64,000 nucleotides of DNA from Streptomyces sp. I6 (lineage in GTDB: Bacteria > Actinomycetota > Actinomycetes > Streptomycetales > Streptomycetaceae). The position numbers and the translations under genes were made by a program. This document shows, in pieces, positions 1 through 64,000 of this stretch (within the stretch, counting starts at the first letter, position 1; each line of letters starts with the position of its first letter). The stretch is from contig RHDP01000001.1 of NCBI GenBank assembly GCA_003725745.1, positions 6,489,501-6,553,500 on the forward strand. The letters run 5' to 3'. Below the pieces are notes generated by a model. It did not search any database and was not told the DNA's origin. It worked only from the letters and a program-made list of their open reading frames with translations.

Positions 1-190
1 CACCCGGCTCGCCGTCGAACACCCCACCACCGTCGCCGAGGGCAAGCCGGGCGGCGGACTGCGCCGCCGGCGCCGACTGCGGGGCCGACGCCGCCACCGC
101 CGCGGGTGCCATCGCCCCTACCCCGAGCAGACCGGCCGCCACGACCAGCCCCAGTCGGCCGGCCCAAGAAACCATGTGCCTGAATCGCAT
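1..190 (-). CDS. Exported protein, N-terminal part only (runs off the window)
   Basis: Reading the minus strand from an ATG at 190 gives 63 residues beginning MRFRHMVSWAGRLGLVVAAG. It has a short basic start, a hydrophobic core (LGLVVAAGLLGVGAMAPAAV) and an Ala-rich tail ending near AVAAS-APQ, so a Sec-type signal peptide is clear. A purine-rich AAGG stretch about 10 bases upstream could be the ribosome site. The rest of the protein lies outside the window, so no function can be assigned. The gene is divergent from the YVTN protein gene. Confidence 0.65.
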   Translation of the reverse strand, partial: MRFRHMVSWAGRLGLVVAAGLLGVGAMAPAAVAASAPQSAPAAQSAARLALGDGGGVFDGEPG

Positions 191-699
191 GAGGATCGCC
201 CTTCTTCCGAGAAACACCTCCCTGAGCCTTCTTCGGCTCCGTGAGCGGCATATTCCGGACACGGAGCGCCCGGGGGACACCGAAGAAGAACACAGGGGCC
301 GGATATGTTGCGTATCCAGTAGGCCGTGACGCGTCCGGCACGGTCACGCCACGCGAATTCGGAACTTGACAGCCATTCCATGCGGCCGTAGCGGTGCTGG
401 CGCCCGTGAAGAGAAGTCCGGCACACCGTGCGGGACGGTGAGTTCCCTCCGCGCGCACCGGTCCCGGTCCCGCCGGCGGTGATCACAGGGCCGGTCCAGG
501 GACCAGATGCGGGCTCTGGACGTGGCGAACCGTGTGGATTGCAGGAAAATGGACGTGATGCCGGACATGTGGGGCCCAGAGATTCGGGCGCACGGGTGCC
601 GTGGTGCTTGCTGGTGCCGGGTGTCCGGTCCGAGCAGACGGGCGGGCTTCGGAGGGCGGGGCCGCGGCGCCGCACCCTGACCTGGCCATGGAGGGTTGT
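191..699. other. Divergent intergenic region
   Basis: About 500 bases between two divergent genes for exported proteins. It is locally less GC-rich around 310-380, as expected for promoter DNA. Apart from the candidate promoter listed at 366-394, no gene or repeat is supported here. Confidence 0.6.
366..394 (+). promoter_or_regulatory. Candidate sigma-70-type promoter
   Basis: A perfect TTGACA (366-371) is followed after 17 bases by TAGCGG (389-394). The -35 and spacing are ideal; the -10 lacks the usual final T. It would drive the YVTN protein gene with a leader of about 300 bases. Inferred from sequence only. Confidence 0.35.
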
Positions 700-1775
700 A
701 TGACTGCCTGTCGTGTTACGTCGCGAACGGGGCCCGGCGACGGCGTCGGAGCGCCGCGGAGGCAGCAGGGGTGGCGGGCCGGGGCCAGGGTTCTGGTGTC
801 CGCGCTTGTCCTGGTGGCGGGGCTGGTGGTGCCGGTGTCGACCGCGCAGTCCGCGCTCGCTGTCGCGACCGGCACCTATGCCTATGTCGCCAACACCCAT
901 GACGACACGGTGTCGGTGATCGACACCTCCGGGAACACGGTCGTCGACACCATCCGGGTCGGCGACGCCCCGCGCTGGGTCGCCGTGACCCCGGACGGCG
1001 CCTACGCCTACGTCACCAACGGAGCCGATGATTCGGTGTCGGTGATCGACACCTCCAAGGAGACCGTCACCGCCACCGTTCCCGTCGGCGACTCCCCACG
1101 CGGGATAGCGATGAGCCCGAACGGTACCTATGCCTATGTCGCCAACACCGAAGGCGATTCGGTGTCGGTGATCGACACCTCCAAGAAGGCCGTCACCGCC
1201 ACCGTTCCCGTCGGAGCCTCTCCGGTCGGGGTGGCGGTGGCTCCGAACGGCTCCTTCGTCTATGTCCCCAACACCGACGGCGATTCGGTGTCGGTGATCG
1301 ATACTTCCGGGAACACGGTCGTCGACACGGTCCGGGTCGGCGACTCCCCGCGCGGCGTGGCGGTGACGCCGGACAGTGCCTTCGCCTATGTGCCCAACAA
1401 CGGTGGTGACACGGTGTCGGTGATCGATACTTCCGGGAACACGGTCGTCGACACCGTCCGGGTCGGCGACTCCCCGCGCGGCGTGGCGGTGGCTCCGAAC
1501 GGTACCTATGCCTATGTCGCCAACAACGGTGGTGACACGGTGTCGGTGATCGACACATCCAAGAAGGCCGTCACCGCCACCGTTCCCGTCGGAGCCTCTC
1601 CGGTCGGGATGGCGGTGGCTCCGAACGGCTCCTCCGTCTACGTCGCCAACACCGACGGCGATTCGGTGTCGGTGATCGACACTTCCAGGGATACCGTCAC
1701 CACCACCGTCGGCGTCGGGGCTTCCCGTTCGGTGTGGCGGTCTCGGTGGCACCCCAGCCGGGGCAGGAGCGCTGA
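700..1775 (+). CDS. Exported seven-bladed YVTN beta-propeller protein (frame break near C-terminus)
   Basis: ATG at 700 has a close GGAGGG ribosome site. Residues 1-50 are a basic start plus signal peptide (hydrophobic run LVSALVLVAGLVVPVSTAQSA). Then come seven 42-residue blades of the YVTN/YncE type, each with a [TS]YxYVxN-x4-D[ST]VSVIDTS core, so the protein is almost purely a seven-blade ring. The family binds partners or ligands at the cell surface; no catalytic residues are recognisable. The seventh blade breaks at about 1727: one extra C in the CCC run restores GASPFGVAVSVAP and a stop at 1775, whereas the sequence as given runs on to 2541 antisense through the next gene. The break is inferred from the repeat itself. 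Confidence 0.8.
874..1755 (+). repeat. Seven tandem 126-base blade-encoding repeats
   Basis: Units start at 874, 1000, 1126, 1252, 1378, 1504 and 1630. Several blocks, for example ATTCGGTGTCGGTGATCGAC, are nearly identical between units, indicating recent tandem duplication or gene conversion. Confidence 0.9.
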
Positions 1776-1862
1776 CGCCATTCAAGTGGCGTACCGCGCT
1801 GTGCGACTGACCGTGAGTCGGCCGGCCCCGTACCGTTCGTATACGGCGCCGGAGTCGCGGGC

Positions 1863-2503
1863 CTACTTCATCAGGGCCGCCCAGTCACCGTCGAGAACCC
1901 GATCCCTCCAAATGTCGACCTTCTTCTCGGAGACGTCGTACTTCTCGGCGACCTGGGCGGTCGTCGCCTCGTCGGCCAGCAGGGCCACCACGATGCGCAC
2001 CTTGTCCACCACCGACAGTTCGTCCACCGGCTTGTCCGGGAGTTCACCGAACTCCTCGAAGCCCTCGAGGTTCTTCAGTTCCTTCAGCTCCTGGAGGTCC
2101 TTCAGTTTCTTGAATTCCTTGAGGTCCTTGAGGTCCTTGAGGCTTCCGGCATCCTCCAGGTCCTCGAAGTCCTTGGACTCGTCGGACTCCTTCGACTCCT
2201 TCGACTCCTTCGACTCCTTCGACTCCTTCGAGTCCTTGGAGTCCTTGGAGTCCTCAGGATGCGCACAGCCGGGCCGGCCCGGTTCGCCGGGCTCACCCGG
2301 CCGACCGGGTTTCCCGCCCTTGCCGCCCTCCCCGCCCTTGCCGCAGCCCTCGGCGGACCGGCTGACCAGGGCCGCGGCATCGGCGGAGGGGGCCGTGCCC
2401 CTCGGGGAGCCTGCGGTGCCTGAGCGGCGCACGCGGTCCCGGTCGCGACGGCCACCGAGGCCACCGCCAGAACGACCGAATGCTTCCAGAGTTTCCTGGA
2501 CAC
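1863..2503 (-). CDS. Exported low-complexity protein: collagen-like, SKE and LKD repeats, C-terminal HTH-like segment
   Basis: No family recognised. A GTG at 2503 with a GGAG ribosome site 8 bases upstream starts SRKLWKHSVVLAVASVAVAT, a good signal peptide. The rest lies in the next frame, so a one-base loss is inferred around 2400-2440. The second part reads: a collagen-like Gly-X-Y run (GEGGKGGKPGRPGEPGEPG), nine or more Ser-Lys-Asp/Glu triplets, about ten Leu-Lys-Asp/Glu triplets predicted as a charged helix, then about 50 residues resembling a transposase-type helix-turn-helix (VAEKYDVSEKKVDIWRDRVL). An HTH in an exported protein is odd. Using the alternative ATG at 2522 avoids the frame break but has no ribosome site and loses the signal peptide. 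It is convergent with the YVTN gene. Confidence 0.6.
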
Positions 2504-2690
2504 GGGAAACGCTCCGTTTCATGACGAGAGAAGACAAGTGAACAGAAGCGAAGACGAGAGAAGGGGTGCCGCTCGATGACGGGATAAGGAAGCCGTCCAC
2601 CTATCGGGTGCACCCGACCACCACGGGGGTGGAGGCCGGCCGGCCTCCACCCCGCCGAGGCGGGCCGTGGGTCCGCCTCGGGTCCGGTGA

Positions 2691-3314
2691 TCAGAAGATG
2701 CTGATGCCGCCCTCACCTCCGTTGCCGCCGTCGCCGCCGTGGTCGAAGACGCTGTAGCCACCGGCTCCGCCGTCGCCGCCTGCGCCACCGTCGCCGTAGA
2801 CGGTGTCGCCTCCGTCGCCGCCGTTGCCGCCGTCGCCGCCGTGGTGGAAGACGCTGTCCCCGCCGCCTCCGCCGCTGCCCCCGTCGCCGCCGTCCCCGTA
2901 GACGCTGTCGCCTCCGTCGCCTCCGTCGCCGCCGTGACCGCCATGGCCGAAGACGCTCTCCCCGCCGCCTCCGCCACCGCCTCCGCCGCCCCCGCCGCCG
3001 TAGACGCTGTCGCCGCCGTCACCTCCGTCGCCGCCTGCGCCTCCGTCGCCGTAGACGCTGTCGCCGCCGTCACCTCCGTCGCCGCCTGCGCCTCCGTCGC
3101 CGTAGACGCTGCCGCCGCCCGCGCCTCCGTCGCCGCCCGCCCCGCCGCCGGTGACCAGCACCGCGGGCGCCACGGCAGAGGCCGCCGGAGTCGCCGCGGA
3201 CGCCGGAAGGGCGACCGCACCGGAAGCGGCGGCGGCAGAGGCGAATATCACCGCCAGGCGGAAACCTCGCCGTCTGGGCCGGCCCTCGTTGTGGTTGTGC
3301 ACCATACGGGTCAT
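2691..3314 (-). CDS. Exported glycine-rich repeat protein (SVY/SVF units)
   Basis: ATG at 3314 has AGGAG seven bases upstream, preferred over the GTG at 3332. The 207-residue product starts with a basic segment and signal peptide (RRRGFRLAVIFASAAAASGA, cleavage near ASA-ATP). From about residue 60 it is eight copies of a 17-residue unit of pattern [DEG]-[ST]-V-[YF]-x-x-GG-x-GG-x-GG-x-GG, ending ISIF. Nothing enzymatic is visible. The regular aromatic SVY/SVF every 17 residues in a Gly/Asp spacer suggests a structural or surface polymer, loosely like PE_PGRS-type glycine-rich proteins, but no homology is claimed. It lies downstream of, and on the same strand as, no obvious partner; its neighbour at 1863-2503 is a similarly repetitive exported protein. 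Confidence 0.75.
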   Translation of the reverse strand: MTRMVHNHNEGRPRRRGFRLAVIFASAAAASGAVALPASAATPAASAVAPAVLVTGGGAGGDGGAGGGSVYGDGGAGGDGGDGGDSVYGDGGAGGDGGDGGDSVYGGGGGGGGGGGGGESVFGHGGHGGDGGDGGDSVYGDGGDGGSGGGGGDSVFHHGGDGGNGGDGGDTVYGDGGAGGDGGAGGYSVFDHGGDGGNGGEGGISIF

Positions 3315-3748
3315 CGAATTACTCCTGTTCACGCCGAGAATGAATGGCTTTCCCCGTTGTTTCCGGGGATGATTTTGGAGCGGCGGACGCGGGGAATTCC
3401 CGCCCCGCCATTCCGTTCCGCTGCGCTGTGCTACGCCTCACTTCTGCCGAGGCTCACATCACCATTACGCCGGAATGGGAGAAATGGGTCGCGTTCCGAA
3501 AAATCGGGACTTGACGCGATCGGAAACGGCGGGTAGAAGCCACGGCCCGGCGAATTCCCCCCTCGACCCGGCGGTGCCGGCACACCGCCCCTGCGTCCCG
3601 CCCCGCGGCACACCGCAGCCGAGCGGCCCTGCCGGCCGTGGGTGCCTGGTTGGCGCCGCCGCTTGATGACTCGGGAAAGGTACGGGAGGGTGGCACAGTC
3701 CCGGCTTCCAGCGGAAGGTGATGAGGCCCGCTCCCGGGCCTTGGCAAC
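3315..3748. other. Intergenic region with a small hairpin
   Basis: About 430 bases between divergent genes. CCCCG (3352-3356) pairs with CGGGG (3364-3368) around a 7-base loop, in the 5-prime leader of the glycine-rich protein. A candidate promoter for the downstream phosphatase operon is listed at 3511-3539. No further gene is supported. Confidence 0.5.
3511..3539 (+). promoter_or_regulatory. Candidate promoter of the partner-switching operon
   Basis: TTGACG (3511-3516), 17 bases, TAGAAG (3534-3539). The -35 and spacing are good, the -10 weaker. It would give a leader of about 200 bases before the phosphatase start at 3749. Confidence 0.4.
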
Positions 3749-5410
3749 ATGACGACTTTCGAAGGCTCCCCGCGCGGGTCGCAGGGCGCGGCCCCCGTCG
3801 ACGCCTCGTGGACGCGGTCTCCCTACCCCGCACTGGCCGCGGACCGCGCCGGCGGGGTGCTGGAGGTGAACGCGGCGGCTGCCGCGCTGTTCCCCGCCGC
3901 GCTCGGAGGAGCGCGGCTCGACGACGTGGTGCCCGCATGGCTGGCCCAGGCGCACCGGCGAGTCACCTCGGGGGGCGCCCCCGGGGGACGGGCTGGCGCG
4001 GAGCGCGGCCGCCACGGAGACCTCACCCTGGAAGCCCATCCGACGGTGGGCGAGAACGGAGAGGTGGTCTGGTGGCTGGTCGACGACACCGACCGCCTGC
4101 TGGCCGAAACGGCCCTGCACGACGAACGGGAGAGGACGGCCTTCCTGGCGGAGGCCTCGACCCGGCTGCTCGCCTCGCTCAACGTGGACCGGTGCATGGA
4201 GGCCGTGGTGGGCATCGCAGCAGAGCACCTGGCGGACGCCGCAGTCCTCGTCGCCCCGGCCGCCGGCAAGCGCCACCCCATGGCGGCGACGGTGCGGGGC
4301 GGTTCCGTCGTCCGCACCGCGGCCCGGATCGACCCCGCCGCGGTACCGGGCCTCGCGGAGGCGCTACGGGGGTTCCCGCCCGTACCGTCCCGGTGGATCG
4401 ATCCCGCCGCACTGCCGGACTGGGCGGTCCCCGACGGCCTGGACGGGCCCGTCGGCTCCGTCGTGGTCACCCCGCTGCCCGGTCTCGGAGTGCCGGCCGG
4501 CGCGCTCGTCCTGCTCCGGCGCGGTGAGAACGCCGCCTTCGGCGCCTCGGAGGAGGTCTTCGCCCGGATCTTCGCCGCGCGTGCCGGAGTGGCGCTGTCC
4601 GCAGCGCGCCTCTACACGGAGCAGGCGAGCATCACCGCGACCCTGATGGGGGAACTGCTGCCCCCGGAGCTCCGGCATGTGCACGGGGTGGAGTTCGCCG
4701 GCGGCTACCGCGCCTCGCGCGACACCGAGCGGGTCGGCGGCGACTTCTACGACGTGCACCCGGGTGCCTCGCCCGACCAGGAGACGTTCGCCGTGCTGGG
4801 CGACGTGTGCGGCAAGGGCCTGGCGGCCGCGGTCCTGACCGGCAAGATCCGCAACACCCTGCAGGCGCTGCTGCCCCTGGCCGACGACCACGGAAAACTG
4901 CTGCGGCTGCTCAACGGCGCACTGATCACCGATCGGCACGCCCGCTACGCCACCCTGGTCCTGGCCTCGGTGCGGCGTACGGGATGTGCCACACACCTGC
5001 GCCTGACCAGCGCGGGGCACCCCAGGCCGCTGATCGTGCGCCAGACCGGCCGGGTCGAGGAGGCCGACACCTCGGGGACCCTGGTCGGGGCCCTGCCCGA
5101 GGTCAACGCCCGTACCGCGGAGGTGGAACTGAGGCCCGGCGAGACCTGTCTGCTGTACACGGACGGCATCACCGAGGCCAGGGGCGGTCCTCTCGGCGAC
5201 GTGATGTTCGGGGAGGACCGGCTGCGGGCGGCGCTGGCGGAATGCGCCGGCATGCCCGCCGAGGCCGTCGTGGAGAGGCTGCAGATGCTGGCCTCGGAGT
5301 GGGTCGGCGACGGGCCGCACGACGACATCGCGGTGGTGGCGATCACCGCGCCGTACGGCACCCGTCTCACGGCGGTCGACGGCCATACGCCGGGCAGGTG
5401 CACCGCATGA
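3749..5410 (+). CDS. PAS/GAF-type sensor PP2C (SpoIIE-like) serine phosphatase
   Basis: 553 residues. Residues about 20-110 look like a PAS sensor (ALAADRAGGVLEVNAAAAAL to WWLVDDTDR), 125-290 like a GAF domain, and 310-540 are a SpoIIE/PP2C catalytic domain with metal-binding motifs GGDFYDV (about 330), GDVCGKG, LYTDGITEAR and DDIAVV. Proteins of this family remove phosphate from a serine on STAS anti-sigma antagonists, which then bind the RsbW-like kinase and release a sigma factor. The next gene overlaps by four bases (ATGA), and STAS and kinase genes follow, so this is probably the input phosphatase of that switch. No strong ribosome site precedes the ATG at 3749. Catalytic residues appear intact. 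Confidence 0.9.
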   Translation: MTTFEGSPRGSQGAAPVDASWTRSPYPALAADRAGGVLEVNAAAAALFPAALGGARLDDVVPAWLAQAHRRVTSGGAPGGRAGAERGRHGDLTLEAHPTVGENGEVVWWLVDDTDRLLAETALHDERERTAFLAEASTRLLASLNVDRCMEAVVGIAAEHLADAAVLVAPAAGKRHPMAATVRGGSVVRTAARIDPAAVPGLAEALRGFPPVPSRWIDPAALPDWAVPDGLDGPVGSVVVTPLPGLGVPAGALVLLRRGENAAFGASEEVFARIFAARAGVALSAARLYTEQASITATLMGELLPPELRHVHGVEFAGGYRASRDTERVGGDFYDVHPGASPDQETFAVLGDVCGKGLAAAVLTGKIRNTLQALLPLADDHGKLLRLLNGALITDRHARYATLVLASVRRTGCATHLRLTSAGHPRPLIVRQTGRVEEADTSGTLVGALPEVNARTAEVELRPGETCLLYTDGITEARGGPLGDVMFGEDRLRAALAECAGMPAEAVVERLQMLASEWVGDGPHDDIAVVAITAPYGTRLTAVDGHTPGRCTA

Positions 5411-6725
5411 CCGGCGTCCATCGCGCACGGACCGGTGACGCCCGCGCCGCCGAGGCCGACGCTCCCGCGGCGGACCGGCCCGTCGCAGCCGTCCCGGCAG
5501 GCCGTCCCGGTGCCGTCGGTGCCGCCGACGGAGACCGTCCACCCGGGCAGGCCGACGGAGACCGTCCGCCCGGCCAGGCCGACGGTTCGACCGGGGCGCC
5601 GCGTGCGGCACTGCTGTCCGCTGCCCGGGACGAACTCTGGAAGGCCGTCGACGCGCGGGATGAACCGAGCGCCTCGCGGGGCGTGTTCGGGCTTCTGGAC
5701 TCCGGTCTCGCCGCCGAGGACGTCCTGCTCGAGGTCATCGCTCCGGTACAGCGGAAGGTAGGGGCGGAATGGGCCGCCGGACGCATCACCGTCGCCCAGG
5801 AGCACGCCGCCACCGCCATCCACGAGCGCGTCATCGCCGCCCTGGCACACCGGTCCGCCCCGCGGACCGGGCCGAGCGGGGTGACCGTCACCGTCGCCTG
5901 CGTCGAGGGGGAGTGGCATGCCCTGCCGGCCCGGATCCTCGCCGAGACGCTGCGTCTTCGCGGCCACGCGGTCGACTACCTCGGAGCCCAGGTGCCGACC
6001 GCGCACCTCATCGCCCATCTGCACCGGACGGCGCCGGACGTCGCCGCCCTGTCCTCCTCGCTCCCCACCCGGCTGCCCACGGCGCACGCGGCCATCACCG
6101 CCGTCCGCGCCACGGGCGTGCCGGTGCTCGCGGGCGGGCGGCGTTCGCCCCGGACGGCCGCTACGCGCGGCTGCTCGGCGCCGACGCCTGGGCCGCGGAC
6201 GCCCGTGAGGCGGCCGACGTCCTCAGCCGCGGTCTGCCCCGGCCGGGGCCGGACGCGGCCCGGCCCGCCGCGGAGGACCTGCCCCATCTGGACGACCAGG
6301 AGTACACCGTCGTCAGCCGCGGCAAGCGGCGACTGGTGAGGCACACCCTCGCCGGGCTGGAGCGGCGGCTCCCCGCGATGCTCTCCTACAGCGAAACCCA
6401 ACGCGAGCGCACCGCCGAGGACCTCGCCCATATCGTCGACTTCCTCGCCGCCGCCCTCTACACCGACGACACCACGCTGTTCACCGGCTTCCTCGACTGG
6501 ACGGGCGGCATCCTCGAAGCCCGGGGCGTGCCCGCCCGCGTCCTCCTGCCCGGGCTCGACCTGCTGCGGCAGGAGCTCAGGGACTTTCCCCGTACTCTGG
6601 ACCTCCTCACCCAGGGGCCGACACCCTGCGCGGGCGGGACCCCCGTCCCACGATCCCCGGCCCCGGAACCGCACCATGACCGCATTTCCCGAACGCACCC
6701 TCGACATCGAGGTCACCACCGGTGA
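5407..6725 (+). CDS. B12-binding sensor with CarH-like cap (frame break near 6137)
   Basis: The start ATG overlaps the upstream stop. After a Pro/Asp-rich linker, residues about 62-145 form a four-helix B12-binding-2 cap with W122-x9-E132-H133, the spacing of the adenosylcobalamin photoreceptor CarH. Residues about 155-245 are a Rossmann-like B12-binding domain with E-W-H171-A-L-P in place of D-x-H-x-x-G, so the axial histidine is kept. At about 6137 the frame breaks inside a GGG run; one added G gives VLAGGAAFAPDGRYARLLGA and an uninterrupted helical C-terminus to 6725, about 439 residues in all. That C-terminal helical region (about 290-420) is not recognised. There is no MerR DNA-binding domain, so any signal is likely passed to the phosphatase or STAS proteins encoded beside it. 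Confidence 0.8.
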
Positions 6726-7098
6726 CGGCGGGGAGGTGCACGTCCGTATCGGCGGCGACCTCGACTGGGACTCGGCGGACGACCTCACCGAGGCCGCCCG
6801 CGTCTGCCTGCACGCCGAGCGGCCGCCCCGCCTCATGGTGCTGGACTGCGGTGCGCTGAGCCTGTGCGACTCCGCGGGGCTGGCGGCACTCCTCATGATC
6901 CACCGCATCGCGACCGCCGCCGGGACGCGGCTGCGGCTGGACCACCGACCCGCGCTGCTCGAACGGCTGCTGGCACTGACCGGCACCCGGGACCACCTCA
7001 CCGGCGCGGGCGGGGCCGGGGCCGCCGAGCCCCCGGGCGAGCCGGACGCGCCGAGCACCGCCGGTACGGCGCCTCCGCCTCCGGCCCGGCCCGACTGA
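6676..7098 (+). CDS. STAS-domain anti-sigma factor antagonist
   Basis: 140 residues. A STAS fold spans about 10-105, with the phospho-acceptor motif LSLCDSAGLAALL (Asp-Ser-Ala-Gly, Ser at about 74), as in SpoIIAA/RsbV/BldG. The Pro/Ala-rich tail (115-140) is probably disordered. When dephosphorylated, such proteins bind the RsbW-type kinase. The start overlaps the end of the corrected B12-sensor gene by about 50 bases and the phosphatase lies two genes upstream, so co-transcription is likely. Confidence 0.88.
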   Translation: MTAFPERTLDIEVTTGDGGEVHVRIGGDLDWDSADDLTEAARVCLHAERPPRLMVLDCGALSLCDSAGLAALLMIHRIATAAGTRLRLDHRPALLERLLALTGTRDHLTGAGGAGAAEPPGEPDAPSTAGTAPPPPARPD

Positions 7099-7176
7099 GG
7101 CCTGTCCCGTCAGGGGCCGGGGAGTCCCGGGCGCCCCACCCTGCCCGCGCCGGAGGCGGGCTGGGACAATTCCCGG

Positions 7177-7554
7177 ATGAGCGAAGACCTGGAAGTGACG
7201 TCGTCCCTGGTCGACGGCGTGCGCGTGGTGCGCGTCAGCGGCGAGTGCGACGCCGACGAGGCCGGGACGCTGGCCCAGACCCTCGCGGCGCCCCTCGACG
7301 GCACCGCACTCGGAGTCGTCGTGGTGCTGTCCCGGGTGACCTTCGCCGACTCCTCGTTCCTCCACACGCTCATCGAGGCGCACCGCCGCCATGTGGAGGC
7401 GGGCGTGCCGCTCGTGCTCGCCGAACCCCACATCTCGGTCCGGCGGCTGCTGGACCTCACCGACACGGCGCGCCTCTTCACCGTCGCTCCCACGACGGCC
7501 GCGGCCGCGGACGAGGTCCGCGGGGCACGCAGCGACGGCCACCACGTCCGGTGA
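7177..7554 (+). CDS. Second STAS-domain anti-sigma factor antagonist
   Basis: 125 residues, a compact STAS domain with beta-strands at the N-terminus (VRVVRVSGECDADEAGTL) and the acceptor region VTFADSSFLHTLIEA, where Asp-Ser-Ser gives one or two candidate phosphoserines. It differs clearly from the preceding STAS protein, so this is a pair rather than a recent duplication. The stop overlaps a GTG that could start the anti-sigma kinase (GTGA), pointing to translational coupling. Start at ATG 7177. Confidence 0.88.
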   Translation: MSEDLEVTSSLVDGVRVVRVSGECDADEAGTLAQTLAAPLDGTALGVVVVLSRVTFADSSFLHTLIEAHRRHVEAGVPLVLAEPHISVRRLLDLTDTARLFTVAPTTAAAADEVRGARSDGHHVR

Positions 7555-7577
7555 ACGGCGGACCGGAGCGGCACCCG

Positions 7578-8236
7578 ATGCACCGTGGGCCGCAGGCGAG
7601 GGACACGGCCGACGCGGCGGCGGAAGCGGCCCGTGCGGCGTCACCGCGCGGGGGAGGAACGGAGGGAGCGGCCGCCACCGGCCGCGAACAGGCCCCCGGC
7701 CCGGCGGCTGCCCACCGGCACCCTTCCGCACCGGGAGGGCCCGGCGCGCACGGGTATCGCCCCGCAGCGGTGACGGATCCGCGGGAGCAGCATCCGGGAG
7801 TCCTCCCCGGTGCGCACCGGCACCGTTCCGTGAGCCTGCCGGGTACGGGCGAACCGGGCCCCGGCACGGCCGCCGCCGCCCGCGAGCGGGTGCGCCGCCT
7901 CCTCGACGGGCACGCGGCCGCGCCTCTGCCGCCACCGGTGGTCGACGACATCCTGCTGGTCACGTCCGAGCTGGTCACCAACGCAGTGCGGCACGGCGGC
8001 GGCCTCGCCGCCTTCCACGCCGAACTCGACGGCCGCACCGTCCGCATCAGTGTGTCGGACCGTTCGCCCACGCCGCCCAGCAGCACGCTGCGCCGCCGGA
8101 CCACCGCGCCGGGCGGCTTCGGCTGGCCCCTCGTCCAGCGCCTCAGCCGCAGTGTCACCGTCACCCCGGCCCACGGCGGCAAGACCGTCGAGGCCGTCCT
8201 GCTCGTCTCCGCCGAGAGGCCCGGCCAGGGGCCTGA
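7578..8236 (+). CDS. RsbW-like anti-sigma factor serine kinase (3-prime end uncertain)
   Basis: A long Ala/Gly/Pro-rich N-terminal region (about 1-90) precedes a GHKL ATPase domain with N-box motif DDILLVTSELVTNAVRHGGG and a later GGFGWPLVQRLS motif (G-box region shortened). This family binds a sigma factor and phosphorylates STAS antagonists. The start is ATG 7578 with GGAG upstream; GTG 7551 is the alternative and overlaps the previous stop. As given, the frame stays open to 8681, running 220 bases antisense into the convergent phosphatase. One missing G in GGGG at 8228-8231 would instead end the protein at 8236 right after the ATPase fold, which fits the family. This end is inferred. Confidence 0.7.
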
Positions 8237-8318
8237 CCGCGCCCGCCGCACGCGGCCCGGTCCGGCGGTGCCCCGCGGTGCGGGCGGCGGCACGCTTCCC
8301 GGCGTGCTGAGCCGGCCC

Positions 8319-8474
8319 GGCCCGCATGCCGGGCCGGCGCCCGGTCGCGGACTCGCGGCCACGGCGCCCGGGGTATCCGCTATGTGCCGGCTCCCGGCCC
8401 GCATGCCGGGCCGGCCCCCGGTGGCGGACTCGCGGCCACGGCGCCCGGGAGGGACCCGCTATGTGCCGGCTCCC
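8319..8474. repeat. Tandem 78-base duplication carrying a hairpin between convergent genes
   Basis: Copy 1 is 8319-8395 and copy 2 is 8396-8474, over 90 percent alike. Each starts with GGCCCGCATGCCGGGCC, a perfect 6-base stem with a 5-base loop, and ends CTATGTGCCGGCTCCC. The position between convergent genes suggests a duplicated bidirectional terminator. Confidence 0.75.
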
Positions 8475-9655
8475 GCCCGGGCACGGCGGGTACGGGTGCG
8501 GGCCCCGTGCCAGTCCAGGCACAGCGCCGCGGCATCGTCCTGGAGGCGTCCGCCGCAGGCGTGGCTCACCGCTTCGGTCAGGGCCCGCACGACCTCTCGC
8601 GGGTGCTCCGCGGCGGTGCCGAGGATGAGGCCGGGCAGATCGACGCTCTGCGCCCGGCGTTCCTGCATGCCGTCCGTGTAGAGCACCAGGCGGTCGCCCG
8701 GGCGCAGGTCCAGGTCCTGCGCCCGGTACGGGTCGGGTGTCGGCACCCCGAACGGCAGGTGGACGTCCAGGCGGACTTCGCCGACCCGGCCGTCGCGAAG
8801 CCGCAGCGGCCACAGATGGCCCGCGTTGACCACCCGCGCTCCCGATCCGTCCAGGGCGACGCGCAGGAGGAGCCCCGTGGCCAGGGCGCCGCGGCCGTGG
8901 TCGAGGATGGCCTGGTGGATCCGGTGCGCCTGCTCGGGCAGGTCGCCCCCGTCCCGGCGGGCACCCCGTGACGCGTTGACCAGCAGAGTCGCCAGCAGGG
9001 CGGAGTTGACGTCGTGGCCCATGGCATCGGTGACGGACAGATGCAGTGTGTCGTGGTCGACGGTGTAGTCGTAGGTGTCGCCGGAGATGGCGTCGGCGGG
9101 GACCAGCGCCGCGGCGAACGTGAACTGCGCCGCCTCGCAGCAGGACGCCGAGGGAAGGAGCTGCCGTTGGATCTCGGCGGCCAGACTGACCGGGGTGGTG
9201 CGCTGACCCCAGTGGTAGAGGTCCGTGAACCGGCGGTTTGTGACGATCATGTAGGCCAGCGCGTGGGCGGTCTCCTCGACCTGCTCCACCGCCTCGTCAC
9301 CGGCATCGGGCAGGATCAGTTCGAGCAGGCCGATGGTGTCGCCCCGGTTGGTGACGGGCGCGATCACCCGCTCGCCCCGACCGCCCTCGCGCAGCCGCAC
9401 CGGCCGCTGGGTGCGCAGGACCTCGTCGTAGCGGCTGCCGGTCAGTTCGATCTGCTCCGCGCGGCGGCCCTTCCGGGTGGCGACGTCCTCGCCGACCCGC
9501 ACCAGTTTCCGGCCGATGATGTCGACGATCAGGAACGACACATGCCGCGCGCCGAGCCGTTCGCGCAGATCGCGGGCGACGACTTCGACGGACTCCACCG
9601 GCGCGGCGTCCTCCGCGGCGGCGAGCATCTCCGCCAGCCCGTTCCGGTGCTGCAT
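8459..9655 (-). CDS. GAF-linked PP2C (SpoIIE-like) serine phosphatase
   Basis: ATG at 9655 has a GGGGAG ribosome site seven bases upstream and gives 398 residues. Residues about 20-165 form a GAF-like sensor ([20 protein letters not shown] to [17 protein letters not shown]). The phosphatase domain (about 180-385) keeps the metal motifs as [27 protein letters not shown] and [12 protein letters not shown]. It should act on STAS phosphoserines, perhaps those encoded just upstream on the other strand. It is divergent from the giant histidine kinase across a 335-base region with a perfect palindrome, and convergent with the RsbW-like gene. Confidence 0.9.
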
Positions 9656-9990
9656 CTCGGTCTCCCCGCTGTCCGTGTCTCGTCCCGGAGAACCTGCATC
9701 CGCAGGAAACCTATCCGGCGAAGAGTGCCGTACCAACCGCGACGCGTTCCGCGTGCGCCGGGTCCGGCGCAACGGCATGCGCGCCCGTCGCCCGTCGCCT
9801 GTCCGGTATGCACAGGGGCGCAGGTCACGCGGAGGACCGCGGCACGGTACGCTGCCTCGTATTTTGTCGTACGACAACGGTTCTCGGATCGATGGTGCGG
9901 CGGAGTACGGGGGTTGGCCCTCCGCCGGAGGGCCGCTGCGCTCCACCCGTCGCACACGGGCGGAGCAGGGTCGGGCTAACGAGGGCGGTC
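9656..9990. other. Divergent promoter region between phosphatase and histidine kinase genes
   Basis: 335 bases between divergently transcribed signalling genes. The middle (9850-9890) is unusually AT-rich for this window and holds the palindrome listed separately. No gene is supported. Confidence 0.6.
9864..9877. promoter_or_regulatory. 14-base perfect palindrome, candidate operator
   Basis: TTGTCGTACGACAA is perfectly self-complementary with no spacer. It lies about 210 bases from the phosphatase start and 115 bases from the kinase start, a typical place for a dimeric regulator site shared by divergent genes. The regulator is unknown. Confidence 0.5.
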
Positions 9991-14285
<4,295 letters not shown>

Positions 14286-14369
14286 CGCATGCGGCACCGC
14301 GGCGAAAGCCCCCTGCCCGAGTACGAACAGCCTTCCTCACGACCCGTACCCCGAGGAGTCCGCAGCGCC

Positions 14370-16917
14370 ATGAGCCGAACCGAGCCCGCCGGGAACCCGC
14401 CCGGTGACGAAGCGCTGCTCGCCGCCGGGTGCGAGCCGGCGGCCGGCTCCGGCGCACCGCCGGCGCCCCGGCCGGGGCCGGGCCCGGCACACGCGCCTGC
14501 ACCCGGGGCGCGCCCGCTGCCCCGGCGGCGGGGGCCCGCGGCACGGCGCTCACTCCCACCGCCGCGCGGGACGGCGCGCCGGACCGCACCTCCAGCGTCG
14601 GCCGGCTGGCGGCCACCGTGGAGCGGCTCCGCAAGGAGATCCGGGCCGCACACGCGGCCGCCGACGGACGGGCCCTGATCGAACTCGCCAAGGGCGTTCT
14701 GATCGAGAGGCTCAGCTGCGGACCCGCGCAGGCGGCGGCCCAGCTGGCCGAACTCGCCGGCCAGGCGGGCCTGTCGCAGCTCGAACTCGCGGCCGACATC
14801 ATCAACCAGGCCGCCCGCGACGAGGTCGCCGACATCGCGAGCGAGTTCGTCCGGCGCGCCCATGGCGACCCGGACGGGAACGGACCAGGCCGCTCGGTCT
14901 CCGTGCGGCTGCGCACGGCCGAGAGCGCCGCGCTGGCCTCCGGTGACACCCAGGCGGTCGCCGAGTCGCTGCTCCAGCACGCCCTCGCCCCGCTCGGTGC
15001 TACCGCCGTCGCCGTGTGGACCGCGGCCACGGACGGTTCCCTCTCACTCAGCGGCCACGCCGGCTTCAGCGCGGACGAGGCCACACGCTGGCGGTATGTG
15101 CCGCCAGGCGTCGCCACCGTCGCCCGCCAGGCGCTCGGCGAGCGGCGCCCGGTGCACATCCCCTCTCTCACGGAGTCGGGCGTTCCGTCCATCGGCCACA
15201 GCCGGACGGCGGACGGCGGCCGGGTCGCCCTCCCGGCCGGAACCGGCGGCAGGATCCACGGGGTTCTGGAGATCTGCTGGCCGCACCTCCTCCCGCCCCG
15301 GTCGCCCGCCGTCGAGCGCCAGCTCGACGCCCTCGCCGAACTGTGCGCCCACACCCTGGAGAGCGCCCCGCCGCCGCGGGCCCGCATGCGCCGCAGGAGC
15401 CCACCGACGTGTCCGAACTCGTGGAACTGGCCGAAGGGCTGCACGACCCGGCGCTCGTCCTCACCCCGCACCTCGACGCCGAGGGCCGGCTCACCGACTT
15501 CCGGGTCCGCCACGCCAACAGCCGCTTCCTCGACCCGGCCGGCCGGCCCCGCAGCGCCGTCAGCGGTGCCCTGCTGCTCGAGGCGTACCCCATGGCCGCC
15601 GCGGACAGCGACCTCTTCGACAAGGTCGAACGCGTCTACGCGACAGGTGAGTCGTTCCGGGCCAGGCGGATGACCCTCACCGCCCTCGTCGATCAGGTTC
15701 CCCTCGACACCCTCGCCGATCTCAGCATCAGCCGCCACGGCCACGCCGTGCTGCTGATCTGGCGCATCGAGGACGAGACCGCGCGCCTGGCCAGTCTGCT
15801 CCAGCACGCCCAGCGTCTCGGCCGCATCGGCGGCTTCGAGGAGAACCTGGTCAGCGGCGAGGTGACCTGGAACGGGCAGTTGTTCGCCCTGTACGGCCGC
15901 GCGGTCACGGACAGCCCCGTCCATCTGGAGGACCTCTCCTCCCACGCCCACCCCGACGACGCGGTCACCATCGGCCGCTTCCTCCAAGCGGTGCTGCACC
16001 ACCGGCGGCCCGCGTCCACCGCGTTCCGCCTGCAGCGCCCCGACGGCGTCACCCGCCACATCCGGGTCATCGCCGAGCCCGTCCTGGACGCCGAGCACCG
16101 GCTCATCGCCGTACGAGGGGCCTACCAGGACATCTCCTCGCAGCACTGGACCGAGGTCGCGCTGGCCGCCACCCGCGACCAACTGGAGCACACCGAGAAG
16201 GAGTCGGCCGAACGCAACCGGCTCGCACTGCAACTCCAGCACGCCATCATGCCGCCGAGCCGCGCGCCCCTCGACGCCCCCGGACTCGAGGTCGCCGTCC
16301 GCTACCGGCCGGCGGAGTCGGAGTCCCTGGTCGGCGGTGACTGGTACGACGCGGTCGTGCTGCCGTCCAAGCGCATCCTGCTGTGTGTCGGAGACGTCGC
16401 GGGCCACGGCATCGAGGCGGCCACCGGCATGGTCGTCCTGCGCAACGCGGTACGCGGCCTCGCGGTCACCGGAGCGGGCCCGGCCCAGCTGCTGTCCTGG
16501 CTGAACATCGTGGCGCACCATCTGACGGAGCACGTCACCGCCACGGCCGTCTGCGGACTGTACGACCCGGAGACCCGCATGCTGCGCTGGGCCAGGGCGG
16601 GACATCTTCCCCCGGTCCTCGTCCGCGGTGCCGACGCCAGCACCCTGCCCATGCCGGGGGGTCTGCTCCTCGGCGCCCTCGGCGACGCCCAGTACCAGGA
16701 GTCCGACGTCCAACTGGAGCCGGGCGACACGCTGCTGATGTACACCGACGGCCTCGTCGAACGCCGGGACACCTCAGTCCACGACTCCCTGACGCAGCTG
16801 CTGGGCACGGCCAGGGTCGCGTCGGCGACCCTCGACCGGCGGCTGGACCACATGCTCACCCACAGCAAGTCCGACACCGACGACGACACCTGCCTCATCG
16901 GCATACGGGTGCTCTGA
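14370..16917 (+). CDS. ANTAR-GAF-PAS-PP2C phosphatase (two frame breaks)
   Basis: Three successive reading frames join into one protein of about 849 residues if one base is restored near 14530 and one near 15380. Order: Pro/Ala-rich start; ANTAR domain (about 85-155, RALIELAKGVLIERLSCGPAQ to LAADIINQA), which in other proteins binds paired RNA hairpins; a GAF domain (about 190-330); a further sensor segment and a PAS domain (about 480-590, RLGRIGGFEENLVSGEVTWN); then a SpoIIE/PP2C domain with GGDWYDAV, GDVAGHG, MYTDGLVERRD and DDDTCLIGI. An RNA-binding antiterminator domain joined to a serine phosphatase is an unusual output pairing. The start ATG 14370 follows CGAGGAG at some distance. The gene lies 85 bases after the histidine kinase, so the two may form an operon. 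Confidence 0.8.
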
Positions 16918-17216
16918 GCGGGTGCGCCGCCGACGGCCCCGGCCCCGGAAGGCCGGCCGGGCGCCCGGGCCCGCGGCCGCCCGTCCGCGCGCGCCGTCCG
17001 CGCGCGGCCGGGGCGGGTGGGGCGGGTGGGGTGTGCGGTGCCGGTCCGCGCGCGGACCTGGCCGGTGGGGCGCGCCACCCCGGGGTGGACCACGCCGTAC
17101 GGGGGACGGCTTGGTCGCCCCGGGCAGGGGTGACCGGTGCTGCGGCCGGCGGTGTGTGCGCGACCGGGTGACCGGGCGACCGGGCGAGGCCGGCCGGAGG
17201 CGCCGCCCAGCGCCGT

Positions 17217-17528
17217 CTAGTCCCTGCCGGACTTGTCGCCGCTGGGCCAGACGCCCGTCGCGCGGTGTACCGCCTTGGCACCGGACCGGTCGACCACACT
17301 GCGTACGACCGCGAAGATGGCACCCTGGACCGCTGCCGCGAGCAGGATCTCGCCCCACTTGCGGTCGGGGTCCAGGGCGTCGGGCGCGTCGTCCTCGTGG
17401 CGCAGTACCTTCCAGGCCTTCTGGAAGGCCATCCCGGCGAGCGCGCCGCCGGCCCAGCCCAGGGCGAAGCCGACCGGCTTGTAGACGAGCGGAACCTTGC
17501 CTGTTCGTTTCAGCTTCATCTTGCTCAT
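17217..17528 (-). CDS. DUF4235 family membrane protein
   Basis: ATG at 17528 with AAGGGGGA upstream gives 103 residues. The core YKPVGFALGWAGGALAGMAFQKAWK is a glycine-zipper-like hydrophobic segment and GEILLAAAVQGAIFAVVRSVVDR a second one, so two membrane helices are predicted. The pattern HEDDAPDALDPDRKWGEI between them is the hallmark of DUF4235, a family common in Streptomyces with no known function. Confidence 0.85.
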   Translation of the reverse strand: MSKMKLKRTGKVPLVYKPVGFALGWAGGALAGMAFQKAWKVLRHEDDAPDALDPDRKWGEILLAAAVQGAIFAVVRSVVDRSGAKAVHRATGVWPSGDKSGRD

Positions 17529-18083
17529 GCGTCCCCCTTCACCGTTGCCTTGTGTGCACGTGTTGTCGTTCTGTGTGAGGCCGCACACCGTATCCCGTTC
17601 CTACCGGGCGTTTCGTGTGGCGCGTGCCCCCTGCGGCACTCCGTACACCTGACGGCACCCCGTACAGGTGCGGTGTCGTTCGCCCCGGGCCGGGCACCCA
17701 CCGCGTCGGGGCGTCGGGGCGTCGGGGCGTGGCACGGGGTGGATGGTGGATCGGGCGGGCGGGCGCGTCGCGCGGAGGCGGTGCCCTGCGACCGGCAAGC
17801 CACCCGTGGGGTGGAAGTCCGGATCGGCCGTCGCGCCGAAGGAAGCGGGGCACTGACGGGCGCTCCTCGGGCCAAGGCGGCATGTGTGTCCCGTGATTCG
17901 CGGGGCAGTCGGACGGCGGAAGGCCGCGCGGGGACCGGCCCCCGGTGTTCACAGCTGTTCACCGGTCTTCCGGGGCTGGCCCGGGCTGACAGTGTTCCCG
18001 GGTGTTCCCGGGTGTTCCCGGGTGTGCCCGCCCAGGTGCGGGCCCCGCCCCGTCGGCGACCACCCCAGCAGAAGGCGGAGGAC
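17529..18083. other. Intergenic region with a 10-base repeat
   Basis: About 550 bases between divergent genes with no supported gene. At 17991-18030 the unit GGTGTTCCCG occurs four times in tandem with one mismatch in the first and one in the last copy. Confidence 0.6.
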
Positions 18084-18410
18084 ATGAATCCACTCTTTGC
18101 CGGCCAGGACTCCCTCGTCACCCAGGCCGCGAACGATCCGGCCCTGGGCGGCGTCGGGCCGTTCCTCGCCGGAATCGTGATCGTGGCGGTGCTCATCGGG
18201 GTCATCCCTTGGGCGATCCGGCGTCGCAGGACACAGCCGCGACCGCCGCTGCCATCCGAGCAGCCCGTGCGTCCGGCCGGACGCACGCACATCGAGGAGA
18301 CCCGGGAACCGGAGGGTGAGAGCTTTCCCGGCGACGGGTCCCGGCTGAGCCCGCATCAGCTCAAGTCCCACGGCTCGCATCCCCGGCCCGGGGCAACGCC
18401 GCCGGAGTGA
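18084..18410 (+). CDS. DUF6479 family single-pass membrane protein
   Basis: 108 residues from ATG 18084, with GGCGGAGGAC directly upstream. An N-terminal segment (NPLFAGQDSLVTQAANDPAL) is followed by one membrane helix (VGPFLAGIVIVAVLIGVIPW), an RRRR stop-transfer motif and a charged tail with THIEETREPE and SRLSPHQLKSHG. This architecture matches DUF6479, found widely in streptomycetes; function unknown. Basic residues after the helix suggest a cytoplasmic tail. Confidence 0.8.
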   Translation: MNPLFAGQDSLVTQAANDPALGGVGPFLAGIVIVAVLIGVIPWAIRRRRTQPRPPLPSEQPVRPAGRTHIEETREPEGESFPGDGSRLSPHQLKSHGSHPRPGATPPE

Positions 18411-18436
18411 CGTCCAGGGCGGTGGCCCGTTCGGCG

Positions 18437-18476
<40 letters not shown>

Positions 18477-18614
18477 GTGACAGCCGACGGATGACGGCCG
18501 ACGGCTGCCGGACACCGCACAGACCGCCGGACGGAGCAGGACTGAGCCCGGACGGAGCACAGGCTGACACCCGTTCATCTGGAAGTCGGCCGACGAGTTT
18601 GCTAGACGTGGGGG

Positions 18615-19052
18615 ATGCATGAACGTGACCGCACCCCATCGGCCCCGGGTACCGCGCTCGGCGTCCTCAGCTGCAGCCGGCGAGGCAACGCCTGGGTCAT
18701 CACACTGGGCGGCGACCTCGGTCCGGACGCGCTGGCCGGCGTGTCCCGGCGGCTTGACCGCGCACTCGACGAAGGCCGCGCCATCGTGATGGACACCAAG
18801 TCGGTCACCTCCGCCGATCCGGCCATGCTCACCCTCCTCATGAAGCTCCAGGAGGAGGCGTCGCTCTACGTGGCCGCGCCCTCGCCTCCCGTGCGGGAGC
18901 TTCTGGCGAGGCCCGGGCCCCATACTTCGGTCCGTACCGTCACCTCGCTCGGAGAGGCCCTGGACGCGATCGGCGCCGGGGTCGCCCGACGGCCTGACAG
19001 TCCCACGGCCCCACGGCCCGAGGCCCGACGGCCTGACGGTCCGACTGCTTGA
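18615..19052 (+). CDS. STAS-domain protein (third antagonist in the window)
   Basis: 145 residues. A STAS-like domain covers about 15-115 (AWVITLGGDLGPDALAGVSR to SLGEALDAIGA). The acceptor region reads VTSADPAMLTLLMK, where Asp-Pro replaces Asp-Ser, so the canonical phosphoserine is absent at that position. It may be a non-phosphorylatable, constitutively active or divergent antagonist. The tail (120-145) is a Pro/Arg/Asp repeat whose DNA continues as a repeated block beyond the gene. The ATG follows TAGACGTGGGGG closely, so it may be leaderless or use GGGGG as a very near ribosome site. Confidence 0.7.
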   Translation: MHERDRTPSAPGTALGVLSCSRRGNAWVITLGGDLGPDALAGVSRRLDRALDEGRAIVMDTKSVTSADPAMLTLLMKLQEEASLYVAAPSPPVRELLARPGPHTSVRTVTSLGEALDAIGAGVARRPDSPTAPRPEARRPDGPTA

Positions 19053-19746
19053 CGGTCCGACTGCCTGACCGGGCTGTGGGCCGAGTACGGGCTGACGATG
19101 GAGGGCTTCGGACTTCGGGCTGCGGGCTCGGTCTTCGGGCCTGGGCTCGGGCCTGGTCATGGCCATGAACGCGACCACGGCCGTGGGCTCCTGGTCGCAC
19201 CGATGCCGCCGGCCGACCGAGTGCGGGCGTCCGGTTCGTCGTCCGTGACCGGCGCGGGTTGACGCACGGGTTCCGCCCGCCCCGTACGCGTCCGCACGCG
19301 TGTCCGACGGGACTGCGGGTACGCGAGCGCCCATGAACCCCGATCCATCGGGCCAGGAGCCCGTGCCGTCCGGGAAGCAGCCGCGGACCAGGTCCGCAGA
19401 CGAGGGGCGGAGCACTGTCGGGCGGAGTTGTCCCACCACGCGGCGGTCGCCGTCGCGCTCTCCGCGGGTGTGGCGCTCGCCGACCCCCTTGTGCTCCCCC
19501 TGGTGCGTGGCGATGCCCGCGTGGGCCGCCGCGCTGCTCGCCGCCTTCGCTCCTGCGCCCGCGGCGGGAGCCTGCTCGGGTCCGCCGTCCCGAAGGTGCG
19601 CCTTCCGCCGGCATCGGCACCGGTGCCACCCGGGACGCCGGTGACACCCCCTCAGGAACCGGTCCCCGGCGCCGGGGACGCATCCATGGAGGGCAGCCGG
19701 GTTTCCACCGACGGTACGAGGCAACCAGAGGGAGGACGAGGTCGCG
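19053..19746. other. Intergenic region upstream of gvpO
   Basis: About 700 bases. The first 80 repeat GAC-GGYCYGAC-like words shared with the end of the STAS gene. Open frames exist in several phases but none has a convincing start and composition; a hydrophobic stretch around 19428-19520 (AVAVALSAGVALADPLVLPL) is the only protein-like signal and could be a relic. Confidence 0.5.
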
Positions 19747-20055
19747 ATGACCAACTCAACCAGCAAGTCCGGTGACGGTGACACCGGGGCGGACCGTCCG
19801 TCGAAGGCGATCGACGTCATGCGGGCGGCCCGTGACCAGCTCGCCGAGTTCACCGGAATGCAGGTCGAGTCGGTGTCGTCCTTCGCACGGACGGACGACG
19901 GCTGGGAGCTTGCCGTAGAGGTGGTCGAGCTCGCCCGCATCCCCGACACGACCAGTCTGCTCGCGACGTACGAGGTCGCCCTGGATCTCGACGGCGAGCT
20001 GACCACATACCGACGCGTCCGGCGCTACGAGCGCGGGAGGGCGGACTCCTCCTGA
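19747..20055 (+). CDS. gvpO: Gas vesicle protein GvpO
   Basis: 102 residues with the whole GvpO pattern: an acidic/Ser start, AIDVMRAARDQLAEFTGMQV, SVSSFARTDDGWELAVEVVE, ARIPDTTSLLATYEV and YRRVRRYERGRAD. In Streptomyces gvpO opens a conserved cluster (O, A, F, G, Y, Z, J, L, S, K). Its ATG at 19747 follows GAGGACGAGG. This gene is intact, but what follows is a broken gvpA and a gvpF-gvpK junction, so gas vesicles are not expected from this locus as written. Confidence 0.88.
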   Translation: MTNSTSKSGDGDTGADRPSKAIDVMRAARDQLAEFTGMQVESVSSFARTDDGWELAVEVVELARIPDTTSLLATYEVALDLDGELTTYRRVRRYERGRADSS

Positions 20056-20215
20056 GGCACGGGGCGGCGATCCGGCCGGGGGTCCGCGGCCGAGAGCACC
20101 GACCCGTGCTCCCGTGCATCTGCCCCGCGCCCGATCGCGTGGGCCTTCCCGGTCGGTCCCGGTGACCGGGACCCGACGCACGGACCACGACGATCAGAAA
20201 GGGAGGACCGGAACC

Positions 20216-20647
20216 ATGACGGTTCTTCCGGTCTTCCGGCACAGCAGAGTCGCTCCGGCGGCAGCAGCGGACTGTACGACGTCCTCGAACTCGTCCTCGA
20301 CCGGGGACTCGTGATCGATGGCTTCGTGGCGTGTCACTGGTCGGCATCGAGATCCTGAAGATCGACGTGCGTGTCGTCGTCGCGAGCGTCGACACCTATC
20401 TGCGCTTCGCCGAGGCATGCAACCGCCTCGATCTGGAAGCCGGACGCAACGCCAGCCCCGGACTGCCCGAACTCGTCGGCGAGATAACCGAGTCCGGTGC
20501 CCGGGGCAAGTCCGAGGGAGTGCTCTCAGGGGCCCCAGACCATCTCCGAGGCCTTCGGCAAGGCCCGCGAGGAGAGCAGTTCGGGAGCAGGCCGCGCACC
20601 CGCCGCACCGCGTCGGGCAAGAGGCGCAAGAAGGAGGAGCAGGGTGA
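20216..20647 (+). pseudogene. gvpA: Gas vesicle structural protein GvpA, multiple frame breaks
   Basis: ATG at 20216 with GGGAGGA upstream begins MTVLP; then [20 protein letters not shown] appears one frame on, [20 protein letters not shown] and [16 protein letters not shown] in the next, [15 protein letters not shown] in another, and a charged KRRKKEEQ tail in yet another. Together they spell nearly all of a Streptomyces GvpA (the hydrophobic shell protein that forms the rib of the vesicle). Five indels are needed in about 430 bases: four single-base losses and one net gain of one. The expected stop overlaps the GTG of gvpF at 20644. Either the gene is dead or this stretch was sequenced badly. 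Confidence 0.8.
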
Positions 20648-21020
20648 GTACGTACGTCCACGGTATCGCCCGCCGGTCGCACCCGGGCCCGGCGACCGAA
20701 CTCGTGGGCGTCGGTGATCCGCCGCTCCCCGTACGCACCGTCACCGGCGGCGAGTTGATACTCGACCCCGGCACCGTCGAGCGTGGTCTCGCTCAACTGG
20801 TACTCACGGTAGTGGAGTTGTCGCGACAGTTGATGGAGCGTCAGGCGTGCGCCGGGTGGAGGCGGGTGACCTCACCGAGGAGCGGGAGGAGCGCATCGGG
20901 CTTACGCTCATGCTCCTCGACGAGCGGATGGACGAGTTGCGGGAGAGGTTCGGGCTGCGGCCGGAGGACCTGAACATCGATCTGGGCCCGCTGGGTCCGC
21001 TCCTCCCGCGCGGCGGCTGA
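20644..21020 (+). pseudogene. gvpF 5-prime end joined to gvpK (internal cluster deletion)
   Basis: GTG at 20644 starts [20 protein letters not shown] and [15 protein letters not shown], the N-terminal 35-40 residues of GvpF/GvpL. Without a break the sequence passes at about 20752-20765 into LDPGTVERGLAQLVLTVVEL and RQLMERQA, which is GvpK. A one-base loss near 20846 (a missing C in GCG-CTG-CGC) shifts the frame; RRVEAGDLTEEREERIGLTL through PEDLNIDLGPLGPLLPRGG to the stop at 21020 completes GvpK. The cluster segment between gvpF and gvpK (normally gvpG, Y, Z, J, L, S) is absent. The hybrid has no plausible function. Confidence 0.82.
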
Positions 21021-21362
21021 AGGGCCGGGCTTCGGCCTCGGGCGTCAGGCTCGGACGTGCTCCAGATCCGGTACCGCATCGGCCGCCGTCTGCTTCGGGT
21101 CGTCCACCGGGGCCGTCCGGCTCTCCGTACGACCATCGGAAATGCCGGCGGCATATGACTCTCTGCTCCTCGGTCGAGTCCCCTTCCTCCCGCCTCCTTC
21201 CTCCCGCCTCCTGTCTCCCGCCTCCTCTTCGCGCCTCCTCCCTCTCCTCACGTCTCGTCGCATGGAGGCCTTGAGTGCTGCCGGGGTGGCTCGTCACTCT
21301 TCGACTTTCGCGACGGGGCGGCTCGGGCGTTTCCCGGCCTCGGTCACGGGCAACCCGGCAGT
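21021..21362. other. Intergenic region with pyrimidine-rich repeats
   Basis: About 340 bases after gvpK. Around 21183-21250 a CTCCCGCCTCCT-like word recurs at least four times. A minus-strand open frame ending near 21045 has a protein-like end (TAADAVPDLEHVRA) but no convincing start, so it is not called. Confidence 0.5.
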
Positions 21363-22352
21363 ATGGTGCACATCGGATATGTGATGCTGACCGAACAGGC
21401 CGGCCCACGACATCTCGTCGATCACGCGCTGCACGCGGAGGACGTCGGGTTCGACTTCTCCATGACCTCCGACCACGCCTCTCCCTGGCTGCCCGCACAG
21501 GGGCACTCGCCGTATGCCTGGAGCGTGCTGGGCGCGGTGGCGCAGGCCACGACCGAGATTCCGCTGATGACCTTCGCGACCTGCCCCACGATGAGGTACC
21601 ACCCCGCCGTCGTCGCGCAGAAGGCGGCAACGCTCCAGATCCTCTCGGAGGGGAGGTTCCGGCTCGGGCTGGGACCGGGGGAGAACCTCAACGAGCACAT
21701 CGTCGGGGACTGGCCGTCCGCCGCCGATGTGCGTCTGGAGATGCTCGGTGAGGCGGCCGGCATCATCCGGGAGCTCTTCCGGGGTGAGCACGTCAGCAGG
21801 CGGGGAGGGCACTTCACCGTGGACTCCGCCAAGCTGTGGGACCTTCCGGACGAGCCGCCGCCGATCGGCTTCGCCGTCTCGGACGACGGTTCCTGCGGAC
21901 TCGCCGGTCGGCTCGCCGACTTCATGATCGCGATCCGGCCCGAGCACTCCCTCGCGGAGTCCTTCGAGCGTGCTGGGGGATCGGGCAAGGCCCGCGTCGG
22001 GCAGCTGGCCGTCTGCTACGACACCGACCGCGAGGCCGCGGTCCGGCGCGCGCACGAGCAGTTCAGATGGTTCGGCATGGGCGGCACGGCGAAAGCGGAA
22101 CTTGCGAACCCCGACTCGTTCGAGGAGGCCACCCGGTTTGTGCGGCCCGAGGACGTGGCGGAGGCGATCCCCTGCGGAGACGACCCGGAGGCGGTCGTGG
22201 ACGCGGTGCGGGGCTTCGTCGACGCGGGCTTCACCGAGGTGGCCCTCGCGCAGATCGGCGGCGGCGCACAGCACGACTTCCTGACTTGGGCCGAGGAGAA
22301 ACTCCTGCCCGAGCTGCACACGCTCGGCAGGGGCGGCCCCATCGCGGCATGA
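21363..22352 (+). CDS. LLM-class F420-dependent oxidoreductase
   Basis: 329 residues, full length for the luciferase-like monooxygenase family that uses coenzyme F420. Features: N-terminal GYVMLTEQAGPRHLVDHALH, SDHASPWLPAQGHSPYAWSV (substrate and cofactor pocket), TCPTMRYHPAVVAQKAATL and RFRLGLGPGENLNEHIVGD, which match the TIGR03557-type subgroup. It is predicted to be a soluble TIM-barrel enzyme; the substrate is not known. There are no co-directional neighbours close enough for an operon. ATG 21363 is the only reasonable start, with no clear ribosome site. Confidence 0.85.
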   Translation: MVHIGYVMLTEQAGPRHLVDHALHAEDVGFDFSMTSDHASPWLPAQGHSPYAWSVLGAVAQATTEIPLMTFATCPTMRYHPAVVAQKAATLQILSEGRFRLGLGPGENLNEHIVGDWPSAADVRLEMLGEAAGIIRELFRGEHVSRRGGHFTVDSAKLWDLPDEPPPIGFAVSDDGSCGLAGRLADFMIAIRPEHSLAESFERAGGSGKARVGQLAVCYDTDREAAVRRAHEQFRWFGMGGTAKAELANPDSFEEATRFVRPEDVAEAIPCGDDPEAVVDAVRGFVDAGFTEVALAQIGGGAQHDFLTWAEEKLLPELHTLGRGGPIAA

Positions 22353-22671
22353 GGAGGCGTGCTCGCGGACGTGCCTGGGGCCTGCCGTCGGGCGGGAGTG
22401 GGCGGGAGGTGTGGCGGGGAGGAAGGCGGGACGGGACGGCGCGCGAGTGGAAGGGGCGGGACTGGACGGGGCCGGACGGGAGTGGAAGGGGCGGGACGGC
22501 ACGGGAGTGGAGGGGCGGGGGAGCGTGGGCGGAATGCAGTGGGGACTGGAGCGGGCAGGTGGCGAAGAGGACGCTGCGCCCCATCGCCGCGTCTGCGGCA
22601 CCGGTCGCCGGGGGGAGAGGGCCGGATACCCACGGCCCCGGCGGTTGCGCCACCGGGCGGGTGGGCCCGCG
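22353..22671. other. G-rich intergenic region
   Basis: About 320 bases between convergent genes, one strand dominated by TGGAAGGGGCGGGAC-like words repeated two to three times with small changes. No gene supported. Confidence 0.6.
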
Positions 22672-23736
22672 TCAGGAGGGACAGCCGGAATCGGCGATCA
22701 CGAAGTAGCCGGGGGAGGTCTCCTCGAGGGTGTGGGTGACGTAGAGGTCGTAGAGACCCATGTTCTGACCGGAGCCGTTGGCGTAGACCGTGCCCTGGAC
22801 CTGGTGAGCACGGCCCGCCGCCACATGGTTGTAGGTGTTGTCGGTGTGACAGGCGTTCGGTGCCTCCGTCGTCGTCACCTGCACCGGCGCCGACGGCGCA
22901 CCTGCGGCACCGGCCCCGTCCACGGCCGAGACGCTGTATGCGTACGTGGTACCGGGGGAGAGACCGGAGCCGGTGAACGAGGTCGAAGGTGACGTACCGG
23001 CCACGGCTCCGTCGCGGAGCACCCGGTACGATGCCGCACCCTCGACGGCGCCCCACACCGGGGAGACCGACGAGCCCCGATCGCGGTGACCGCCGGTGCG
23101 GACGGTGCGGGAAGCGTGCCTCCGCCGTCCTGACCGCCGAGTCCCCAGGTGCGGCCGATCCAGTAGGAGCCGCAGACGTTCGCGTCCAGCACATACGCGC
23201 CGGCGGTCCCGCACTGCCTCGGCCCAGCGCGTCCAGCCCGTCTCGTCGTCGTACGCGGCGGCCGACTGGGTGCAGCCGTGCAGCGCGACCACGAGCGGTC
23301 GGCCGGCCGGCAGCCCGTCGGGGGCGTAGCGGAACATCCGCAGACCGCCGGGGTTGGTGCCGAAGCCGGTCACCTCCGACAGGCTCGCGGCCTGTGCCGG
23401 GGCGGGGAGCAGGCTCACGAGGAGCGCGAGCAGCGGCAGGAGCAGGCCCCGGGCTACCCGGGGGACCGGACGGACTGGACGGGCCGCACGCGGCGGACGC
23501 GGCGGACGCGACGGACTGGCCGGACGGGGGGCTGAACGCCCCGAATACCCCGGGCGCCCTGAATACCCCGAATACCCCGGGTGCCAGGGACACCAGGGGC
23601 GCCAGGGATGCCCGGGATGCCCGGGACGCCCCGGACGGGCCGGGCGGGCCGGGCGGCGCGAACGCCCGCGGAGAGCCGGACGCCCGCGGACGGGCCGGAG
23701 TCCGCCCGTGGGTGAATCTGCGGGATGTGGATTCAC
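22672..23736 (-). pseudogene. Extracellular PHB depolymerase-type esterase lacking its catalytic core
   Basis: GTG at 23736 with GGAGG seven bases upstream opens a frame whose first 90 residues are a Pro/Gly/Trp repeat, then a signal peptide (LLLPLLALLVSLLPAPAQA). The enzyme start is classic: LSEVTGFGTNPGGLRMFRYA and LVVALHGCTQSAAAYDDETG. Directly after GWTRWAE the sequence jumps, in another frame, to VLDANVCGSYWIGRTWGL, which is the end of the catalytic domain; the stretch with the GxSxG nucleophile and its Asp is absent. A second one-base break near 23075 leads to a fibronectin-III domain (VSPVWGAVEGAASYRVLRDG) and a C-terminal substrate-binding segment (CHTDNTYNHVAAGRAHQVQG). It cannot be an active esterase as written. 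Confidence 0.75.
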
Positions 23737-24099
23737 GGCGATGCCTCCGTCGTTCGGCTGGACCGGAGCGGTGGCCGCGTCTCGGCGACCCGTTACGGGA
23801 GCCGGACGCCGTGGCGCAGCCCCCGGGTCGCGCGGAACGTACGACCGGGGAAACGGGCGGGTAATGGCGGCGCGCCCACCCCGTGACGTCACGCGATGTG
23901 AGCCGTCACCGTTGCCCCGGACGCCCTGAACAGCGCCCTGACCCGCGCCCCGCACCCGGACCTCGCCTCCACTCACCCGTCGCCACCGTGTTCGAGTCCC
24001 GGCGGGGAGATGGCAGCATGGCACCTCGCCGCGTGTGCCGGGCGGACCGTCCGGTGCCGCGGTATGTACATCAGTCCGCAAGACCAGAGGGGATGGGCC
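23737..24099. other. Divergent intergenic region
   Basis: About 360 bases between the esterase relic and the antiporter pair. Presumed promoters for both; no convincing consensus pair seen. Confidence 0.5.
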
Positions 24100-24585
24100 G
24101 TGCCTGCCTCACGGATGAGCACCACGCCGCTGCCCGGCATCGGTGTCCAGTACGACCTCAGCACACGTGAACACCGCCATCTGTCGGTGATCGCCCACCG
24201 GGACGGCACCAGGACGGTGAACGTCTACCGTGCCGACGACCCCGACGCCTGCGCCCAGTCCCTCCACCTCTCACCGACGGAGACGGCGTCGCTCATCGAC
24301 GCGCTGATGCCGGACCACCACAGCCCCAATGTGCTGCACACCACTGACCTCGGCCTGGTCGCCGAGCGCATCGAGCTGTCCGCACACTCGCACTGGAACG
24401 GCCGGGTACTCGGCGAGATGCGGATGCGGACCGACACGGGCGCGTCCGTGGTCGCCGTGCTGCGCAGGGCGGAGGCGATCCCGTCGCCGGCACCCGACTT
24501 CCGGCTCGCCGGCGGCGACACGCTGATCGTCATCGGCACCCGTGAGGGCGTCGAGGCGGCGGCGGCGATTCTCGGACGGGAGTGA
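24100..24585 (+). CDS. TrkA-C type regulatory subunit of cation/proton antiporter
   Basis: 161 residues from GTG 24100, chosen because AGAGGGGA lies eight bases upstream; ATG 24115 is the alternative. The N-terminal half (GIGVQYDLSTREHRHLSVIA) and a C-terminal RCK/TrkA-C domain (RVLGEMRMRTDTGASVVAVL to FRLAGGDTLIVIGTREGVEA) are as in regulatory subunits that gate CPA2 antiporters or K+ efflux systems in response to ligands. Its stop overlaps the first possible start of the antiporter gene, so the two are translationally coupled. Confidence 0.85.
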   Translation: MPASRMSTTPLPGIGVQYDLSTREHRHLSVIAHRDGTRTVNVYRADDPDACAQSLHLSPTETASLIDALMPDHHSPNVLHTTDLGLVAERIELSAHSHWNGRVLGEMRMRTDTGASVVAVLRRAEAIPSPAPDFRLAGGDTLIVIGTREGVEAAAAILGRE

Positions 24586-24590
24586 CCCGC

Positions 24591-25948
24591 GTGCACTCCG
24601 CCCTCTTCCTGATCGAGTTCGGTGCGATCATCCTCGGTCTCGGCCTGCTGGGCCGTGTCGCCGGCCGCTTCCGGTTCTCCCCGATCCCGCTCTACCTGCT
24701 CGCCGGTCTGGCCTTCGGCGAGGGCGGGCTCCTGCCGCTCGGCGCGAGCGAGGAGTTCGTCGCGATCGGCGCCGAGATCGGCGTCATCCTGCTGCTGCTG
24801 ATGCTGGGCCTGGAGTACACGGCCAGTGATCTGGTGTCCAACCTCAAGACCCAGTACCCGGCCGGGCTGGTCGACTTCGTCCTCAACGCCGTGCCCGGTG
24901 CCGTCGCGGCGCTGCTGCTCGGATGGGGGCCGGTGGCGGCGGTGGTCCTGGCCGGCGTCACCTGGATCTCGTCCTCCGGCGTCATCGCCAAGGTGATGGG
25001 CGACCTCGGGCGGATCGGCAACCGGGAGACGCCGGTGATCCTGAGCATCCTCGTCCTCGAGGACCTGGCGATGGCGGTCTATCTGCCGATCGTCACGGCC
25101 CTGCTGGCGGGGTGGGCCTCGCCGCGGGCAGCATCACCCTCGCGATCGCCCTGGGCGTGGCCGGAGCGGTGCTCTTCGTGGCCCTGCGCTACGGCAGGGT
25201 CATTTCGCGCTTCGTCTCCAGCGACGACCCGGAGAAGCTGCTGCTGGTCGTTCTGGGGCTGACGCTGCTGGTCGCGGGCATCGCCCAGCAGCTTCAGGTC
25301 TCCGCCGCGGTCGGCGCGTTCCTCGTGGGCATCGCCCTTTCCGGCGAGGTGGCCGAGGGCGCTCACACGCTGCTGAGCCCGCTGCGGGATCTGTTCGCGG
25401 CCGTCTTCTTCGTCTTCTTCGGACTGCACACCGACCCCGCCAGCATCCCTCCGGTCATCCTGCCGGCGTTCGCCCTGGCGATCGTCACGGCCTGCACGAA
25501 GGTCGCGACCGGCTACTGGGCCGCCAGGCGGGCCGGGGTCGGCGTCAAGGGTCGCTGGCGCGCCGGCGGCACACTGGTGGCCCGGGGCGAGTTCTCCATC
25601 GTCATCGCCGGCCTGGCCGTCACCGCCGGCATCGAACCGGCGCTGGGCCCGCTCGCCACCGCGTACGTCCTCATCCTCGTCGTCGTCGGCCCCCTCACCG
25701 CTCGCTACACCGAACCCCTTGCCACCCGCCTCACCCGCCTCGCCCGCCGGACCGGGCCCGGTACACCGGTGGGGGCGGCTCCGGGGGTAGCACGGACCCC
25801 TGAACGGGCCGCGGACGGTCCGTCCGGCGGACCCGCGACGGCCCGCGACACGGTGCCGGACGGGGCGGCGCTGCGGGACGCGGCGGAGGCACGCGACGCT
25901 CTGCCGGACCCAGACCCGGTGGACCGGGGCGCGGTGGATCGCGCCTGA
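24591..25948 (+). CDS. CPA2-family cation/proton antiporter (frame break near 25110)
   Basis: GTG 24591 has GGGAG eight bases upstream; GTG 24582 is also possible. The product has about 11-12 hydrophobic helices (IILGLGLLGRVAGRF, EIGVILLLLMLGLEYT, WISSSGVIAKVMGDLGR, SILVLEDLAMAVYLP and so on), the last being the conserved E-D of CPA2 exchangers. At about 25110 a G is missing from GCGGGGTGGG; restoring it gives LAGVGLAAGSITLAIALGVA and the second half (VGAFLVGIALSGEVAEGAHT, VFFVFFGLHTDP). The cytoplasmic tail of about 75 residues is Asp/Ala/Pro-rich. Likely role: K+ or Na+/H+ exchange controlled by the upstream subunit. Corrected length is about 452 residues. Confidence 0.85.
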
Positions 25949-26239
25949 GGACCCGCGGCTCGCGGACCCCCTGGTGGCCCCGCCGGACGCCGGGGCCACC
26001 GGGTCCTCGGTCCACGGCCGGCCGGGACCACGGGAACCGCTGCCGCGTGGCCGGCCGGCACGCCGTACGCGTACCGCTCGGGTGCCGTACGCGTACCGCT
26101 CGATGGCGGCTCCGGCTCCGGCTCCGGCTCCGGCTAGGGTCCCCGCTCCGGCAGGGGCCCGGCGAGCGGGAGTGCCGCGCCGGGCCCCGGGGGCCGTGAA
26201 CCGGTCGCGGGGCGGGGCGGCCGGACGGCCGGGCGCGGG
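25949..26239. other. Convergent intergenic region with short repeats
   Basis: Holds a duplicated CGTACGCGTACCGCTCG (around 26067-26101) and four tandem GGCTCC units (26108-26131). These may act as terminator structures; nothing coding seen. Confidence 0.5.
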
Positions 26240-27354
26240 TCACACCGGCGGCGTCGGGTTCACCGGCGTGGTCATCGCGTCAGTGGCGACGCGCGGACCG
26301 GGGATCGGCAGCTCGGGCTGAGGGATCTCCGTCTGGTGCACGGAGACGATGCGCCTGGGCGCGGGCACACTGATGCCCTCGGACCGGTAGCGCCTGTGCA
26401 GCCGTTTGATGAACTCGTGCCTGATCCGGTACTGGTCGCTGAACTCGCCGACGCCGAGGATCACGGTGAACCCGATGCGGGAGTCGCCGAACGTGTGGAA
26501 GCGGATGAGGGGTTCATGGTCGGGTAGTCCCCCTCGACATCGGCCATGACGCTCTTCACGACCTCGGTCGTGACCCGCTCGACATGCTCGAGGTCGCTGT
26601 CGTACCCGACCCCCACCTGAACGCTGAGTGACATGTGCTGCTCGGGGCGGTGGTAGTTGGTCATGTTGGTGCCGGACAGCTTCGTGTTGGGGATGATCAC
26701 GAGGTTGTCCGAGAGCGTACGCACGACGGTGTTGCGCCAGTTGATGTCGACGACATAGCCCTCCTCGCCGCTGCTGAGCTTGATGTAGTGGCCGGGCTGC
26801 ACCGTGCGGGACGCGAGGATGTGGACGCCCGCGAAGAGATTGGCCAGGGTGTCCTGCAGGGCCAGCGCCACCGCCAGACCGCCCACTCCCAACGCCGTGA
26901 GCAGTGGCGCTATGGAGACGCCCAGAGTCTCCAGCATGACGAGGAAGCCCATGGCCAGCACGACGACGCGGGTGATGTTCACGAAGATCGTGGCCGAGCC
27001 GGCGACCCCCGACCTGGACTGCGCCAGGGCCCTCACCATTCCGGCCACGACCCGTCCGGCCGTGACCGTCGCCGCCAGGATCAGCACCGCGGTCAGGGTC
27101 ATGGTGACGTTGCGCCCGACCCGGGCGGTGAGCGGAAGCGCCGAGGCGGCGACCGCCGCGCCCCCGGTCAGCGCGGCCCAGGGGACGATCGTGCGCAGTC
27201 CGTCGACGATGATGTCGTCGCCGCTCCACTTCGTCCTCCCGGCCCGTACTCCGAGCCATCTCAGGATCACCCGAAGCAGCAGGGCGGCCGCCGTACCGGC
27301 CGCCAGTGCGATACCGGCGACGATCAGGTCGTGCAGTGTGAGGGCCCGGGTCAC
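26240..27354 (-). CDS. Small-conductance mechanosensitive channel, MscS family (frame break near 26520)
   Basis: GTG at 27354 has GGGAGG six bases upstream. Three to four hydrophobic helices precede the pore segment VLAMGFLVMLETLGVSIAPL and LLTALGVGGLAVALALQDTL with its Gly/Ala packing pattern, then the beta-domain signature QPGHYIKLSSGEEGYVVDIN and NLVIIPNTKLSGTNMTNYH. Near 26520 one base is missing; in the next frame HEPLIRFHTFGDSRIGFTVI and FIKRLHRRYRSEGISVPAPR complete the alpha/beta domain. Corrected length is about 371 residues. The family relieves hypo-osmotic pressure. No operon partner. Confidence 0.87.
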
Positions 27355-27791
27355 CGCGTACCTCCCGGGGCGAGGGAGGGGGTGCGGACGGGTGCGCCCG
27401 CAGGTCTGAAGCGGATGTGAAGTGTCGTCACGAGCCACCTGTGCGTGTCGGGGGATGCCGCTGGGTGTCGCGCCGGGCCGTTCGTATCCGCCCGGCGCGA
27501 CGCTTCATCCTGCCGTATCTGTCGTACCGTCACATGATCGGGCCCCGGTGCGCCGTCCCCGTCCGCGGGGCCGCCCCACGAGCGTGCTGCGGCCCGGCCC
27601 GTGGCGCCGGCCCGCTCGGCCGGGCCCGTGGTGCGCTGCTTCGCCCCAGGCTCGGGGTGGCACCCCGGTGGGCCGGGCACTGCGGTGCCTTTGTCTGCTT
27701 TCCCATGTTTCGCATGCCTTTAGGCGCCTTTATGTCCCTTTGTGCTGTTTTGCATTTCTCTCCGTGCATGCCCCGTGCGCGCCGCGTCGCC

Positions 27792-27839
27792 TGTGCCCGT
27801 GTGCCCGTGTGCCCGTGTGCCCGTGTGCCCGTGTGCCGG
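27792..27839. repeat. 8-base microsatellite, five perfect units plus one variant
   Basis: TGTGCCCG repeats head to tail from 27792 to 27831, then TGTGCCGG. Confidence 0.9.
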
Positions 27840-27945
27840 GGTGCAGGAGTGCAGGGGTGCCGGGGTCCGCGGCGGAGGGGATCGCGCGGTGATGTGCGCA
27901 CCGGTGCTCAGGTGGCGGGGTGCCGCGGCCGAAGCTCCGGGCGCC

Positions 27946-28013
27946 CTCGATGTGCTCCCGGTCCTTGATGTACTCCCGGTCCTTGACGTGCCCCGCGCCC
28001 TCGATGTGCGTGG
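27946..28013. repeat. 18-base minisatellite
   Basis: Units of the type CTTGATGTACTCCCGGTC start at 27946, 27964, 27982 and 28000 (last partial). The minus strand reads as six-residue words such as YIKDRE and HIEGAR, but no start or ribosome site supports translation. Confidence 0.7.
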
Positions 28014-28222
28014 AGCTGCTGCGCCGTGCCGAGTGGCCGCCTCTGCGGTGGCGGCGTGTTCCGCCCGCCCGGCCCGCCGGGTCGCGCGCGGTGGGCGGCG
28101 TGAGGCGATCGACGTCGCGTGAATCCGCGAACACCCGAGGTGACGGCGCATGCGGGAAGTGCCGCCCCCGTGTGATGCCGGACATAGGAGGTGGGTCACG
28201 TCCTAAGCCCGGTAGTGGCGAA

Positions 28223-28237
28223 GAGTGTCGGACACTC
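28223..28237. promoter_or_regulatory. Perfect 7-base inverted repeat, candidate operator
   Basis: GAGTGTC-G-GACACTC, about 215 bases upstream of the SLT protein start and just before an AT-rich stretch (CCTTTTTATCAAG). It could be a dimer site or a short hairpin. Confidence 0.4.
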
Positions 28238-28452
28238 CAGGAATAGCGCCTTTTTATCAAGAAACCGGACATTTATCCGTAGAGCGGTAGTACGTCACAT
28301 CTTTGCGCTCGGGCGGGGAGGCCCTCCACGATGGCTGGCGTTCCGGGGAGTGAGTGCCGGGCCGAGCGGGTCGCCATCCCGCGCCGACCGCTCAGCTCTG
28401 CCGAACCCCCTTCGGTTCCTCCCCACGCAGTCCATCACTGGAGTCCCCCCGC

Positions 28453-28989
28453 ATGACCGTTCGCACGCAGTCCACCGCCGGCCGCATCGCCCGCCTCCGC
28501 AAGCTCTCCGTCGCCGGCATCGCCACCGCCGGTGCCGCGGCAGCGGTCCTCACGCTGGCCCCGTCGCCGGCGCACGCCGCTGAGCAGGGTTCGGCCGGCG
28601 TCGCGGCCGCCGGGGCTGCGGCGGCAGAGGCGCCGGCGAAGAAGGCCACGAAGGACCAGAAGCAGTACAAGGACAACCTCGACGGCTGGATCCGTGAGGC
28701 CCTGGACGTCATGAAGTCCGAGGGCATCCCGGGCAGCTACGAGGGTCTGCACCGCAACATCATGCGCGAGTCCGGCGGCAACCCGAACGCGCAGAACAAC
28801 TGGGACGTCAACGCCAAGAACGGCACCCCGTCCAAGGGCCTGCTCCAGGTCATCCAGCCCACCTTCGACGCCTACCACGTCAACGGCACCGACCGCGATG
28901 TGACGGACCCGGTCGCCAACCTCACCGCCGCCGCCAACTACGCCGCCGACCGCTACGGCTCCATCGACAACGTCGACTCCGCCTACTGA
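28453..28989 (+). CDS. Secreted SLT-type transglycosylase (lytic protein)
   Basis: 178 residues. A signal peptide (KLSVAGIATAGAAAAVLTLA, cleavage after AHA) and an Ala/Lys-rich linker precede a lysozyme-like SLT domain: DGWIREALDVMKSEGIPGSY, NIMRESGGNPNAQNNWDVNA (catalytic Glu in RESGG), GTPSKGLLQVIQPTFDAYHV and LTAAANYAADRYGSIDNVDS. These enzymes cleave peptidoglycan glycan strands, and in streptomycetes they help spore germination and growth. The N-terminal choice ATG 28453 has no strong ribosome site. The long AT-richer leader upstream hints at regulation before translation. Confidence 0.88.
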   Translation: MTVRTQSTAGRIARLRKLSVAGIATAGAAAAVLTLAPSPAHAAEQGSAGVAAAGAAAAEAPAKKATKDQKQYKDNLDGWIREALDVMKSEGIPGSYEGLHRNIMRESGGNPNAQNNWDVNAKNGTPSKGLLQVIQPTFDAYHVNGTDRDVTDPVANLTAAANYAADRYGSIDNVDSAY

Positions 28990-29479
28990 GCCGCAACCGC
29001 CGCGCTCCTTCCCTGCGCCTCGCCCCCGGGTTCGGGCCCTTGAGCGCGTTGCCCCCCGGGTTCGCGCTCCCGAGAGGGGCCCGCCGCCCGATCGCCTGCC
29101 GCGGGCTCTCCACGGCGAATCCGCGCCCCTGTTCCCCGCCGCCGCGGCGGGTGCAGGGGCGTTCCCGCCGTTTCGGCTCGATCCCGTCGTTGCCGCTCGC
29201 TCGTGTCGTTTCGGCTCGTTCCTGTGCGTCCGTTCGCTGCCCTCCTCACCATTCGTCCCTCCGAGGTGCGCCCCGCGGCAGCCGCACCGTTCCCGTGGCG
29301 GTGCGCCGCGCCGAGGGCGGCCGGGGGCGGGATCTTTGTCGCCGGTGAACCGATGGCAACCTGCCATTCCCCCCGTTGTCACCAACGCCTTCTGGTAAGA
29401 CGTCACTTACGCCGCGATGCTGAGGCATCGTCACGTGCGCACCGGGTGCGCGTGGCCGCCCGCCTTCACGGGAGTCGCC
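28990..29479. other. Intergenic region with a short dyad
   Basis: About 490 bases. CCCCCGGGTTCG is repeated near 29024 and 29053. CGATGC-TGAG-GCATCG (29415-29430) is a perfect six-base dyad about 50 bases upstream of the next start. No gene called. Confidence 0.5.
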
Positions 29480-32400
29480 GTGCCCTCAGCCGGTTTCAGG
29501 AGATCCACGACAGTCATCGCGGTCTGCTCGGCCCTCGCGCTCGGCGCCGCCGCTCCGGCCGCCGCCGGGTCCGCGTCACCACCCGAACCCCTCCCGCGCA
29601 CCTCGGCCCAGATGCTGCGGCCCGTCTCCCCACCGGCTGCCAGCCATGCCGGCCGCGAGGGTGGGAAGCCGGCCGGGACGGGCCTCGGGACCTTCACCAT
29701 CGCCGACGGCGACGGGCTGGAGACCGCCCGGACCAGCCGCCCGCTCGCCCCGGCGTCGAACTCAGCTCGTACGACCGGCTGGAGTCGGACACATGGCTCC
29801 GGGTCGACTCGCTCTCCGTCGACCTCACCCGGGGACGAGGGTGGACTACCTCCACCCGGGCAAGGTCGCCGCCCGGCAGACGGTGTCCCGCATGGCGGCC
29901 GAGCACGACCCCGGACCCGGGCGGCGGACCGTCGCCGCGATCAACGGGGACTTCTTCGACATCAACCAGACCGGTGCGCCCAGCGGCATCGCCCTCCACG
30001 ACGGCCGGCTGGTCAATTCGCCCGCCCCCGGCCGCAACCGGGCCGTCGGCCTCGGACCCGGGGACGCCGGCCGCATCCTCCAGCTGTACTTCGACGGGAC
30101 CCTGGCGCTTCCCGCGGGCACCCGCCCTCTCGCCGCCCTCAACGCTGCCAACGTCCCCGCGAACGGCATCGGCGCGTACAACGCCCAGTGGGGCGAGGCG
30201 GACCGGGCCCTCACCGTGGACGGGGCGCAGCGCACCACCGAAGTCGCCGTCACGGACGGGAGGGTGACCGCAGCGGCCGGCCCGCCCGGCAAGGGCCCGG
30301 TGCCGCCCGGCACGACCGTGCTCGTCGGCCGGGACGCGGGCGCCGACGCGCTCACCGCGCTCGCCGTCGGCGACCCGGTCGCCTGGGAGTACCGCCCGCG
30401 CGCCGACACCGGAGAGGTCCCGCGCGCCGCGGTCGGCGCGGGCGAACTCCTCGTGGTCGACGGAGAACCCGTCGACCACGAGGGCGGCGGCAACAACGCC
30501 GCCGCCCCCCGCACCGCCGTCGGCTTCTCCCGGGACGGCGGCGTCATGCGGATCCTCACCGTCGACGGCCGCCAGGCCGACAGCGGCGGAGTGACCCTCA
30601 CCGAACTCGGCCTGATGATGCGGCGCGAGGGGGCCCACAACGCCGTCAACCTCGACGGCGGCGGTTCCTCCACCCTCGTCGCCCGCGAACCGGGCAGCGA
30701 CACGGTGCGGGTGGAGAACAGCCCGTCCGACGGCACCGAACGGCCCGTACCCAACGGCCTGGCTCTCACCGCGCCCGACGGCAGCGGGGAACTCAGGGGC
30801 TACCGGGTGGAGACCGCCATGGACCCCGGCAACGCGCCCACCGCCGACCCGGTCCGCGGCGGCCACCCCGAACGGGTCTTCCCCGGCCTCACCCGCCGCA
30901 TCACCGCGGCCGGGTATGACGAGACCTACGGACCCGCCGACGGAGCGCCACGCTGGTACGCGACGAACCCCCTGGCCGGACGGGTCGGCCCCGACGGGGT
31001 GTTCACCGCCCGGCACAGTGGCTCCACGGACGTCACCGCGTGGCGCGGGGGCGCCCGCGGGGGCATCCGGCTGACCGTCCTCGGTGAACTGGACCGCGTC
31101 CGGCCGTCGGCCCGGCGCGTGGGCCTGGCCGACGCGCAGGCGACCGGGCGCTTCGGCATCCTCGGCCTCGACGCGCACGGCACCAGCGCCCCCGTGGAAC
31201 CCTCCGACGTCCGGCTCGCCTACGACCGCTCCCTTTTCGACATCGCCGCGGACGCCGAGGGCTTCACCGTCCGGGCGCGCACCGCCGAGCCCGTCGCCGG
31301 CCGTGTCACGGCGACCGTGGCGGGCAGGAGCACGGTCGTCGCCGTGACCGTCGGGCTGGCCGCCCACGAGGTCGCCTCCTTCGACGACGCTGACCGCTGG
31401 ACCTTCACCGCCGCCCGTGCCTCCGGCTCGGTCGCGCCCACCGCCGACGGGCGCACCGGCACCGGACTGGACATCGCCTACGACTTCACCCAGTCCACCG
31501 CCACCCGCGCCGCCTACGCCCATCCGCCCGCGCAGATCCCCGTCGACGGCCAGCCGCAGTCGTTCGGGCTCTGGGTCGAGGGCGACGGCAACGGCGCCTG
31601 GCCGACCCTGCACCTGAAGGATCAGACCGGCTCCGACCAGTTGCTCCGGGGTCCGTACGTGACCTGGACGGGGTGGCGGCACATCGAGTTCGCGGTGCCC
31701 GCCGGCGTCTCGTACCCCCTGAGGGTCCACCGCCTCTACCTCGCCGAGACCGCCGCCACCCGCTCGTACCAGGGCACGGTCACCGTCGACGACCTCACGG
31801 CGATGGTCCCGCCCCCGGTGGCGCTGCCCGCCGAACCGGTCCACCGGGACCCGCTGATCGGGACCGCCGCGCAGACCGGCAGTCGGGACTGGCGCTTCGC
31901 GGTGCTGTCCGACGCGCAGTTCGTGGCCCGCAGCCCCGACAGCCAGGCCGTCGCCCAGGCCCGACGCACCCTGCGCGAGATCAGAGCGGCCGGGCCCGAC
32001 TTCGTGGTGGTCAACGGCGACCTGGTCGACGAGGGGTCACCGGCGGATCTGTCGTTCGCCCGCACCGTCCTGGAGGAGGAACTCGGCGGCGAGCTGCCCT
32101 GGTACTACGTACCGGGCAACCACGAGGTGATGGGCGGCAGGATCGACGACTTCGTGGCGGAGTTCGGGCCGGCGCAGCGGACGTTCGACCACAAGGGCAC
32201 CCGGTTCATCACCCTCGACACCTCCAGCCTCGGGCTGCGCGGCGGCGGCTTCGCCCAGATCAGGGAGCTGCGGGCGCAGCTCGACGCGGCGGCGACCGAT
32301 CCGCGGGTCGGCTCGGTGCTGGTCGTCCAGCATGTGCCGCCCCGCGACCCCACACCGCAGCGGGGAAGCCAGCTCGGGGACCGCAAGGAGGCCGCGCTGC

Positions 32401-33082
32401 TGGAGAGCTGGCTGTCCGCCTTCCGCCTGTCGACGGGCAAGGGGCGGCCTTCGTCGGAGGCCATGTCGGCACCTTCCACGCGGAGCGCGTCGACGGCGTC
32501 CCGTACCTGGTCAACGGCAACTCGGGGAAGGCGCCGTCCACTCCGGTGGACGAGGGCGGGTTCACCGGATGGTCGCTGGTCGGCGTCGACCGGGTGTCCT
32601 ACGCCGAGCAGGCGGCGGCGCGGCATCTGCCGTGGACCGGCGGGCCGGACTGGCTGACCGTGCAGACGCGGGCGCACGTCGACGGGCTGACCCTCGGCAC
32701 CCCGGCGTCGGTACCGGCGGGGACCGGGGCCCCCGTCACCGCCGGCGTCCGGCAGGGCCAGGGCACGGGTGCCCGCGAGGTGCCGGCCCGTTTTCCGATG
32801 AGCACCGACTGGAGCGGCTCGCCGCACATGTACGTCGGAGATCCCGCCCGTGCGAAACCGTGGCACGTCGCGGCGTATGACCCGTCGACGGGCCGTCTCA
32901 CCGGACTGCGCCCCGGGACGGCCGTCCTCGCGGTGACGGTGAACGGGACGAGGGCCGAGTCCCGGGTAACCGTGACAGTCTCCTCTGTCTTTTCTGCCTC
33001 CTCTGCCTCCTCGGGCTCGTCTGCCTCCTCTGGCTCCTCCGCCTTCTCCGTCCGTGGGCGCGCCCCGGTGGCGGCCCGGTGA
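29480..33082 (+). CDS. Large exported phosphodiester glycosidase (NAGPA) - metallophosphoesterase protein (three frame breaks)
   Basis: GTG 29480 with GGGAG upstream starts a signal peptide (TTVIAVCSALALGAAAPAAA). After restoring one base near 29750, one in GGGG near 29830 and one in GGGG near 32440 the product is about 1201 residues. Residues about 90-430 are a NAGPA domain (VELSSYDRLESDTWLRVDSL; RTVAAINGDFFDINQTGAPS; NAVNLDGGGSSTLVAR), a family acting on GlcNAc-phosphodiester or related sugar phosphodiesters. A middle region of Ig-like and carbohydrate-module-like beta segments follows (about 470-790). A metallophosphoesterase then carries VLSDAQF, VVVNGDLVDEG, YVPGNHEVMGG, VVQHVPP and GGHVGTFH, the full metal set. 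A final Ig-like segment ends in a Ser-rich tail. Likely work: release of phosphate from extracellular sugar-phosphate polymers such as wall teichoic acids; inferred. Confidence 0.85.
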
Positions 33083-33636
33083 CGCGACCGCAACGGCTCA
33101 CCGCCTCGCGACACCGACCGGGCTTGACTTCGCCGGCCGGACGGGGCGACGGGTGGGAAGGCTCCCGGCGGCGCGGGCGGGACGTGGCGAGGCCCCGCCG
33201 TGCGGATGCGGGCGGGGTCTCGCGGCGGTGCGCAAGGGGGAGGTGCACCGCGGATCCCGGCGGACGGGTGCCGGGATCCGCACAGTACGCGCCAGTCTGG
33301 CGAAAAAGGAACCCCCGTGCATGGCTTGGGGTGCCTGGTGTCCACACGGGTCGTGCGACGGACCCGCGGCGCCCGCCCGCACCCGGTGTCCACGGGTCCT
33401 CGTCCCCCTGGCCGTCCGGCCCATGCCCTGTGGGAAGGGACGCCCCACCGGCGGGCATGAGCCGCGACGGTGCACACCACGGGGTGGCGTGGTCGCGAGC
33501 GTACGGGCGCCGTGGGCCGGCGCCGGTCCCGGTCCCGGTCCCATGCCCATGCCCGGGTGCGGGTGCGGGTGCGGGTGAGGCTGGGGAGGCCCCTGTGGCG
33601 AGCCCGCCCCGCGGCCTCCGCCGCGGAACCGCCCCG
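33083..33636. other. Convergent intergenic region
   Basis: About 550 bases with no supported gene. GGTCCC/CCCATG-like words and four tandem GGGTGC/GGGTGA units (33555-33578) mark the centre. Confidence 0.6.
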
Positions 33637-35593
33637 TCACCCCGGAGGGAGGTCGTCCTGACCGGTCAGCGCCCGGTCGAGCCGCTCCAGGAGGGCCTCG
33701 ACGGTGGCATGCTCCGCGGTGGCCCAGGTCCCGACGACGTCCCGCAGCATGCGCCGGCGTGAGGCCGTCAACTGTGTGGCGACCGCACGTCCCTCTCCCG
33801 TGAGGACCAGACCGGCGCCGGTCCTCCGCGCCAGACCGCGGGTCTCGAGTTCGTCCACGGCGTAGCCGATGATGCTCGCGTCGACCACGCTGCGCTGTCC
33901 GAGCCGCTCCAGATCCAACGGCGATTCGCGGAGCGCCGTGATGAGCAGCCAGCAGGCCCGCGGCGGCAGCCGGACTCCGGCATCCTCGGCGATGCGGGTG
34001 AACAGCCCGCGCAGCGCCTCCCGGTTGCCGGCCGCCGAGAGAATGCGCTCCACCTCCTCGATGGAAGTGCGCGGGACCGGTGCGGTGCGGAGCGGGTCGG
34101 TGGGCTCCGGGGGAGTGGCGCCGGGCTGCAGCGGGATCTCCCGCAGGAACCAGGACAGGGCGAAGGCGGTGAGCGCCAGGCCGACGGACCCCAGGTACAT
34201 CTCCCTGATGGACAGCGTGTACGCGTCCAGCGCGGCCGGATCGGCGCGCAGCGCGGCGATGTCGAGATCGCTCGTGGCCTCTTCCTCCGCGAGGTTGTGC
34301 CCCAGCCGGACGGCGAACACGGAGCCCACGACCGCGATGCCGAGGGTCCGGCCCAGGGACCGGAAGTAGCCGATACCGGATACGGACACGCCCAGATCCT
34401 CGTACCCCACCGCGTTCTGCACCGCCAGGGTGAGGATCGGCGCCGTGAGACCGAAGCCGAGACCGAAGACGAGGAGCGTGCCGACGACCGTCCAGCCGCT
34501 GCTCCGCGCGTCCAGCAGATGGGTCAGTACGAGACCGGCGGAGGCCAGGCCGGTGCCGGCGATCAGGTACGGCTTGTAGCGGCCGGTCCGGCTGACCAGT
34601 TCCCCGCTCGCCAGCGCCCCCGCGGTGATCCCGACGACCAGCGACACCATGATCAGACCCGTGTCGAAGGGGTCGGAGCCCATGGCGATCTGGAGGAACA
34701 GCGGGAGGTACACGGTCGTCGCGGCCTTTGCGGCGCCCATGAGGAAGGCCACCGCGGCCAGCAGCGCGAAGACCGTGCTGCCGAACAGCCTGGGGGGCAG
34801 CAGGGGGTGCGGCGCCCGGCGCTCGCGGGACAGGAACAGCCCGCCGAGCAGCACGGCCAGCACCAGGAACGCGATCACCTGCCAGGCCCGCCGGGGCGGT
34901 CCCCCCAGGGAGACGCTCAGCATCAGGCAGGTACTGAGAGCGGCGAGCAGTCCCAGGCCGAGGTAGTCGAAGCCGCGCCGCTCCTCCTGCGGTGGGGGAT
35001 ACGCAGGGCCAGACTGCCGCCGGCGAAGGCGAGGGCGCTGAGGGCGGCGGTGCCGTAGAAGATCCCGCGCCAGGAGGAGTACTGCGTGAGAAGGCCCCCA
35101 ACGAGCGGTGCCAGCCCGGTGCCGATGGCGAACACCGCGTTGAGGGAGCCCTGCCGGCGCCCCCGTTCGCCGGGCGGCACCAGATCGCTGACCATCGCCA
35201 GCGAGAGCACCACCAGTCCGCCGCTGCCGATGCCCTGGACGACCCGGAAGAGGATGAGCTGCGTCATGCTCTGGGCGGCCCCCGCCAGCAGACAGCCCAC
35301 CAGCAGAATCAGCAGGTCGGCCTGGAAGGCCCGCCGCCTGCCGTACATGTCGCCGAACTTCCCCAGAGCGGGGCGGAGACCGTGGCCGCCAGCAGGTTGA
35401 CGCCCACCACCCACACCAGGTCGTGCACGCTGCCGAGGTCGGCCACGAGGTTGGGCAGGGCGACACCGAGAGCCGTCTGGTCGAAGGCGGCCACCAGCAT
35501 CCCGAGTTGGAGCACCCGCATGGCCGTCCGCAGCGGACGCGGCTCCCGCGCGCGCCGGCCCCTGGAGCCGGGTGTTCTCCGCGCCCATCCCAT
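33637..35593 (-). CDS. DHA2-type MFS exporter with C-terminal winged-helix domain (two frame breaks)
   Basis: Two one-base losses are inferred: near 35368 (after SAPLWG) and near 34993 (CCCCC that should be CCCCCC in LRIPPPQEER). The corrected product is about 652 residues with 14 hydrophobic helices; motifs FDQTALGVALPNLVADLG, FGDMYGRRRAF and FRVVQGIGSGGLVVLSLAMV fit drug:H+ antiporters of the DHA2 group. Unusually, residues about 535-650 look like a MarR-type winged helix (LPPRACWLLITALRESPLDL, GYAVDELETRGLARRTGAGL, LTGEGRAVATQLTASRRRML). The start is taken as ATG 35593; a TAGCGT box overlaps it. The divergent PadR gene 700 bases away is a plausible regulator. Confidence 0.82.
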
Positions 35594-36305
35594 CACGCTA
35601 CCCGCGGCCCGGCACGACCGCCGCCGCGGCGAGGGGCGCGGCGGCGAGGGACGCGGCGGCGAGGGGCGCGGCGGCGGTCGTGTGGTCAACCCCTCGCCTG
35701 GGCGGGGATTCACGCCGCAGAATGGGTCACCGTCCCGGTGTGGCCGCCGGCGAGCGCGGAGGCGGGCAGGCGAGTCGCCCGGCCGGTACGGCCGCCCTCC
35801 TTGTGCGTCTGATCCACGTCCCGTGCCGCCCCTCGGAGCGGTCCCCCTTTTCCAGCCGAAAGCAACGGTGCCCGAGCACGGAGACCTCCGCGTCCAAGAA
35901 AGACGGGCGCCCGGATCCATCGAGGCGCCGAGACCATCTGCGATGACTCGAAGATCACTTTATGGGGGGTTCCCGCCACCGGTTTCCCGTCGCACCTGTG
36001 CGTGTCGCTTTGTTCGTGTATGAGTAGGCCCGGTGGCTGTGGATGATCCCTGCCGCGCCCCTGGTGGCCGGAGCATCGCCGCCGTGCCGTGCACACCGGC
36101 TTCATCGGCCGCCGGGGGCCCGCCGGGCTCCGCGCGGGCGCCGCCGGGTGTCCTCGGGGATTCAGGTGACGGGAGGACCCGTGGCGACGGCAGGGCTTCG
36201 GCCATCCGCCGTCCGCTCCCCTCGGGCCACACGTGACCGCTCATGCCGTTGAGTAGGCTGCGCACGGTCGGCAACGGGACACGACACGGAGCGGGAGGCG
36301 GAGAC
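35594..36305. other. Divergent region between MFS exporter and PadR genes
   Basis: About 700 bases. It contains the 15-base repeat listed below, an AT-richer stretch (35930-36020) and TAGGCT at 36252-36257, a possible -10 for padR. No coding frame is convincing. Confidence 0.5.
35628..35672. repeat. Three 15-base units
   Basis: GGCGAGGGGCGCGGC at 35628, 35643 (one change) and 35658, directly upstream of the MFS gene start. Confidence 0.85.
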
Positions 36306-36896
36306 ATGGCGCTGCGCCATGCGGTGCTCGCAGCCCTGCTGGACGGGGAGGCCAGCGGCTACCAGCTCGCCAAGGCCTTCGACCTCGGGGTGGCGAACTT
36401 CTGGCACGCACTGCCGCAGCAGCTCTATCTGGAGCTCGCGAAACTGGAGAAGGCCGGACTGGTCGAGGGCCGCCATGTGGTCCAGCAATCCCGTCCGCCG
36501 AAGCGGCTGTTCACCATCACCGAAGAGGGCCTGCGGGAGCTGGCGCGCTTCGCGGAGGCCGCGGTGAAACCGTCCTTCATCCGTGACGACCTCATGGTCA
36601 AGGTGCAGGCCGCGGACAGCGCGCCCATCGGGCCGGTGGTCGAGCAGCTCGACGAGCGGGCCGCGATGGCGGCCGCCAAGACCGACATCTTCGAGCGCTT
36701 CCTTCGGCGGCTGCGCGGCGACCTCGACGAAGAGACCTATCTCGCCACCGCGGACCGCGTCGGACCCTATCTGACCTGTCTGCGGGGCCTGCGCTTCGAG
36801 CAGGAGACGGCCGCCTGGTGCGCACGGACTGCCGCGGTCCTCCGCGCGCGGCAGCCCCGGCCCGCGGAGGGCGGCCCCCGGCGCCGGGACACCTGA
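36306..36896 (+). CDS. PadR-family transcriptional regulator
   Basis: 196 residues from ATG 36306 with GGAGGCGGAG upstream. An N-terminal PadR winged helix (RHAVLAALLDGEASGYQLAK, NFWHALPQQLYLELAKLEKA, KRLFTITEEGLRELARFAEA) is followed by the long C-terminal helical part of PadR subfamily 2 (PSFIRDDLMVKVQAADSAPI, DIFERFLRRLRGDLDEETYL). Such proteins usually repress a divergent or adjacent exporter gene and respond to small toxic ligands; here the divergent MFS gene is the obvious candidate target. Confidence 0.88.
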   Translation: MALRHAVLAALLDGEASGYQLAKAFDLGVANFWHALPQQLYLELAKLEKAGLVEGRHVVQQSRPPKRLFTITEEGLRELARFAEAAVKPSFIRDDLMVKVQAADSAPIGPVVEQLDERAAMAAAKTDIFERFLRRLRGDLDEETYLATADRVGPYLTCLRGLRFEQETAAWCARTAAVLRARQPRPAEGGPRRRDT

Positions 36897-37258
36897 GGGG
36901 CGTCCCGGCGGCCGCCGAATCGCCGGATGCCGAATCGCCGGATGCCGAATCGTCGGCTCCCGAACGGCTGGCTCCCGAATCGCCGGGTGCCGAATCGTCG
37001 GCCGCCGAACGGCCGGGTGCCGAACGGCCGGCTCCCGAACGGCCGGGTGCCGAACGGCCGGCTCCCGAACGGCCGGGTGCCGAACCGCCTGGCGCCGAAC
37101 CCGAGAGCGGAATCCACCTCCGTGGGCCGGGGCCCGCCCGGGCGACCCGACCCAACACCCCGCCCCGTGCCGGACCCGCCTCGGGAGCCGCCGAACAGCT
37201 CCCGCTCGCTCTCGGAGACCGCGGCCCCGGCCGCCCTCACCCGTCCGAACAGCCTCAT
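36767..37258 (-). CDS. Small protein with pentapeptide FG repeats
   Basis: Not recognised. ATG at 37258 is preceded by GGGAGGGGGCGCC, one of the best ribosome sites in the window. The 163-residue product starts MRLFGRVRAAGAAVSESERE and LFGGSRGGSGTGRG, then has about 12 tandem five-residue units of the form R-[RP]-F-G-[TSIG] (residues about 54-115), then a basic tail that runs antisense into the last 130 bases of padR. The DNA repeat (15 bases) keeps all six frames open, so openness proves nothing; the ribosome site and non-repeat N-terminus are the real support. The true end may be earlier if a base is missing. Confidence 0.45.
   Translation of the reverse strand: MRLFGRVRAAGAAVSESERELFGGSRGGSGTGRGVGSGRPGGPRPTEVDSALGFGARRFGTRPFGSRPFGTRPFGSRPFGTRPFGGRRFGTRRFGSQPFGSRRFGIRRFGIRRFGGRRDAPQVSRRRGPPSAGRGCRARRTAAVRAHQAAVSCSKRRPRRQVR
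36914..37108. repeat. Thirteen tandem 15-base units
   Basis: Consensus GCCGAACGGCCGGGT with variants; alternation of G/C at the first base and GGT/GCT at the end suggests two subtypes amplified in pairs. Confidence 0.9.
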
Positions 37259-37402
37259 GGCGCCCCCTCCCGTGAGGGCATGGATTCCCCTGGTTGAACG
37301 GCGGCGCGCCGGGCCGCGTATAGACGGTGGGGCCGAGGCCGCTTCCCCGGCCGGGCCCCGCACACCTGGTGACACCGTGTCGGTACGACCTTGGGGCCGC
37401 GG

Positions 37403-38798
37403 ATGAGGCACGCACGACGGAACCTTCAGCGGATCGCCCGGCTGGCGGCGGTCGGCGGGCTGGTCTGCGGCTCGCTGATGGTCTCCGACGCCATGGCGGG
37501 GGAGACCCGGGCGCCCGGGGCCGGCACGGCCCCCGCCGTACCGGCCGCCGCACCCGGAGGCGTGGTGGTCGAACGGCTCGGGACGTCGCGGACCGCGGGG
37601 AGCTGGATCGGGGACGACGGCCGCCCCGTGGTCGCCGTGACCGACCAGGGAGCCGCGGCCGAGGTGCGCAGGGCAGGCGCGAACCCCAAGGTGGTGGACC
37701 ACAGCACGGACGAACTCCGCTCGGCCACCGAGACCCTGCGCGGAGCGCCGCGGGTGACGGGCACCGCGTGGGCGGTGAACTACCGCACCAACGAGGTCGT
37801 GGTGCGCGCCGACCGCACCGTCTCCGCCTCCGACTGGTCGCGGCTCACCGAACTCGCCGAGGACATCGGCGGCTTCGTCCGCATGGAACGGAGCCAGGGC
37901 ACCTTCACCACCCGGCTGAACGGCGCCGCGCCGATGTTCGGCGGGGCCAGCCGGTGCTCCGCCGGCTTCAACGTCACCGACGGGCAGCGGTCGTTCGTCC
38001 TCACTGCGGGCCACTGCGGGCCCGTCGGTACCACCTGGTTCGGCGACCGCGGACGCAACGACCGGGTCGGTAGCACCGTCGCCGGCAGCTTCCCGGGCGG
38101 CGACTACTCCCTGGTGCGTTACGACGAGAGTGCCGTGCCCGACCCGGCCGCCGCCGGCATCGTGGCCATCGGAGAGGGCCGCGGGGTACGGATCACCGGG
38201 GCGGCCGATCCCGCGGTCGGCCAGGAGGTCTTCCGCAGCGGAAGCACCACCGGACTGCGCTCCGGGCGGGTGACCGCGCTCAACGCGACCGTCAACTACC
38301 CCGAGGGCACGGTCGGCGGGCTGATCGAGACCACCGTCTGCGCCGAGGCCGGGGACAGCGGCGGCCCGCTGTTCGCCCAGGGCATCGCGCTCGGTGTCAC
38401 CTCGGGCGGCACCGGCGACTGCGACAGCGGCGGCACCACCTACTTCCAGCCGGTCACCAGCGCCATGGCGTCGCTCGGGGTGGCGCTCAGCGGGCAGCCC
38501 CCGCCCCGCCCGCCGGTGCGGACGGACAGCCCGCCGCTCCCGCGGACCCGTCGACGCCCGCCGCCGGCGGCACGGCGCCCGATGCGGGTGCGGGAGGCGG
38601 TGCCGCGCCGCCGTGGGGCGGCACGTCCGGCCCCGGGATCGTCACCGACATCGCCGCCGGGCTCGGCCCCTCGGCGCGGTCGCCCCCGGTGTCGGCGTCA
38701 TCGGCGCGAGCCTGGTCCTGCTGGTCGTCAGCAGATGGATCCAGACGGCGCAGGGCCGCCGGAACTACCGGGAGTACTACTCGCAGACCTGGGCCTGA
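37403..38798 (+). CDS. SGP-like secreted serine protease with membrane-anchor tail (two frame breaks)
   Basis: ATG 37403 starts a signal peptide (IARLAAVGGLVCGSLMVSDA) and an alpha-lytic-type propeptide (VTGTAWAVNYRTNEVVVRAD). The chymotrypsin-fold domain has catalytic His in VLTAGHCG, Asp in GGDYSLVRYD and Ser in AEAGDSGGPLF, as in Streptomyces griseus proteases (S1E). After VALSGQPPP two one-base losses are inferred in C runs (near 38510 and 38670); the corrected tail is a Pro/Ala/Gly linker (ADPSTPAAGGTAPDAGAGGG), one membrane helix (GVGVIGASLVLLVVSRWI) and a short basic end, RRNYREYYSQTWA. A tail anchor is unusual for this secreted group. As given, the frame runs on to 38908. Confidence 0.85.
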
Positions 38799-38891
38799 GG
38801 GGCGCGAACCGGGGCGGGGGCCCGCAGGAGAACGACCGATGTGACGAGCGTCATATACCGGATGCGCTTCTGCGGCCGCGGCGCCGGCGGG

Positions 38892-38897
38892 TACCTT
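38892..38897 (+). promoter_or_regulatory. Candidate leaderless -10 box of the amidase gene
   Basis: TACCTT ends seven bases before the ATG at 38905, the spacing seen for leaderless transcripts in actinomycetes; no ribosome site precedes the start. Confidence 0.4.
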
Positions 38898-38904
38898 CCC
38901 CGCC

Positions 38905-40304
38905 ATGACGGACGATCTTGCGTATGCGGGTGTCGCCGGACAGGCCGCGGCCGTCCGCTCCGGTGAGGTGTCGGCCCGGGAGCTCACCGGACTGCTCCTC
39001 GCCCGCATCGAGCGCTACGACGGCAGCCTCAACGCCTTCACCGCCGTCATGGCCGAGGAAGCGCTGGCCGAGGCCGACCGCAGGGACGCCGCCACCCCGG
39101 AGGAGCGCGGCCCGCTGCACGGCGTACCGGTGGCGATCAAGGAGGAGAACGACGTCGAGGGCCGGGTGACGACGTTCGGTACCGCCGCCAACACCCGCCC
39201 CGCGCCGACGGATTCGGAGGTGGTGCGCCGACTGCGCGCCGCGGGCGCGGTCATCGTCGGCAAGACGAACATGCCCGAGTTCGGCCTGTTCCCCTTCACC
39301 GAGTCGTCGGCACACGGGAGCACCCGCAACCCCTGGGCACCGGACCGCTCGCCCGGCGGCTCCAGCGGCGGCTCGGCGAGCGCGGTCGCGGCCGGTCTGG
39401 TTCCGGCCGCCATCGGTGGCGACGGCGGCGGCTCCATCCGCATTCCGGCCGCCTGCTGCGGCCTGTTCGGCCTGAAGCCCACCCGCGGCCGGGTGAGCAC
39501 CGCGCCGCATCCGCATCTGTGGTGGGGGCTCGGGGCGCTCGGTCCACTGACGCGCTCGGTGCTGGACTCGGGCCTCGTCTACGACGCGATCCGCGGTTCC
39601 CTGCCCGGGGACATGTTCCGGGCCGGCACACCTGCCGGCTCCTTCGCGGCGGCCGCGACCGCCGAGGGCCCCAGACTGCGGATCGGCTGGTCCACCCGGA
39701 CCGCCGCACGAGGCGTGCGGCCCGCGCCGGAGGTCGTCGAGGCCGTGATGGGGACAGCCGCCCTGCTGGCGGAACGGGGGCACCGGGTAGAGGAGATCGA
39801 TCCCGGCTACCCCGACCCCACCGCCGCGTTCGTGCCGCAGTTCTTCGCCGGACTGCGCACCGAGGCGTTCGCGGTGGACGACTACGCCCGGTTGGAGCGA
39901 CGCACCCGTGAGACCGTCCGCCTCGGTGCCTGGGTCAGGCCCGCCGTCACGCGATGGGCGATGGGCCGGGGGAGCGGGCGGCCGTCCGGGCGAACCGGGT
40001 GTTCGACCGGGTCGACGTGCTGCTCACCCCGACGATCGCCGGGCTTCCGCCCGCGGCCGGCCGGTTGGAGGGCACGGGCACGGTGCGAGCTGCCCTGCGG
40101 GCCTTGCCGATGATCGCGTACTGCGCACTGTGGAACGTCACCGGCAACCCCGCGGCTTCGGTCCCGGCCGGGTTCACCGCCGGCGGGCTGCCCCTCGCCG
40201 TACAACTCGTGGGCCGCCGCGACGACGAGACGACGCTGCTGTCCCTGGCCGCAGAGCTGGAGCAGGCCCGCCCCTGGTCCGATCGCAGGCCGCTGCCGGC
40301 CTGA
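38905..40304 (+). CDS. Amidase-signature family hydrolase (frame break near 39971)
   Basis: The Ser-cisSer-Lys triad region is complete: Lys in GVPVAIKEEND, then GKTNMPEFGLFPFTESS and the signature RSPGGSSGGSASAVAAGLVP with GGDGGGSIRIPAACCGLFGL. Near 39971 one G is missing from CGGGGG; in the next frame ERAAVRANRVFDRVDVLLTP, IAYCALWNVTGNPAASVPAG and GGLPLAVQLVGRRDDETTLL complete a normal C-terminus. Corrected length is about 466 residues. The enzyme hydrolyses amide bonds, probably of a small aliphatic or aryl amide; the substrate cannot be told. It is not GatA, since no gatB/gatC lies nearby. Confidence 0.88.
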
Positions 40305-40491
40305 GCCGGGGCCTTTCGGGCGGGGCACCATCCGCATCGGCGGACGGGCGGGCCCGGACGGACCGTCGCCCGCCGCCCGGGGAGCACACGGGTGCACTCC
40401 CGGCGGCCGGGCAGTGGTAACCGGGTATGTGCACTGGCCCGGGCCGCCGGGGGATGGAAAGCTTGCGGCCCACAGACTGTCGCCGCTCACC

Positions 40492-40521
40492 GACGGGTGG
40501 AGGCCCGACGGGTGGAGGCCC
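40492..40521 (+). repeat. Duplicated 15-base block carrying the sixA ribosome site
   Basis: GACGGGTGGAGGCCC occurs twice in tandem (40492-40506, 40507-40521), directly before the ATG at 40523; each copy holds a GGAGG. Confidence 0.85.
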
Positions 40522-40522
40522 C

Positions 40523-41044
40523 ATGACGACTCTCCGACGACTGGTCGTCCTCAGGCACGCGAAGTCCGCCCGGCCGCCCGGTGTGGCCGATGCCGAGCGG
40601 CCACTGGCCGAGCGCGGGCTGCGCGACGCTCCCGCCGCGGGCCGCTGGCTGCGGGACGCCGACTGCGTCCCGGACCTCGTGGTGTGCTCGACCGCCGTCC
40701 GGGCCCGCGAGACCTGGGACCTCGCAGCCCGGGAGCTGCCCACCGGCCCGGTGGCCCGTCACGACCCGCGGCTCTACGGCGCGAGCGCCACGGACCTGCT
40801 CGCCGTCGTGCGGGAAACCCCGGACGAGGTGGCGACCCTGCTGCTCGTAGGCCACAATCCGGCGCTCGAGGAGTTCGTGCTGCTGCTGGCGTCGGAAGGC
40901 CTCGGCGACACCCTCCAGCGGGTCGAGGAGAAGTTCCCGACCTCGGCCATCGCCGTGCTGACCCAGCAGACGTCATGGCCCGAGGCCGCCCCGGGGGGTT
41001 CCCTGCTCACCGACGTCGCCGTACCCCGCGGCGCGGCGGACTGA
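40523..41044 (+). CDS. sixA: SixA-type phosphohistidine phosphatase (histidine phosphatase superfamily)
   Basis: 173 residues with the RHG-like motif VVLRHAKSA (catalytic His), ERPLAERGLRDAPAAGRWLR, Arg in STAVRARETW and the second His in LLVGHNPALEEF. The length and lack of a long insert match SixA, which removes phosphate from histidines of phosphotransfer domains. A target could be the phosphorelay of the hybrid kinase in this window, but there is no direct evidence. A ribosome site GGAGG lies seven bases upstream, in a duplicated block. Confidence 0.82.
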   Translation: MTTLRRLVVLRHAKSARPPGVADAERPLAERGLRDAPAAGRWLRDADCVPDLVVCSTAVRARETWDLAARELPTGPVARHDPRLYGASATDLLAVVRETPDEVATLLLVGHNPALEEFVLLLASEGLGDTLQRVEEKFPTSAIAVLTQQTSWPEAAPGGSLLTDVAVPRGAAD

Positions 41045-41619
41045 CCGCGGTACGCGCCCCCGCCGCCCGGCTCGGCGCCCCCGGAGTGCGAGGCGGGCGG
41101 GAGCCGGAGCGCGAGGCGGCGGGTGGCCGGCCCGGCCCCCGTCGTGGGGCGGGCCTGTGCCCGAGGTGCGCCGGACGTGCTGCGGCGCGCTGCGGAGGTG
41201 CGCCCGAGACCGGCCGGGCGCGCTGCGGAGGTACGTCCGACCTGTGCCTGGTCTGTGTCTGACGTGCTTCGGGCGTGCGCCCGAGGTGCCCCCGAGGTGC
41301 CCCCGAGGTGCCCCCGAAGTGCGCCCGGGATGCGCGGGATGTGCTCCGGCGCCCTGCGGAGGTGCGCCTGACACGCGGTGGAACGGCGCCCGATCCGAGT
41401 CGTACGAGCCGTAGGTCGTGGCGCGGTGTGGTGTGGCGCGGTGCCCGGCCCGTACGGGCCCTCCACCGTGCCGTGCACCGTGCCCTACGCCGTGCCCTCC
41501 GGCCGCCGTCCGCGGGCCGGGCCACGCACGGTACCCCGAGCGGCCCAACGCCCGCGCTGCGCCTCGGCCGGACACGGCACCGGCCCCTACGGTGTGCCAT
41601 CGGAAAGGGCCGGTGAGAC
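41045..41619. other. Repeat-rich intergenic region
   Basis: About 570 bases. Words such as GCGCTGCGGAGGT and CGTGCTGCGGCGC recur irregularly; an exact 11-base repeat is listed below. The 3-prime half holds CCGTGCCGTGCACCGTGCCC-like runs. No gene supported. Confidence 0.6.
41282..41325. repeat. Four 11-base units
   Basis: CGAGGTGCCCC at 41282, 41293 and 41304, then a diverged copy at 41315. Confidence 0.85.
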
Positions 41620-42167
41620 ATGGCGGCATCGGGACGGCAGGGCCCGGGGGCGGCGGTTCCGGAGGCGTCGGCCGGCGCCCCGAAGGCGGGCGAGACCGCG
41701 GCGGCCCGGCTCAAGGAGCGCATCTACGCGACCATCACGATCACCGCCGTCGTGGTCGCCCTCTCCGAGACGGCGCACCCCGAGCACCTGGAGTCCGCTC
41801 TCACGGTGGCCGTGACCGCGCTCGGGTCTGGCTGGCCACCCTCGTCGCGGACGAGCAGTCGCACCGGGCGCTGACGGGGCGCGGCGCGACCCTCGGGGAG
41901 ATCCGCGCGGCGCTGTACGTCTCCAGTCCGCTGCTGCTCTCCGCCGTGGGGCCGCTCGTGCTGATCGGCGTCTCGGCGCTGGGAGTGCTGGAGCTGGACG
42001 ACGCCCTGCTGCTGAGCGCGGTGCTCGCGGCAGCCACCCTGTTCGTGTGGGGTTGGCGGACCGGGCTGCGGATGGGCAACGGACCGCTGAGCGCCGTGGT
42101 CTCCGGGCTCGTCGACACCCTCATCGGGATGGCCGTGATCGCCGTGAAACTGCTCGTGGGCCATTGA
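41620..42167 (+). CDS. Four-helix membrane protein of unknown function (frame break near 41826)
   Basis: Not recognised. From ATG 41620 an Ala/Gly-rich start and basic segment (AAARLKERIYATITITAVVV) enter the first helix; HPEHLESALTVAVTALG then breaks because one G is missing in GGG at about 41826. In the next frame VWLATLVADEQSHRALTGRG and three more helices follow (LLLSAVGPLVLIGVSALGVL, LLLSAVLAAATLFVWGWRTG, VVSGLVDTLIGMAVIAVKLL). Corrected length is about 182 residues. The weak site GGTGAG precedes the start. It is near to but probably separate from mutA. Confidence 0.75.
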
Positions 42168-42328
42168 CGCCGTAGCGCGCACCGACGGCCGGCGAGGCAC
42201 CGGAGGTGGTACGGGTGGCGGGCACACCGGACATCCCTCCCTTGTCGGGCAGTCGACGCGGCACCGAGTGCCAAATCAGCGAGCAAGGTCACAGCCCTCT
42301 CCTATCCTGCTCATCCGTAACCCTGCCC

Positions 42329-42334
42329 TAGCAT
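42329..42334 (+). promoter_or_regulatory. Candidate leaderless -10 box of mutA
   Basis: TAGCAT, then six bases, then the mutA ATG. No ribosome site is present, consistent with a leaderless mRNA. Confidence 0.5.
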
Positions 42335-42340
42335 CCGAGC

Positions 42341-44209
42341 ATGACGGTTCTGCCTGATGACGGGCTCACGCTCGCCTCCGAGTTCCCCGACGCCACCCAT
42401 GAGCAGTGGCAGCGCCTCGTCGAGGGTGTGCTGCGCAAATCGGGCAAGGACGTGTCGGGTGCGGCGGCGGAAGAGGCGCTGGCGACAGCCCTGGACGACG
42501 GGCTCGTGGCGAGCCCCCTCTACACCGCGCGGGACACCGCGCCCGACGCCGGCTATCCCGGCTTCGCGCCGTTCCTGCGCGGCGGCCGGCCGGTCGGCGG
42601 CTGGGACGTGCGCCAGCGCCACGGGCGCCCGGAGGCGGACCGCACCAACGAGGCGGTCCTCGCGGACCTCGAGAACGGCGTCACCTCGCTCTGGCTCACC
42701 GTCGGGGACGCGGGCCTGCCGGTGACGGGCCTCGCCCGGGCCCTCGACGGCGTCTACCTCGACCTCGCCCCGGTCGTCCTCGACGCCGGCCCGGACACCG
42801 CGGCCGCCGCCGGCGAACTGCTGCGGCTCTACGAGGAGCGCGGCGTCCCACGCGAGGAGGCGCGGGGCAACCTGGGTGCGGACCCGCTGGGCGCGTCCGC
42901 CCGCACCGGGGAACCCGTGGACACCGAGGCGGCGGTGGACCTCGCCCGCCGCACCCGCGACCGGTACCCGGCGCTGCGCGCGCTGACCGTCGACGCGCTG
43001 CCCTACCACGAGGCCGGGGCCTCCGCCGGGCAGGAGCTGGGCGCGTCGATCGCGACCGGCGTCGCCTACCTCCGGGCCCTCACCGCCGCCGGACTGGCGA
43101 CCGGGGACGCCCTGCGGCAGCTGGAGTTCCGCTACGCCGCGACCGCCGACCAGTTCCTCACCATCGCCAAACTGCGCGCCGCCCGCCGGCTGTGGGCGCG
43201 CGTCGCGGAGGTGTCCGGTGCCGCCGGGGACGCGGGCGCAGCCCAGCGCCAGCACGCCGTGACCTCGCCGGTGATGATGACCCGTCGCGACCCGTACGTG
43301 AACATGCTGCGCACCACCATCGCCTGCCTCGGCGCGGGCGTCGGCGGCGCGGACGCCGTGACCGTCCTGCCCTTCGACCACGAACTGGGCCTGCCGGACG
43401 CCTTCGCCCGCCGCATCGCCCGCAACACCTCCTCCATCTTGCTGGAGGAGTCGCACCTCGGCCGGGTCGCCGACCCCGCGGGCGGCTCCTGGTACGTGGA
43501 GCGGCTCACCGGCGAACTCGCCCACGCGGCCTGGGCGTTCTTCCAGGAACTGGAGCGAGCCGGGGGCCAGGGCGAAGCCCTGCGCTCCGGCCTGGTCGGC
43601 GAGCGCATCGCCGCCACCTGGGCGGAGCGCAAGCGCGGGCTCGCCAGGCGCCGTGAACCCGTCACCGGAGTCAGCGAGTTCCCGTTCCTCGCCGAGAAGC
43701 CCGTCGAGCGGGAGCCCGCGCCCGGCGTTCCCCGCCCCGCCGTTCCCCGCCCCGGGGGCGGGCTGCCCCGGGTGCGCCGCGACGAGGACTTCGAGGCCCT
43801 GCGCGCCCGCTCCGACGCCCACCTGGCCGCGACCGGCGCCCGCCCCCGCGTCTTCCTCGCCGCGCTCGGCCCCGCCTCCGCGCACACCGCGCGGGTGGCG
43901 TTCGCCTCGAACCTGTTCCAGGCGGGCGGTGTCGAACCGGTCCACGACCCGGTGACGGTCGACGCCGCCACGGCCGCCGACGCCTTCGCCCGCAGCGGCG
44001 CCTCGGTCGCCTGCCTCTGCTCCGGCGACGCGCTGTACGAGGAGCAGGCCGAGGAGGTCGCCGAGGCCCTCAGGTCCGCCGGTGCCCGCCAGGTCTTCCT
44101 CGCCGGCCGGCCCGGCGAGTACGCCGGCGTCGATGCCTACGTCTTCACGGGCTGCGACGCCGTCGGCGTGCTGTCCTCCGTTCTCGACCGCATGGGAGTG
44201 GCCCCGTGA
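42341..44209 (+). CDS. mutA: Methylmalonyl-CoA mutase small (alpha/beta non-catalytic) subunit
   Basis: 622 residues, full length. It has the TIM-barrel of the mutase family ([60 protein letters not shown]) and a degenerate B12 domain ([20 protein letters not shown]) that lacks D-x-H-x-x-G, as expected for the partner subunit that does not bind cobalamin. Together with MutB it interconverts succinyl-CoA and methylmalonyl-CoA, which feeds propionyl-CoA catabolism and supplies polyketide extender units. The next gene overlaps by four bases (GTGA), so the pair is translationally coupled. Confidence 0.97.
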
Positions 44210-46428
44210 ATGGCTCCGTGACGCAGATCCCCGACTTCTCCGAGGTCGCCCTCGACCCGGGCACCCCGGCCTCCGGGGCCACCGAGGAGCAGTGGCGCGC
44301 CGCCGTCAAGGAGCACACCGGCAGCAGCGCCGACGACCTGGTCTGGGAGACACCGGAGGGCATCGGCGTCAAGCCGCTCTACACCGGACGCGACCTGGAG
44401 GGCCTGGACTTCCTCGGCACGTACCCGGGCGTGGCGCCGTATCTGCGCGGCCCGTACCCCACGATGTACGTCAACCAGCCGTGGACGATCCGCCAGTACG
44501 CCGGCTTCTCCACCGCCGAGGAGTCCAACGCCTTCTACCGGCGCAACCTCGCCGCCGGCCAGAAGGGCCTGTCGGTCGCCTTCGACCTGCCCACGCACCG
44601 CGGCTACGACAGCGACCACCCGCGCGTCACCGGCGACGTCGGCATGGCGGGCGTCGCCATCGACTCGATCTACGACATGCGGCAGCTCTTCGACGGCATC
44701 CCGCTGGACCGGATGACGGTGTCGATGACGATGAACGGCGCCGTGCTGCCCGTCCTCGCGCTCTACATCGTCGCGGCGGAGGAGCAGGGCGTACCGCCCG
44801 AGAAGCTGGCGGGGACCATCCAGAACGACATCCTCAAGGAGTTCATGGTCCGCAACACCTACATCTACCCGCCGCGTCCCTCGATGCGGATCATCTCCGA
44901 CATCTTCGCGTACACCTCGCAGCGGATGCCCCGGTACAACTCCATCTCCATCTCCGGCTACCACATCCAGGAGGCCGGCGCGACGGCCGACCTGGAGCTG
45001 GCGTACACCCTCGCCGACGGTGTGGAGTACCTGCGCGCCGGGCGGGACGCGGGTCTGGACGTGGACGCCTTCGCGCCGCGCCTGTCCTTCTTCTGGGCGA
45101 TCGGCATGAACTTCTTCATGGAGGTCGCCAAACTGCGCGCGGCGCGGCTGCTGTGGGCCAAACTGGTCAGGCAGTTCGAGCCGAAGAACGCCAAGTCGCT
45201 GTCGCTGCGCACCCATTCGCAGACCTCAGGCTGGTCCCTCACCGCGCAGGACGTCTTCAACAACGTCACCCGCACCTGCGTGGAGGCCATGGCGGCGACC
45301 CAGGGCCACACGCAGTCCCTGCACACCAACGCCCTCGACGAGGCCCTGGCGCTGCCCACCGACTTCTCCGCCCGCATCGCCCGCAACACCCAGCTGGTGC
45401 TCCAGCAGGAGTCCGGCACCTGCCGGGTGATCGATCCCTGGGGCGGCAGCGCGTACGTCGAGAAGCTCACCCACGACCTGGCACGCCGTGCCTGGCAGCA
45501 CATCCGGGAGGTCGAGGCGGCCGGCGGCATGGCGCAGGCCATCGACGCGGGGATCCCCAAGCTGCGGGTGGAGGAGGCGGCGGCGCGCACCCAGGCCCGG
45601 ATCGACTCCGGGCGGCAGCCGGTCATCGGCGTCAACAAGTACCGCGTCGGGAGCGACGAGGCGATCGACGTCCTCAAGGTCGACAACTCCTCCGTGCGCG
45701 CCCGGCAGATCGCCAAGCTGCGCCGGCTGCGCGAGGAGCGCGACGAGACCGCCTGCCGGGACGCGCTGCGCGCGCTCACCGAGGCCGCCGGGCGGGACTC
45801 CGGTGCCGGACTCGAGAGCAACCTGCTGGCGCTCGCGGTGAACGCGGCCCGGGCGAAGGCCACCGTCGGGGAGATCTCGGACGCCCTGGAGAAGGTGTAC
45901 GGACGGCACGCGGGCCAGATCCGTACCATCTCCGGCGTGTACCGCAACGAGGCAGGGGAGTCGCCGTCCGTGGAACGGACCAGGAGCCTGGTCGACCGCT
46001 TCGAGGAGGCGGAAGGCCGCCGTCCGCGCATCCTGGTCGCCAAGATGGGCCAGGACGGTCACGACCGCGGCCAGAAGGTGATCGCCTCCGCGTTCGCCGA
46101 CCTGGGCTTCGACGTGGACGTCGGCCCGCTGTTCCAGACCCCGGCCGAGGTGGCCCGGCAGGCGGTGGAGGCGGACGTGCACGTCGTGGGCGTCTCCTCG
46201 CTCGCGGCGGGCCATCTCACCCTCGTCCCCGCGCTGCGCGAGCAACTGGCGGAGGAGGGCCGCGACGACATCATGATCGTCGTGGGCGGGGTGATCCCGC
46301 CGCAGGACGTGCCGACCCTGCTGGAGATGGGGGCGACGGCGGTCTTCCCGCCCGGCACGGTCATCCCCGACGCCGCCCACGACCTGGTCGAGCGCCTGGC
46401 CGCGGCGCTGGGCCACGACGGGCTGTAG
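44206..46428 (+). CDS. mutB: Methylmalonyl-CoA mutase large catalytic subunit
   Basis: 740 residues. The substrate barrel is clear ([60 protein letters not shown]) and the C-terminal B12 domain holds the axial-ligand motif [29 protein letters not shown] and [10 protein letters not shown]. This subunit binds adenosylcobalamin and carries out the radical carbon-skeleton rearrangement. It starts at GTG 44206, overlapping mutA. The frame is clean over 2.2 kb, in contrast to many neighbours. No epimerase gene lies in the window. Confidence 0.98.
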
Positions 46429-46434
46429 CCGCGG

Positions 46435-47463
46435 ATGGCCAGGGAAATCGACGTCGACGCGTACGCCAAGGGTGTGCTCGACGGGAAGCGGGCGGCGGTC
46501 GCCCGCGCCATCACGCTCGTCGAGTCCACCCGGCCCGACCACCGCGCCGCGGCCCAGCGGCTGCTGACCGAACTGCTGCCGCACAGCGGCGGCGCACGGC
46601 GGATCGGGGTCAGCGGAGTGCCGGGGGTGGGCAAGTCCACCTTCATCGACGCCTTCGGCACGATGCTGACCGGGCTGGGGCACCGGGTGGCGGTGCTGGC
46701 CGTCGACCCGTCGTCCACCCGCACCGGCGGCTCCATCCTCGGCGACAAGACGAGGATGGAGCGGCTGTCCGCCGACCCCGCGGCCTTCGTCCGGCCGTCG
46801 CCCTCGTCCGGCACCCTGGGCGGGGTGGCCAAGGCGACCCGCGAGTCCATGGTGGTGATGGAGGCGGCCGGGTACGACGTGGTCCTGGTGGAGACCGTCG
46901 GCGTCGGCCAGTCCGAGACGGCCGTCGCCGGGATGGTCGACTCCTTCCTGCTGCTCACCCTGGCGCGCACCGGCGACCAGCTCCAGGGCATCAAGAAAGG
47001 CGTCCTGGAACTGGCGGACGTCCTCGCGGTCAACAAGGCCGACGGCCCGCACGAGCGCGACGCCCGCGCCGCGGCGCGGGAACTGGCGGGCGCCTTGCGG
47101 CTGATGCGTCCCCACGGTCTCAGCTCCGCTGGACCTGGGGACACCCCGTCGGCCGAGGTCGCCTGGACCCCGCCGGTGCTGAGCTGCAGCGCCCGGGAGT
47201 CCAGCGGGCTCGACACCGTCTGGGACCGGCTGGAGCAGCACCGTGCCCTGCTCGACGCGGACGGCCGCCTCGTCGCCAAGCGCCGTGAGCAGCAGGTCGA
47301 CTGGGCCTGGGCGATGGTGCGGGACGAACTCCTCGGCCGCCTCCGCTCCCATCCGGGCGTCCGGGCCCTCGGCCCCGCCCTCGAACAGCAGGTGCGCGAC
47401 GGCGAACTGACCGCGACCCTCGCGGCGGAACGCATCCTGGAGGCGTTCGCCGGAGAGGGGTGA
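46435..47463 (+). CDS. meaB: Methylmalonyl-CoA mutase-associated GTPase MeaB
   Basis: 342 residues, a G3E-type P-loop GTPase: Walker [39 protein letters not shown] (switch region with the SIMIBI base), [20 protein letters not shown] and NKADGP for guanine recognition, plus the C-terminal helical dimer arm. MeaB loads adenosylcobalamin onto, and protects, the mutase. It starts six bases after mutB ends, completing a three-gene operon. Confidence 0.97.
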
Positions 47464-48001
47464 ACGGGGCCGGCGCCGGAGCGCCGGCGCGGGGACGACC
47501 GGTACACGCGGGCCCGGGCCTGCGGTGCGCGAGGTGCGTGGGGTGACCGGTGCGTGCGAGGCCTGCGGTGCGACCGGAGTGTGTGGGGTGTGTGGTGCGT
47601 GCGGTGCGACCGCAGTGTGTGGGGCCTGCGGTGCGTGCGTGCGACCGTCTGGCGTCCGACGATCGGTGCGCGCGGGATGACCGGCGCGTGCAGGGTGCGT
47701 GGGGTGACCGGTGCGTGCGAGGCCTGCGGTGCGACCGGAGTGTGTGGGGTGTGTGGTGCGTGCGGTGCGACCGCAGTGTGTGAGGCGCGTGGTGCGTGCG
47801 TGCGACCGTCTGGCGTCCGACGATCGGTGCGCGCGGGATGACCGGCGCGTGCAGGGTGCGTGGGGTGACCGGTGCGTGCGAGGCCTGCGGTGCGTGCAGC
47901 GTGCGCGGGTGACCGGTGTGCGCGAGGACTGCGGTGTCTCCGTGGATGCCCGCCGCGGGTCCGGTCGCGAGCGCGCCCCGTCCCTGAGCGGGCGAACTCC
48001 G
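47464..48001. other. Convergent region filled by a long tandem repeat
   Basis: Between meaB and the lipid-kinase-like gene. Nearly all of it is TG/GC-rich words built on GTGCG; the ordered part is the 161-base repeat listed next. No coding evidence: the period is not a multiple of three. Confidence 0.7.
47533..47894. repeat. 161-base tandem repeat, 2.25 copies
   Basis: Copy 1 is 47533-47693, copy 2 is 47694-47854 and a partial copy runs 47855-47894. Each starts GGTGCGTGGGGTGACCGGTG. Copies 1 and 2 differ only in a short block (GGGGCCTGCGG versus GAGGCGCGTGG). Confidence 0.9.
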
Positions 48002-49312
48002 TCAGCGCGCCAGCGCGAGCATCACCAGCCGGCGCCACTTCAGCCGGGGCCGGGCGTGCGGAACTCCGGGCCGGTGGCGGGGGACGCGGACCCGCAGGGC
48101 GCCGGGCCTGACGGTGCAGCGGACCGGGACCGGCATCGTCACGGCCTCTCCGTCCACGCCGACCCGTACCTCCGGTGCGTCGGCGTCGACGACGACCTCA
48201 CGGGCGGTGAGCGCGGTGAACCCGGGCGAGCGTTCGCCCCTCAGCAGTCCGGCGGCCTGGGCGGCGCTGTCCACGGTGACGCCGAGGACGCCCAGGACGC
48301 CGCGGTCGAGGCGGTCCCGGCGGGCGACCGAGGCCCGGTCCCCGGTGCGGTAGGGGTTGTTGCTCACCAGGACCGCCTGCGGGGAGGACAGCGTCGTCCC
48401 CGCCGCCCGCACCGTGAGCCGCGGTCCCACGCGGTGCGTCAGCACGTCGGGGAACAGGTCCAGGGTGGTGCCGACCTTGTCGTCGCGGTACGCGTCGCTC
48501 TGCACGACCAGCGCATAGGCCCCGAAGGACGCGTTGTTGACGAAGACCCGGTCTCCGACGGTACCGAGGTCGACGGTGAGTTCGACCCCGTCGGTCAGGG
48601 CGTCCAGTGCCTTCGACGGGTCGTCGCGATCGAGTCCCAGATCCAGCGCGAAGTGGTTCCGCGTGCCCGCGGGTACCACCATGAACGGCACGCCCAGCTC
48701 CGCCGCGACCCCGGCCACCAGGGCCTGCGTACCGTCACCGCCCGCCACCCCCAGCAGGTCGGCGCCGCCCGCGACGGCTTCCCGTGCCACCTGCGCGACA
48801 TCGCTCGGGTGGTCCGGGTCCAGCAGGAACACCTCGGCGCCCGCACGCTCGGCCCTCTCCCTCAGCCCAAAACCCGCCACCTTCCCGCCGCCCGAGCGCG
48901 GGTTCATGATCAGGAACGGCCGCGCGGGACGCCGTGCCGCCACCCCGGGCCGGGCCTTGTGCCGGGCGTCCAAGGCGAGCGCCTCCCACCCGGCCGAGGC
49001 GGCCACCGCCCCGAGGACGAGGCACAGCACCATGACCCACAGCACCCCCGAACGGACCTGCAGCCAGATGACGGTCAGCGGAGCGGCCAGCGCCAGCAGA
49101 ACCGCCAGCACCCGTACGGCTCCCCGCCTGGTCAGCGCCCACCACAGAGCGGCCGCTGTCACCGCCGTCCCGGCGAGTACCAGCAGCACCATCGCGATAC
49201 CGCCGAGCCCGGAGGCCACCAGCAGCACCACGACAGCGGCCGCCGCGAGGACCGCCAGCCGCGCGCTCCACCGCTGGGCCCGGACCGCCCGCGTCCTGCC
49301 GTCGTCGTCCAT
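48002..49312 (-). CDS. Membrane-linked diacylglycerol/lipid kinase-like protein
   Basis: ATG at 49312 with GGAGG four bases upstream gives 436 residues. The first ~115 contain about four hydrophobic helices (LAVLAAAAVVVLLVASGLGG and so on). A DAGK catalytic domain follows: FLIMNPRSGGGKVAGFGLRE (nucleotide-binding), LLGVAGGDGTQALVAGVAAE (GGDGT motif), VVPAGTRNHFALDLGLDRDD and VFVNNASFGAYALVVQSDAY, then the beta-sandwich half. Such proteins phosphorylate diacylglycerol or related lipids. It is convergent with the meaB operon and divergent from the LuxR-type gene. Confidence 0.88.
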   Translation of the reverse strand: MDDDGRTRAVRAQRWSARLAVLAAAAVVVLLVASGLGGIAMVLLVLAGTAVTAAALWWALTRRGAVRVLAVLLALAAPLTVIWLQVRSGVLWVMVLCLVLGAVAASAGWEALALDARHKARPGVAARRPARPFLIMNPRSGGGKVAGFGLRERAERAGAEVFLLDPDHPSDVAQVAREAVAGGADLLGVAGGDGTQALVAGVAAELGVPFMVVPAGTRNHFALDLGLDRDDPSKALDALTDGVELTVDLGTVGDRVFVNNASFGAYALVVQSDAYRDDKVGTTLDLFPDVLTHRVGPRLTVRAAGTTLSSPQAVLVSNNPYRTGDRASVARRDRLDRGVLGVLGVTVDSAAQAAGLLRGERSPGFTALTAREVVVDADAPEVRVGVDGEAVTMPVPVRCTVRPGALRVRVPRHRPGVPHARPRLKWRRLVMLALAR

Positions 49313-49809
49313 GGCACCTCCGGCCAGTGTCCCTTCTCGGCCCACCGGGTCCCTCCTCGTCCCCCGGTCGCTCCTCGTCCGTCGAGGTTCTCTCGTCGTG
49401 ACGGTTTACTCAGGATTGCCGCCCGTTCCCTTGTGATTCGCCAGGTTTTCTCCGGTTATCCTCCGGTTCTCTCCGGTTTCCTTCGGTTTCCTCCGGGTCC
49501 TCAGTCCTCCACGGTCCCAGTCCTCCCCGGTCCCCCGGTCCCTCTGGGCCCGTCGGGGGAGGTGCCTTCTCATGCTCTCCTACCGTCATTGCACAACCGC
49601 ACGGAGGGCGCCGCCTCTCCTGCCGTGCCTGCTCCGTGCCTGCTCCGTGTCTGGGTCGTGCCTGCGCCGCTCCTTCCGCCGCGCGGGGGCGCCCGCCGGG
49701 GCCCGGGTCCGAGGCCGTGTGCCGAGGTCGTGCGCCGCGGCCGTTGGCGATCATGAAAGGGCGCTGGGATCATGAAGGCCGACGAACGGACGGCACGGCG
49801 GTGGAACCC
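49313..49809. other. Divergent intergenic region
   Basis: About 500 bases with repeated TCCTCCGG/TTCTCCGG words (49440-49540) and TGCTCCGTGCCTGCTCCGTG near 49629. Two ATGs at 49752 and 49772 lie near AAAGG/GATC but lead into other frames or an implausible N-terminus. Confidence 0.5.
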
Positions 49810-52565
49810 ATGGCCGAGGACGCCCAGCTGCACCCCAGTGGCGACCCGCTGCTGGCCGCGAAGTTCGCGGTACCCGCCGTACCGCCTGCCTTCGTGGCCC
49901 GGCAGCGCCTTCTGGACCGGCTCACCGAGGGGGCCCGGGGCCCCCTCACGGTGATCACGGGGCCCGCTGGCGCGGGCAAGACCACCCTCGCCGCCTCCTG
50001 GCGTGCGGCGGACCTGGCACCCGGTCCGGTGGTCTGGCTCACGGTGGAGAGCGACGACAACGCGCCGGGCGTGTTCTGGGCCTATGTGCTCGGCGCCTTC
50101 CGCTACCACCGGGTGCCCCTCCCCGACGGGGTCGGCAGCCCGTCGAGCGCCGACAACGTCGACCACTCGCTGATCGTGCGGCTGGCCGGTGCCCTCGCAC
50201 AGCTGCCCGAGCCGGTGGTACTGGTCCTCGACGGGCTGGAACACGCCGGCGTCCACGGCGTCGCCGCCGAACTTGACTTCGTCCTCGCCCACGCCGGGCC
50301 GTCCCTGCGGCTGGTCCTCCTCGGGCGGGTCGACCCCGCGCTGCCCCTGCACCGCTACCGGGCCGAAGCGCGGGTCTGCGAGATCCGCAGGTCCGAACTG
50401 GCTTTCACGCCGCGCGAGACGGCGCGGCTGCTGCGCTGCCACGGGCTCGCGCCCTCCCAGGAGAGCGTCGGCGTCCTCACCGAACGCACCCAGGGCTGGG
50501 CCGCCGGGCTCCGGCTGTGCGCCCTCGCGATGCAGCGGGCCGAGGACGCCGAGCACTTCGCCCAGTCCTTCGCCGCCTCGCAGAACGCCGTCTCCGACTA
50601 CCTGACGGCCGAGGTGCTGGCGGCCCAGCCGCCGGCGACACAGGACCTGCTCGTCCGCACCAGCATCCTCACCCACGTCCACCCGGGGCTCGCCGACGCC
50701 CTCACCGGACGGGACGACGGCGAGCGCATCCTCGCCAGGCTCGTCCGCGACAACGCCTTCGTCGAGCCGATCGGCGACACCTCCTGGTACCGCTGCCACC
50801 CGCTGTTCGCCGAGGTGCTCCGCGCGCATCTGCGCAGCCGGGGCCCGGCGCTCGCCGCGCCGCTGCACCGCGAGGCGGCGCGCTGGCTCGACGCGCACGA
50901 CAGGCTGACCGACGCGATCGAGCACGCGGCCGCGGCGGATGACTGGCCGTACGCCGCCGGTCTTCTCGTCGACCGGCTCGCCGCGGGACTCCTCCTCACC
51001 GGTCCGGAGAGCCATCGCCTCGAACGACTGTTCAGCTCGATGCCGGACGGCCTGCCCGGCACCGCGCCCGCCCTCGCCGCGGCCGCCTGCGCCCTGGCCC
51101 GCGGGGACGCCGCCGCCGGCCGCAAGCACCTCGCGGGCGCCCGTCCGAGCGGCGGCGCCGCACCCGAGATCCTGCTCACCCGGGCGCTGCTGGGCCTCCT
51201 CACCGGCGCGGACACCGGGACCGGCACCACCGCCCCCGGAAGACCGCGCCCGCGGAGGACGGCGACGGCGGGGAGCAGGTCGCGGAGGGCTGGGACCCGG
51301 AGTGCGGGACACCCGATCCGGACCGCGAGGTACGGACGCTCATGGGCCGGGTGGACCGAGCGCTGCTCGCCCGGCACCCCGAGATCGAGGCGCTCCGGCG
51401 ATACGGCCGGGGCCGCGCCCTCCTCGCCGCGGGACACGGGTCCGAGGCACGGGAGGCGTTCGCCGCCACCCTCGCCGCGGCGACGGACGATCAGACCTGG
51501 ACGGTCCGCTACCACTGCCTGGGCGCGCTGGCCCTGGCCGAGGCCGCCGGCGGACTGCTGCGGGAAGCCGAAGCACATGCCCGGGACGGGCTGACGGCCG
51601 CCGAGGAGCACGGCATCCCCCTCGACCGCCGCACGGCACGCTGCCACCTCGCGCTCGCCACGGTCGCCGCCGACCGCGGCGACCTCGCGGGCGCCGCCCG
51701 GTACCTCGACGCCGCCCGCGCCCACGCGCCGGCCCACGACGTACCGGCAGCGGCCGAGGCCGCGGTGCTCCGCTCCCGTATCGAGCTCGCCCGCGGACGT
51801 GCCACGGCGGCCCTGTCGGCGCTCGACGACGTACCCGTCTCGGCCGACGGTCCGGCCCGCGCCGGGGGAGAGGCGGCCGCGCGTATCGCGGTGGCCCGCT
51901 GCTCGGTCCATCTGGCGCGCGGCGATGCGGCAGCCGCGCTCGCCGCACTCGGCGAGGCGCCCGTGGGCGGTCCCGCCCTCACCGTCGCCGCTGCCGCCGC
52001 CCGTCTCGCCGCCGGGGACGGCGGACAGGCGGGCCGGCTGCTCGCCGGGCTCCCCGACGGTGAGCGCGTCCCTCCAGCCGTCCGGGTCCGCGCGCAGCTC
52101 CTCGAGGCGCAGTCGGCGGCGGCCGGAGGGGACACCGCGGGGGCGGTGCCGCTCGTCACCGCCGCCGTGCGCACCGCGCGGCCGCACGGACTGCGCGCCC
52201 CGTTCACCGAGGCCGGCCCGTGGCTGCGGCACCTGCTCGCCCGCACGCCCGGACTCGCCGACGCCGGGGCCTGGCTGACGGGACGGTCCGCGGACACGGG
52301 GAAGCGGCCCGGTCGAGGTGCCGGAACCCGCCCCGTCCCGGGCGACCCGGCGCACGGGGTCCCCCTGCTCGTCGAGCAGCTCAGCCCGCGCGAGCGCGAC
52401 GTCCTGCGGTGCGCCGCACAGACGATGTCGACGGACGAGATCGCCGCCGAGCTGTTCCTGTCCGTCAACACCGTCAAGACGCACCTGAAGAGCGTCTACC
52501 GCAAGCTGGCGGTCTCCCGCCGCAGCGAGGCGGTACGCCGCGCCCGGGACATCGGCCTTCTCTGA
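49810..52565 (+). CDS. LAL-type LuxR-family transcriptional regulator (frame break near 51240)
   Basis: About 918 residues after restoring one base near 51233-51245. The N-terminal STAND ATPase has Walker A GPAGAGKTTLAASWRAADLA and Walker B VVLVLDGLEHAGVHG, then RLVLLGRVDP and FTPRETARLLRCHG in the sensor region. The middle is TPR-like helical repeats (RALLAAGHGSEAREAFAATL, RTARCHLALATVAADRGDLA). The C-terminal GerE/LuxR HTH is intact: LSPRERDVLRCAAQTMSTDE, IAAELFLSVNTVKTHLKSVY. These MalT-like regulators sense an inducer through the repeats and activate transcription when ATP-bound. The target is unknown. The start may be ATG 49810 or GTG 49801; neither has a strong ribosome site. Confidence 0.87.
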
Positions 52566-52889
52566 TCGGGGTTCGACCTCGCTCGGCCGGGTGGTCCCGG
52601 ACCGGCCCGGCGCATCCACGCCGCTGCCGTCGCCGTGCTGCCCGGCGCATTCCCGTTCCCGGGACGGGGCCGGGCCCGTCCCGGGACGGTCGCGGTGCGC
52701 GTGCCGGGACGGTCGCGGTGCGCGTGCCGGGACGGTCGCGGTGCGCGTGCCGGGACGGTCGCGGTGCGCGTGCCGGAAGGGATCGGCGCCGCACGCCGAG
52801 CGCCGGGTCACCTCGTCCGGGTGATGCGGGGCCGCCGCCCGCGACGCCACCATGCAGCAAGAGCCCTCAGCGCACGGGGAAGTGCTCGC
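52566..52889. other. Intergenic region with exact 23-base repeats
   Basis: 324 bases between the LuxR-type gene and a small gene; most of the centre is the repeat array listed next. No gene seen. Confidence 0.6.
52683..52774. repeat. Four perfect 23-base tandem units
   Basis: Units start at 52683, 52706, 52729 and 52752, each beginning GGGACGGTCGCGGTGCGCG. The copies are identical; the period is not a multiple of three. Confidence 0.95.
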
Positions 52890-53087
52890 ATGCGATACGA
52901 GTTCCGCGTCTCCGGTCATCTGTCACCGGCCGTCGCCGGTGCCTTTCCCGAACTCGACGAAGTGACGGTGCCGGAGGAGACCGTCCTGTACGGGCCCGTC
53001 ACCGACGAGGCACATCTGTACGGGCTGCTCGTACGCTTCCAGGACCTCGGCCTCCGCGTGGTGGAGCTGCGCCGGCTGCCCGACTGA
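52890..53087 (+). CDS. Small 65-residue protein, unknown function
   Basis: ATG 52890 is preceded by GGGGAAG. The product MRYEFRVSGHLSPAVAGAFP runs through EETVLYGPVTDEAHLYGLLV and RFQDLGLRVVELRRLPD: a compact alpha/beta mini-domain with a predicted beta-strand, an acidic loop, a helix (EAHLYGLLVRFQDLG) and a final strand. The same layout (xYEFRVxGHxS... Y/FGPVxDEAHLxGLLxRFxxLGLxVxExRxLP) is remembered from uncharacterised streptomycete proteins. Composition is protein-like, unlike the flanking DNA. No function assigned. Confidence 0.7.
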   Translation: MRYEFRVSGHLSPAVAGAFPELDEVTVPEETVLYGPVTDEAHLYGLLVRFQDLGLRVVELRRLPD

Positions 53088-53603
53088 GCCAGCGGCACCG
53101 CGGCACCGCGGCACCGCCGCACCGCGGCGCCGCACGGCCTCGGGGCCCGCCGATGAGCCGGAGCCCGCGCCCCGCAGGACGGCGAAGCCGGTACCCGCCG
53201 CACGGACGGCGAGCGGCTGCTGCCGTGGGACGAGCCGCACGAGCACGTGGGGCTCGCTCCGGGACCGGGCCGGGCCGTGCGGCGGGTACCGGCGGCCGGC
53301 CGTGCGAGGGCCGCCACCCGGCCGGGCAAGGACCGCGCCGGGAGCGCCGGCCGCTCTCCTCGCCGCTCACCCCCTCGGCGGCGTACGTACCAGCCGGGGT
53401 GCGCGGGCCTGCCGCGACGTGGAGTGGACAGCGGGGTCCGCGCCCGGATACGGCGGGCCGGCACGGGGATGGTCCCGGCCGCCCCGGGCTGCCCCGGCCG
53501 CCCGTTGATTCACCCGTGCGGGGTGAGGGAACCGCCCGCCCGCCGTCCCACACTGACGGCGAGCGGACATCCGAGGTCCGACGGGAACGGCAGGAGGACG
53601 GAG
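53088..53603. other. Intergenic region
   Basis: About 515 bases. It begins with CGGCACCGC-like 9-base repeats (53095-53135) that may form a terminator; the rest shows no credible gene. Confidence 0.55.
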
Positions 53604-54010
53604 ATGGACGACGCGGTCGACCTCGCTTACGACTATCCGGTTCTGGGAGCGTTCTGGACCGTGATGTGGATCTTCCTGTGGGTCGTGTGGCTGGTGCTGC
53701 TCTTCCGTGTCTTCGTGGACATCTTCCGCGACCACGAGATGAACGGCTGGGCCAAGGCGGCCTGGATCGTCTTCATGCTGCTGATTCCCTTCCTCGGCGT
53801 GCTGATCTACGTGATCGTCCGCGGCAAGGACATGGGCAGGCGCGAGATCCAGCACGCGCAGGAGCAGCAGGAAGCCTTCAACGCGTACATCCGGCAGACC
53901 GCCAAGGGCGCCGGTACGGGGGACGAGCTTGCCCGGCTCTCCGAACTCAGGTCCAAGGGGACCTGAGCGAGGAGGAGTTCCAGCGAGCCAAGGACAAGCT
54001 CCTGAGTTGA
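53604..54010 (+). CDS. PLDc_N/SHOCT membrane protein (frame break near 53958)
   Basis: ATG 53604 with AGGAGGACGGAG upstream. Residues 10-75 contain two membrane helices with a PLDc_N-like pattern (FWTVMWIFLWVVWLVLLFRV, AAWIVFMLLIPFLGVLIYVI, RGKDMGRRE). A coiled segment follows, then a SHOCT domain: ELARLSELRSKG continues after one missing G (GGGGAC to GGGAC near 53958) as DLSEEEFQRAKDKLLS, giving 135 residues. SHOCT domains are oligomerisation tails. It may be co-transcribed with the next membrane protein gene, 15 bases downstream. Confidence 0.85.
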
Positions 54011-54025
54011 GGACGAGGGGACATC

Positions 54026-54442
54026 ATGACCCAACCGACCACCGCACACTCCAAGCGCTACTTCGCCTGGGCCGGAGGCCTGACGATGTTCGCCGGAGTG
54101 GTCCTGATCATCGCCGGATTCCTGGACTTCTTCCGCGGAATCATGGGCATCGCCAACGACGACGTGTTCGTCGCGACGCCCGGCTACGTCTTCCGGTTCG
54201 ACCTCACCGCATGGGGCTGGCTGCATCTGATCTTCGGGATCGTCGCAGTCGCGGCCGGTTTCGCCCTCTTCAAGGGCGCCCTGTGGGCGCGGATCCTCGG
54301 CATCGCCCTGGCCGGGGTGCTGCTGGTCGTCAACTTCCTGTCCCTGCCGTACTACCCGCTGTGGTCCCTGGTCGCGATCGCCCTCTACATCGCGATCATC
54401 TGGGCCCTCTGCGTCGGACGGTCGGAGGAGGAGAAGATCTGA
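54026..54442 (+). CDS. Four-helix membrane protein (DUF7144-like)
   Basis: 138 residues from ATG 54026 with GAGGGGACATC upstream. Helices at about 14-40 (AGGLTMFAGVVLIIAGFLDF), 63-85 (DLTAWGWLHLIFGIVAVAAG), 88-106 and 112-132, with short charged ends. The FxG...DFF.G...W.HL..G sequence pattern is that of a widespread actinobacterial membrane family. Function unknown. It sits 15 bases after the SHOCT protein gene. Confidence 0.8.
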   Translation: MTQPTTAHSKRYFAWAGGLTMFAGVVLIIAGFLDFFRGIMGIANDDVFVATPGYVFRFDLTAWGWLHLIFGIVAVAAGFALFKGALWARILGIALAGVLLVVNFLSLPYYPLWSLVAIALYIAIIWALCVGRSEEEKI

Positions 54443-54937
54443 CCCGTCGGCGGGTCCACCGGTCCACCGGTCCACCGGTCCACCGGTCCACCGGACCACC
54501 GGACCGGCGGACCGCCCGCGGTGCCTCCGGCGCCCGCGACAGCGTGCTGTGCCGTGCAGGTCCATCGGGGTCCGTCCTGTTGCATCCTGATCCATGCATG
54601 TCCGCGGATGTCCGCGAATGTTCGTCCGAGTTCGTCATGTTCCGTCCTGGTCCGGGGTCCGTCCGGCGGCCGGGCGGGCCCCGGACCAGGACGACACCTG
54701 ACAGCGGCCGGTGAGCGCTTCCATCGGCCGCTGGAGGCTGTTTCCCTTGGCAGCCGGCCCGGTGGGTGAGCGCCACCGGGGGACGGGGCACGGACATCGC
54801 CCCGCCGCAGGACTCCCGCGGGCAGTACGTCCGGCCCGGTGCTCCGCGGCGACCGCGACCGCCCGGGATGTGCCCGCACGCACTCGGACAGGCGTGCACA
54901 GCGCGCGCGAGCAGGGCGCCCGGGCTGCAATGGACGG
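54443..54937. other. Intergenic region with palindromic repeats
   Basis: About 495 bases. After the 8-base repeat listed below, the middle is full of TGTCCGCGGATGTCCG and TTCGTCC-like words. No gene called. Confidence 0.55.
54453..54500. repeat. 8-base repeat, five perfect units plus one
   Basis: GGTCCACC at 54453, 54461, 54469, 54477 and 54485, then GGACCACC. Because GGTCC pairs with GGACC the array can fold into hairpins, possibly acting as a terminator for the upstream gene. Confidence 0.85.
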
Positions 54938-55627
54938 GTGACGGCGACTCCCGACGACTGCCTCGCGCGCAACGAGTGGATCTGCGGCGCCTATCTCTCC
55001 ACCCGCCGCGAGATCCTCTGGGACGCCACCCTCCAGCACCTCCAGCTGACGTTCGTCTCCGTGGCGCTGGGACTGCTGGTCGCCGTGCCCCTCGCCGTGG
55101 CCGCGCGCAGCCGGCGCTGGGCCGCCGGCCCCGTGCTCGGGCTGACGACGATCCTCTACACGATCCCGTCCCTGGCGATGTTCTCGCTGCTGCTCCCGGT
55201 GTACGGGCTGTCCGCCTCGCTCGTCATCGCCGGGCTCGTGCTCTACTCCCTCACCCTGCTGGTCCGCAATATCCTCGCGGGACTCCGTGCCGTGCCCGCC
55301 GAGACCCGGCAGGCCGCGCGCGGCATGGGCTACGGGCCGGCGCGGCAGCTCCTGGCCGTCGAGCTGCCGCTGGCCCTGCCCGCCGCGATGGCCGGGCTGA
55401 GGATCGCCACCGTGTCCGCGGTCTCACTGGTCACCATCGGCGCGATCGTCGGCTTCGGCGGGCTGGGCAACCTCATCTACTCGGGAATGAACACCTACTT
55501 CAAGGCACAGGTGCTGACGGCCTCGGTGCTCTGCGTGCTCATCGCCGTGGCCGCCGATGTCGCCCTGCTGGGCGTTCAGCGGGCCCTCACCCCGTGGACG
55601 CGGCCGTCGCGGCGGGCCGCCGCGTGA
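54938..55627 (+). CDS. Osmolyte ABC transporter permease 1 (OpuC/ProW type)
   Basis: 229 residues from GTG 54938. Five to six hydrophobic helices and the BPD_transp_1 loop (AVPAETRQAARGMGYGPARQLLAVELPLAL region, EAA-like) place it in the glycine betaine/carnitine/choline permease group. The start follows a weak site. The downstream permease overlaps it by four bases (GTGA), and the binding protein gene overlaps that one. Partners: permease 2, the lipoprotein at 56295 and the convergent ATPase at 57389. Confidence 0.9.
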   Translation: MTATPDDCLARNEWICGAYLSTRREILWDATLQHLQLTFVSVALGLLVAVPLAVAARSRRWAAGPVLGLTTILYTIPSLAMFSLLLPVYGLSASLVIAGLVLYSLTLLVRNILAGLRAVPAETRQAARGMGYGPARQLLAVELPLALPAAMAGLRIATVSAVSLVTIGAIVGFGGLGNLIYSGMNTYFKAQVLTASVLCVLIAVAADVALLGVQRALTPWTRPSRRAAA

Positions 55628-56298
55628 ACACGCTCGCCCAGACCTGGGACTGGCTGGCCAGCTCCGCCAACTGGTCGGGCGAGAACGGGGTGTGGCGCCG
55701 TCTCGGCCAGCACCTCTACCTCACCTCGGTCTGTCTGGTGATCAGCTGCGCGATCGCCCTGCCCGTGGCCCTCGCACTGGGCCACCTCGGCAAGGGCGGG
55801 GCCCTCGCCGTCAACATCTCCAACGCCGGCCGGGCCGTGCCGACCTTCGCGGTCCTCGTCCTGCTGCTGCTCAGCCCGATCGGTACGTGGGGCGACTGGC
55901 CCACCATCGTCGCACTCGTGCTGTTCGCCGTGCCGCCGCTGCTGACCAACGCCTACGTCGGCATGCGCGGTGTCGACCGGGACGTGGTGCGCGCCGCGCG
56001 GGGGATGGGCATGACCGGCACCCAGACACTGTTCGGCGTCGAACTCCCGCTGGCGACGCCGCTGGTCCTCACGGGGGTGCGGATCGCGGCCGTCCAACTC
56101 GTCGCCACCGCGACCGTCGCGGCGCTGGCGGGCGGCGGCGGGCTGGGTCGCGTCATCACAGCGGGTTTCCATCTCGCCTCCACTCCGCAGGTGGTCGCCG
56201 GCGCGGTGCTCGTCGCCGCCCTCGCGCTGCTGGTGGAGGGGGTCTTCGTGGCTGTGGAACGGTACGCGCCCAGGTGGGCCGGGAGGCCGGCGGCATGA
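55624..56298 (+). CDS. Osmolyte ABC transporter permease 2 (OpuC/ProW type)
   Basis: 224 residues from GTG 55624, overlapping permease 1. Typical helices are YLTSVCLVISCAIALPVALA, VPTFAVLVLLLLSPIGTWGD and TIVALVLFAVPPLLTNAYVG, with the cytoplasmic coupling loop GVDRDVVRAARGMGMTGTQT-LFGVELPLATP. It should pair with permease 1 as a heterodimer through which the osmoprotectant passes. The last bases overlap the ATG of the binding protein gene (ATGATG). Confidence 0.92.
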   Translation: MNTLAQTWDWLASSANWSGENGVWRRLGQHLYLTSVCLVISCAIALPVALALGHLGKGGALAVNISNAGRAVPTFAVLVLLLLSPIGTWGDWPTIVALVLFAVPPLLTNAYVGMRGVDRDVVRAARGMGMTGTQTLFGVELPLATPLVLTGVRIAAVQLVATATVAALAGGGGLGRVITAGFHLASTPQVVAGAVLVAALALLVEGVFVAVERYAPRWAGRPAA

Positions 56299-57314
56299 TG
56301 CGCCTCCCCCTCCTGCGCGTCCTTCCCCTCCTGCGCGTCCTCCCCGTCCTGCGCGTCCTTCCCGTCCTCCGCGTCCTCTGCGTACTCCTCTGCGCCGCCC
56401 TGCCGGTCCTGGCGGCCGCCTGCGCCACCGGTCCCTCGCTGGAGGACCGGGGACGGGTGACGGCTGCGCCCGGGGACAGCAGGCACCTGACGATCGGATC
56501 CGCCGGTTTCACCGAGAGCGATCTGCTCGCCCGGATGTACTCCCTGCTGCTCGAGCACGCCGGGTACCGCACGAAGGTCATCTCCGTCTCCAACCGGGAG
56601 ATCTACGAACCCGCCCTGGAGAGCGGGCAGATCGACGTGGTCTCCGAGTACGCGGCCACCTTCGCCGACTGGCTGAGCGCCAGGACACACGGCCCCGGCG
56701 CGCCGCCCGCCGGCTCTCCGGATCTCCGCGCCACCATGCACGCGCTGCGCTCGCTCGCCGAACCGCGCGGACTGAAGGTCCTCGACCCGGGCCGGGCCGT
56801 CGACCAGAACGCCTTCGCCGTCACCGAGGAGTTCGCCCGTGCCCACCATCTGCGAACCCTCAGCGACCTTGGCAGGTCCGGGATCCCCGTGCGTCTGGCG
56901 GCCGGTGACGAATGCGTCCGGCGGCCGTACTGCGCGCCCGGGCTGGAGAAGACCTACGGCATCCGCATCAGCGGCATCGACCCCAAGGGCGTCGGCACCA
57001 CTCAGGCCAAACAGGCCGTTCGGTCGGGTCAGGACCAGATGGTCCTGACCACCACCACCGACGCCACCCTCGACGAGTTCGGTCTGGTGCTCCTGGAGGA
57101 CGACAGGCACCTCCAGAACGCCGACTACATCGTCCCCGTCGTCAACCGGGCGCGGGCCGGCGGCCCCGGGGTCACGAAGGCCCTCGGCAGGCTGAACACG
57201 GTGCTGACCACGCAGGACCTCGCCCGGCTCAACGAGCAGGTCGACAGCTGGCGCCGGCTGCCCGAGGACGTCGCACGGCAGTACCTGCGCTCCAAGGGCC
57301 TGCTCCCGGAGTGA
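56295..57314 (+). CDS. Osmolyte-binding lipoprotein with repeat-expanded signal peptide
   Basis: 339 residues. The signal peptide is odd: after MMRL it has four copies of P-[LV]-L-R-V-L (an 18-base DNA repeat at 56307-56378), then CVLLCAALPVLAAAC with a lipobox ending at Cys. The mature part is an OpuAC-type substrate-binding domain: LTIGSAGFTESDLLARMYSL, GQIDVVSEYAATFADWLSAR, VVNRARAGGPGVTKALGRLN. It should deliver glycine betaine, choline or a similar quaternary amine to the two permeases. It starts at ATG 56295 in overlap with permease 2. Confidence 0.9.
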   Translation: MMRLPLLRVLPLLRVLPVLRVLPVLRVLCVLLCAALPVLAAACATGPSLEDRGRVTAAPGDSRHLTIGSAGFTESDLLARMYSLLLEHAGYRTKVISVSNREIYEPALESGQIDVVSEYAATFADWLSARTHGPGAPPAGSPDLRATMHALRSLAEPRGLKVLDPGRAVDQNAFAVTEEFARAHHLRTLSDLGRSGIPVRLAAGDECVRRPYCAPGLEKTYGIRISGIDPKGVGTTQAKQAVRSGQDQMVLTTTTDATLDEFGLVLLEDDRHLQNADYIVPVVNRARAGGPGVTKALGRLNTVLTTQDLARLNEQVDSWRRLPEDVARQYLRSKGLLPE

Positions 57315-57388
57315 CCCGGACGGGAGTGATCCGGACGGGAGTGGCCCAGGTGCGGCCCGGCGGCCCAGGCGGCCGGCCCGAGGGCGGC

Positions 57389-58552
57389 TCAGACGTCCGC
57401 CACCGACTCGAACTCCACCTGGTCCCTGGCCACCCCCAGGGCCTCGGCGCCCACCGAACGGCGCAGTGCCTCGTGGAGCTTCGCCGGAGTCAGCACCCCC
57501 GCGAACCGCTGCCCGTCCACCACCGCCACCCATCCGGCGTCGTGCTGCAGCATCTCGCCGAAGGCGCGCTTCAGCGGAGCGCCCAGCGGTACCCACGCCT
57601 CCATCCGGCGGGCCAGGTCGCCGACCGTGCCCCGGCCGCCGGCCAGGGCCAGGGACTCGGCCGACACCCAGCCGTGCAGCTCCCCGCCGTCGTTCAGCAC
57701 GACCGCCCAGCGGGCGTCCGCGGCCCGCAGCCGGGCCGCCGCGGCGCCGGCCGGTTCGTCCAGGTGCGCCACCGGGGGCTGCTCCAGGGAGTCCTCGTCG
57801 ATCTCGGTCACCGAGAGCCGCTTCAGCCCCCGGTCCGCGCCCACGAAGCGCGCCACGTAGTCGGTGGCGGGTGTGCCGAGCACCGCGCCGGGCGTGTCGA
57901 ACTGCTCGATACGGCCGTGCCCGTACACGGCGATGCGATCACCCATCCGCACCGCCTCCTCCAGGTCGTGGGTGACGAGCAGCACGGTCTTGCGGACCGT
58001 CGCCTGAAGGTTCAGGAACTCGTTCTGCAGGCGCTCCCGGACGACGGGGTCGACGGCGCCGAACGGCTCGTCCATCAGAAGGACGGGAGGATCGGCGGCC
58101 AGCGCCCGGGCCACCCCGACCCGCTGGCGCTGGCCGCCCGAGAGCTGCTCGGGGTAGCGGTCCCCGAAGGTCTTCGGATCCAGGCCCACCAGGTCGAGGA
58201 GCTCCGCGGCCCGGGCCCGGGCCCTGCGCCTCTTCCACCCCAGCAGGGACGGCACGGTCGCGGTGTTGTCGAGGACCGTCCGGTGCGGGAAGAGGCCGAC
58301 CTGCTGGATGACGTAGCCGATGCGGCGGCGCAGCCGTACCGGGTCGACCCGGGAGATGTCCTCGCCGCCCACCAGGATCCGCCCGGACGTGGGTTCGATC
58401 AGCCGGTTGACCATCATCATGGTGGTCGTCTTGCCGCAGCCCGACGGTCCGACGAGCGTGACCAGTTCCCCCTCGGCGACCTCGAAGGACAGCCCGTCCA
58501 CGGCGGTCGTCCCGTCCGGGTAGACCTTGCGGACCTCCTCGAACCGGATCAT
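57389..58552 (-). CDS. Osmolyte ABC transporter ATPase with CBS domains (OpuCA/ProV type)
   Basis: 387 residues. The nucleotide-binding domain has Walker A GPSGCGKTTTMMMVNRLIEP, Q-loop, signature LSGGQRQRVGVARALAADPP, Walker B VLLMDEPFGAVD and H-loop LLVTHDLEEA. Residues about 255-375 form a CBS pair (VLNDGGELHGWVSAESLALA, MLQHDAGWVAVVDGQRFAGV) that in OpuA senses ionic strength or nucleotides. It is encoded convergently to the permease/binding-protein genes with only 75 bases between the two stops, instead of leading the operon as is usual, so expression must be coordinated from two promoters. Confidence 0.93.
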   Translation of the reverse strand: MIRFEEVRKVYPDGTTAVDGLSFEVAEGELVTLVGPSGCGKTTTMMMVNRLIEPTSGRILVGGEDISRVDPVRLRRRIGYVIQQVGLFPHRTVLDNTATVPSLLGWKRRRARARAAELLDLVGLDPKTFGDRYPEQLSGGQRQRVGVARALAADPPVLLMDEPFGAVDPVVRERLQNEFLNLQATVRKTVLLVTHDLEEAVRMGDRIAVYGHGRIEQFDTPGAVLGTPATDYVARFVGADRGLKRLSVTEIDEDSLEQPPVAHLDEPAGAAAARLRAADARWAVVLNDGGELHGWVSAESLALAGGRGTVGDLARRMEAWVPLGAPLKRAFGEMLQHDAGWVAVVDGQRFAGVLTPAKLHEALRRSVGAEALGVARDQVEFESVADV

Positions 58553-58558
58553 GCGTCC

Positions 58559-58564
58559 ACGCTA
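58559..58564 (-). promoter_or_regulatory. Candidate leaderless -10 box of the ABC ATPase gene
   Basis: On the minus strand TAGCGT is followed by six bases and then the ATG at 58552. Confidence 0.45.
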
Positions 58565-58756
58565 GGCGTGCGGCACGCGGTGCGCACACGGACCGGCACC
58601 GAGTCCGGCGGCCCGGACCGGCACCGTACCGGGCGGCCCGGTACACCGAAGGGACGGCCCCGGCCGGCTGATGCCCGGAGCGACCCCCGCCCGGCCGTGT
58701 GATGCACTGGGCGGGCGGGCAACGCACCATCAGTGACGACACAGCAGGAGCGCGCA

Positions 58757-60055
58757 GTGACCAGCTACCGGCAGCCGGGCCTCGTCCTCACGGACCGCCA
58801 CTTCACCGTTCCCCTGGACCACGCCGACCCCTCGGGCGAGCGGATAGCGCTCTACGGCCGCGAGATCGTCTCCAGCGGCCGGACCGGGGCCGATCTGCCC
58901 TGGCTGGTGTACCTGGAGGGCGGACCCGGCTTCGGGGCGCGGCGCTTCCCCGGCAAGCAGGCGTGGCTCGGACGCGCGGTGCAGGAGTTCCGCGTCCTCC
59001 TCCTCGACCAGCGCGGCACCGGACTGTCCTCGCCCGCCAACCGCCAGACCCTGCCCCTGCGCGGCGGCCCCGAGGAGCAGGCCCGCTACCTCTCGCACTT
59101 CCGTGCGGACAGCATCGTCCGGGACTGCGAGGCGGTCCGCGCACAGCTGACCGGCGGCGCGCGCTGGACGGTCCTCGGCCAGAGCTTCGGCGGATTCTGT
59201 GCGACCCACTACCTCTCGACCGCGCCGGAGGGGCTGAAGGCGGTGCTGATCACCGGCGGACTGCCCTCGCTGGACGCGCGGGCCGAGGACGTCTACCGGG
59301 CGGCCTACCCCCGCGTCCAGCGAAGGAACGAAGCCCACTACGCCCGTTACCCGCAGGACGTGGAGCGTGCCCGGCGCATCGCCGGGCACCTCGCGACCGG
59401 GCGGACCGTCCTCCCCGGCGGGTACGTCCTCACCCCCGAGGCGTTCCAGTCGCTGGGGATCCAGCTCGGCACCGGCGACGGCAGCCACCAGCTCCACTAC
59501 CTGCTGGAGAACGCCTTCGTCCGCACGGCCGACGGCGACGAGCTCTCCGACGCCTTCCGGCACAGTGTGTTCTCCGCCCTCTCCTACGCTGCCCATCCGC
59601 TGTACGCCGTGCTCCACGAGGCCATCTACGCCCAGGGCGGGGCCGCCACGGCCTGGGCGGCCGAACGGGTGCGCGCCGAGTTCCCGCAGTTCGACGCGGA
59701 GAAGGCCCTCGCGGACGACGGACCCCTGCTCTTCACCGGGGAGTCCGTCCATCCCTGGCACTTCGAGACCGACCCCGCCCTGCAGCCCCTACGCGAGGCC
59801 GCGGAGATCCTGGCCGCTCGCACCGACTGGCCCGCGCTGTACGACGCCGAACGCCTCGCGGCCAACGAGGTCCCGGTCGCCGCCGCCGTCTACCACGACG
59901 ACATGTACGTCGACACCGCCCACTCCCTCGCGACGGCGTGCGCCATCCGGGGACTGCGCACCTGGGTGACCGACGAGTACGAGCACGACGGTGTGCGGAC
60001 GTCCGGTTCCCGTGTGCTGGACCGGCTGCTCGCGCTGGCGCGGGACGAGGTGTGA
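58757..60055 (+). CDS. Alpha/beta hydrolase, prolyl aminopeptidase (S33) type
   Basis: GTG 58757 has AGGAG seven bases upstream; GTG 58733 is an alternative. The 432-residue product shows the S33 pattern: oxyanion loop [30 protein letters not shown], nucleophile elbow [14 protein letters not shown] (Ser) and a C-terminal Asp/His region ([30 protein letters not shown]). The cap is large ([20 protein letters not shown]...). It likely removes N-terminal proline from peptides in the cytosol. Single gene, no operon evident. Confidence 0.88.
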
Positions 60056-60164
60056 CGAGGCGCCGCAAGCCGCCACCGGCGGGGTGCGCGGGCGGCCGCG
60101 GAACCGGCGGCACGATCGCGGACCGGTTCGGAGAAATGACGCCGGGACGCGCGGGCACCGCGGC

Positions 60165-60170
60165 TACGCT
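60165..60170 (+). promoter_or_regulatory. Candidate leaderless -10 box of the PIG-L gene
   Basis: TACGCT, six bases, then ATG 60177; there is no ribosome site in the intervening bases. Confidence 0.45.
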
Positions 60171-60176
60171 CCCCGC

Positions 60177-60968
60177 ATGACTGATCCGACTGATCCGACT
60201 GATCCGACTGATCCGACCGAGCCGGCCGGCCCTCGACTCGAACCGCTACCGGACGACTGGCAGCGGGCACTTGCCGTCGTCGCCCACCCCGACGACCTGG
60301 AGTACGGCTGCGCGGCCGCGGTCGCCGACTGGACGGACGCGGGCAAGGAAGTGGTGTACCTCCTCGCCACCCGCGGTGAGGCCGGCATCGACACCGTCGC
60401 CCCAGCCGAGTGCGGCCCGCTGCGGGAGCGCGAGCAGCGGGCCAGCGCCGCGGTGGTCGGGGTGAGCACGGTGGAATTCCTCGCGCACCGGGACGGCGTC
60501 GTCGAGTACGGCACGGAGCTGCGCCGCGACATCGCGGCCGCGATCCGGCGCCACCGCCCCGAACTGGTCGTCACCCTCAACCACCGGGACACCTGGGGCC
60601 CGGCCGTCGGCGGCGCCTGGAACTCGCCCGACCATCGCGCCGTCGGCCGGGCCGCGCTGGACGCCGCCGGCGACGCGGGCAACCGGTGGATCTTCCCCGA
60701 ACTCCTCGCCGAGCACGGCCTCGAGCCCTGGGGCGGCGTCCGCTGGGTGGCCGTCGCCGGCTCGTCGACCCCGACCCATGCCGTGGACGCGACGGCCGGA
60801 CTGGAGCGCTCCGTGCTGTCGCTGCTTCAGCACCGCAGCTACCTCGAGGTCCTGACGGACCAGGATCCCGAGGCGTACTGCCGGGAGTTCCTGGTGGGTG
60901 CCGCCCAGGCGGTGGCACCGCGGTTCGGCGGGGTGCCCGCGGTCGCCTTCGAGCTCTTCGGCCGGTGA
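60177..60968 (+). CDS. PIG-L family deacetylase
   Basis: 263 residues. After four Asp-Pro-Thr units (a 9-base DNA repeat, GATCCGACT) the zinc-binding motif [11 protein letters not shown] appears, then [32 protein letters not shown], and [12 protein letters not shown] with the second metal His. The family removes acetyl groups from GlcNAc-type substrates (as in mycothiol or GPI pathways); the precise substrate is unknown and it is not necessarily MshB. The short repeat at the start is unlikely to matter for catalysis. Confidence 0.88.
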
Positions 60969-61050
60969 CGGCCTGCCGGCCCGCCGGCTCATCGGCCCGC
61001 CGGGCCTACGGGCCTACGGGCCCGGCCCATGCCCGGCCCATGACCCAGGG

Positions 61051-61078
61051 CCCATGACCCATGACCCATGACCCATGA
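61051..61078. repeat. Four 7-base units
   Basis: CCCATGA four times in tandem between convergent genes; flanking bases carry further partial copies. Confidence 0.85.
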
Positions 61079-61171
61079 CCCACGGCCCATCGGGCCGGGG
61101 CCGGCCGGGTGCCGATCACATCGCGTGTCCCGCCGCCGTGCCACCGCCGCGCTGCCGCCCCGCGGGGTCGC

Positions 61172-62005
61172 TCACCGGGCGTCGCGGCGGGGCAGCTCGC
61201 TCCGTGCGCCGTCCGCGTCCAGCCTGAACGCGTGTACGAGCAGCGTGCCGAGGACGATCAGGGCGACGCCCAGCCAGATCGGCGCCGAGCCGAGGGCGAG
61301 CACGACGATGCCCACGGGTACCAGATAGGCGGAGAACGGAACGAACAGGGCGCCCACGGAGGTCGGGCTGCCACGCGACGGCGCGCCGCCGTGGATGCGC
61401 TCACGTACGACAGGGGGATACCACTCGGTGAAGCGCACGGCGACGATGATCGCCCCGATCTGGATGACCCAGTTCGTCCAGATGTTGCCCGGCTGGCGCA
61501 GCACGAGGTCGCCGACGAGCCCGGCCACCGCCGCCACGAGGAAGGCGAGTGCCCACACCGCGGTGATCACGTAGTTGGTGTGCAGGAAGCCGCGGGTGTT
61601 CCACTGCGACCGGGGCACCCGCTCGCGCGCGTACTGCACGGTGAAGGGCTCCCTGACCGCGATCGAGCCGAAGGCGATGGCCACCAGGGCGAAGTTGGAC
61701 AGCTCGCCGGAGTACGTCTCAAGCCAGCGCAGTGTGCCCGCGGAGGCGACGAGGCCGACGATCGCGAGGGCCGCGAAGAAGGCCACGTCGGCGGCCTCGA
61801 GGATCTTGACCGAGGTACCGGGCCGCCTCACCCGGCCCATGGCGAGGACGAGCGCGGCTATCGCCAGCGAGATCCCCACGGCGAACTCGAAGCGGCCGGG
61901 GCCGGCCAGGACCGAGAACACGATCCACGGGAGCATTCCGACCACGGGGCTGTCGAGGAATCCGGTGAGGCGGCGGCCCGCCTCGGTGCCAGCGATCGTG
62001 TTCAT
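61172..62005 (-). CDS. Multi-pass membrane protein, unknown function
   Basis: 277 residues from ATG 62005. About eight hydrophobic helices, e.g. FAVGISLAIAALVLAMGRV, VAFFAALAIVGLVASAGTL, YVITAVWALAFLVAAVAGLV, WVIQIGAIIVAVRFTEWYPP and IVVLALGSAPIWLGVALIVL. The loop REPFTVQYARERVPRSQWNT and the TNYVITAVWA segment recur in an uncharacterised actinobacterial family; no transporter or enzyme motif is recognised. The start lies directly beside the TnpB relic on the other strand, so its promoter may have been altered by that insertion. Confidence 0.8.
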   Translation of the reverse strand: MNTIAGTEAGRRLTGFLDSPVVGMLPWIVFSVLAGPGRFEFAVGISLAIAALVLAMGRVRRPGTSVKILEAADVAFFAALAIVGLVASAGTLRWLETYSGELSNFALVAIAFGSIAVREPFTVQYARERVPRSQWNTRGFLHTNYVITAVWALAFLVAAVAGLVGDLVLRQPGNIWTNWVIQIGAIIVAVRFTEWYPPVVRERIHGGAPSRGSPTSVGALFVPFSAYLVPVGIVVLALGSAPIWLGVALIVLGTLLVHAFRLDADGARSELPRRDAR

Positions 62006-62010
62006 CGGTA

Positions 62011-62636
62011 GTGTCCAACCCCCGACACGAGCGGCGTGACCGCGCCCGTCTCGCCAAGGCTCAACGGCAGCTTGCCGGCAAGGCCGAGGGGACGGAGCGA
62101 GCGGGGCCAGGGCCCGCCGGAAGGCCGCCGAGGTCTACGCCCGCATCACCGACCGCGGGCGTGGCCATCTGTACCGGGTCACCACTCGGCTCGTTCGTGA
62201 GAACCAAACGGTCGTGATCGGGGAACTCGCCGTCCGGAACATGGTGAAGAACGGCAGCCTGGCCCGCGCCATCAGCGACGCGGCCCGGTCGGAGTGCCGG
62301 AGCCTGCTGGAGTGCAAGGCCCGGTGGTACGGCCGCGAAGTGATCGCGATCGACCGCTGGTTTCCCTCCTCCAGGCTGTGCTCCACCTGCGGTACCTCTC
62401 AGGACGAGATGCCGCTCGGCGTCCGGACACGGACACGGACACGGACACGGACACGGACATGGACATGGACATGGACGTGCGGCTGCGGGACGACCCGCGA
62501 CCGGGACGTGAACGCCGCGAAGATCCTGGCCGTCGGGCTGACGGTGTCTGTATGTGGAGCCGGTGTAGGACCTCAACGGAGTGCTCCGGGTGGGCAGTCG
62601 GCGATGAAGCGGGAACACCTGCGGCGCGAGCCGTAG
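62011..62636 (+). pseudogene. TnpB (IS200/IS605) relic, C-terminal half with hexanucleotide insertion
   Basis: The first part reads RRDRARLAKAQRQLAGKAEG; one base is missing near 62100, then RKAAEVYARITDRGRGHLYR, TRLVRENQTVVIGELAVRNM and SLARAISDAARSECRSLLEC, followed by AIDRWFPSSRLCSTCGT, the zinc ribbon (CSTCG ... CGCG) and DRDVNAAKILAVGLTVSVCG, ending REP. This is the C-terminal half of an RNA-guided nuclease family protein; the N-terminal half is absent. Between the two Cys pairs a perfect hexanucleotide array inserts alternating Arg-Thr and Trp-Thr residues. The catalytic Glu and last Asp (DRDVN) regions are present, but the protein cannot be functional. Confidence 0.85.
62425..62478 (+). 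repeat. Hexanucleotide microsatellite inside the TnpB zinc ribbon
   Basis: Five GGACAC units (62425-62454), three GGACAT units (62455-62472), then GGACGT, in frame with tnpB. Confidence 0.95.
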
Positions 62637-62640
62637 GAAT

Positions 62641-62657
62641 CCCCCTTTCAGGAGGGG
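62641..62657 (+). other. Right-end hairpin of the IS605 relic
   Basis: CCCCCT-TTC-AGG with a bulged A and GGGG forms a stem-loop directly after the tnpB stop, the usual place of the transposon right-end structure and the 3-prime part of the TnpB guide RNA. Confidence 0.55.
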
Positions 62658-62672
62658 CGAGGAAGTCAAGGA

Positions 62673-63005
62673 CACGCCTTCCCGGGCGACGACGAGACGA
62701 GGCGAGACGACGGGGACGCGCCTTCCCGGACACGGCCTCCCGGAGACGGCCTCCTGTCCAGCGTGCTCCCCGCCCCGGTGTCCCGCGACGCGACCGCCCG
62801 TGCGGTTTCGCCCGTGCGGGGAGAGGAAGCGGGGAGAGGGAGCGGGCGTGGCGCACCGGGGCGGACGCGTCCCGGCGCCTCCCGGACCCGCGGTGCGATC
62901 GGGACCGGCCGTACAACGTCCGGGAGGCACTGTTCCCACGGGGGCAAGCGACCGCTTAGTATGCACAGCACTGCCACGACGTCCCACACACCGCGGAGGC
63001 CCCGA
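62673..63005. other. Intergenic region with candidate -10 box
   Basis: 333 bases. ACGCGCCTTCCCGG-like words repeat twice; TAGTAT at 62957-62962 is a good -10 for the quinone oxidoreductase gene, giving a leader of about 40 bases. No gene called. Confidence 0.5.
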
Positions 63006-63974
63006 ATGCAGGCATGGCGAGTGCACCGGAACGGCGAGCCGGGCGAGGTGATGCGCCTCGAGGAGACCGGCCGCCCGGAGCCCGGCGAAGGGCAGGTCCT
63101 GCTCAGAGTGCGGGCCGCCAACGTCAACTTCCCCGACGCTCTGCTCTGCCGCGGCCACTACCAGGTGACACCGCCGCTGCCCTTCACTCCGGGTGTGGAG
63201 CTGTGCGGCGAGACCGAGGACGGCCGCCGCGTCATCGCCACCCCCGCCCTGCCGTACGGCGGGTTCGCCGAGTACGCCGTCGCCGACGAGGCCGCCGTGC
63301 TGCCCGCGCCGGACTCCCTGGACGACGCCGAGGCGGCGGCGCTGCACATCGGCTACCAGACCGGCTGGTTCGGCCTGCACCGCCGGGCGGACCTCCAGGA
63401 GGGCGAGACGCTGCTCGTGCACGCGGCCTCCGGCGGCGTCGGCAGCGCGGCCGTCCAGCTCGGCAAGGCCGCGGGCGCCCGTGTCATCGGCGTCGTCGGC
63501 GGCCCGCAGAAGGCCGCCGTGGCCCGCGAAATCGGCTGCGACCTCGTCATCGACCGGCACGCGGACGACATCGTCGCCGCCGTGAAGGACGCCACTGGCG
63601 GCCGTGGCGCCGACGTCGTCTACGACCCCGTCGGCGGCGACGCCTACGACAAGTCCGCCAAGTGCGTCGCCTTCGAAGGCCGCATCGTCGTCGTGGGTTT
63701 CGCGAGCGGCGCCATCCCCAGCCCGGCGCTCAACCACGCGCTGGTGAAGAACTACTCGATCGTCGGACTGCACTGGGGCCTCTACAACCAGAGGGACCCC
63801 AGGGCCGTGCTCCGCTGTCATGAGACCCTCACCGGCCTGGCCGCCAAGGGACTGATCAAGCCGCTGGTCAGCGACCGGGTCCCACTCGAGAGTGCCGCAG
63901 GCGCCGTCCAGCGCGTCGCCGACGGCACCACCACCGGGCGCCTCGTCGTCCTCCCGGGAGGAGCGAGGGCATGA
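63006..63974 (+). CDS. NADPH:quinone oxidoreductase (MDR superfamily)
   Basis: ATG 63006 with GGAGGCCCCGA upstream; 322 residues. Motifs: N-terminal catalytic half with VRAANVNFPDALLCRGHYQV and FTPGVELCGETEDGRRVIAT, no structural-zinc cysteines, Rossmann half with LLVHAASGGVGSAAVQLGKA (NADPH binding) and DVVYDPVGGDAYDKSAKCVA. It belongs to the zinc-free quinone reductase branch. The next gene overlaps its stop by four bases (ATGA), suggesting coupled expression. Confidence 0.93.
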   Translation: MQAWRVHRNGEPGEVMRLEETGRPEPGEGQVLLRVRAANVNFPDALLCRGHYQVTPPLPFTPGVELCGETEDGRRVIATPALPYGGFAEYAVADEAAVLPAPDSLDDAEAAALHIGYQTGWFGLHRRADLQEGETLLVHAASGGVGSAAVQLGKAAGARVIGVVGGPQKAAVAREIGCDLVIDRHADDIVAAVKDATGGRGADVVYDPVGGDAYDKSAKCVAFEGRIVVVGFASGAIPSPALNHALVKNYSIVGLHWGLYNQRDPRAVLRCHETLTGLAAKGLIKPLVSDRVPLESAAGAVQRVADGTTTGRLVVLPGGARA

Positions 63975-64000
63975 CCGACGCCGCCGAACTGCTCCTGCGC
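63971..64000 (+). CDS. Start of the next gene (10 residues, runs off the window)
   Basis: ATG 63971 overlaps the previous stop; visible residues MTDAAELLLR. In other streptomycetes an acyl-CoA dehydrogenase gene often follows this oxidoreductase, but ten residues cannot prove it. Confidence 0.5.
   Translation, partial: MTDAAELLLR

Follow-up and report, generated by a model that had tools for sequence, protein, structure and literature searches.

Gene Organization of the Locus

The window, the whole 64,000-nucleotide stretch of DNA analyzed here (73% GC), carries a same-strand run of genes in the order phosphatase, photocobilin, STAS, STAS, and HATPase. The first gene (3749–5410, +) encodes a PPM/SpoIIE serine phosphatase with PAS-like and GAF-like domains, which was found to be the constant genomic partner of photocobilin genes. 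The photocobilin gene follows in two frames. The first frame (5407–6144, +) encodes a low-complexity N terminus of ∼65 residues, then the helical cap and the greater part of the B12-binding Rossmann domain; the second (6141–6680, +) encodes the remainder of that domain and a predicted bilin-binding globin (photoglobin) domain. The interval 5407–6725 (1319 bases) had been read as one gene; it is not a single ORF, since the frame coding for the protein up to about residue 245 differs from that coding for the rest.

The downstream genes agreed with the original prediction of two STAS antagonists and an RsbW-like kinase. The first anti-sigma-factor antagonist (6676–7098, +; STAS_2, 8.8e-14) has a Ser in a D-S-A-G motif, and the second (7177–7554, +; STAS, 3.3e-13) has a D-S-S motif. 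Both thus contain a candidate phosphorylatable Ser, and a Ser was present in 107 of 121 aligned downstream STAS proteins, a count drawn from two overlapping samples. The RsbW-like kinase/anti-sigma factor (7551–8681, +) contains an HATPase_c_2 domain at about 7872–8195 (1.5e-12), and its start was taken as the GTG at 7551, which overlaps the stop of the second STAS gene. No sigma factor gene was found in positions 1–20000 of the window; eight SigB/F/G matches above the cut-off are present in the genome, all outside the window.

The region around the photocobilin gene is rich in partner-switching genes. Two further SpoIIE phosphatases, one with a GAF domain (8459–9955, −) and one with a PAS domain (15016–16914, +), and another STAS gene (18606–19049, +) were observed, together with a hybrid histidine kinase gene (9808–14285, +) whose product carries repeated HAMP domains along with GAF, HisKA, and receiver domains and whose frame slips near 10973. 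A glycine-rich repetitive ORF (2691–3332, −) had no Pfam match at E values up to 1e-4.

The phosphatase gene had been described as a PAS/GAF PP2C gene overlapping its neighbor. The overlap, a stop/start ATGA, and the SpoIIE/PP2C assignment were verified. The sensor domains had no Pfam match at E values up to 0.1 (Pfam gave SpoIIE only), and the fold matches listed were all filled by the PPM domain; therefore, the PAS/GAF assignment rests on the predicted model, whose elements come in a fitting order: a PAS-like unit, a GAF-like unit, a long helix (residues 266–302), and then the PPM domain. Matches to phytochrome folds had rmsd values above 20 and prove nothing. The metal-site aspartates of PPM phosphatases are present, as judged by reading of the Asp motifs, the Pfam SpoIIE match, and the PPM-domain fold matches. 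In an alignment of 26 phosphatases (that of the window and 25 of the 74 named ones), many positions within phosphatase residues 201–228 or so, in the GAF-like domain, were invariant, and these residues are a candidate docking surface for the photocobilin.

Domain Architecture and Predicted Chromophore Contacts of the Photocobilin

Using phmmer, the first-frame piece matched the crystallized SasPcob chains 8j2x and 8j2w (E values of 1.2e-44 and 1.3e-44) from about residue 68 of the window protein onward, and the second-frame piece also matched SasPcob (about 1e-22). Pfam identified B12-binding_2 (4.9e-13) and B12-binding (5.8e-15) domains. Furthermore, the predicted model of the orthologue from Streptomyces wuyuanensis (locus L033), the nearest intact relative, superposed on SasPcob across 330–335 residues. 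Pfam, phmmer, and this model agree on the photocobilin layout, namely a B12 cap and Rossmann domain followed by a globin-like domain. Judged by sequence, the gene at 5407 is a stand-alone photocobilin, a family described in 2024, and not a CarH variant. The C-terminal helical domain had been called unrecognized and proposed as the output; it matches the photocobilin globin domain in both the SasPcob sequence comparison and the orthologue model, by which it is a predicted bilin-binding globin and hence an input domain. A MerR DNA-binding domain was absent from both pieces at Pfam E values up to 0.1, as had been anticipated.

The motifs noted at the outset, W122-x9-E132-H133 with nine residues between W and E and the axial His in E-W-H171, are present in the protein read from the ATG at 5407. 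That W122, E132, and H133 face the ligand holds by homology: they align with W61, E71, and H72 of SasPcob, and H171 aligns with H108, all of which are placed at the ligand in that protein (PMC10979010). The codon of W122 (5770–5772, +) corresponds to the Trp that stacks on the adenosyl group, those of E132-H133 (5800–5805, +) to the dimer/adenosine network, and that of H171 (5917–5919, +) to the lower axial ligand; each of these residues was conserved in 88 of 89 aligned sequences, with one gap. SasPcob numbering was matched by hand, the chain index differing from the published numbering by a constant offset of six. H200 (6004–6006, +) aligns with His137 and is H in 85 of 89 sequences (N in three and R in one); His137 forms a putative salt bridge to the biliverdin of the other monomer (PMC10979010). 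In the second frame, placed by the same hand-matched numbering, an Asp (6420–6422, +; D in 86/89) aligns with Asp270, the key biliverdin contact, and a Trp (6498–6500, +; W in 86/89) aligns with Trp296, the ring D/corrin contact.

With regard to cofactor supply, the genome encodes a cobalamin adenosyltransferase, and the window contains a methylmalonyl-CoA mutase with a B12 domain (44206–46425, +) and MeaB (46435–47460, +). The adenosyltransferase and the mutase suggest that AdoCbl is available. Heme oxygenase is also encoded in the genome. It was found in 71 of 75 genomes with a photocobilin and in 110 of 124 without (Fisher p = 0.20), the four remaining photocobilin genomes having no PF01126 match. 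Heme oxygenase was therefore discarded as a tracer of biliverdin use, being present in 181 of 199 genomes and hence uninformative. Biliverdin use by the photocobilin is plausible.

The predicted chromophore contacts bear on an alternative in which the protein would sense the availability or redox state of cobalamin or biliverdin, rather than light, and control the same phosphatase. Sensing of this kind has been argued for AerR/PpaA proteins. However, of 89 ORFs compared, 85 to 88 retain the adenosyl-contacting W, E, and H as well as the contacts of the globin, and SasPcob, which has the same residues, is photoactive (PMC10979010). We regard this alternative as unlikely, even though it survives better than the others considered below, and we favor a light sensor.

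Pairing of Photocobilin and Phosphatase Across Genomes

To describe the distribution of the gene, the neighborhoods of photocobilin genes were compared across genomes. A photocobilin was found in 75 of 199 genomes in an even draw of the genus that included the genome studied here. The 84 gene copies annotated from these genomes comprised that of the window, 8 of a group of 11 loci, and 75 other loci. A globin domain was present in 82 of the 84. In 81, a phosphatase scoring above 300 bits was encoded on the same strand no more than 2.6 kb upstream. A same-strand STAS gene followed in 61 genes and was absent in 23, and 21 had the phosphatase with no downstream STAS. An HATPase gene occurred within 4.5 kb of 33 genes on either strand and of 13 on the same strand; counting both strands, four genes had a SigB/F/G sigma gene no more than 5 kb away. 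The complete same-strand pattern of the window was present in 5 of 84 genes, the window included. Neighbor profiles were seeded with the window's own proteins (for sigma, with that of L106), so these counts may miss divergent kinases.

A named set of 80 genes in 79 loci, which consists of the best matches listed and is biased toward close relatives, gave similar figures: among the 80 genes listed, the globin was present in 80, the phosphatase in 78, STAS in 57, HATPase in 30, and sigma in four. The matches listed came from Streptomyces (55), Mycolicibacterium (10), Mycobacterium (6), Nocardia (3), Amycolatopsis (2), and four other genera with one each. The genus and named sets overlap, as L172 and L103 are identical in positions relative to the module and lie on contigs of equal length. 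At thresholds of 1e-50 for the phosphatase and 1e-10 for the photocobilin, the two genes occurred in exactly the same 10 of 41 genomes, and the phosphatase in none of the other 31, counts that ignore kinship.

Several variants were observed. Streptomyces poonensis (L093, 4517–11469) has two tandem phosphatase-photocobilin-STAS units. In a Nocardia locus (L044), STAS and HATPase genes precede the phosphatase. One of the 10 genomes with both genes has a further copy of the photocobilin-linked phosphatase (G020:C21:11271-12896), on a contig for which no photocobilin match is listed. ORFs containing parts of both phosphatase and photocobilin (L073 and L074) were rejected as natural fusions; at both loci further pieces of that phosphatase occupy different frames, a pattern that looks like frame slips.

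The neighborhood counts also weigh on a second alternative, in which the photocobilin would target a STAS protein or act as a scaffold, in the manner of the RsbR-type globin proteins of stressosomes, and would not act on the phosphatase. The downstream STAS genes (61/84) favor such a role, and excerpts of PMC10151467 regard photoglobins as homologs of the RsbR globin. However, the phosphatase is the more constant neighbor (81/84), it stands with the photocobilin where no STAS follows (21/84), and the two share the same 10 of 41 genomes. A STAS target or scaffold is thus doubtful, and the phosphatase is the preferred target.

Reading Frame of the Window Gene

The two frame slips lie in G/C runs at 6130–6150 (+; about 6136 against L033) and 6610–6625 (+; about 6617 against L033). 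Comparison with L033, the nearest named relative among the matches listed (82% identity over residues 66–244), showed that each slip is one base. In L033 the photocobilin is a single ORF whose start and end overlap the neighboring genes in ATGA, the end with the first STAS gene, and the remaining gaps between the two sequences within the phosphatase, photocobilin, and first STAS genes sum to multiples of three. The third-position GC signal shifts to another frame along with the first slip. Owing to the second slip, the frame overruns the start of the first STAS gene, and the stop at 6725 belongs to the slipped frame.

Differences from L033 by codon position were 11, 11, and 43 in the 520 aligned bases preceding the first slip and 13, 12, and 46 in the 449 aligned bases past it; past the second slip they were 2, 4, and 2 in 46 bases, too few to judge. 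The third-position bias past the first slip indicates that the second half was under protein selection until very recently, so that the slip is either recent or an error. The hybrid HAMP kinase also slips in comparison with L033, and another locus of the genome has a MerR-B12 gene that is likewise divided over two frames. The assembly comprises 7.05 Mb in two contigs and was scored 87.4% complete. From the slips in other genes, the low completeness, and the codon-position pattern, the photocobilin slips are probably base-calling errors in G/C runs, and the broken frame was therefore not counted against membership in the photocobilin family.

Were the slips true mutations, the gene would be a dead remnant and the light input of this strain would be lost. 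Two slips within one gene would agree with this, and broken copies occur in relatives, as 4 of 90 loci contain no ORF with both photocobilin domains above 100 bits each. Nevertheless, the preserved codon-position pattern past the first slip, the slips in the other two genes, and the incompleteness of the genome make a remnant improbable. The split MerR-B12 gene itself (L188, G000:C1:5682088-5682866) is LitR/CarH-like, and the ORFs flanking it resemble photolyases; it is a possible second light locus in the genome. The least tenable reading, that the window gene encodes a DNA-binding CarH/LitR-type transcription factor, can be dismissed: the NCBIfam CarH model does match the B12 part (E value of 6.3e-15; 55.2 bits, the cut-off being 400), but neither piece has a Pfam DNA-binding domain at E values up to 0.1, on which ground CarH-type DNA binding was rejected, the N terminus is of low complexity, and the separate MerR-B12 gene exists.

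Proposed Connection to Sigma Factors and Mechanism

Some loci carry the chain through to a sigma factor. In L103, L106, and L107, a sigma gene lies just downstream on the same strand and scores above the NCBIfam SigB/F/G cut-off; in L107 an HATPase gene also lies upstream of the module. In L157 (phosphatase, photocobilin, STAS, HATPase, sigma) and L145 (sigma, HATPase, phosphatase, photocobilin, STAS), the sigma gene beside the module was recognized by the local profile only, and the L145 match is cut by the contig end. Weaker neighbors were found about 4 kb away in L165 and on the opposite strand in L066. Homology and gene order give good support to the original prediction of a B12 photoreceptor module that lacks a DNA-binding domain and is tied to partner switching. 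Its picture of a CarH-like sensor was incomplete, as the family is photocobilin (B12 plus biliverdin) and the C-terminal domain was misread as an output.

We consider it likely, from homology, predicted models, and analogy, that the photocobilin lets light set the activity of the upstream phosphatase and thereby STAS phosphorylation and SigB/F/G release. Because switch proteins of this kind usually activate stress genes, a stress response would probably come under the control of light in this way. AdoCbl would lie between the helical cap (W122, E132, and H133) and the Rossmann domain, with H171 as the lower ligand, and the C-terminal globin would probably house biliverdin. Light on either chromophore would break the Co–C bond, the adenosyl group would be lost, and the dimer would open, steps reported for SasPcob (PMC10979010). 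The photocobilin would serve specifically to co-regulate the PAS/GAF-like PPM phosphatase of the gene immediately upstream, a step drawn from the gene pairing. The phosphatase would then dephosphorylate the STAS protein or proteins, which would bind the RsbW-like kinase so that a SigB/F/G sigma factor is released; these are the steps of standard partner switching. In excerpts of PMC12143880, RsbT binding to the N terminus and linker of RsbU sets phosphatase dimerization, and the same control is predicted for RsbP with RsbQ. The photocobilin is an obvious candidate for such a partner. Light would be expected to raise phosphatase and sigma activity by analogy with AbDPcob, a polarity that is a guess. 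We infer the binding of AdoCbl and biliverdin, the light response, direct binding to the phosphatase, this polarity, and the target among the eight SigB/F/G genes. Several results weigh against this reading: the negative sigma search of positions 1–20000 of the window, the scarcity of nearby sigma genes (4 of 84 and 4 of 80 genes) and of same-strand HATPase genes (13 of 84), the 23 of 84 genes with no STAS gene after them, the failure of heme oxygenase to follow the photocobilin, the disregard of kinship in the pairing count of 41 genomes, and the broken frame of the window copy.

More broadly, and with somewhat less confidence, the photocobilin and the PAS/GAF-like phosphatase probably form a self-contained two-protein input module, maintained together in several actinomycete genera, that places SigB/F/G-type sigma factors under green/red light by partner switching. 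If so, RsbU/RsbP-type phosphatases would have a partner protein of a new kind, itself a two-chromophore photoreceptor, and a compact red/green-light phosphatase switch would be on offer. In non-photosynthetic soil actinomycetes, most of what is known about responses to light concerns LitR-type repressors. If the pair works as proposed, light would feed into partner switching in 75 of the 199 genus genomes sampled and in members of Mycolicibacterium, Mycobacterium, Nocardia, and Amycolatopsis. Whole-chain operons such as those of L157 and L107 now make the natural target of stand-alone photocobilins directly testable.

Comparison With Known Systems

The family, its chromophores, and a proposed STAS/SpoIIE/PP2C link are already in print. 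In the excerpts considered, Zhang et al. (2024) link SasPcob to STAS, SpoIIE, and PP2C proteins by network analysis, which is all that those excerpts offer on the natural target of stand-alone photocobilins (PMC10979010). Section 9 of that paper was the sole direct statement on phosphatase/sigma wiring met in the literature searched. Added here are the finding that the photocobilin is constantly paired with a single phosphatase lineage, how widely this pairing occurs in the genus, and the gene runs reaching a sigma factor, for which no prior statement was met in the literature searched, the 2022 photoglobin paper being outside it. The window gene is a new photocobilin member, and the STAS/SpoIIE link now has firmer genomic evidence.

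Light input into partner switching is also known from YtvA, a LOV-STAS protein acting on sigma B. In YtvA, a blue-light flavin LOV domain is fused to STAS, whereas here the predicted chromophores are B12 and biliverdin and the predicted target is a phosphatase. CarH/LitR proteins have in common with the window protein the cap and Rossmann B12 module with its W, EH, and axial His, but the window protein lacks the MerR domain and has an additional predicted bilin-binding globin. RsbQ-RsbP and RsbT-RsbU of Bacillus subtilis likewise pair a partner with a PPM phosphatase that it activates and that acts on STAS (excerpts of PMC12143880); the window partner, likened to these by position and role, would instead be a B12/bilin photoreceptor. 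AbDPcob, an Acidimicrobiaceae photocobilin-diguanylate cyclase (8J2Y) that is inhibited in the dark and activated by light, shares the photocobilin core. Its output is a fused diguanylate cyclase, whereas a separate phosphatase is the probable output here, and a His replaces the key biliverdin Asp that the window gene keeps. SasPcob of Saccharothrix syringae (PDB 8J2W and 8J2X) shares the domain order and the B12 and biliverdin contacts, with the same fold predicted in the nearest relative; the window gene, known here from sequence, differs from it by about 68 extra N-terminal residues and a broken frame.
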